A stretch of 32,345 nucleotides of DNA, taken from positions 1-32,345 of the forward strand of contig JAKSQH010000019.1 of NCBI GenBank assembly GCA_024404245.1, in the 5' to 3' direction. The position numbers and the translations under genes are program-made. The notes under the pieces are model-generated. The model ran no database searches and was not told where the DNA came from. It was given only the letters and a program-made list of their open reading frames with translations. This document shows, piece after piece, positions 1-32,345 of this stretch. The stretch is from Clostridia bacterium (GTDB lineage: Bacteria > Bacillota > Clostridia > Christensenellales > Aristaeellaceae). Position 1 is the first letter of the stretch, and every line of letters begins with the position of its first letter.

Positions 1-866
1 CCCTGCTTCCAGTAATCTTTGAACCAGTCCCAGTTGGAGCCTTCGGGCTGGGGAGCAGCGTAGTTGTTCCACCAGTCAATACGGGTCTGCAGAGCTTCCA
101 GGCCGGCATCGCTGCCAACGGTGGGCTGCAGTTTGCCATTCTCGTCATAGTCAAAGAAGGTAGCGCCGTTAGACATCACCAAAGCGATGCAGGCGTCGTC
201 GCCGGAACCGGTAATGCCGTAAACATCGTTCACGCCGTCGTTATCGGTGTCACGGGTAACCTTCTTCATCATTTCTTCCATCATGGCCCAGTCCCAGGTG
301 CCGTCAGCCTGAGCATCATACAGGGTTTCCGGGTTGATGCCGGCTTCGGTCAGGACGCGCTTGTTGAAGAAGATGCAGGAACGGGGTTCGACCTTACCGG
401 TGTGTACGCCCATGATCTTGTCGTTCTTGGTAACGAACTTCAGATCGGTGGGGGTCCACTTCTCGGCGCTCATGTCGATAACCCAGGGCATGGTCAGGTC
501 ATTGGCAATGGCGGAGCCGATGAAGTCGGAAGCCAGCATTACGAGGCACAGCTTGCTGTTGTCCTGGTTCATAACAATGTTAGCGAGTTCGGTGGGGTTT
601 CCAGCCCAGTCAGACAGAGCGGTCTCAACGATCGTCACGTTGCACTGTTCCTGAATCCAGTCACGATACTCATACAGCTTGGCGGTATCCGGATCGGGAT
701 CGGCCATGCGCTCGCCGTTGGACCACCAGTCATAGAAGTAAACAGTCTGTCCGCCGAAGTCAAGTCCTTCGGGGATTTCCGGATAGCCTTCCGGAGCTTC
801 GGCCAGAGCTGCACACGCGACAAACAGCATCAGAGCCGCCAGGATGAGGGAAATGATTTTCTTCAT
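1..866 (-). CDS. extracellular solute-binding protein of a sugar ABC importer (3' end outside window)
   Basis: The gene starts at the ATG at 864-866 and runs off the window; 288 complete codons are present. GGAGG lies just upstream (876-880). The product begins with a signal peptide of about 22 residues (MKKIISLILAALMLFVACAALA, given here in two parts: MKKIISLILAALM and LFVACAALA). A Cys is present, but the residues before it (F-V-A) are not a classic lipobox; cleavage after ALA is the alternative. The mature part reads like a type 1 sugar-binding protein: an early strand and YDWW segment, then stretches such as FFNKRVLTEAGINPETL and WDWAMMEEMMKKVT, typical of family SBP_bac_1/SBP_bac_8. It would capture a carbohydrate outside the cell for the permease pair encoded just upstream. 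It has its own promoter, so it may be made in excess of the permeases. Family is fairly certain, substrate is unknown. Confidence 0.85.
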   Translation of the reverse strand, partial: MKKIISLILAALMLFVACAALAEAPEGYPEIPEGLDFGGQTVYFYDWWSNGERMADPDPDTAKLYEYRDWIQEQCNVTIVETALSDWAGNPTELANIVMNQDNSKLCLVMLASDFIGSAIANDLTMPWVIDMSAEKWTPTDLKFVTKNDKIMGVHTGKVEPRSCIFFNKRVLTEAGINPETLYDAQADGTWDWAMMEEMMKKVTRDTDNDGVNDVYGITGSGDDACIALVMSNGATFFDYDENGKLQPTVGSDAGLEALQTRIDWWNNYAAPQPEGSNWDWFKDYWKQ

Positions 867-964
867 CAGAGAAAACCTCCTTTTTTATTCTATACGGACG
901 CAGACGCGAACCGTACAGTAACAAAATGAACTTTTCCGGGTTACCCAACCGGATGTACGAACAT

Positions 965-993
965 ATTATATCCGTTAATTTGTGAAAAAACAA
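965..993 (-). promoter_or_regulatory. internal promoter for the downstream solute-binding protein gene
   Basis: On the minus strand, TTGTTT (988-993) and TATAAT (965-970) are separated by 17 bp, about 100 bases before the start codon at 866. The 171-base gap after the permease gene holds no clear terminator, so the binding protein could be expressed both from this site and by read-through. Confidence 0.6.
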
Positions 994-1037
994 GTCTGTT
1001 TTTATTCATGAATCAAACAGGAACAAAACCGTCAGCA

Positions 1038-2048
1038 TTATTCCTTCGATCCGGTCATCGTCAAGCTTTCCACAAATGTGCGTTGTGTGAAGCAGTACAG
1101 AACAATCAGCGGAATACAGCAGATCAGCACGGCGATGGAAATCAGTTGCAACTGGCGACCGTTCGGTACAACCACTGACTGCGTCTTATCCTTGGAGAAG
1201 TAGCGGCCCATCCGGCTGGCCATGGTGCTCATCTGTACAGCGTATGTCTGATAACCTGTCAGGAAGTTGCGGGAATAGAACAGGTCTGTCCACTGCCACA
1301 CGAAGCTGAACAGGAAGCAGCTCGCGATTGTCGGCAGCGCGTCAGGCAGCATAATTTTCACGAAAGTATGCATAGTGCCGCAACCATCGACATATGCCGC
1401 TTCTTCCAGACTTTCCGGAACACTCTTGAAATACTGACGCAGCATGAAAATGTACAGTCCGTCCTTCAGGCCCATGCAAGTCAGGCACATCATCACATAC
1501 GGCCATACAGAGGAACGCAAATTGAGCGGCGATCCGGTCAGCAGCGTAAAGATGCCAAAGATATCGAACTTGGAGAATGTCATGTAAAGGGATGTGGAAA
1601 TCGTCTGCGGCGGAATAATGATCAGTGCGATAACGCACGCGAACCAGAATTTCTTCAGCGGAAAATCGAATCTTGCGAATCCGTAAGCAACGAGCGTGGT
1701 TGAAACAATCTGGCATACCGCCATCACAAGAGAAAGCCACAGTGTGTTGAGCATAGAAGTGGGAAAACCGGTCAGATCCGCGACGATCTTATAGTTTTCC
1801 AGTGTCACGTGCCTCGGCAGCAACACAATGGTGGAGTCATAAAGGTCAGGCTCTGTCATAAAGCTCATGGAGAAACGGGTCAGCATAGGCTGAATAATCA
1901 TGAAGCACAGACCGAACATCAACAGTCCGCGGAATACCGAAATGCACACGGAGGCGATTTTCCGTTTCAGCAGATAGCCGCCGCTTCTGCGGTTCCGTTC
2001 CTTGAAGCTTTTGTTGTTGCCGATGTAAACCGTATTATTCTTACTCAT
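1038..2048 (-). CDS. carbohydrate ABC transporter permease, MalG type
   Basis: Inner-membrane subunit of a sugar importer, 336 residues, somewhat longer than the usual 275-300. About six hydrophobic segments are visible (roughly 38-60, 98-122, 133-155, 180-200, 240-255 and 300-325). The cytoplasmic EAA loop that docks the ATPase is at about 216-236 (EEAAYVDGCGTMHTFVKIML). There are added residues after the third segment and in the last extracytoplasmic loop (about 260-300). Its start overlaps the end of the partner permease gene by 8 bases, which suggests translational coupling and a heterodimer with that protein. No ATPase gene is nearby; in Bacillota a shared MsmK/MsmX-type ATPase encoded elsewhere usually serves such importers. 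Confidence 0.9.
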   Translation of the reverse strand: MSKNNTVYIGNNKSFKERNRRSGGYLLKRKIASVCISVFRGLLMFGLCFMIIQPMLTRFSMSFMTEPDLYDSTIVLLPRHVTLENYKIVADLTGFPTSMLNTLWLSLVMAVCQIVSTTLVAYGFARFDFPLKKFWFACVIALIIIPPQTISTSLYMTFSKFDIFGIFTLLTGSPLNLRSSVWPYVMMCLTCMGLKDGLYIFMLRQYFKSVPESLEEAAYVDGCGTMHTFVKIMLPDALPTIASCFLFSFVWQWTDLFYSRNFLTGYQTYAVQMSTMASRMGRYFSKDKTQSVVVPNGRQLQLISIAVLICCIPLIVLYCFTQRTFVESLTMTGSKE

Positions 2049-3036
2049 ACGACTTCACCGCCCTTGTAATGATGAACGCGCCGATGCCGATAAAGACCAG
2101 GGCGACGGCAAAGTACAGCCAACTCATGGCGGATGCCGCGCCAAAGTCCATCTTCTTGGCATTCATTCCGTACATCGTTTCGTTGATACACTCAATGACC
2201 CTGTTATCATTCTTCATGAAGAAGTCAATAATGGTATAGATGCAGTTTACAAGAAGCAGAGGGCTGACCATGGGGAATGTGATCTTCCAGAACGCTTCCC
2301 AGCCGGAACAGCCTTCAACATCCGCGGCTTCATACAGCGAGGGAGATATAGACTGCAGACCGCTCAGAAGCACAATAATCTGAATGCCGCTGGCCATAAC
2401 GATATCATAGATGGAGTCAATCATCTGGAAAATGACATCGAATACATCGCTGGCCACGCCGGATACCGAGAGCAGACTCTGCAGGGAAGCGGAAAGGTTT
2501 ACGCCGGATTCCTCCGTAGCGGCCTTGGACACATCAGACATCAGGTTGAAGAACTCATTGGAGCTTTCAATACCCGGCAGCACACCGGATGAAAGAATCA
2601 CAGGCAGGAAAAAGATCACACGGCAGAATGTTCTTCCCTTGAAATCCTGATTCAGGATAACCGCGATCACGAAGCTCATAACCAGCGTGGCAACTACATT
2701 AATCGCCATACGTCCCGCTTCATCCAGCAGGTACTGGTTAAAGTTCGCGTCAACCTTCAGCGCGTAATTATAGTTGGCAAAGTTATTCCACGTTTTCGTG
2801 TATCCGGCGCCTGCCTGAAGTTTGACTTCACACAGACTCATTGAAAATGATTCGATCAGCGGACGCACCATGAACAGGATAAAACCGATGATGAACGGGA
2901 GAATGAAGAGCGTTCCGATACGGGCACGTTTGGCCGGCATGGTCTGATAGATCCTGTTCCCGGGGATGTACATCTGGAATGCCTCGGTGATTCCGCTGTA
3001 CCAGTGATCCCGGTGGATCCTTCCCTCTTTTTTCAC
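2041..3036 (-). CDS. sugar ABC transporter permease, MalF type, with long loop insertion
   Basis: 331-residue membrane protein with a cytoplasmic N-terminus and a first membrane segment at about 42-62. The EAA loop is at about 236-256 (YEAADVEGCSGWEAFWKITF). Compared with ordinary LacF/UgpA-type permeases, it carries an insertion of about 60 mostly polar residues (about 152-214), after the FFLPVILSSGVLPG segment and before the IQIIVLLSGLQS segment. This places the insertion outside the membrane face, where it might contact the binding protein; that is inference. The gene overlaps the DUF5696 gene before it by 4 bases and the MalG-type gene after it by 8 bases. Confidence 0.9.
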   Translation of the reverse strand: MKKEGRIHRDHWYSGITEAFQMYIPGNRIYQTMPAKRARIGTLFILPFIIGFILFMVRPLIESFSMSLCEVKLQAGAGYTKTWNNFANYNYALKVDANFNQYLLDEAGRMAINVVATLVMSFVIAVILNQDFKGRTFCRVIFFLPVILSSGVLPGIESSNEFFNLMSDVSKAATEESGVNLSASLQSLLSVSGVASDVFDVIFQMIDSIYDIVMASGIQIIVLLSGLQSISPSLYEAADVEGCSGWEAFWKITFPMVSPLLLVNCIYTIIDFFMKNDNRVIECINETMYGMNAKKMDFGAASAMSWLYFAVALVFIGIGAFIITRAVKSYE

Positions 3037-5609
3037 TTTCCGGTCCCCCTTTCAACTTTGTAATCGCGGGCACTTACATTGATTGTTCCGTCAGCGTAAT
3101 CACTGTCACCGTAATTGACATATACGCGCGTTCCGTCCTCATAAACCGTTACCGTAACCTTGGACGTCAGGCGTTCATGCCCTGTAATCTGTTTCCGGTT
3201 CAAGTCACCCATCTCACTCTGATACCGTAGAATCATGGGAATAACTTCTTCCTTCCAGCGGTCGTACGCGGCTGAAGTATAGCAGCTGTATTGGGTGTCC
3301 TGCAGGATCATGGTGTCTTCCTTCATGAAGGTGAAGTTCAGACCCGCGCCGTACTCGGCGCATTCCAGCAACGCTGTCTGATAGTCACCTGCCAGGTTGA
3401 TGGCTTCGCCTGTGTAGTTCCGGAAACCGTGCAGCGCGATCTGATAGAACGGAATCTGTTTGTCAAGAATCGTGTAGGCGTTTCCTGTAAGGCGCATATC
3501 CGTAATCATATCAACATACGGCACCGCGTAGTCGTTGCCTTCGCGGATGGTAATACGCAGACCCGCTTCAACCGCTTTTTTCAGTGTTTCCACGTTCATC
3601 AGCAGTGTCTGCTGGCGCGTTGTAGTCGCCCTGTTGTAGTAGTCAGCGCTCAGCAGATTGCCGATATCACGGAAAGCGATACCGGCCGCTCCTTTATCCT
3701 GCAGTGCCCGGATCAGATTATCCGCGTTGCTCGCGGCATAGTCCGGACGCACAAGATAGTAGGGATCCTGCCATTCGCTCTGCTTATAGGTAACAATATC
3801 GTAGTTGTACAGTTTTACCTGTTCGCGGGTAGTCAGCCGCGCGGCGTGTGAAAAAGGCAGGAAGCCCTCAAATACACCGCTGTCATAGGCAAAACAGTTG
3901 ATTCCGTCAAATGTCAGGTTAACACCCTTAGCTTTTGCCTCAGCGATAAGTTTCTTCATGCCCTTGTCCCCGCCGATTTCACCGACCGTTCTGACGCTGG
4001 TCAGCACCTGCTGGCGGATACCGCCGTTGCTCCAGCCGGTCATGCGGAGATTCATATCCTTCACACCGCTGTCAGTCAGTTCGTTCATGATAGAGGCGGC
4101 CTGATCAAATGAAGTAACGGACACAACGGAATCAACAGGCATCCCGAACTTCACCATCATTTTGTTGATCGCGCCGACCAGTTCCATATTGACGGGCATG
4201 TTTTCGGAAACTTCGGTCTGCTTCGATTCGGGCTTGGCTTTCAGATAATCGCCGTAAGCTTTCGCCATAGTCACATAGTCGCCGCCTTCAAGGAAGCGGT
4301 AACGCTGTACCAGCGTATCATCCGGAATTGCCTTCTCGTACATGTACAGCAGTTCCGCGGTTCTCGCGGATACGTTAAAGCGGTCACAGTGAAGCACGTT
4401 GCTCTTGGCATAAACCGTGTTATAGCTGTTGTATCTTCCGGCAATATCGGCACAGATGCCACCGTAAGCCGACGCGCCTTCCAGAATACAGATGAAGGAA
4501 CCGTCTTCTTCACCGATACCGAATACCGGAAAAGCATCGCAGGTTTCACTTACGACTTCCGTCCGTTCCGTCGCGTAATCCCAGCCGTACAGGTTGGCAT
4601 AATACGCGTTCTGGGTGACCTTGCCGTTATTGAAGTTGATCAGCGCTCCACCGCCTTCAGGAACCAGCATGAAGCCTTCCCTTTCCGTTCCGGCCGCGCC
4701 AAACATCGGCAGTACACTGATGTAGGTCAGCGGCGCGCCATTCATGCACTTGAATGAGGAATACGGCACTTCCACAACCATATCATCGCCTTCAAGCCGG
4801 TAGATCACGCTGGCATTAAAGACATATCCGTTGTTGCTTTTCTGTTCCTGCATCAGCGCGTCGTCAACCGCTTTATCCTCGGCGGTATATCCCGCCTCCT
4901 TGAAGCCGTTCTCAACCATTTCTTTTGTTGAGGTGGTCGTATCAGTCTTCAGCAGATATACGGCAACTTCGGCAGCGCTCGGGCAGCGTGCGAGAATCTC
5001 GTCCTTGTTCTTAGCCTTGTCCAGTTTCGCGGGCTCGGAAAGCGAATAGTTGGAACCGACCTTTTTCCGGGTCTTCTTGGACATCTTTTCAGAAAATTCT
5101 TCGTATCTTTCCTTAGTGATGACTGTCGGAATCATGAACTCGCGTTCAATCTGACCGATAGCATAATCCACCCGGATAGAACCGTCTTCCTGCAGAATAA
5201 CATCGAATGTCTGGTTCTGCATGGAATAGGTATAGTTGTTCAGTTCAACTTCACCGCTGGAATTCGTATAAGTGACGTTGAACGTTGAAGACAACGCGTC
5301 CTTATTGAGTGTCAGGGCAATCGGATCCTTATCCCTGTCTTCCGGATTGGAAAACCATACCTTTCCGTTTTTCTTGTCCGTCACCCGGAATTGCGTTGTG
5401 GTTGGATCCATTTCAAACAGCAGGCGTTCGCTCTCCATCGTGAGCGGTTTGCCGTCACCCGTATAACTGAAAATCTCAGGTTCCTCACCGTAGGTTGTTT
5501 CCTGCTGGGTAAAAATCGGGATGAAGACAAACAGTACAAGAGCGGCAATAGCTGCCAGAATGACGAACAAAATAATCAATTTCGGAAGGATCGACTTTTT
5601 CGACTTCAT
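3033..5609 (-). CDS. DUF5696-type membrane-anchored protein, possible glycoside-hydrolase-like barrel
   Basis: 858 residues. A basic start and one hydrophobic segment (about 10-32) form an uncleaved signal anchor, so the bulk is extracytoplasmic. Residues about 45-450 are strand-rich with a Lys/Glu-rich helical insert at about 165-255. Residues about 470-760 alternate strands and helices like a (beta/alpha)8 barrel, with acidic residues at strand ends: TFDGINCF (D near 569), AFRDIGNLL (D near 648) and ITIREGNDY (E near 690). A short strand-rich tail (about 810-858) follows. I match the whole to the DUF5696 family from memory of its architecture and its position beside sugar permeases. An enzymatic role on a glycan is inferred from the barrel-like pattern only. 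ATG overlap with the next permease gene (4 bases) ties it to transport. Confidence 0.7.
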   Translation of the reverse strand: MKSKKSILPKLIILFVILAAIAALVLFVFIPIFTQQETTYGEEPEIFSYTGDGKPLTMESERLLFEMDPTTTQFRVTDKKNGKVWFSNPEDRDKDPIALTLNKDALSSTFNVTYTNSSGEVELNNYTYSMQNQTFDVILQEDGSIRVDYAIGQIEREFMIPTVITKERYEEFSEKMSKKTRKKVGSNYSLSEPAKLDKAKNKDEILARCPSAAEVAVYLLKTDTTTSTKEMVENGFKEAGYTAEDKAVDDALMQEQKSNNGYVFNASVIYRLEGDDMVVEVPYSSFKCMNGAPLTYISVLPMFGAAGTEREGFMLVPEGGGALINFNNGKVTQNAYYANLYGWDYATERTEVVSETCDAFPVFGIGEEDGSFICILEGASAYGGICADIAGRYNSYNTVYAKSNVLHCDRFNVSARTAELLYMYEKAIPDDTLVQRYRFLEGGDYVTMAKAYGDYLKAKPESKQTEVSENMPVNMELVGAINKMMVKFGMPVDSVVSVTSFDQAASIMNELTDSGVKDMNLRMTGWSNGGIRQQVLTSVRTVGEIGGDKGMKKLIAEAKAKGVNLTFDGINCFAYDSGVFEGFLPFSHAARLTTREQVKLYNYDIVTYKQSEWQDPYYLVRPDYAASNADNLIRALQDKGAAGIAFRDIGNLLSADYYNRATTTRQQTLLMNVETLKKAVEAGLRITIREGNDYAVPYVDMITDMRLTGNAYTILDKQIPFYQIALHGFRNYTGEAINLAGDYQTALLECAEYGAGLNFTFMKEDTMILQDTQYSCYTSAAYDRWKEEVIPMILRYQSEMGDLNRKQITGHERLTSKVTVTVYEDGTRVYVNYGDSDYADGTINVSARDYKVERGTGK

Positions 5610-5625
5610 TGTTTCTTCACCCTCC

Positions 5626-6324
5626 TTAATACAGCCGGTATACGATCTCGCGGTACATACTGATGAAGTATCCGAGAGCGTCGCTCAGCAGGCTGAAGAA
5701 CACCAGTACCAGGAACAGAATAATTGCGGCTCCGACAACGGTCACAATCAGGAAAACAAATGTTTTTCCCGGGCTGTAGTCGTGTACTTCCATCAGGCCG
5801 ACAAAAGCGAGGAACGCGGCCCAGATAACGCTGATGCTCATCAGAACACTGTAGAAACTTGCTTCATCAAACGCGAGCATATTACTCACAAGAATCAGCG
5901 GTAGTTGAATCAGCCAGATCGGTATTAACGCGTAACACATCGCTATATAAATATCCTTGAAGCGACCCTTACCGTCAAACAGCGTTGTCATGGCCCAGTT
6001 GGCAAGGCACAGCACGAGGAACGGAATCAGCAGTGAAAACGCTTCCTCAAAAATGTTGATGTGCTGTACGGGAGCCGAAATAAACTGGAAATTGGTACAC
6101 AGCAGTTTCAGTACCCTGTTCAGCAGGAACAAGAACAGGAACGTGTTGGCCACGGCGAGGTTGCCCTTGTGTTCGTGTGCCAGATCCCAGAAGCCGTCAA
6201 AAGGATGTGAGATAACATGGAAAGCATACTTCAGCCCTGCTTTGTAGCTGTCCCACCAGGCCTTACGGCCGGCCGCGCGCTCAGCTGAATCAGTTGCCGT
6301 CTTTATGGACTTTGCTCTGCTCAT
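5626..6324 (-). CDS. YIP1-family integral membrane protein
   Basis: 232 residues with a polar N-terminus containing a motif of the kind seen at the start of bacterial Yip1 domains (YAFHVISHPFDGFWDL, about 34-49). Five hydrophobic segments follow: about 55-72, 92-112, 124-148, 154-176 and 188-220. The start at 6322-6324 is preceded by GGAGG nine bases upstream. It overlaps the end of the NHL gene by 35 bases in a different frame, an unusually long but well-supported overlap. The family is found in many bacteria without a settled function. Here it sits between two surface-facing proteins of a sugar cassette, which suggests an accessory role in assembly or anchoring; that is inference. Confidence 0.75.
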   Translation of the reverse strand: MSRAKSIKTATDSAERAAGRKAWWDSYKAGLKYAFHVISHPFDGFWDLAHEHKGNLAVANTFLFLFLLNRVLKLLCTNFQFISAPVQHINIFEEAFSLLIPFLVLCLANWAMTTLFDGKGRFKDIYIAMCYALIPIWLIQLPLILVSNMLAFDEASFYSVLMSISVIWAAFLAFVGLMEVHDYSPGKTFVFLIVTVVGAAIILFLVLVFFSLLSDALGYFISMYREIVYRLY

Positions 6325-7852
6325 GCATGATCACCTCCCACTTCATTCTGTTGATGCGTCCGCTGATCACCGGTATCAGAAGCAACACTGCCAGGATCAG
6401 TACGATCCACCATACATTCTTCTCAACCCATTCTTTGCGATACAGTTTGAACGCCCGCCCGTAATTATCACGGTCATGTGCACGTTCAAAGTAGTCCATG
6501 GCTTCCTTGAACTTATCCTGACGGAGCAGCGCCCGGCCGATTCCACGGAACGCCATCGGATAATTGGCGTTCAGCTTCATAACTTCATTCCATAATGTGG
6601 CGCTCGAGTCATAATCACCGGCCAGATAGGTCTCAATTGCCGAATAAATCTTGGTGCCGTACTCTGTCGGCTTGAACACTGTGATGTTGCCTTTCAGCTG
6701 ATCCAGTACAAACAGGTCGTATCCCATGTGTTCGATACTGACCGCGCCATTGAACGCGCCGTCGATATTGCCTTTCGTACCGAAAGCCCATAGCATGATT
6801 CCCTGGCTGTCATAGCCGAAGATACGTCCGCGTATACGGTCTACCAGCACATAGATATCATTGTCAAAAACGGTAATATCGGTAAACCGGCTGGGTCCGT
6901 ACACCTGATTGTTTGTCTGCTCCTCCCAGTACAGATCACCGATTGGAGGATAACGGTCGTTTTTGATCAGGATATCGGTTCCTACACCGTTCAACCTGCG
7001 CACCGGCTTCGCGTTGTCCCATTTCAGATCGTATTCACTGAACACAGTGTTGGTGGCATAGATAAACCCGTCTTTGTCAATGCAGATATTCTCGTACTCG
7101 GTCGGAACGAACGCTTCGGATTTGGAGCGCTGTTCCTGCGTCTGGAAATATCGTTTCCAGATATATTCCGCGGTGCTCACAACAACGTTGTTAGCTCCGA
7201 TGAACCCGGTAAACACACCGTCAGCCTCGAATTTAACCAGACCCTTGTTGACATTCTGCACCAGCGCGTAGAGACGACCGGCATTATCAATCACGATCTT
7301 TTTCGGCAGAAAATCCAGATTCTGGTCAAAGGTAGCGTCACTGGGCTTTGTAAATTCAAGGATCCAGTTCAGATCCTTATCCATTTTGACAACGCGGAAA
7401 TTGCCGTAGTCAGCTACATAGATATTATCCTGTTCATCTACATAAACATCATACGGCGACTTGATATCACTGAGCTCACCGCCAATGTTGACTTTGTCAA
7501 TTATGCGTTGCAGGCTGTATTCGCCGTTCTCTTCATAGCGGATCTGCAGAATGCGGTTGTTGCCTGTATCACAGACATACAGATCATTTCCGCGAGCAAA
7601 AAGCGCCTGCGGCTTGTTCATCCGCTTGCCGTCCAACAGATCGAGTCCGAGATGAACGCTGTCGATAACTTCCGATACGCGGTAGGCATCCGGGCTTGCC
7701 TGTACATCTCCCCAGTAATCGTATCCGTAGGTATAGGATGTGCTGAAACCGTCCTTGTTCAGGTCGTAGCTGTCATCTGCCAGCGCTGTCGTCTCACAGA
7801 CAAGCAACAGCACGCACATCAGGCACGTCAGCACACGTTTCATCCGTGTCAC
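6290..7852 (-). CDS. secreted NHL-repeat protein with TPR-like segment and C-terminal membrane anchor
   Basis: 520 residues. GTG at 7850-7852 is taken as start because GGAGG lies nine bases upstream; the in-frame ATG three codons later is 18 bases from it. A signal peptide (about 1-26, ending TALA) leads to beta-propeller repeats (about 60-390) with recurring patterns such as LYVCDTGNNRILQI, IYVADYGNFRVVKM and LFVLDQLKGNITVF, typical of NHL blades. Residues about 400-455 look like one or two TPR units (GDYDSSATLWNEVMKLNANY; FKEAMDYFERA). A hydrophobic stretch near 475-495 then anchors it, leaving a short basic cytoplasmic tail. Propellers of this kind usually bind protein or sugar; function here is unknown. 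The gene follows a permease gene by 46 bases and overlaps the YIP1 gene. Confidence 0.8.
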   Translation of the reverse strand: MTRMKRVLTCLMCVLLLVCETTALADDSYDLNKDGFSTSYTYGYDYWGDVQASPDAYRVSEVIDSVHLGLDLLDGKRMNKPQALFARGNDLYVCDTGNNRILQIRYEENGEYSLQRIIDKVNIGGELSDIKSPYDVYVDEQDNIYVADYGNFRVVKMDKDLNWILEFTKPSDATFDQNLDFLPKKIVIDNAGRLYALVQNVNKGLVKFEADGVFTGFIGANNVVVSTAEYIWKRYFQTQEQRSKSEAFVPTEYENICIDKDGFIYATNTVFSEYDLKWDNAKPVRRLNGVGTDILIKNDRYPPIGDLYWEEQTNNQVYGPSRFTDITVFDNDIYVLVDRIRGRIFGYDSQGIMLWAFGTKGNIDGAFNGAVSIEHMGYDLFVLDQLKGNITVFKPTEYGTKIYSAIETYLAGDYDSSATLWNEVMKLNANYPMAFRGIGRALLRQDKFKEAMDYFERAHDRDNYGRAFKLYRKEWVEKNVWWIVLILAVLLLIPVISGRINRMKWEVIMHEQSKVHKDGN

Positions 7853-7898
7853 TTGGTCATTCCTCCTGTTTCTTCGTTCTTCAGGCAGTCTCCGCCGA

Positions 7899-9134
7899 TC
7901 AATCCTTGATACCGGAGGAAGCCATGGTTTCGAGAATCTGACTCTGACTGAGAATAAAGATAATAACGGGAACCGAAACGATTACAACAGTCGCGGCCGC
8001 GGTCTGGCCTGTACGGGCCACGCCGCCCGCCTGAATCTGCTGCAGCGCGTAGACCAGTGTCTTCTTGGCTTCCGAATAGATGACCGTGCTGGCGCTTGTG
8101 TTCCACAGGCTCTGCACACTGAAGATGATCACGGTCAGCCACGCGGGCTTCACGTTGGGCATCACAATACTCCAGAAGATTCTGAACTCGCCCGCGCCGT
8201 CAATATGCGCGGCTTCGATCAGCGCCGTCGGAATACTTTCCATAAACTGCTTCATCATGAACAGACCGATGGGAGCGGCAAACGCGGGCAGGATCAGCGC
8301 CCAGTAGGTATCAATCATACCCAGACGGCTCATGATCAGGTAGTTCGGAATACCGGTCACGTAACCGGAGAACATCAGTCCTGTCGTAACAATGGCGAAG
8401 AATGTTTTTCCACCGGGGAACTGATACTTGGCGAGCACGAACGCCGCCATACTGGCAATCACCAGGTGTCCGAAGGTGCCGATCAGCGTGATCAGAACGG
8501 TGTTGATCATGTACCGGCTGAAAGGCACCCAGCTCTGGCCCATGGTGACAAACAGATCCGAGAAGTTATCAAATGTCGGATGCTGCGCGAATACCGTCGG
8601 CGGGAACTTGAACAGTTCGTCCAGCGGCTTCAGTGAGGAGCCAATCAGGAAGATCAGCGGGAAGGCCATCATCACGGCAACCAGTACAAGCAGGAAATAA
8701 ATGCCGATATCACCCGCAACGGAGCGGTTCGGATGGCGGCGCTTGATCAGATGACGTTTCACCTGAATCCGCTCGCCGCGCAACTCCGCCAGGCGGTGCA
8801 GTTCGTCCGCGCGGGTTTTCTTCGCAACGGGCTTGTCAACCCAGTGCTGATCCATGAAGCCGTATAGTTTCAAGCCCTGATTCAGCTCAAATGTGTAGCT
8901 AGCGCCGTCATTCGCCGCGTCCTTCAGTACCACGGTCACATCACTGGATGTACCGCCGCGGCGGATATTGTCCAGCCGGTTGATTTTCGCGTAGGTAAAT
9001 TCCACAAAAGGTTCCTGCTGCTTCTTCACATAGAAGGCAGCACCTTTTTCACCGGCAACCAGCTCGCCGTGGTACCTTTTCCCGTTAACCAGACGCAATA
9101 CGCCGGCGGATCTGACAGTATCATTCTGACTCAT
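7899..9134 (-). CDS. MalG-type sugar permease fused to an N-terminal soluble domain
   Basis: 411 residues, about 120 more than a normal MalG-type permease. Residues 1-105 are soluble and strand-rich (GVLRLVNGKRYHGELV; FTYAKINRLDNIRRG; YTFELNQGLKLYGFMDQ). That is a layout like PH/GRAM-type small domains: a run of strands ending in a helix. A charged linker (about 105-138) leads to the transmembrane part (about 142-400), which has the EAA loop at about 307-327 (EAAHIDGAGEFRIFWSIVMP). With the usual topology, the extra domain would be cytoplasmic, near the ATPase. The start codon is one base after the stop of the partner permease gene. The fold of the extension is my inference; the permease part is clear. 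Confidence 0.88.
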   Translation of the reverse strand: MSQNDTVRSAGVLRLVNGKRYHGELVAGEKGAAFYVKKQQEPFVEFTYAKINRLDNIRRGGTSSDVTVVLKDAANDGASYTFELNQGLKLYGFMDQHWVDKPVAKKTRADELHRLAELRGERIQVKRHLIKRRHPNRSVAGDIGIYFLLVLVAVMMAFPLIFLIGSSLKPLDELFKFPPTVFAQHPTFDNFSDLFVTMGQSWVPFSRYMINTVLITLIGTFGHLVIASMAAFVLAKYQFPGGKTFFAIVTTGLMFSGYVTGIPNYLIMSRLGMIDTYWALILPAFAAPIGLFMMKQFMESIPTALIEAAHIDGAGEFRIFWSIVMPNVKPAWLTVIIFSVQSLWNTSASTVIYSEAKKTLVYALQQIQAGGVARTGQTAAATVVIVSVPVIIFILSQSQILETMASSGIKD

Positions 9135-9135
9135 A

Positions 9136-10089
9136 TCAGGTACCTACCCTTCCCAGCAGTGAGCTGACTGCTTTTTTACACAGAATCATAACCAGGAACA
9201 GCAGCGTCGCGATGGCGGACGCGTAACCCATTTCAAAGCGGCTGAAACCGTAGTCGAACAGGTGCGTAACCACCGTGCGCGCAGCATAGTCCGTCGAAGG
9301 ATAACCGCACAGGGCTCTCGGAACGTCGCATACGTTGAACGCGGATGTGATGCTCATAACGGCGCCGAACAGCAGCATGGGTTTCATGCTGGGCAGGGTG
9401 ATATGATACAGTTCCTGCCAGCGGTTCCGTACACCGTCCACATAGCCCGCTTCATACATGCTCCTGTCAATGCTCTGGAAACCGGCGACAAAACTCAGGA
9501 AGCCCGTGCCCATGCTCATCCACAGGATTACAATAATCAGAATCGTCATCATGTAACGCGGGTCGGTCAGCCACAGTTTCGGCGCTTCGATAATGCCGAA
9601 TTCCGTCAGCAGAGAGTTCAGCCAGCCGTAGGCGTCACCGCGGAAAATGATGGAGAATACCGTGAACGCGTTTCCTGCGATGGACGGCGCGTAGAACACG
9701 ACCACCGCGATGGTTCTGAGCCATTTCGGCAGTTCGTTGATAAACCACGCGAACATGAAGGAAAGGATATATCCGACGGGGCCGGTAATCACGGCGATCA
9801 CGAACGTGTTCTTCACAGAGGTCAGGAACACCTCGTCCTGCAGGACCAGATTGATATAGTTGTCAAACCCCGTAAAGCGCGCGGGTTCCAGAATGTTGTA
9901 GTATGTGAAGCTATAGAAAATGGAGATGGCAATCGGCAGAATAAAGAATGTGATGAAGAGAATGGCATACGGCGCAAGGAACAGATAGCAGACCTTGTTT
10001 CTCTTTGCCTGAGCGAGTCCGTAGCGGAACTGCTCCTTCTTCATTTCAAAATACTTGGGGAGTAACGGCTTATTCATCGTCTTTTGCAT
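9136..10089 (-). CDS. sugar ABC transporter permease, MalF/UgpA type
   Basis: 317 residues when started at the ATG at 10087-10089, which has GGAGG about eight bases upstream. A longer reading frame opens at 10161 but would run back into the preceding gene. Six hydrophobic segments are visible. The cytoplasmic loop is at about 213-235 (EAGYVDGVRNRWQELYHITLP), where the second Ala of the usual EAA triplet is Gly. It pairs with the MalG-type gene that follows at one base. Together they form the first of the two permease pairs in this cassette; the substrate is probably an oligosaccharide or a glycan fragment, inferred from family only. Confidence 0.9.
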   Translation of the reverse strand: MQKTMNKPLLPKYFEMKKEQFRYGLAQAKRNKVCYLFLAPYAILFITFFILPIAISIFYSFTYYNILEPARFTGFDNYINLVLQDEVFLTSVKNTFVIAVITGPVGYILSFMFAWFINELPKWLRTIAVVVFYAPSIAGNAFTVFSIIFRGDAYGWLNSLLTEFGIIEAPKLWLTDPRYMMTILIIVILWMSMGTGFLSFVAGFQSIDRSMYEAGYVDGVRNRWQELYHITLPSMKPMLLFGAVMSITSAFNVCDVPRALCGYPSTDYAARTVVTHLFDYGFSRFEMGYASAIATLLFLVMILCKKAVSSLLGRVGT

Positions 10090-10111
10090 GGTCTTCCCTC
10101 CTTCCCTTTCA

Positions 10112-12997
10112 TCAGTCAATCGGCAGATTGAATTCACGGCGTTTGATCTTGATTTCTTCATTAATCGTACGCGTGTAATTCAGCAGCGATTCTCTCGGGT
10201 CGATCTTCTCATTGATCACCTTACGAATGGCGTTGGTAATATGACGCGTTGTGGAGTAACCGCCGGCGATTTCGGGGAAGCCGCGCGTCATGGACATCTG
10301 TTCCTCCAGCACGCCCAGCTGCTCACTTGACCACGCAAGCTGCTTCAGCGCATTACGGTTCGCTGTCTGGTATCTGGCGCTCGCGCCCAGAATACTTTCC
10401 ATCTCGCGTCCGAAGCGGACCTGGCTTTCTTCGCTGACCCACCACTTCATGAATTCCCACGCGTTCTTCTTCACGGTTTCGTCGTCCGTAGCGACCATCA
10501 GCGTGCACAGTCCGTCCGTATGCACCGTGCGGTCCAGCGTTCCGTCATCCTTCACCGTTCCGGGGAACAGGGTGAAATCCCACAGTCCTCTGATTTCAGG
10601 CGCGGAAACCATCAGCGTATTGTAGGTCGCGTAGGAAGCGAGACCGATGGGCATCTCGCCGCTGCGGAAACGGCTTACGAAGTCGTATACAATCGGCAGG
10701 CCGTAGTCGTTATACAGGCTGGTATACAGTTTAAACGCGGTAACACCGTTTTCACTGTCAATCAGCGTCTTCCGTCCGTCGGCGGCGTACACATCCCCGC
10801 CGTTCTGGTAAATCAGAGAGTTGAAGATCGAGATATCGGCCAGTCCGATATCCGGGAAAGGCACACCCACCGTCAGGCTGTTGCCCTGGATGGTCGGCAG
10901 CATATTGATGATATCTTCCCAGGTCTGCGGCACTTCCAGTCCCAGTTCATCAAGCACGTCCTTGCGGTAGAAGAGCAGGTTGAAGTTCTGGGTTTCCGGC
11001 AGGCCGTACACGCCTGCGTGCTGTCCGTCGTTGTAGGTCAGCGGATCCAGAATGGACTGATAGAAGGGTTCCACAGCCGTCTCGAAATCTTCAAACTGGG
11101 TCAGGTCCACCGCCGCGTTACGCATAGCGTAGTTCACCGCGAACCATCCGCTTACGCTCATCACGACGTCAGGACCGTTGCCGGCCACCACGGCTGTCAG
11201 AATCGCGTTCGCATCAACCAGTTTGACATTGACCTTGATGCCGCTGTTCGGCGTAAAAGTATCGTCGATCATGGTTTTGAGTACGGTGGACTGGTCACGG
11301 CCGGTCACAATCCATACTTCAATCGCGTCATGCATATCGTCATATTTGTTGCCCAGCGCGTTGTAATCGACAAAGAAGGAAGCGAAGCAGGAACGGATCT
11401 CGTGCCATGCCCTGTTGAAGAAATTCTCATGGACGGACGGAATCTTCGCTCCCGTGCCGGATACAACAATCATATCCACATCCAGCTTGCTTTCGGACAT
11501 GTTCTGCATGGCCGTACCGAGAGAGGTGATGTTGTCCTTGAAGTTTGTAAAGGACTCGGTCATCCTGTATCTGTCCTTCACAAAGCTTTCAAGCTGCACA
11601 GCCAGTGTCTGCGCCACGGCGACACGGTCACTCTTCTGCCCTGTGATCGCGACGGTGTCATCCACCAGTTTGTAAAGCCGCTTGCTTTCCAGCTCCATCG
11701 CGCTGATAACTTCCGGATAAACGCCTTCGATGTTGTAATCGCGAAAACGGTCGGGCGTCGCGCCGGTCAGCACCAGCACCTTGCGGTAAATCTGATTCAG
11801 GCGGAAAATGCTGTCCTCAACTTCCTCCAGCACAGCACCCATTTCGCCCATCGTCACTTCCATCCGGATGGTATGGGTACCCGCGGTCAGCCAGAAGTCG
11901 AACGGTTTTCCGTTCTCATCGCTCAGCGTCCGCATTTCCCAGTTTGTATCATATTTGAAGGAGACAGACGCGAGATCCTCAAACGGAACTTCACCGTCGA
12001 TATATACGGTACGGCAGCTCATCGCGCCGCGCTGATACATCTGGCGGGCCTTGATGCTGATGTTGTACCAGCCGTCCTCCGGTATTTCCATATCCCACTG
12101 GATCCACTGCCCCGCGATATTCCACGGGTCACCGCCGATATAGTTCATCACGGTGTGATACACATCATTCGGCTCGGTGGCGGGAGACGAACGGTCGTAC
12201 CGGGGATACAGCGAAGGCGCGGAACGAACGGTGGAGTCCTCACCCTGAATCGTGATGATCGCACTGTTCGCTTTCGTTTCGTCCGCGGCCGGCTGCGCTT
12301 CCCTGTACGCGTCGTATGTCCGGTATTGCTGAACAGGCGTCAGTGTAAGGCTGTTAATGATAACCTTCTCATTTACGGCGTTCAGCGTCAGCGTGTTCTC
12401 GCCTTCGGCAAACCAGAACTGATACGGCTCGCTGATATATCCCATATCATCACGGAAATAAGCCGTCTGTTTCTCATACCTCTCGGTCTGGCTCGGACGG
12501 ATCTCGTTTCCCTGATTATCCTTGTTAATCTCGCCGGCATTTGTCCACAGGCGGCTGAAGCACAGTGTGCTCGCTCCTTCAAACGGCAGCTCACCGTTGA
12601 TGAGTACCTCACGCTCCACATCCACGCCACGGCTTTCAACCGTTGTGTATTCCATCCGGATATTGTACATTCCGGCCTTCGGAACGCTCACCTTCCAGGT
12701 CACTTTTGAGCCGTCTTCGGTATAAATACCGTCACCGCGCGTTTCCGCGGCACCTTCCGACTCAAAGCTCTGCATATCCACCGGGATTTCCATGTCACCG
12801 GAAACGGCATCCGCGTGCTTTTCCAGGTATCCGGAATAGGTGTTTTCACGGCTGATGCCTGTCACATCCGCGGAAAGATCACTGTCCTTGTACTTGGCAC
12901 TGAAATCACTGCTGTTACCGCTGAGCAGGATAACAGCCGCGACGAGCAGCGCGATCAGAAGGACAATGATAAGGGTGTTGCGTCCTTTTCTGGTCAT
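10112..12997 (-). CDS. membrane-anchored solute-binding protein with tandem carbohydrate-binding-like modules
   Basis: 961 residues, more than double the usual 400-550 for this family. An N-terminal hydrophobic segment (about 7-26) after a basic start has no Cys lipobox and should act as an anchor. Two similar strand-rich modules follow, at about 75-225 and 247-385. Both contain the pattern of CBM6/CBM35-like domains: a weave such as WKVSVPKAGMYNIRMEY or WDMEIPEDGWYNISIKARQ, then an INGELPFEG or IDGEVPFED turn and a WFAEGENTLTL or WLTAGTHTIRM segment. Residues about 390-540 are helical. Residues about 555-961 form a SBP_bac_1-type domain (GNGPDVVMSVSGWFA; YGLPETQNFNLLFYRKDVL; AWEFMKWWVS). It is the first gene of the cassette, so both the modules and the binding domain probably see the same extracellular glycan. 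Confidence 0.85.
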   Translation of the reverse strand: MTRKGRNTLIIVLLIALLVAAVILLSGNSSDFSAKYKDSDLSADVTGISRENTYSGYLEKHADAVSGDMEIPVDMQSFESEGAAETRGDGIYTEDGSKVTWKVSVPKAGMYNIRMEYTTVESRGVDVEREVLINGELPFEGASTLCFSRLWTNAGEINKDNQGNEIRPSQTERYEKQTAYFRDDMGYISEPYQFWFAEGENTLTLNAVNEKVIINSLTLTPVQQYRTYDAYREAQPAADETKANSAIITIQGEDSTVRSAPSLYPRYDRSSPATEPNDVYHTVMNYIGGDPWNIAGQWIQWDMEIPEDGWYNISIKARQMYQRGAMSCRTVYIDGEVPFEDLASVSFKYDTNWEMRTLSDENGKPFDFWLTAGTHTIRMEVTMGEMGAVLEEVEDSIFRLNQIYRKVLVLTGATPDRFRDYNIEGVYPEVISAMELESKRLYKLVDDTVAITGQKSDRVAVAQTLAVQLESFVKDRYRMTESFTNFKDNITSLGTAMQNMSESKLDVDMIVVSGTGAKIPSVHENFFNRAWHEIRSCFASFFVDYNALGNKYDDMHDAIEVWIVTGRDQSTVLKTMIDDTFTPNSGIKVNVKLVDANAILTAVVAGNGPDVVMSVSGWFAVNYAMRNAAVDLTQFEDFETAVEPFYQSILDPLTYNDGQHAGVYGLPETQNFNLLFYRKDVLDELGLEVPQTWEDIINMLPTIQGNSLTVGVPFPDIGLADISIFNSLIYQNGGDVYAADGRKTLIDSENGVTAFKLYTSLYNDYGLPIVYDFVSRFRSGEMPIGLASYATYNTLMVSAPEIRGLWDFTLFPGTVKDDGTLDRTVHTDGLCTLMVATDDETVKKNAWEFMKWWVSEESQVRFGREMESILGASARYQTANRNALKQLAWSSEQLGVLEEQMSMTRGFPEIAGGYSTTRHITNAIRKVINEKIDPRESLLNYTRTINEEIKIKRREFNLPID

Positions 12998-13014
12998 GAG
13001 TCCATCTCCTGTCC

Positions 13015-13032
13015 GTTTTACACGCGTAAAAC
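13015..13032. promoter_or_regulatory. 18-bp palindrome resembling a LacI-family operator
   Basis: Seven-base arms (GTTTTAC at 13015-13021 and GTAAAAC at 13026-13032) flank ACGC, giving a palindrome with CG at its centre, as many LacI/CcpA-type operators have. It lies about 85 bases downstream of the predicted start of transcription and 17 bases before the start codon of the 961-residue binding protein, so a bound repressor would act as a roadblock. Assignment to a regulator family is inference. Confidence 0.4.
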
Positions 13033-13114
13033 GATTTTTGGAATCTGTGTAATTGTCACTTCTGTGCAGATGTAATCAGAAAAACTGGTTAATTTGCACA
13101 AATATAGACACTAT

Positions 13115-13143
13115 ATTATAGCAATCGGAAAAACCGGTGTCAA
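13115..13143 (-). promoter_or_regulatory. consensus sigma-A promoter of the carbohydrate-uptake cassette
   Basis: On the minus strand: TTGACA (13138-13143), 17 bp, TATAAT (13115-13120), with TGC directly before the -10 box. Both hexamers match consensus exactly. The untranslated leader to the start codon at 12997 is about 110 bases. A promoter this strong normally needs a repressor, which fits the palindrome at 13015-13032. The rest of the 304-base gap (12998-13301) holds only AT-rich sequence and the pheT terminator. Confidence 0.85.
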
Positions 13144-13234
13144 CGGATAAAGGATATACACTTATATTGATTTCGAAGAAAAACAATATTGTATGCAAAG
13201 CAGCGAACTTTTCGCGTTTTTTATTTTTCAGTAT

Positions 13235-13275
13235 AAAAAAGCGGCGGCGATGTCATCTTCCGGCTGACATCGCCG
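13235..13275 (-). terminator. intrinsic terminator after pheT
   Basis: An 11-bp perfect stem (13245-13255 with 13265-13275, 9-base loop) is followed on the minus strand by six T residues (13240 down to 13235). It lies 27 bases after the pheT stop and separates the synthetase operon from the sugar cassette. Confidence 0.9.
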
Positions 13276-13301
13276 TCACGATTTTCTTTTGAATATATAA
13301 A

Positions 13302-15692
13302 TTACGCGCGAATCACGGCGCCCATGCCTTCCGCCGCTTTCAGCAGCTTATTCATGGCTTTCGTGATCTCATCCTCGGTCAGGGTATGATCCGCTCCGCG
13401 GAAAACAAAGCTGAACGCGATGGACTTTTTGTCCGCTCCCAGTGCCGCGCTGCGGTATACATCGAACATCTTCGCGTCTTCCAGAATCTTTCCGGCCGCG
13501 CCGCGCATCAGGCTGAGCAGCGGACCGACCTGGGTTGTCTCCGGCATAACCAGCGACAGGTCGCGCGTTACAGCGGGGTACCTCGGCATGGGCTTCACTG
13601 CGCCCATCGGCTGCTTCAGCGCGGCGATCTGATTCAGATCCAGTTCCGCCACGTACGCACGCTGCGGCATATCGAACTTTTCACGTACTTCCGGATGAAT
13701 TTCGCCCAGTGAGCATACAATTTCTCCGTTGTGCTTCAGCACGGCGCGGCGGCCCGGATGATAGTACACCTCACCGCCTGCTTCGCATTCCGTGTCAATG
13801 CCGAAGCCCGTCAGAAGGCTTTCCGCGACAGCGCGCAGGGTAAAGAAATCAACTTTTCCGCCATACATGCCCAGGCACAGTTTGCGCGTTTCAGTCGGCA
13901 GGTTTTCTTCCGTCCGGTGAATCGGATCAAAGACGCCGGCCGCTTCGTACAGGCTTGCCTTTTCGTTGCCGTGGTTCATGTTCAGTGCCAGGGTCGAGAG
14001 CATGCCCGGCACCGGCGTGGAACGCATCACACTGGTATCCTCACCCAGCGGGTTACGGATCGGCAGCATGTTCAGCCGTTCGTCATTTTCCGGCAGACCG
14101 AGTTTCTCCACACTCTTCGGGCTTACAAAGGAGAAGTTCATGATTTCGCGGAAGCCGAGCCCGCAAAGCTTGCGGCTCACGCTGTCCTTCAGCCGCATCG
14201 CTTCGCTGCGGCCGCCCGGTGTCGTTTCGCCGCGCAGCAGTGTGCCGGGAATATGATCATAGCCGTATACTCTCAGCGCTTCTTCGCTCAGGTCCGCTTC
14301 ACCCGTCACATCCTGCCGGAAATCCGGTACGGTTACCGTCAGCATATCGCCTTCGCGTTCAACGCCGAAATGGAGCTGCTTCAGAATGCGTACAATTTCA
14401 TCCGCCGGGATGTCAACACCGGTGCGCTTCGCGATCCGTTCGCATGAAGCCGTAATGACCTGCTTTTCCTCCGGGTCGGGATAAATATCAATTACGCCGC
14501 CTACAACATCACCTGCATCCAGTTCATGGATCATCTGGCACGCGCGGTTCATGGCCTCCATGGCGGTTTTGACACTGACGCCCTTTTCAAAGCGTCCGCT
14601 GCTCTCCGTGCGGATGCCGAGCGTGCGGCTTGTCACACGGGTTGAAGCACGGTCAAACACGGCGCATTCGAACATCATTGTCCGGGTATTCTCAGTGATC
14701 TCGCTTTCCTCTCCGCCCATGATACCGGCCAGGCAGGAGGGCTTTTTCGCGTCGCAGATCACCAGCTGGCCGCCGGACAGCGGATGTTCTTTCCCGTCCA
14801 GCGTTGTAATCTGCTCGCCCGCTTCGGCGCGGCGTACGATAATATGACGGCCGTCCACCTTGTCAAGGTCGAAAGCGTGCATCGGATGTCCGGTCTCAAG
14901 CATCACGAAGTTGGTGATATCCACAACATTGTTGATGGACCGCATGCCGGCACCGTACAGGTACTTGCGCAGCCACATCGGGCTCTCCCCGACACGCACG
15001 TTTTTCACCACACGCGCGATATAGCGCGGGCACAGGTCATTCGCTTCCACGTCCACCCGCACATAATCATGCACATCGCCGTCCGCCTCAGTCACGGTGA
15101 TCTCCGGTTTTTTGAATTCCGTTCCGCACGCCACGGCCGTCTCTCTGGCCAGTCCCCATACGCTCAGGCAGTCGGGCCGGTTTGCGAGCACTTCAAAATC
15201 CATTACGGTATCGTCAAGTCCGAGTATGGGCTTTACGTCGGCGCCGAGCGGATAATCCTCATGGAAGATCAGCAGACCCGCGCTGCCGACGGAGGGATAC
15301 AGTTCCACCGGCACGCCCAGCTCATCGGAAGAGCAGAGCATACCGCAGCTTTCCACACCGCGCAGCTTCCCCTTTTTGATTTTGACGCCGCCGGGCAGGC
15401 AGGCGCCGACCGTTGCCACGGGAACCAGAATACCCGCCTCGCAGTTGGGCGCGCCGCAGACAATCTGAAGCGGCTCACCGCTGCCGATATCAACCGTGGT
15501 CACATGCAGATGATCACTGTCGGGATGTGCTTCGCAGGTCAGCACTTTTCCGACTACCACACCGCTGAAACCGCCGCCGAGGTCCTCATAACCCTCCACG
15601 CCGTTTCCGATCATGATCATTTTGTTCATATAGTTTTCCGCGTCCGTCAGAATCGGAGCGTACTCGCCGATCCATTTCATCGGTACTTTCAT
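13302..15692 (-). CDS. pheT: phenylalanine-tRNA ligase beta subunit
   Basis: 796 residues, the normal size for the bacterial long form. It forms the alpha2-beta2 enzyme with PheS that attaches phenylalanine to tRNA-Phe in the cytoplasm. Domains in order: N-terminal piece; OB-fold tRNA-binding domain at about 43-150 (VVVGKVLTCEAHPDSDHLHV; QIVCGAPN); B3/4 editing domain at about 210-370 (TTLDGKEHPL; GIMGGEESEI); B5 domain at about 400-475 (FRQDVTGEADLSEEALRVYG); catalytic-like core; ferredoxin-like anticodon-binding domain at about 705-795 (MPRYPAVTRDLSLVMPE). AGGAGGG precedes the ATG. It follows pheS by 28 bases in the same operon and ends at a strong terminator. Nothing unusual seen. Confidence 0.97.
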   Translation of the reverse strand: MKVPMKWIGEYAPILTDAENYMNKMIMIGNGVEGYEDLGGGFSGVVVGKVLTCEAHPDSDHLHVTTVDIGSGEPLQIVCGAPNCEAGILVPVATVGACLPGGVKIKKGKLRGVESCGMLCSSDELGVPVELYPSVGSAGLLIFHEDYPLGADVKPILGLDDTVMDFEVLANRPDCLSVWGLARETAVACGTEFKKPEITVTEADGDVHDYVRVDVEANDLCPRYIARVVKNVRVGESPMWLRKYLYGAGMRSINNVVDITNFVMLETGHPMHAFDLDKVDGRHIIVRRAEAGEQITTLDGKEHPLSGGQLVICDAKKPSCLAGIMGGEESEITENTRTMMFECAVFDRASTRVTSRTLGIRTESSGRFEKGVSVKTAMEAMNRACQMIHELDAGDVVGGVIDIYPDPEEKQVITASCERIAKRTGVDIPADEIVRILKQLHFGVEREGDMLTVTVPDFRQDVTGEADLSEEALRVYGYDHIPGTLLRGETTPGGRSEAMRLKDSVSRKLCGLGFREIMNFSFVSPKSVEKLGLPENDERLNMLPIRNPLGEDTSVMRSTPVPGMLSTLALNMNHGNEKASLYEAAGVFDPIHRTEENLPTETRKLCLGMYGGKVDFFTLRAVAESLLTGFGIDTECEAGGEVYYHPGRRAVLKHNGEIVCSLGEIHPEVREKFDMPQRAYVAELDLNQIAALKQPMGAVKPMPRYPAVTRDLSLVMPETTQVGPLLSLMRGAAGKILEDAKMFDVYRSAALGADKKSIAFSFVFRGADHTLTEDEITKAMNKLLKAAEGMGAVIRA

Positions 15693-15720
15693 CGTTTTTC
15701 CCTCCTTCGCGCTTCTCGTC

Positions 15721-16749
15721 TCACCGGAACTGATTCAGGAACCGCACATCGCCTTCATACAGCAGCCGCAGATCCGGAATGCTGTAACGCTGCATGGCAA
15801 TGCGTTCCAGACCGATACCGAACGCGAAGCCGGAATAGATTTCCGGATCAATGCCGCAGTCCGCGAGCACTTTGGGGTTCACCATACCGCCGCCGAGCAC
15901 CTCAATCCAGCCGGTGCCCTTGCATACACGGCATCCCTTACCGTGGCACGCGGCACAGGTAAGGTCGACCTCCGTGCTGGGCTCGGTAAACGGGAAAAAG
16001 CTGGGGCGGAAACGTGTTGTAATGCCCTTGCCGTAGATCCTCTCCGCAAACGCGTTCAGTGTTCCGCGCAGATCGGCCATATTGACATCCTTGTCAACAA
16101 CAAGACCCTCCATCTGATGGAAGACCGGGCTGTGCGTGGCATCCATTTCATCCGCGCGATACACGCGTCCGGGGCAGATCACACGGATGGGAGGCTTGCG
16201 GCTGAGCATCGTGCGTGCCTGTATCGGGCTTGTATGCGTACGCAGTACGATATTATCGTCAATGTAGAAGGTATCCTGCGCGTCACGCGCGGGATGATTC
16301 TTCGGAATATTCATGAGCTCAAAGTTGTAATGATCCAGCTCCACTTCCGGACCTTCCACCACTTCAAAACCCATGCCGGTAAAGCAGTCAATCATTTCAT
16401 TCATCACAAGCGTGATCGGATGCTCTCCGCCTTCGGCCGGCAGGTCCACGGGCTGCGTTACATCAATGGCTTCCCGTTTCAGTGCTTCCTCGCGTTCCTT
16501 TGCCTTCAGAACGGCCAGTTTCTCATCCAGCATGGCGGTAAAGCTTTCACGGGCTTCATTGATCAGCTGACCTGCCTGCGGTCTTTCTTCGGGAGACAGC
16601 TGACCCATACCGCGCAGCAGTGCCGTCAGCTCTCCCTTTTTACCGAGAATCCTGACGCGCAGGTTATCAAGCAGCTGGGTCGTTTCCGCCTGTTCAAGCT
16701 CATTTGTCAATATTGTCCGGATCTCATTGATCCTTTCACTCATACCCAT
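15721..16749 (-). CDS. pheS: phenylalanine-tRNA ligase alpha subunit
   Basis: 342 residues, typical length. It is the catalytic subunit, a class II synthetase: an N-terminal coiled coil (about 1-90), then motif 2 (LRTHTSPIQARTML), the FHQMEGLVVD segment, and motif 3 (GFAFGIGLERIAMQRY) near the end. A CxxCxGKGCxxC cluster followed by KGTGWIEVLGGGMVNP (about 260-295) is the form common in Bacillota. The start at 16749 has a GGCGG/AAAGG-like ribosome site; the ATG two codons later is an alternative. There is only about 65 bases of leader and no T-box structure, unlike many Bacillota synthetase genes. Confidence 0.97.
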   Translation of the reverse strand: MGMSERINEIRTILTNELEQAETTQLLDNLRVRILGKKGELTALLRGMGQLSPEERPQAGQLINEARESFTAMLDEKLAVLKAKEREEALKREAIDVTQPVDLPAEGGEHPITLVMNEMIDCFTGMGFEVVEGPEVELDHYNFELMNIPKNHPARDAQDTFYIDDNIVLRTHTSPIQARTMLSRKPPIRVICPGRVYRADEMDATHSPVFHQMEGLVVDKDVNMADLRGTLNAFAERIYGKGITTRFRPSFFPFTEPSTEVDLTCAACHGKGCRVCKGTGWIEVLGGGMVNPKVLADCGIDPEIYSGFAFGIGLERIAMQRYSIPDLRLLYEGDVRFLNQFR

Positions 16750-16820
16750 TCGTCTTTCCGCCTTTCATCTACAGGCCCGCATACACAGCGCGGCATCGCC
16801 CGCATCAAAATGATTTGTTT

Positions 16821-16849
16821 ATTTTAGCACTCGCGTCCGTTCATTGCAA
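16821..16849 (-). promoter_or_regulatory. promoter of pheS-pheT
   Basis: On the minus strand: TTGCAA (16844-16849), 17 bp, TAAAAT (16821-16826) with TGC just before it (extended -10). It overlaps the very end of the zinc-binding-protein gene region (that gene ends at 16855), so pheST has its own promoter rather than being read from upstream alone. Confidence 0.7.
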
Positions 16850-16854
16850 CAATT

Positions 16855-17772
16855 TCATTCTCCGAGCGCTTCCCTGAGGACGCGCATATTTTCACGCATA
16901 ACCGTTTCATAGTAATCGTACGGCACATCCGTTTCCGGTCCGGTAACCACAGGATCCAGTGAATAGATCACCGCTCCGGTTTCCGCCGCCAGTGTTCTGG
17001 CGCTCAGGTCCTCATACTGTGGTTCCGCGAACAGCGGAGGAACGCCGAGCTCGCGCACCGTGACGATCAACTGTTTCAGCTGTGTCGGCGTCAGCGTTTC
17101 GCCGGGTTCCCGGTTCACAACGGCAGCCACATTCAGCCCGTATGCTCTCGCGAAATACGGAAACGCCTCGTGGAAAGTAATAATGTCCCTGCTTTGCAGA
17201 TCCTTCAGGCCTTCTCTCAGCTCATTGTCCAGCTGTTCCAGGCGCAGCGTGTACTCCTCCAGATTGGCGCTGATCTGTTCCGCGTATTGCGGAAACGCGT
17301 CCGCCAGTCCTTTGGCCAGATTCGCGGCCATCACGGCGGCGTTGCCGGCGTCGAGCCAGATATGGGCGTTCACTTCCGCCTCGTCCGCGTCCTCATCCGC
17401 CGTTTCCGCGTTGCCGATCACCAGCCCGGTGACGTTTTCTACCAGCGGTATTCCGTCAGCCGCGGTGATGACCGTCAGCTCCGGAAATGCTTCAAACACG
17501 TTTTCCAGATAGCTTTCCATCCCGGCTCCGTTTACCAGAAATACGTCCGCTTTCGCCAGCGCCTTCATATCCCCTGTCTGCAGCTGATAATCATGCAGGC
17601 AGCCCGTGTCCGGCGATGCCAGATTCTCCACGGTAATGCCGTCGATACCCTTTGTCAGATTCAGCGTCAGCAGCCAGATCGGGTAAAACGAGGTGACCGC
17701 TGTTTCCGCCGCGGCAGCCGTGCACACACACAGCACCGCGAATACCATCAGTAATGAAATAACTCTTTTCAC
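16855..17772 (-). CDS. zinc/manganese-type ABC substrate-binding protein (ZnuA/AdcA family)
   Basis: 305 residues, starting at a GTG (17770-17772) behind GGGGGT. A signal peptide (about 1-22) ends in Ala-rich sequence with no convincing lipobox. Likely metal ligands of the cluster A-I fold are present: H60 (GCLHDYQ), H137 (NAHIWLDAGN), H201 (TFHEAFPYFAR) and D273 (SLDPV). Where ZnuA proteins have a His-rich loop, this protein has an acidic one (ETADEDADEAE, 123-133). It should hand Zn2+ or Mn2+ to a membrane importer, but no permease or ATPase gene is adjacent. It follows an unknown gene by 18 bases and is probably co-transcribed with it. Metal identity is not determined. Confidence 0.88.
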   Translation of the reverse strand: MKRVISLLMVFAVLCVCTAAAAETAVTSFYPIWLLTLNLTKGIDGITVENLASPDTGCLHDYQLQTGDMKALAKADVFLVNGAGMESYLENVFEAFPELTVITAADGIPLVENVTGLVIGNAETADEDADEAEVNAHIWLDAGNAAVMAANLAKGLADAFPQYAEQISANLEEYTLRLEQLDNELREGLKDLQSRDIITFHEAFPYFARAYGLNVAAVVNREPGETLTPTQLKQLIVTVRELGVPPLFAEPQYEDLSARTLAAETGAVIYSLDPVVTGPETDVPYDYYETVMRENMRVLREALGE

Positions 17773-17790
17773 AATTTACCCCCGTTTGCT

Positions 17791-18261
17791 TCAGTCTTCG
17801 GTATGCCATTCCGGCCGGTTCTCGCGGATGATACGCGTAAAGATATCTTTTTCCCGCGGCGCCATGAATTCGCCGTATTTGAGCACAAGAACCTGCATAG
17901 CACGCAGTGATGATGCTTCCATGGCGTAATCCCGCAGAATGCAATAGCTTACGGAATACACCTTCATGTTGTCAAACAGCGGATACATCGCGTCATCCGC
18001 GATTTCCCTCAGCTCGTCCAGGCGTACCCTGCGTGTGACGCCGTCATCCGTTGTCACGCTCATTCCCGGGCCCACAGCATTATACAGTTCATTGAATATC
18101 AGATCCTCCGCGCGTGCCTCGATGCCGGCCAGAGGTTCCTTTCCGGGAAGCCAGCTGCCGATCAGCGCGGCTGCTTTTTCCGCCAGCGGCGTCTCATCCA
18201 CGATATGAGATCCGAGTTTATACCGCAGCGCTTCCCGCATATGCCGTGCTGTGATCATCAT
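17791..18261 (-). CDS. unrecognised 156-residue soluble protein
   Basis: I do not recognise this family. The product has no signal peptide or membrane segment, and looks mainly helical, with alternating acidic and basic patches and one Cys (YCILRDYAM). A short strand-like stretch, SVTTDDGVTRRVRLDEL, lies in the middle. GGGAGG precedes two adjacent ATG codons (18261 and 18258); either could be used. It is divergent from dnaA across the origin-like region and directly upstream of the zinc-binding-protein gene (18-base gap). Coding is supported by the ribosome site, the promoter and the good reading frame. Confidence 0.75.
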   Translation of the reverse strand: MMITARHMREALRYKLGSHIVDETPLAEKAAALIGSWLPGKEPLAGIEARAEDLIFNELYNAVGPGMSVTTDDGVTRRVRLDELREIADDAMYPLFDNMKVYSVSYCILRDYAMEASSLRAMQVLVLKYGEFMAPREKDIFTRIIRENRPEWHTED

Positions 18262-18293
18262 CCGCTCCTCCCTTACAGCTTCATAACCCTTAT

Positions 18294-18302
18294 ATTATAG
18301 CA
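18294..18302 (-). promoter_or_regulatory. extended -10 promoter of the 156-residue protein gene
   Basis: TGCTATAAT reads on the minus strand at 18302-18294, 33 bases before the start codon. No good -35 box is seen at 16-18 bp. It diverges from the dnaA control region. Confidence 0.55.
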
Positions 18303-18360
18303 TATATGGAGTACAAACAGATCGCGAACTGGAACTTTTTTTCATTTATATTTGCGCTTG

Positions 18361-18644
18361 TTTTCCACATATGCAGAAATTATTACTTTTTTGTATAGTT
18401 TTCTGCGTTTTTTTATGATTTTTATTGAATATTCATTCACATTGCATATTTAAGCATTCTTTCATCATAAATATTGTGGATGGCATCATTTTTTCATACT
18501 ATACTTTGTTTGAAAGTTATCAACAGGCTGTGTCCGTATTCATAAACGTGCAAGCCTTGCAATGCTTGATATCATTCATTTTTTTTGTTAAGATGTGTTA
18601 GTCATTACGACAAGTGCGAGTTTTCCACAGGGTAGTTATCCACA
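18361..18644. other. oriC: candidate replication origin / DnaA-box cluster upstream of dnaA
   Basis: The 481-base gap 18262-18742 is AT-rich and holds DnaA-box-like 9-mers. A perfect TTATCCACA is at 18636-18644. TTTTCCACA is at 18621-18629 (start-to-start 15 bases) and again at 18361-18369. TTATCAACA is at 18517-18525, TCATTCACA at 18433-18441 and a weak reverse copy (TGTGGATGG) at 18475-18483. T-rich runs (18343-18430 and 18576-18590) could be the unwinding element. The cluster next to dnaA supports an origin or at least DnaA autoregulation. The missing dnaN and the facing orientation of genes to the right count against a full origin. Confidence 0.5.
18566..18594 (+). promoter_or_regulatory. 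likely dnaA promoter
   Basis: TTGATA (18566-18571), 17 bp, TAAGAT (18589-18594). It lies just upstream of the two closest DnaA boxes (18621-18644), an arrangement suited to autorepression by DnaA. Confidence 0.5.
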
Positions 18645-18705
18645 GGTTAGCCGCTGCCCTGCAAGTTTTTTTGTCTGTTTTTCAGGATCCCGAATGATGT
18701 TTTTT

Positions 18706-18723
18706 CGCGCCGTATGCGGCGCG
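18706..18723 (+). other. GC-only hairpin in the dnaA leader next to the ribosome site
   Basis: A perfect 7-bp stem, CGCGCCG (18706-18712) with CGGCGCG (18717-18723), closes the four-base loop TATG. It ends four bases before GGAGG (18728-18732). It follows a T-run rather than preceding one, so it is not a terminator. It may affect translation start; that is inference. Confidence 0.5.
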
Positions 18724-18742
18724 TTCCGGAGGATAGTTGGTA

Positions 18743-20065
18743 ATGGAAATGGAAGTTCTGTGGGAGCAAGCCTGTGCCCTGATGAAGGAAGAAATGAATC
18801 CGATCTCCTACAATACATGGATTGAAGGCAATCTTGAACCCGTGCAGTTGGATCAGGATGTCATGTCACTTGAAATCGGCATGGAAAATATGCGCCCGAT
18901 GATTGTTAACAGATACGTTCCGATCATAACAAAATCGCTGACGTCCGTAACCGGTCACCCCGTCACGGTACGCGTGCTGACGCACGCCGAAGCGGTCGCC
19001 CTGAAAGACGGAGACGATACGGAAGCCGAAGATGATGACCTCAAACTGAATCCGAAGTATACATTTGAAAGCTTTGTTGTCGGCGACGCGAATAAATTCG
19101 CGCACGCGGCGGCCCTTGCCGTGGCGGAATCCCCTGCCGATGCCTATAATCCCCTGTTCATCTACGGCGGTGTCGGTCTGGGCAAAACGCATCTGATGCA
19201 GGCCGTCGGCAACTATGTGCGTGAGCAGTATCCTGATAAAAAAGTGCTTTACATCACCAGTGCCGATTTCACAAATGAACTGATCAACGCGATTCAACAG
19301 CGGAAAACATATGAGTTCCGTGACCGTTTCCGTAAAGTTGATGTGCTGATGGTGGACGATATTCAGTTCATCGCCGGCCGTGAGAGCACACAGCAGGAGT
19401 TTTTCAACACTTTCAACGAACTGCACAACGCGGGCAAGCAGATCATTCTGACCAGTGATAAGCCGCCGAAGGATATCGCCCGTCTGGAGGAACGTCTCTG
19501 CAGCCGTTTTGAGTGGGGTCTTGTCGCGGATATCCAGCGTCCCGATATTGATACCCGTGTGGCGATTCTGCGTGAAAAGGCGCGGCAGGAGCACATCCGT
19601 CTGGACGACGATGTACTGCAGCTGATCGCGGGCAAGATCGACAGCAATATCCGTGAACTGGAAGGCAGCCTTAAGCGTCTGGTTGCCTACTCCGGTCTGG
19701 TGGGAGAGCCGATCAGCGTTGCCCTTTGCGAGGTCGCGTTGAAGGAAACCTTTGATCAGAACCGCCACCGCCAGATTACGGCCGAAGTGATTATGCAGGC
19801 CGTAAGCGACTATTACGGCATTACCATTCCCGATCTCACCGGTCCCACCCGCAGGCGTGAAATTACCATACCGCGCCAGATCGCAATGTTCCTTACCCGT
19901 GAAATGACCGGCATGAGTTTCCCGCAGATCGGTACGGTATTCGGCGGACGTGACCATACAACAGTCATGCACAGCTACAAAACCGTTGAAGCCGGCATCA
20001 AAACAAGTTCATCCACCGCGCTGGTGGTGGACGATGTCCGGCGTCTGGTCAGGGACGCTCAGTAA
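18743..20065 (+). CDS. dnaA: chromosomal replication initiator protein DnaA
   Basis: 440 residues from the ATG at 18743, ten bases after GGAGG; the TTG at 18737 is in frame but only four bases from it. DnaA-ATP binds DnaA boxes and opens the origin. Domain I (about 1-75; LWEQACALMKEEMNPISYNT) is followed by a short acidic domain II. The AAA+ core has Walker A GGVGLGKTHL (near 142-151) and Walker B DVLMVDDIQF (near 200-209). The C-terminal helix-turn-helix carries a DnaA signature close to HTTVMHSYKTVE. Length and motifs are normal. Unlike most Bacillota, dnaN does not follow; the next gene is convergent dnaJ, with a shared terminator. Confidence 0.97.
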   Translation: MEMEVLWEQACALMKEEMNPISYNTWIEGNLEPVQLDQDVMSLEIGMENMRPMIVNRYVPIITKSLTSVTGHPVTVRVLTHAEAVALKDGDDTEAEDDDLKLNPKYTFESFVVGDANKFAHAAALAVAESPADAYNPLFIYGGVGLGKTHLMQAVGNYVREQYPDKKVLYITSADFTNELINAIQQRKTYEFRDRFRKVDVLMVDDIQFIAGRESTQQEFFNTFNELHNAGKQIILTSDKPPKDIARLEERLCSRFEWGLVADIQRPDIDTRVAILREKARQEHIRLDDDVLQLIAGKIDSNIRELEGSLKRLVAYSGLVGEPISVALCEVALKETFDQNRHRQITAEVIMQAVSDYYGITIPDLTGPTRRREITIPRQIAMFLTREMTGMSFPQIGTVFGGRDHTTVMHSYKTVEAGIKTSSSTALVVDDVRRLVRDAQ

Positions 20066-20076
20066 CAAAAGTATTT

Positions 20077-20104
20077 AAAAAGGCATCCGCGCGGATGCCT
20101 TTTT
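20077..20104. terminator. bidirectional terminator between dnaA and dnaJ
   Basis: A perfect 20-base palindrome (AGGCATCCGC and its complement, 20081-20100) is flanked by AAAA and TTTT, so it can end transcription from both convergent genes. Confidence 0.92.
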
Positions 20105-20113
20105 ATTATGTCA

Positions 20114-21250
20114 TTATCCGAAAATTTCCTTTACTCTGTCAATAAATGACTTGCGGCTTTCATATTCCTTGTCCGTCGTCATGTCATCAAACTGTTTCAG
20201 CAGTTCCTTCTGCTTGTTGTTCAGCTTTTTCGGAATCTCAACCTTCACACGCAGCAGAAGGTCTCCTTTGCCTGTACCGCGCAGCTGCTGTATGCCGCAG
20301 CCTTTGATACGGAATTCCGTACCCGGCTGGGTTCCTTCCGGGATTCTGTATTTCACGGGGCCGGAGAGCGTCGGCACCTCAACATCGCCGCCGAGCGCCG
20401 CCGTCACAAAGCTGATCGGGAAATCAAGCGTCAGGTTGTATCCGTCCCGCTTGAAAAGCTTATGCGGACGAACACCCACAACGATATACAGATCCCCGTT
20501 CGGACCGCCGCGCAGTCCGGGCTCACCCTGGTTGTTCATCACAATGGTCTGCCCGTTGTCAATACCGGCGGGTACCTTCACATTCACAGTGCGCTTTCTG
20601 CGCACACGGCCGCTGCCTCCGCATCCGGGACACTTGTCCGCGATCGTTTTTCCCGTACCGCCGCAGGCGGAGCAGGGTCTTACGGTCGTCATCCATCCGC
20701 CGTTCGAGCGGATCTGACCGGTGCCTCTGCAGGTCTGGCATGTCACCGGGGATGTGCCGGGTTTCGCGCCATTCCCGCCGCATGTGTCACATACTTCGCT
20801 GCGATAAATCTCAAATGATTTTTCGCAACCTTTCGCGGCTTCCTCGAAAGTTACTTTCAGTTCATACTGCAGATCGTTTCCCTGTACGGGACCCTGGTTC
20901 CGCGCCGCGCGCGATCCCATGCCGCCGTTGAACAGCTGGTCGAAAATATCACCCATGCCGCCCATGCCGCCGAAGTCGAATCCGCCCATGCCGCCGAACG
21001 GATTTCCGCCACCGCCGCCGTTCATCGGATCCTCAAAGCCGAACTGGTCGTATCTCGCGCGTTTGTTCGCGTCGGACAGCACTTCATTCGCTTCATTCAG
21101 TTCCTTAAAGCGCTCCGCCGCGTCCTTATCATCCGGATGAAGGTCCGGATGGCATTCTTTGGCTTTCTTGCGGTACGCGCGTTTGATATCCTCATCCGTG
21201 GCATTCTTATCCACGCCGAGAACCTCATAGTAGTCTCTCTTGTTCGCCAT
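20114..21250 (-). CDS. dnaJ: chaperone protein DnaJ (Hsp40, type I)
   Basis: 378 residues. Co-chaperone that loads clients on DnaK and stimulates its ATPase. The J domain (about 1-70) has the HPD tripeptide (ECHPDLHP). A Gly/Phe-rich stretch (about 75-115) follows, then four CxxCxGxG zinc motifs in order ([32 protein letters not shown]; about 146-215), then the C-terminal substrate-binding part. GAGGT precedes the ATG. Last gene of the hrcA operon. No missing key residue. Confidence 0.97.
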
Positions 21251-21289
21251 CGGTTTACCTCATCACCTTGCTCCGTATACCGAAGGCAA

Positions 21290-21314
21290 GCCCGCCGCTC
21301 GTCACGCGGCGGGC
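21290..21314 (-). other. strong hairpin between dnaK and dnaJ
   Basis: A 9-bp perfect GC stem (21290-21298 with 21306-21314) and a seven-base loop sit in the 86-base gap. No T-run follows on the minus strand, so it is more likely a processing or mRNA-protecting structure that lowers dnaJ relative to dnaK than a full terminator. Confidence 0.55.
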
Positions 21315-21336
21315 TGTACCCCGGTTCCGGTCAGAA

Positions 21337-23163
<1,827 letters not shown>

Positions 23164-23241
23164 TCATTCCTCCGCTTTATACATATTGTTCGGGTTATCA
23201 TTATATATATCCGAAACGGCGCGAACCGTCTGCGGTCGTTT

Positions 23242-23835
23242 TCATTCGGGCACAACCTTCACCATCGCGTGGCGAAGCACTTTGTCACCCATTTTGTAGC
23301 CTTTCTGAAGCACCATACATACGGTACCGGGTTCACCTTCGTCCTCTGTTCCCTGAAGCACCGCGTTTTCCAGGTTCGGGTCAAACTTCTCGCCCGCGCG
23401 GTCAATGGGTGTCACATCCAGTTTCGCGTAAGCGTCGTTCATCTGCCGCAGCACCAGTTCCACGCCGTTTTTCAGTGCATCATCCGTGCTGCCCGCGGCA
23501 GCGGCTGACGCGCGCTCAAGGTTATCCAGCACCGGCAGCATCTTCGCGGCCACATCGCGCTGACCTTCACTGTAGGAATCAGCCCGCACACTTTCATTGC
23601 GGCGGCGGAAATTCTCAAAGTCCGCCTGAATGCGTTGCGCGAGCGCGAGATACTCGGCAACTTTCGCGTTTGCCTCATCCAGCTGCGCCTGCAGCGGATT
23701 CTCCTCCGGCTGTTCCTGCGCCGCTTCTTCGGCTTCGGCGGTTTCTTTTGTTTCTTCGTTTTCGGTGCCGGTCATTTCCTCGTCCTTTTTGATTTCATCC
23801 GGTTTCATACGTCTTCCTTTTCCGGTCCGGCTCAT
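23242..23835 (-). CDS. grpE: nucleotide exchange factor GrpE
   Basis: 197 residues from the ATG at 23833-23835, which has AAAGGAG ten bases upstream. An ATG at 23808 with AGGA six bases upstream is nearly as good. A frame opens at 23898, but its start would lie inside hrcA without a clear ribosome site. GrpE releases ADP from DnaK. The acidic N-terminus (about 10-55, Glu-rich) leads to a long coiled coil (about 55-110; YLALAQRIQADFENFRRRNE is characteristic). A beta domain follows, ending with KGYKMGDKVLRHAMVKV. Second gene of the chaperone operon. Confidence 0.95.
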   Translation of the reverse strand: MSRTGKGRRMKPDEIKKDEEMTGTENEETKETAEAEEAAQEQPEENPLQAQLDEANAKVAEYLALAQRIQADFENFRRRNESVRADSYSEGQRDVAAKMLPVLDNLERASAAAAGSTDDALKNGVELVLRQMNDAYAKLDVTPIDRAGEKFDPNLENAVLQGTEDEGEPGTVCMVLQKGYKMGDKVLRHAMVKVVPE

Positions 23836-23881
23836 TATGCCGTCTCTCCTTTTCCCCGGGTCCCGCCGCGGCGGTTCCGGA

Positions 23882-24916
23882 TCATTTCTGCTCCTCACCG
23901 CTGAACATGTCGGTCAGCTGATGCCCCATCATGTTCAGGATGGAAATCACCTTTGAATACTGCATCCGTGTGGGGCCGATAACACCGATTGTCCCCTGCT
24001 GACCGTTACGTGTGGAATAGGTTGCCGTCACAATGGAACAGTCCTCCATTCCCGGGATGCCGGTCTCAGGTCCGATCCGTACGGTAAAGGCCATCTCACC
24101 GCCGTTTGTGCTGATGATATCAGCCAGCTTATCGCGCGTCTCCATCAGGCTTAGGAAGTTTCTGGCTTTCTCCACATCGTTGTATTCGGGATAGCGCAGC
24201 ATCTTGCTGGTACCGCCGACCGCGACATGGGACGCCTGCGTTCCGTTTCCGCGCTCCTGCAGATAACCGTACAACCCCTGAAGGATATCCTGGTTTTCCT
24301 TCATTCTGCCGATCATTTCTGGCAGCAGCTCGCATGCCTCCTGCAGTGTCCGGCCGCGCAGCTCCTGTGTCAGCGAGCGCGATATCGCGTAAAGAGTATC
24401 CGCGTCAATCTGGCTGGAAACATGCACAACATTGTCCCGCACCACACCGCTGTCGGTCACGATCACCACCAGCGCGGCGTCATCCGAAACGGGTACAAGC
24501 TGAACCGTCCGGATGCACGGCTGCTTTCCCTTCGGCGGTAGCACAACGGCCGTATATTCCGTCAGATCCGAAATCACGCGGGCAGCCCGGTCAATCACAT
24601 CTTCCATCTGATGGAGCCGTCCTGCGAAGTGCTCGCTGATGCTTTCGGCGGTATCGTCCGTGATACGGCCCGACCGGATCAGCGTATCCACATACAGCCT
24701 GTAGGCTTTTGCCGAAGGAATACGGCCGGCCGATACATGGGGCTGATCCAGATAACCGAGTTCTTCAAGATCGCTCATCTCATTCCGGATCGTTGCCGAA
24801 GACAGGCCCATGTCATACTTCTTCGAAATTGTCCGGGACCCTACTGGCACAGCAGTCAGGATATAGTCATCGATAATCGCCTGCAGAATTCTGAGTTTCC
24901 GCTCATCCATATCCAT
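23882..24916 (-). CDS. hrcA: heat-inducible transcription repressor HrcA
   Basis: 344 residues; start at 24914-24916 with GGAGG eight bases upstream. HrcA binds CIRCE and represses the heat-shock operon, with activity aided by the GroE chaperonin in studied species. The N-terminal winged helix (about 1-75) has VPVGSRTISKKYDMGLSSAT and IRNEMSDLEELGYLDQPH followed by SAGRIPSAKAYRLYVD, the HrcA hallmark. The remainder is the GAF-like dimerisation part, with IGPTRMQYSKVISILN near the C-terminus. First gene of the operon, directly behind a CIRCE element, so it controls itself. Confidence 0.97.
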   Translation of the reverse strand: MDMDERKLRILQAIIDDYILTAVPVGSRTISKKYDMGLSSATIRNEMSDLEELGYLDQPHVSAGRIPSAKAYRLYVDTLIRSGRITDDTAESISEHFAGRLHQMEDVIDRAARVISDLTEYTAVVLPPKGKQPCIRTVQLVPVSDDAALVVIVTDSGVVRDNVVHVSSQIDADTLYAISRSLTQELRGRTLQEACELLPEMIGRMKENQDILQGLYGYLQERGNGTQASHVAVGGTSKMLRYPEYNDVEKARNFLSLMETRDKLADIISTNGGEMAFTVRIGPETGIPGMEDCSIVTATYSTRNGQQGTIGVIGPTRMQYSKVISILNMMGHQLTDMFSGEEQK

Positions 24917-24949
24917 ACCTGCCGCCTCCTTCTCTCCCGGTTTCCGTTG

Positions 24950-24976
24950 TTAGCACTCATCGCCGTCGAGTGCTAA
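24950..24976. promoter_or_regulatory. CIRCE operator
   Basis: TTAGCACTC, nine bases, GAGTGCTAA: a perfect match to the CIRCE consensus. It overlaps the first transcribed bases of hrcA-grpE-dnaK-dnaJ, so HrcA bound here blocks transcription until heat or misfolded protein relieves it. Confidence 0.97.
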
Positions 24977-24987
24977 CCAACGCACAT

Positions 24988-25016
24988 ACAATAACACCGG
25001 TACCCCGGTTTGTCAA
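24988..25016 (-). promoter_or_regulatory. promoter of the hrcA operon
   Basis: On the minus strand: TTGACA (25011-25016), 17 bp, TATTGT (24988-24993). CIRCE begins 11 bases downstream. The remaining gap to cysK (25017-25203) has no gene that I can support. Confidence 0.85.
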
Positions 25017-25121
25017 TGGTTTCATATGAAAAAACAGACAATTTTAATCAAATCCGCCGGTTTCAATCATCCATCACCGCTTTCCCGGTGTCGCTTTACC
25101 GAACGCCCCGTACCCGGATCC

Positions 25122-25144
25122 CGTTCCGGAGGTGTCCCGGAACG
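25122..25144. repeat. inverted repeat upstream of cysK
   Basis: CGTTCCGG (25122-25129) and CCGGAACG (25137-25144) form an 8-bp perfect dyad around seven bases, and another GTTCCGG follows at once (25144-25150). It is 60 bases before the cysK -35 box, where an activator or repressor could bind. No T-run follows it, so it is not a terminator. Confidence 0.45.
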
Positions 25145-25203
25145 TTCCGGTTCTTCGGGCTTGAACAGAACAAATTATGAACATTCCAAGGCCGTTCAGG
25201 CGG

Positions 25204-25232
25204 TTGAAACAGGCATTGTTTCATGTTAGAAT
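25204..25232 (+). promoter_or_regulatory. cysK promoter
   Basis: TTGAAA (25204-25209), 17 bp, TAGAAT (25227-25232), with TGT before the -10 box. The leader is about 30 bases, too short for a T-box or SAM riboswitch. Confidence 0.7.
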
Positions 25233-25268
25233 GACCGCGTTTTTGTAATATTCACAGGGAGTGATTCT

Positions 25269-26195
25269 ATGATCTGCGATACAGTGCTTGACGCTATCGG
25301 TCATACGCCTGTCATCCGGCTCAACCGCATGGTTCCGGAAGGCTCCGCCGAAGTGCTGGTCAAGTATGAAGGAGTCAATATCGGCGGCAGCGTCAAAACA
25401 CGGACCGCGTATAACATGATCTGCGAAGCTGAAAAGCGTGGCGAGATCAACAAAGACACCGTCATTGTGGAGCCCACCAGCGGTAACCAGGGAATCGGGC
25501 TCGCGCTGATCGGCGCGGTACGCGGTTATCATGTCCGTATCATCATGCCGGACAGCGTCAGCGAGGAACGCCGGAAACTGATTAAGGCCTACGGAGCCGA
25601 GCTTGTGCTCATCCATGACGCGGGCGATATCGGCGCGTGCATTGAAGAATGCCTGCAGTCCGCTCTCCGTATGAAAAAAGAGGACCCGCGTGTATGGGTT
25701 CCCCAGCAGTTTGAAAATCCGGACAACCCGCTCGTTCACAAATACCATACAGCGCTTGAGATCGTTGAACAGGTCGGCCGTCCGGTTCACGGTTTCTGCT
25801 CCGGTGTGGGTACCGGCGGAACACTCAGCGGCATCGGCGAAACGCTCAAAGCGCTTTATCCGGACATCCGCATCTGGGCGGTTGAGCCGGAAAACGCCGC
25901 GATTCTGTCCGGCGGCAGCATCGGTACGCATCTTCAGATGGGCATCGGCGACGGGCTGATTCCCGCGAACCTGAATATGAATATCTATGACCGCGTTGAG
26001 ATCGTCACCGATGAGGAGGCGCTTGAAACCTCGCGCCGTCTGATCCGTGAAGAAGGTATTCTCTGCGGCATATCAAGCGGTACCAACGTAACCGCCGCCA
26101 TCCGTCTGGCGAAGGAACTCGGCCCGGGAAAAACAGTGGTTACCATTCTTCCGGATACAGGCGAGCGTTATTTTTCAACGGAACTGTTTGAATAA
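25269..26195 (+). CDS. cysK: cysteine synthase (O-acetylserine sulfhydrylase), PLP fold type II
   Basis: 308 residues, the usual size. Makes L-cysteine from O-acetylserine and sulfide in the cytoplasm. K43 in NIGGSVKTR should bind PLP; the common form is NPGGSVKDR, so the Pro and Asp are changed. PTSGNQGIGLALIGAVRGY is the substrate loop, GVGTGGTLSGIGE the phosphate-binding loop, and GISSGTNVTAAI the late Ser-containing motif. AGGGAG lies before the ATG. Single gene between its own promoter and a terminator. A cystathionine beta-synthase-like or other beta-substitution activity cannot be excluded from sequence alone. Confidence 0.92.
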   Translation: MICDTVLDAIGHTPVIRLNRMVPEGSAEVLVKYEGVNIGGSVKTRTAYNMICEAEKRGEINKDTVIVEPTSGNQGIGLALIGAVRGYHVRIIMPDSVSEERRKLIKAYGAELVLIHDAGDIGACIEECLQSALRMKKEDPRVWVPQQFENPDNPLVHKYHTALEIVEQVGRPVHGFCSGVGTGGTLSGIGETLKALYPDIRIWAVEPENAAILSGGSIGTHLQMGIGDGLIPANLNMNIYDRVEIVTDEEALETSRRLIREEGILCGISSGTNVTAAIRLAKELGPGKTVVTILPDTGERYFSTELFE

Positions 26196-26212
26196 TCGTG
26201 CGGCATGTCATC

Positions 26213-26239
26213 AAAAAAACGCCCGGCGGGCGTTTTTTT
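26213..26239. terminator. bidirectional terminator after cysK
   Basis: ACGCCC and GGGCGT form a short GC stem (26219-26233) flanked by seven A and seven T residues, so it can serve both cysK and the convergent Lgt-like gene, whose stop is only a few bases away. Confidence 0.9.
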
Positions 26240-26241
26240 GT

Positions 26242-27183
26242 TTACTTTGCTTTACTTCTCAGATTTATACCCAGTACCGCGGGTGTGAAAATCACAATAA
26301 TGAACACCGCGTAAATCAGCAGATGGCTGATTTTTGTCCTGTCAATCGCGAATTCCAGCGCGACACCGATCGCCGTTGCCACAGGCAGGCTTACGGCAGC
26401 CGCGCGTTTCAGACCTTTTCTGCCTTTCGCGCGCGTACACGCGAGAATAACGCCGGTCCACAGGCACACCATGGCCATAATCTGTTCCAGGTTCACAAAT
26501 GTAATGCTCAGGAACCTGTCATAGCGCAGGCTTTCAAGAATCGTCGCGCCGGCGCCGAAAAGGAGCAGGAACAGAATCGCCGTATCACCGCCGCGCCTCT
26601 TCTGCAGCAGATCCGCCAGCAGAATCACGAACAGCACCGCCGCCGCGATCGCGGCAAGATAAAATGTCGCGAGATACGGATCATAGTCGCCGGCCATATA
26701 AAGGAAGGTATTGTTGAATATATCCGTTGTCAGGGGTCGGCTGGTGTCGAAGCCTTCGATATATTTCTCCCCGAATCTTTCAAAGGCGATAAAGAGCGGC
26801 AAAGCGCACGCAGTGATGTCCGCGAGCCGGCCGTACTTCTGCCCTGTCAGCCCGGCAGCGATCCGCGTTCCGGCGAACACGCCGCCGATCAGGCCCATCA
26901 TGGACCAGCCGCCGCCGGTCGCGGCCGTTACCCAGTATTTCAGCGGTACGGTCTGGCCGAGCCGCTGTGTCAGCAGACAATATACGATACGCGATGCAAT
27001 CGCGCCGCATACCATGCTGAGAAGCATCGTCAGCGGGGCAGTTCCCTTCACGCACTTCGTGTGCCGGCTGAGAATCGCGACAGCCGCCAGCATCGCGAGC
27101 GCGCCGATCGCCGCGTAGAATCCGAAGGCGTATACCTGTATGCCGAAAATTGAAAGTTTTGCGGCTTCTTCATACATAAACAT
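26242..27183 (-). CDS. Lgt-family membrane protein, divergent active site
   Basis: 313 residues with about seven hydrophobic segments. The layout fits prolipoprotein diacylglyceryl transferase, which moves diacylglycerol to the Cys of prelipoproteins. Seen: an N-terminal IFGIQVYAFGFYAAIGAL, a GGGWSMMGLIGG loop (90-101), FERFGEKYIEGF (134-145) and a C-terminal LESLRYDRFL (216-225). In true Lgt the second motif has a conserved His (as in GGMSFHGG) and the third reads GRxGNFxNxE. Here the His position is Met and the Asn is Glu, though the Arg is kept (R136). Lgt activity is therefore doubtful; it may act on another lipid or sugar acceptor. It precedes the convergent cysK and follows the phosphodiester glycosidase gene by 6 bases. 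Confidence 0.7.
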   Translation of the reverse strand: MFMYEEAAKLSIFGIQVYAFGFYAAIGALAMLAAVAILSRHTKCVKGTAPLTMLLSMVCGAIASRIVYCLLTQRLGQTVPLKYWVTAATGGGWSMMGLIGGVFAGTRIAAGLTGQKYGRLADITACALPLFIAFERFGEKYIEGFDTSRPLTTDIFNNTFLYMAGDYDPYLATFYLAAIAAAVLFVILLADLLQKRRGGDTAILFLLLFGAGATILESLRYDRFLSITFVNLEQIMAMVCLWTGVILACTRAKGRKGLKRAAAVSLPVATAIGVALEFAIDRTKISHLLIYAVFIIVIFTPAVLGINLRSKAK

Positions 27184-27189
27184 GAACGA

Positions 27190-28236
27190 TCATTCCTTCC
27201 GGGCGTCTTCGGGAACAGCGGTGGCAAAATAGATAATATCGCTCTGGGAACGCGCGTCCGCCGTCGTATCACCGAAGTATTCCTGCCCGTTAATCACGAT
27301 CTGCGCGGTATTTCCGCCGTCCAGGTTATAAGCGGTTACGCAGCCGAGCTCTTTCATATACTCACCGAGCTGCGCCATTGTCACGCCTTTGGATCCCGCT
27401 TTGCGTTCCACAACGACAAACACATACTGCAGGTGACCTGTCTGTCCGATGGCTGAGCGTGCTTCATGTCCGTTCGGGCTGTACTTGTAGTCCTTCGGAA
27501 TCGGTACGGTTTCGCCCTCATTCACAAGCACGGGACCGAAAGTGAACGCGTTCACAAGCGTGCCTTCGAAATCCTCGGGTTTTGAGCCGGCCGTGAAGAT
27601 ATGGAAATCGCCCTTGTCGTCAATGATCAGCGTGTCCCTGAGCTTGTTGCCCTTTCCTTTGTTGTACTTCTTTCCCATCCGGTACTCAAAGGTCTTGGCG
27701 GACTCGTTGTCCTTGAAGTAGTCGCCGTTCATGGCGATCACGGCGTTGTTTTTCTCCGCCATGGTGGTTACTTTGGCGTTGTTTCTGCCGCTCACCGCGG
27801 TGCGGAACTGTGACGCGTCGGCGATTTCAATCCACACTGTGTGGTATCTTGATTCATCCCGTTCAAAGTGTTCAATACGCACGCGGATCGTCTCATCCTC
27901 GTATCCGTTCTCCGTAAAGCACGCGGGATCCGGCGCCGGGGGCACGGTCTCATCCATCGGCAGAGTATACACGCCTTCGGTCAGCGGTGCCTTTTCTTCC
28001 GCGTCCTCGATGATCTCTTCCTCTTCAATCAGTAATTCATCGGCATGCGCGGCCGGAAACAGGAAAGACAGCAGATCGCTTTCTTCGTCTTGATCCGTTT
28101 CTTCCGTTTCTTCGATTTCGTCCAGGATACTCCATTTGACTTCATCAAGCATATCCGGAGACGGGATCACAAAGGGGAGCGCGATAATCATCGCGGCGCA
28201 TAAAACGCACAGCAGGCAGCGTACGGTTGTTTTCAT
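27190..28236 (-). CDS. phosphodiester glycosidase family protein (NAGPA-like), secreted or anchored
   Basis: 348 residues from the ATG at 28234-28236, with AAGGAG eleven bases upstream; the frame is open further up but without a good start. A hydrophobic segment at about 5-25 serves as signal or anchor, followed by a very acidic stretch (about 30-75). The catalytic-type domain (about 130-345) shows NAVIAMNGDYF, an FTFGPVLVNEG segment, ARSAIGQT and YNLDGGNTAQIVING, which match the NAGPA family (human enzyme cleaves N-acetylglucosamine from a phosphodiester). Bacterial members are thought to act on cell-wall or glycan phosphodiesters; the substrate here is unknown. The usual GGGS after NLD is GGNT. 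Confidence 0.85.
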   Translation of the reverse strand: MKTTVRCLLCVLCAAMIIALPFVIPSPDMLDEVKWSILDEIEETEETDQDEESDLLSFLFPAAHADELLIEEEEIIEDAEEKAPLTEGVYTLPMDETVPPAPDPACFTENGYEDETIRVRIEHFERDESRYHTVWIEIADASQFRTAVSGRNNAKVTTMAEKNNAVIAMNGDYFKDNESAKTFEYRMGKKYNKGKGNKLRDTLIIDDKGDFHIFTAGSKPEDFEGTLVNAFTFGPVLVNEGETVPIPKDYKYSPNGHEARSAIGQTGHLQYVFVVVERKAGSKGVTMAQLGEYMKELGCVTAYNLDGGNTAQIVINGQEYFGDTTADARSQSDIIYFATAVPEDARKE

Positions 28237-28260
28237 CGTTTGTTCGGCTCCTTCCGGTAT

Positions 28261-28306
28261 AAATACGAAAAGCCCCTTCCCCGACGGTGAACATCGGAGA
28301 GGGGGC
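28261..28306 (-). terminator. terminator after the DUF1292 gene
   Basis: A 13-base stem (28272-28284 with 28294-28306, mostly paired, nine-base loop) is followed on the minus strand by TTTTCGTATTT. It separates DUF1292 from the phosphodiester glycosidase gene. Confidence 0.75.
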
Positions 28307-28314
28307 ATTCGGGA

Positions 28315-28686
28315 TCATTCCTCTTCCTCGTCCTCTTCCATTCTGGTATTGGCGATCTCGATCAGCTTTTCGGCCAGCGCGTCATCCTCAACGGGGATGA
28401 ACTCATCAACATCGTTACCTTCTTCATCCTGTACGGTCTGCACCTTGCAGATGAAGCAATTCATGGGTTCAGTATCGTCATCCTCGGCGCCGTACTGATC
28501 GCAGCCTTCGCAATCCGTGTTCTCACAGCCTTCACATGCTTCGCTCACCTGCTCGTCCACCTCGGCGAGCACGCAGTACTCTTCACCGTTGTAGAAGAAA
28601 TAATCCAGGGGCTCAAGCAGCAGCTCGTTGCCGTCTTCATCGGTAGCCTGTACATAATCATTGTATTCGTTTTCAAATTCGGACAT
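28315..28686 (-). CDS. DUF1292-type acidic protein with cysteine-rich insertion
   Basis: 123 residues, strongly acidic. The start (YVQATDEDGNELLLEPLDYF, about 11-30) and the segment DVDEFIPVEDDALAEKL near 92-108 fit the DUF1292 (YrzB) family of Bacillota, whose role is unsettled. Between them lies an insertion with C51, C54, C59 and C62 (CEGCENTDCEGC), then C77 and C80 (CFIC), plus C38. Three CxxC pairs suggest bound zinc or an iron-sulfur cluster, not part of the short B. subtilis form as I recall it. It has its own promoter and terminator. Confidence 0.75.
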   Translation of the reverse strand: MSEFENEYNDYVQATDEDGNELLLEPLDYFFYNGEEYCVLAEVDEQVSEACEGCENTDCEGCDQYGAEDDDTEPMNCFICKVQTVQDEEGNDVDEFIPVEDDALAEKLIEIANTRMEEDEEEE

Positions 28687-28729
28687 TGTAATACACCTCT
28701 CCTGTTTTTGTTCTCACTGAACACCGCTG

Positions 28730-28758
28730 ATTATAACTGATTCACCGGTCTTTTGCAA
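28730..28758 (-). promoter_or_regulatory. promoter of the DUF1292 gene
   Basis: On the minus strand: TTGCAA (28753-28758), 17 bp, TATAAT (28730-28735), 44 bases before the start codon, with AGGAGAGG as ribosome site. Confidence 0.8.
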
Positions 28759-28790
28759 TAGCGCCGGTATTCGCGGTCCGCGTCTTTGTC

Positions 28791-28994
28791 TCAGTTTTTC
28801 TTTTCAAGTTTATGTTCGGTGCCGTCCGGTTCGCGGATCACAAGGTTCTCCAGCATCGCTTTCATGTTTTCCCTGTATCCGTCCAGATATTCCTGCCGCA
28901 GAGCAGCCTGTTCGGCAGTTTCCTCCGGTGTCAGGCCGCCGTTTTTCTTTTTCCTGGCCAGTTCGTTCAGCCGTTCGATCTTTTCATGTTCCAT
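28791..28994 (-). CDS. DUF896 (YnzC-like) small protein
   Basis: 67 residues. IERLNELARKKKNGGLTPEE followed by EYLDGYRENMKAMLENLVI is the DUF896 pattern: a helical hairpin with Lys-rich turn. B. subtilis YnzC is a small soluble helical protein of this family. Soluble, no membrane part. AAGGA lies ten bases before the ATG. Six bases separate it from the membrane-protein gene before it, so it closes that operon, unlike the stand-alone copies I recall in other genomes. Confidence 0.88.
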   Translation of the reverse strand: MEHEKIERLNELARKKKNGGLTPEETAEQAALRQEYLDGYRENMKAMLENLVIREPDGTEHKLEKKN

Positions 28995-29000
28995 TTGCGA

Positions 29001-29720
29001 TCATTCCTTCCCGTAAGCCTTCCGTCCCTCGCGTCCGTTTGTCAGCGAAGCCTTGAGCGCAAGCAGCAATCCTGTGTACAGGATAATGGTGTCATACAGC
29101 TCCGTACCAGTGGAAAGCCGCGTAAACTGCTTCAGTACCCAGACACCGGCTCCGCAAGCGAAAACAATCAGGCTCATCACCTTCAGCAGCTTATGTCCTT
29201 TCAGCCGGATCAGCCAGATCAGCAGGCAGATCAGCATCAGGGCAAGCCCGCCGAGCACTTCGTACCTTACAGCGCCGCGGGCCAGGAATCCGGCTTCATG
29301 GAATGAGCCGAGCGCGACCCGTTCGGCGCCGAGCAAAACCAGTGCGACAAGGAGCAGGTCGGCATCCGGCTTCACGTTCCTCCTTCTGATCAGCAGCCAC
29401 ACGATTAGGATAAGGAACATCAGCAGCGCTGATACCGCTTCCACTCTGTTAATCGCCACGGTTCCGTCCGCGGCACCGAACCATGAGTTCAGTATCCGTT
29501 CGCACCGCGCCGTCGCGCCGACTGAACCGGGTGTACCCTGTTCAAACACACGGATCAGCGCGATTGTCGGAAACAGCGCGATACCGATGCCGCCGGCCAT
29601 TCCGCATACTTTCCTGCCGCGCGCGATCAGCGCGACCGCCAGACCGATCAATACGCTCAGCGCCGCCCCTGTCATAAACACGGTTACTTCAAAGGATCCG
29701 ATACAGAACAGTGTATTCAC
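29001..29720 (-). CDS. multi-spanning membrane protein, distantly Lgt-like
   Basis: 239 residues, about seven hydrophobic segments (first at about 5-32, last at about 190-210). No exact family recognised. Its order of features follows the Lgt-like protein at 26242-27183: IGSFEVTVFMTGAAL at the start, ALIRVFEQG mid-protein, then RVEAVSALLMFLILIV, an RRR turn, LLLVALVLLGAER and RYEVLGGLALMLI. None of the Lgt catalytic residues is in place. The ATG overlaps the TGA of the glycosyltransferase gene (ATGA), which suggests the two proteins work together. Homology to Lgt is an inference from layout and short matches. Confidence 0.7.
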   Translation of the reverse strand: MNTLFCIGSFEVTVFMTGAALSVLIGLAVALIARGRKVCGMAGGIGIALFPTIALIRVFEQGTPGSVGATARCERILNSWFGAADGTVAINRVEAVSALLMFLILIVWLLIRRRNVKPDADLLLVALVLLGAERVALGSFHEAGFLARGAVRYEVLGGLALMLICLLIWLIRLKGHKLLKVMSLIVFACGAGVWVLKQFTRLSTGTELYDTIILYTGLLLALKASLTNGREGRKAYGKE

Positions 29721-30823
29721 TTTCCGTCTCCTTCCCGAAAGACCCAGTTCTGCTGTACACGGTAGCTGACAAAGTAAAGCAGGAAGTCAACAATCAGCTT
29801 CGCGACAGTGCTGCTGATTCCCGTCAGGCCGAGCAGATATACGCACAGGGCGCTTGTCAGCATGATGCCGACACACAGTACCGCGTAGCGCAGGAACGCA
29901 CGTCCGCTGTGTTCCTTCTGCCTGAAAACAAATTCCTTATTGATGAGGAAATTGCATGTTGCCGATATCACACGCGCGATCACTGTGCTTAGCAGAATAA
30001 TACCGCCGTTCTTGACATCGCCGTTGTGGAAAACCGCGAGATTCATCAGGTTGAAAATGCCCTGATCAATCAGAAAGCACAGCAGGCTCGCGCCCATGAA
30101 TTTGACAAAGCCCTTCAGGATCACCTTCAGGATGCGCCAGCTGTCCTTCAGCGGATGATAGTGGCTCCCGCTGTTGTCATTTTCGTACACAGTCTCGATT
30201 GTCACCGGAATCATATCCAGCCCGGTTCTGGCGCAGTCAATGAGTACGTTCATTTCATACTCAAAGCGTTCGCCCTCCACCTCTGTCATGAACTGCAGAT
30301 CCTCGCGGCGGAAAGCGCGCAGCCCGGTTTGTGTGTCCGGCAGCCATTTCCCGTAAAGCAGAAAGAAAATCGCGCTTGTCGACCGGTTCCCGGCACGGCT
30401 CTTGGGCGGCACATTGTCCAGCGAAAAATCACGGCTGCCCAGATACAGCGCGCGTTTGCCTTCGGCAAGCTTCTCCGCCAGGCGGCAGCAATCCTCAACG
30501 GTGTGCTGTCCGTCCGCGTCAGCTGTAATCACCCCGCTGCATGCCGGCAGGTTTTCCGCGATCCAGGCGTAGCCGGTCTTCAGTGCCACACCTTTGCCGT
30601 GGTTCACATCATGATGCAGCACAGTTGTGTGCTCCATGCCGGCAATCCGTTCAAAAATCGGCTGATAGCTTTCAGCGGAACCGTCATCCACAATAACCAG
30701 ATGTCCGAACCCGCATTTCAGCAATTCCTCCGCGTACGCCGGAAGACGTTCATCCGGTTCCAGGGACGGAATCAGGATTACGGCATCCGCAAGTGCGCGG
30801 AGCCGTTTATCATCTGCTGTCAT
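29717..30823 (-). CDS. glycosyltransferase family 2 fused to a GtrA membrane domain
   Basis: 368 residues from the ATG at 30821-30823 (GGAAGG eight bases upstream); an earlier in-frame ATG at 30862 has no such site. Residues about 10-225 are a DPM1/GtrB-like GT2 domain: VILIPSLEPDERLP, LVIVDDGSAE, HGKGVALKTGYAWI, then the metal-binding ITADADGQHT. Such enzymes move a sugar from a nucleotide to polyprenyl phosphate on the cytoplasmic side. Residues about 240-365 are a GtrA domain with four membrane segments (KFMGASLLCFLIDQGIFN; NFLINKEFVFR; RVQQNWVFR), thought to help flip such lipid sugars. Fusion of both is known but less common than two genes. First gene of the three-gene operon. Confidence 0.9.
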   Translation of the reverse strand: MTADDKRLRALADAVILIPSLEPDERLPAYAEELLKCGFGHLVIVDDGSAESYQPIFERIAGMEHTTVLHHDVNHGKGVALKTGYAWIAENLPACSGVITADADGQHTVEDCCRLAEKLAEGKRALYLGSRDFSLDNVPPKSRAGNRSTSAIFFLLYGKWLPDTQTGLRAFRREDLQFMTEVEGERFEYEMNVLIDCARTGLDMIPVTIETVYENDNSGSHYHPLKDSWRILKVILKGFVKFMGASLLCFLIDQGIFNLMNLAVFHNGDVKNGGIILLSTVIARVISATCNFLINKEFVFRQKEHSGRAFLRYAVLCVGIMLTSALCVYLLGLTGISSTVAKLIVDFLLYFVSYRVQQNWVFREGDGK

Positions 30824-30868
30824 TGCTCGTACCTTCCTTCGTAAAAATGCGCAAAAGAACACAGATAC

Positions 30869-30897
30869 ATTATATGTGATTTCCCGTGAATGTGCAA
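30869..30897 (-). promoter_or_regulatory. promoter of the glycosyltransferase operon
   Basis: On the minus strand: TTGCAC (30892-30897), 17 bp, TATAAT (30869-30874). It is back to back with the divergent promoter at 30900-30928, only two bases between the -35 boxes. Confidence 0.75.
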
Positions 30898-30899
30898 CA

Positions 30900-30928
30900 T
30901 TGACACGCTACGCCGGCGGTTGTATAAT
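30900..30928 (+). promoter_or_regulatory. consensus promoter of the F420-ligase-family gene
   Basis: TTGACA (30900-30905), 17 bp, TATAAT (30923-30928), a perfect match, 37 bases before the start codon. Confidence 0.88.
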
Positions 30929-30964
30929 CAACCGTTGTAATTAACTGCATCCGGAGGCGTTTTT

Positions 30965-31705
30965 ATGGGTACATCTCGCAATCTTGCGGAACAGCGCCGT
31001 GAAGAAAACGGCATCGTATATTTTGACCGCGGTGTCATTGACGGCCGCGACGGCAGAAAATATCAGCGTTTCGCCATCCAGACACACTTTGTCAATCCCG
31101 GTGAGGACAAGTGCGAGCTTGTCCGCCGTTACGTTCTTCCCCTGTTCAAAGAGGGGGACTGTCTCTCCTTCACCGCCAAGGTAATGGGTATGTGCACCAA
31201 CAATGTCCGCACGCCGGAGGACACGCATCCCGGCTGGTGGGCACGTTTCCTTTCTCCCTTTGCCGGCCACAATTCCACCGGTATCGGTATGCACAGCGCT
31301 TACAAAATGCAGCTTGTCATTGAAATCTGCGGTTTACCCAGGGTGCTGTTTGCCGCCGCGGTTTCGGCAATCACCCGCCCGTTCGGCGTGAAAGGTCTGT
31401 TCTACAAAATCTGCGGTCATGATGTTGCCGGTATTGACGGCTTCTATCCCGATTCCAGTTTTGAAATCTATCACAGCATGGGCGTTATCAATCCGCAGAA
31501 CTCGCCCGAGCTGTGTGATGAAATCATGAGCGCTACCGGCGTTCCGACAGTTGTCATGGACGCGAATGACTTCGATCAGAATCAGCTTGGCAAAGGCTCT
31601 GCTTTCCCGCTGAGTGACGATCAGATTCAGGACGCCATGGCTGACAATCCCTCCGGTCAGGGGGATGAGCTTACCCCGTTCATTCTGATCCGCCCCGTTG
31701 TCTGA
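30965..31705 (+). CDS. coenzyme F420-0:L-glutamate ligase family protein
   Basis: 246 residues, GGAGG eight bases before the ATG. Seen: FAIQTHFVNPGEDKCELVRR, YVLPLFKEGDCLSFTAKVM, then MQLVIEICGLPRVLFAAAVS and AITRPFGVKGLFYKICG, and near the end VVMDANDFDQNQLG and QGDELTPFILIRPV. From memory these are hallmarks of a clostridial branch of the CofE-like family (Pfam F420_ligase). CofE joins glutamate to coenzyme F420, but no other F420 gene is visible and most Clostridia do not make F420, so this branch likely ligates or binds something else. Cytoplasmic, single gene. Confidence 0.7.
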   Translation: MGTSRNLAEQRREENGIVYFDRGVIDGRDGRKYQRFAIQTHFVNPGEDKCELVRRYVLPLFKEGDCLSFTAKVMGMCTNNVRTPEDTHPGWWARFLSPFAGHNSTGIGMHSAYKMQLVIEICGLPRVLFAAAVSAITRPFGVKGLFYKICGHDVAGIDGFYPDSSFEIYHSMGVINPQNSPELCDEIMSATGVPTVVMDANDFDQNQLGKGSAFPLSDDQIQDAMADNPSGQGDELTPFILIRPVV

Positions 31706-31797
31706 TTCCCGTTCGCGAATATTAACGCGGATGACCCGATGCCACAGCCATATAAGGAAGTAATTTCAAAATAGCATGGCGCGGCAAAAGCAAATAG

Positions 31798-31845
31798 AAA
31801 CAGACATCGTGAATTGCAGAAATGCTTTTCACGGTGTCTGTTTTT
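31798..31845 (+). terminator. terminator downstream of the F420-ligase-family gene
   Basis: A 13-bp stem with one G-T pair (31801-31813 with 31828-31840), extended by flanking A/T pairs and a 14-base loop, is followed by TTTTT. It lies about 95 bases after the stop; the stretch between holds no gene I can support. Confidence 0.8.
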
Positions 31846-31921
31846 GTATCTGCCAATCCGCACATTCGATTTATCTGCTTGTTTCCCCTACAATAAAGGG
31901 GAAATCAAAACAGGAGGTCGA

Positions 31922-32155
31922 ATGACTATGAAAACAAAGCGAAAATATTTCTATCCGGATGACTTTGAACACAGGTTGCCGGTCGGATGCCTTATGACAG
32001 CCCGAAACGAGTTTATTCACGAGGACAAACCGATTGGTAAAAGAGCTTGCCGAAAAGAAAGGCATCACGGAAACGCTCAAAGCCAAAGATCAGATGCTTT
32101 GGGTACAGCGAACGAACACAGTATGGGAAACGGCGACAGAGATCGTCAACAATGA
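31922..32155 (+). CDS. short unidentified frame with a strong ribosome site, probably broken
   Basis: AGGAGG (31912-31917) precedes ATG codons at 31922 and 31928. The first 38 or so residues (KRKYFYPDDFEHRLPVGCLM is the most distinctive part) are plausible but match no family I know. After about 32020 this frame turns into out-of-frame sequence of the TnpV-like relic (GKRACRKERHHGN and on), so the predicted 77-residue product is likely a frameshifted remnant. An inverted repeat TTTCCCC/GGGGAAA (31882-31904) around a TACAAT box may be its promoter and operator. Confidence 0.3.
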   Translation: MTMKTKRKYFYPDDFEHRLPVGCLMTARNEFIHEDKPIGKRACRKERHHGNAQSQRSDALGTANEHSMGNGDRDRQQ

Positions 32156-32171
32156 ATTGATTTACGCATAA
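31998..32171 (+). pseudogene. remnant of a TnpV-like transposon-associated protein (C-terminal end)
   Basis: A frame open from 31998 to the TAA at 32169-32171 reads, from 32034, LVKELAEKKGITETLKAKDQ and then MLWVQRTNTVWETATEIVNN and ELIYA. This resembles the conserved C-terminus of TnpV-family proteins, in which a KADxMxWV segment leads to EEIVLxELIY. The N-terminal two-thirds of TnpV is missing, no start or ribosome site serves this frame, and the ribosome site upstream drives another frame. So it is a decayed fragment, most likely of an integrative element. Confidence 0.6.
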
Positions 32172-32181
32172 CAGACTCATG

Positions 32182-32212
32182 GCGGCGGGGATTGCTCCCT
32201 GCCGCTGTTTTC
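32182..32212 (+). terminator. likely terminator after the TnpV-like remnant
   Basis: A 10-bp stem with one G-T pair (32182-32191 with 32196-32205), four-base loop, followed by TGTTTTC. The T-run is weak. It begins 11 bases after the relic's stop. Confidence 0.6.
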
Positions 32213-32238
32213 TATTTGTAACAAATCCTTGAATTATC

Positions 32239-32289
32239 TTGACATGTGACCGTTTGGTTGCTATAATATAATGTGTCCAAACGGTCACA
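32239..32289 (+). promoter_or_regulatory. promoter and 13-bp inverted-repeat operator of a TetR-family gene
   Basis: TTGACA (32239-32244), 17 bp, TATAAT (32262-32267), both exact consensus. TGTGACCGTTTGG (32245-32257) and its perfect complement (32277-32289) flank the -10 box with 19 bases between. Each arm also contains an ACC-GTTT-GGT-like small dyad, so two repressor sites may straddle the -10. This is the usual arrangement for a TetR-type autorepressor. Confidence 0.85.
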
Positions 32290-32306
32290 ATGATATGGAG
32301 GTTGCT

Positions 32307-32345
32307 ATGGGAAATACTACGAAGGAAAAAATTCTTGATGCTGCG
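32307..32345 (+). CDS. TetR/AcrR-family transcriptional regulator (5' end only)
   Basis: ATG at 32307-32309 behind GGAGG (32298-32302 area) opens MGNTTKEKILDAA, the standard beginning of a TetR DNA-binding domain (first helix, TKEKILDAA). Only 13 codons are in the window. The operator around its own promoter supports autoregulation. The ligand and target genes lie outside the window. Confidence 0.8.
   Translation, partial: MGNTTKEKILDAA

Follow-up and report, generated by a model that had tools for sequence, protein, structure and literature searches.

Nine genes, encoding two solute-binding proteins (SBPs), two pairs of permeases, an NHL propeller protein, a YIP1 protein and a DUF5696 protein, are conserved as a unit within Bacillota, and many bacteria from gut, rumen and soil carry them in almost unchanged order. 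Judged from sequence, the unit would be a conserved system, bound to the membrane, that captures oligosaccharides of the plant cell wall and imports them, a reading to which we give a probability of about 0.55. The set lies at one end of the window, as we call the whole stretch of 32,345 nucleotides analysed (contig JAKSQH010000019.1 of a Clostridia bacterium). An earlier note on this DNA had described nine minus-strand open reading frames (ORFs) here; all exist, in the order claimed. Together with the signals in front of them they are as follows.

13234..13275, minus strand: intrinsic terminator that follows pheT, the gene upstream; perfect stem of 11 bp, loop of 9, T run (found by eye)
13115..13143, minus strand: promoter-like TTGACA-N17-TATAAT with TG before the -10 (12/12 positions)
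13014..13033, minus strand: palindrome of 20 bases, CGTTTTACGCGTGTAAAACG, ahead of SBPa, the first gene; a possible operator, not conserved
10112..12997, minus strand: SBPa, 961 aa; hydrophobic N-terminus, CBM35-like region, C-terminal solute-binding domain (Pfam, PDB profile, sequence reading)
9136..10161, minus strand: permA, MalF-like permease (PF00528; EAA-loop variant EAGYVDG)
7899..9134, minus strand: permB, MalG-like permease, extended at the N-terminus by ~140 residues (PF00528 at 227-399 of 411; EAA loop)
6290..7852, minus strand: NHL propeller and TPR protein with a hydrophobic C-terminal segment
5626..6324, minus strand: YIP1 membrane protein, 232 aa (PF04893 above cut-off; alignment)
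3033..5609, minus strand: DUF5696, 858 aa; hydrophobic N-terminus, then a GH129/DagB-related region (PF18952, 607.8 bits)
2041..3036, minus strand: permC, MalF-like permease (PF00528; EAA loop)
1038..2048, minus strand: permD, MalG-like permease (PF00528; EAA loop)
3..866, minus strand: SBPb, second solute-binding protein, 3' end cut (PDB match)

Packing and conservation of the gene set

Eight of the genes, SBPa to permD, are closely packed. Their junctions (positive values are gaps) are -50 for SBPa/permA when counted from the first ATG (about +22 if codon 25, an internal ATG, is taken as the start), followed by +1 (permA/permB), +46 (permB/NHL), -35 (NHL/YIP1), +16 (YIP1/DUF5696), -4 (DUF5696/permC) and -8 (permC/permD), the last two and the NHL/YIP1 value agreeing with the overlaps of 4, 8 and 35 bases given previously. 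SBPb stands apart at +171 from permD. The proposal that the genes form one coupled unit holds for the eight packed genes but not for the second SBP. The same arrangement is seen in relatives: in 24 window-type loci every gap from SBPa to permD is of 51 bases or fewer, and 145-203 bases separate SBPb from the preceding gene in 18 of 21 such loci, with a promoter-like site ahead of SBPb in 8 of the 21, the window having no such site. SBPb is truncated because the first base of the window is also the first base of the contig, and its missing end was not found in the 12 kb (C21) and 8 kb (C49) of two GH10-bearing contigs of the genome.

Before SBPa, a perfect TTGACA-N16-18-TATAAT is present in 22 of 23 window-type loci, the window included. 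The pheT terminator, with its loop of 9, was not reported by the terminator scan, whose loop limit was 8, and Rfam gave no match within the window. The palindrome was considered as a LacI-type operator and set aside as unproven: the genome has no second exact copy, sites with up to two mismatches number 7 against 10 for a reversed-pattern control and, of the regions compared upstream of SBPa, one alone (L046) has a looser match.

Conservation of the neighbours as a unit was one of the points on which the earlier note had proposed that its reading should stand or fall. The unit is conserved: its gene order recurs within the genus, in further families and on named plasmids. Strong DUF5696 matches occur in 37 of 398 sampled genomes and strong matches to the YIP1 subfamily in the same 37, but the YIP1 profile was built from 20 proteins encoded beside DUF5696, so that it is this subfamily, not all YIP1 proteins, that tracks DUF5696; the Fisher test on the co-occurrence treats related genomes as independent. 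The count leaves out weak matches to DUF5696 (G067, G187, G362 and G385, E 2e-6 to 9e-6) and to YIP1 (G221 and G271, E 9e-9 and 2e-11). Two of those four weak DUF5696 matches exceed the Pfam cut-off. Ten DUF5696-positive genomes hold 15 DUF5696, 15 YIP1 and 15 strong NHL matches, side by side; copy numbers of DUF5696 and YIP1 from the search of the 398 genomes are lower bounds, at most three and seven candidates, respectively, having been scored per genome.

All eight genes from SBPa to permD are present in 40/46, 20/30 and 65/80 stretches in three sets, the 80 partly repeating the 46, and the incomplete stretches are cut by a contig end in 6/6, 3/10 and 15/15 cases, respectively. The fetched loci leave out fragment G028:C70, and three weak matches (L079-L081) were kept apart as a GH129-like outgroup. 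The 30 are a phylum set, taken from 55 strong DUF5696 places outside the window's own genome and spread over genera. In 29 of them the NHL, YIP1 and DUF5696 genes (the trio) and the two permease genes downstream are complete, the remaining stretch being cut, while SBPa, permA and permB lie downstream or outside the fetched stretch in seven. Pair A/B may, for this reason, be a separate importer, and these two counts favour a tentative alternative in which two ordinary CUT1 importers stand side by side for different products of one polysaccharide, the trio serving the second only. Against it, in 125 of 156 stretches (the sets overlap) the trio lies between the two pairs, all on the same strand and accompanied by SBPa, and the absence of any gap above 51 bases in the window-type loci also speaks for a single unit. 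For each of seven partner genes, distances correlate with the DUF5696 distances at rho 0.75-0.89 (0/500 permutations for each), and SBPa is the closest follower of DUF5696 (rho 0.89), although this comparison covers 40 of 51 loci and plain vertical descent would give the same congruence.

DUF5696 and its glycosidase relatives

DUF5696 is a distant relative of the GH129/DagB glycosidases, as judged by sequence profiles. The window protein scores 607.8 bits with PF18952 against a gathering threshold of 25.6, and DUF5696 matches the 3,6-anhydro-D-galactosidase DagB (5OPQ) with E 7e-14 and the GH129 alpha-N-acetylgalactosaminidase NagBb (5WZN) with E 2e-11, whole-sequence values ranging from 7e-14 to 3e-11. 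The match is strongest in the barrel, which alone gives 5e-5 with 5opq and 4e-10 with 5wzn; the N-terminus gives 0.001 with 5opq, and C-terminal segments alone are not significant. Pfam's GH129 profile (PF11308) matched nowhere, control genomes included, so that it does not show GH129 to be absent.

We take residue 478 of NagBb and the SSE motif as the acid/base place, and place GH129 in clan GH-R. The GH129 catalytic pair, Asp 648 and Glu 689 in our numbering, is present in 5 of 139 DUF5696 members. Asp 648 itself is kept in 109, replaced in 29 and aligned to a gap in one, and 41 members, the window's among them, combine it with a Glu at 689 or 690; in the window protein Arg stands at 689 and the Glu at 690, displaced by one residue from where the acid/base is expected. 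Columns 522, 524 and 568 are presumed to be metal ligands of the GalNAc site, from residues that differ between 5wzn and 5wzq. They read H, D, H in the GH129-like L080 and L081 and Q, V, H in L079, but R, T, D in the window and mostly R/K (104/139), T/S (90) and D (101) across DUF5696. Of what defines GH129, DUF5696 has the homologous domains but usually lacks the combination of Asp nucleophile and Glu acid/base as well as the presumed metal ligands. Three other positions are nearly invariant, E752 (136/139), W526 (137) and R665 (136).

We read DUF5696 as a membrane-tethered glycan-binding part. Of the suggested multi-part machine for capture, processing and import, capture and import agree with an SBP that is CBM35-like in part, with two permease pairs that carry EAA loops and with hemicellulase genes in the flanks; processing is unsupported so far, since DUF5696, though glycosidase-related, usually lacks the GH129 catalytic pair. 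It is possible, if rather doubtful, that DUF5696 is instead a working glycosidase outside the cytoplasm, its active site remodelled, which trims oligosaccharides ahead of import. Its relationship to GH129 and DagB, the frequent Asp 648 with or without a Glu at 689/690, and the three nearly invariant residues would all suit such an enzyme. Further, PMC5698469, the source for Asp435 of NagBb, states that of the two catalytic residues of NagBb a single one is retained in homologues of DagB, and that DagB is active. The rarity of the complete pair, the 29 members with another residue at 648, and the R/K, T/S and D found in place of H, D and H at the columns mutated in 5wzq all argue the other way.

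Accessory proteins, transport genes and substrate

The NHL protein matches PF01436 at 42 bits (gathering 20) and also carries TPR matches, and the YIP1 protein matches PF04893 at 53.1 bits (gathering 28.6), its profile giving no PDB match at E 0.1. YIP1 had been placed among the surface-facing accessory proteins, wrongly, as it is an integral membrane protein. A single ORF encodes both NHL and YIP1 in 20 fetched loci and on one plasmid, and their fusion or fission is repeated: fused forms occupy 21 of 60 tree rows and require four state changes, on a quick-search tree with long branches, two of which meet according to a tool warning. No part in transport is known to us for NHL/TPR propellers or for YIP1 proteins, which could suit an alternative in which the trio and pair C/D form a glycan sensor or transceptor controlling the locus, not an importer; so could the LacI-type (6/98) and AraC-type (3/98) domains among flanking proteins. 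We consider this improbable since a Pfam scan of the trio shows neither a kinase nor a cyclase nor a DNA-binding domain, and permC and permD keep the EAA loops for an ATPase.

The transport genes have the marks of CUT1 importers, namely MalF/MalG-like permeases with an EAA loop and a sugar SBP (SBPb by PDB match only). The four PF00528 matches above cut-off are the four permeases, with an EAA loop in permB, permC and permD and an EAG variant in permA. SBPa matches PF01547/PF13416, with a CBM_35 match below the Pfam cut-off; in profile comparison with the PDB its C-terminal part resembles sugar SBPs and its N-terminal part a region of 5x7g. SBPb has no Pfam match at 0.001; in the PDB it comes closest to the arabino-oligosaccharide-binding protein 6rjy (E 1e-4 as a single sequence, 6e-13 for a profile of 8 sequences). 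As claimed earlier, no CUT1 ATPase gene was found when 26 window ORFs were searched with Pfam. This is not unusual, since MsmX-type ATPases serve several sugar importers according to PMC7658222 and PMC5730181. Five OB_MalK matches lie elsewhere in the genome, and on a Paenibacillus cellulosilyticus plasmid a UgpC gene directly precedes SBPa; compared with the window and loci L033-L163 and L193-L222, this UgpC finds only two ORFs of 229-230 aa, at ~29%. The ATPase of the cassette is probably of a shared MsmX/UgpC type encoded elsewhere.

GH10 accounts for 10 of 31 scanned proteins downstream of window-type units (from 39 ORFs beside 23 loci, two of the 31, from L033, being on the opposite strand). 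Other units have GH26 with CBM35, CBM65, GH43 or arabinofuranosidase genes nearby, the flank scan covering 98 of 108 ORFs from a selection of 51 loci, while the P. cellulosilyticus unit is surrounded by reductases, not CAZymes. No GH10 is seen beside the window copy, where the contig ends. The adjoining GH10, GH26, GH43, CBM35 and CBM65 genes point to hemicellulose as substrate, and the window version is probably for xylan-type substrates, going by the neighbours in relatives.

In the capture-and-import system that we favour, hemicellulases secreted by the cell, such as the GH10 and GH26 enzymes whose genes lie close to the unit in relatives, would free oligosaccharides, which SBPa, tethered at its N-terminus and bearing CBM35-like domains, and tethered DUF5696 would hold at the outer face of the membrane. 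The GH129-related barrel of DUF5696 would bind glycans or hand them off, not act as a GH129-type hydrolase. The NHL/TPR and YIP1 proteins, sometimes a single chain, may form one part, an outside propeller on a membrane scaffold, and this could tie DUF5696 to the genetically linked pair C/D. Import of the sugars would then run through two MalF/MalG-type pairs, powered by the shared ATPase; if gene order is a guide to pairing, SBPa would serve pair A/B and SBPb pair C/D.

Comparison with known systems

The term DUF5696 was found in no paper of the open-licence literature searched (preprints outside the scope), and neither the unit nor the trio is described among the matches listed there. If the capture-and-import reading is true, a widespread plant-fibre uptake machine of rumen, gut and soil Bacillota has escaped description, three uncharacterised families gain a common role, and the turning of a glycosidase fold into a transport part can be studied in DUF5696. 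Copies adjoining GH10, GH26, GH43 or CBM65 genes offer a handle on the substrate.

Among known systems, CUT1 (MalFGK-type) importers that share MsmX-type ATPases, such as AraNPQ-MsmX of B. subtilis, have in common with the cassette an SBP, MalF/MalG-like permeases with EAA loops and an operon without ATPase, to which the cassette adds a second permease pair, a CBM35-like SBP and the trio. DUF5696 shares GW..G, R665 and Gly/Pro motifs with the GH129-like L080 and L081, but differs from GH129 in its rarely kept catalytic pair, its replaced presumed metal ligands, its genetic link to importers and its E752, which GH129-like proteins lack. Bacillota plant-glycan loci with GH10 or GH26 and ABC importers likewise place hemicellulases and CBMs beside an SBP/permease set; those known to us have neither the trio nor doubled permeases. 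More speculatively, the tethered pseudo-glycosidase, NHL-YIP1 transmembrane scaffold, CBM-SBP fusion and two MalFG pairs might form one large particle, an undescribed, phylum-wide, Gram-positive functional counterpart of the SusCD system of Bacteroidota.

Gene content and conservation of the unit

Nine minus-strand ORFs, identified by ORF scan, occupy positions 3-12997 of the window, which comprises the entire contig C11 of an incomplete genome assembly (1.98 Mb, 65% complete). In gene order, with their Pfam matches, they are:

Gene 1, minus strand: SBPa, a solute-binding protein of 961 aa (SBP_bac_1, with a sub-threshold CBM_35 match)
Genes 2-3, minus strand: permA and permB, permeases (BPD_transp_1)
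Gene 4, minus strand: NHL protein (NHL, with a sub-threshold TPR match)
Gene 5, minus strand: YIP1 protein (Yip1)
Gene 6, minus strand: DUF5696 protein (DUF5696)
Genes 7-8, minus strand: permC and permD, two further permeases
Gene 9, minus strand: SBPb (no match in the Pfam scan)

On the strength of its similarity to 6rjy, an arabino-oligosaccharide-binding protein (E 1e-4 as a single sequence, 6e-13 as alignment profile A8), we take SBPb to be a second solute-binding protein, truncated by the contig end. The ORFs and their Pfam order bear out the nine-gene cassette described in the earlier note.

That note had also proposed that the genes form one coupled unit; the unit proves far more widespread and cohesive than could be told there. 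DUF5696 exceeds the cut-off in 34 of 61 relatives' genomes, and gene order was compared in 46 stretches from DUF5696-positive relatives (L033-L078, two being other copies in the window genome), in 30 taken from elsewhere in the phylum (L193-L222, representing 19 genera according to group codes) and in a named set, the best 80 of 489 loci (L084-L163). The full set of eight genes, SBPa through permD, is present in 40/46, 20/30 and 65/80 stretches, respectively, the named set partly repeating the relatives' set. Every incomplete stretch in the relatives' and named sets has a contig end no more than 5 kb from DUF5696; three of the ten incomplete phylum stretches are cut (L202, L205 and L221). SBPa lies downstream in phylum stretches L206, L210, L212 and L220, and SBPa and permA/B were not found within L198, L203 and L222. 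Throughout the phylum set DUF5696 is preceded by NHL and YIP1 (30/30), and in 29/30 it is followed by two permeases, the remaining stretch being cut; the tightest core is therefore NHL-YIP1-DUF5696-permC-permD.

Strong matches to DUF5696 (E <1e-140) and to the YIP1 profile (E <1e-38), weak ones being left out, each occur in 37 of 398 phylum genomes, window genome included, and the two lists are identical (Fisher p 5e-53, kinship among genomes ignored). In ten selected positive genomes each of 15 DUF5696 matches is adjoined by one YIP1 and one NHL match; only one other NHL match, a weak one, was found there. At least seven YIP1-type copies per genome are present in G100, G122, G142, G195 and G225, an expansion spanning two families; most of these copies sit in ORFs at least about 700 aa long, a size that suggests fusion to NHL.

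Transcription signals and genomic neighbours

A pheT terminator, recognised by eye, stands ahead of SBPa, as does a promoter-like site matching 12/12 consensus positions, a class of site not enriched in the region (11 observed, 12.3 in shuffles). Among the 24 window-type loci (DUF5696 >1150 bits, window counted in) no gap between SBPa and permD exceeds 51 bases, and a perfect TTGACA-N16-18-TATAAT precedes SBPa in 22/23. Between permD and SBPb the median distance is 157 bases (21 loci), and this gap contains a promoter-like site in 8/21, the window not among them.

Downstream of window-type units, the 31 proteins scanned include GH10 (10), CBM4_9 (7) and GH5 (2). Matches of 98 proteins flanking 51 selected loci spread over 102 families; among the matches listed, covering 25 families, are GH26, GH10 and LacI (6 each), CBM35 (5), and GH43, CBM65 and an arabinofuranosidase C-terminal domain (3 each). 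The copy that the window genome carries on contig C7 is preceded by a GH26+CBM35 gene, and a CBM65 gene separates its permD from SBPb; GH10 has four matches elsewhere in this genome. On Butyrivibrio fibrisolvens pNP243 the nine genes, with one additional solute-binding protein, follow a GH43 gene. A UgpC ATPase gene immediately precedes SBPa in Paenibacillus cellulosilyticus; the window genome has five OB_MalK matches, all on other contigs. The genes around the P. cellulosilyticus plasmid unit encode a number of flavin oxidoreductases of the LLM class and of aldo/keto reductases rather than CAZymes, a hint that hemicellulose is not the substrate of every copy.

The remainder of the window holds:

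16855-17772, minus strand: ZnuA-type metal-binding protein (Pfam)
18737-20065, plus strand: dnaA, next to pheST and a ZnuA-like gene
20114-24916, minus strand: ordinary hrcA-grpE-dnaK-dnaJ heat-shock cluster (Pfam)
27190-28308, minus strand: phosphodiester glycosidase (NAGPA; Pfam), adjoining an Lgt-like gene

A permease or ATPase partner for the ZnuA-type gene is absent among the adjoining ORFs scanned. The stretch ahead of dnaA has a single DnaA box, TTATCCACA at 18636, which is not above chance (shuffle mean 0.71), so that no replication origin is clear there.

The accessory proteins and the nature of the unit

NHL and YIP1 form a single ORF of about 670-840 aa in 20 fetched loci (L205 is cut at 410) and in a P. 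cellulosilyticus plasmid gene annotated 'YIP1 family protein'. Where separate, the two ORFs mostly overlap, and the commonest overlap is 26 bases (58 cases, counted over partly shared sets). The fused state occupies 21/60 rows of the DUF5696 tree and needs four changes, all forced by starred branches, which fit fusion or fission alike. Fusion is the best evidence in this analysis that NHL and YIP1 may act together.

A DUF5696 profile built from 43 members matches, in the PDB, DagB (5opq, E 6.8e-14), 8rzg/8rzk (5e-13) and the GH129 enzyme NagBb (5wzn, 1.9e-11), the next match reaching only 0.13. By segment, the barrel matches 5wzn at 4e-10 and 5opq at 5e-5, and the N-terminal part 5opq at 0.001; the C-terminal segments are collinear with the PDB matches, yet not significant alone. 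The 5wzn alignment stops 12 residues short of Asp435, which ungapped extension brings within one residue of D648 of the window protein, where the Asp of the GH129-like proteins L079-L081 also aligns. Among 139 members this column holds Asp in 109, another residue in 29 and a gap in one. The Glu column of all three GH129-like proteins corresponds to R689 and is Glu in 14/139; Asp and Glu occur together in 5/139, or in 41/139, window protein included, if position 690 is allowed. Three further columns, at which 5wzn and its variant 5wzq differ and which we take for putative metal ligands, are mostly R/K (104/139), T/S (90/139) and D (101/139) in DUF5696, against H, D, H in L080 and L081 and Q, V, H in L079.

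DUF5696 might be read as a pseudo-enzyme, but D648 is mostly kept, E752 is nearly invariant (136/139), and DagB is active although, according to PMC5698469, its homologues keep only Asp435 of NagBb's two catalytic residues. The GalNAc site of NagBb is described in PMC8106489 as comprising calcium and a tryptophan platform. On the evidence as a whole, DUF5696 is not filed as a GH129 member. The GH129-like proteins at L080:9850-11721 and L081:9871-11721, from G052, a genome belonging to the same taxonomic order, retain the Asp, Glu and H, D, H columns and are matched weakly by the DUF5696 profile.

Judging from its families and neighbours, the unit probably imports sugars; the role of the NHL-YIP1-DUF5696 trio is one that we infer. 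No description of the accessory set was found in open-licence papers, preprints excluded. Compared with known systems, the predicted machinery is of the CUT1 importer type with an additional accessory set.
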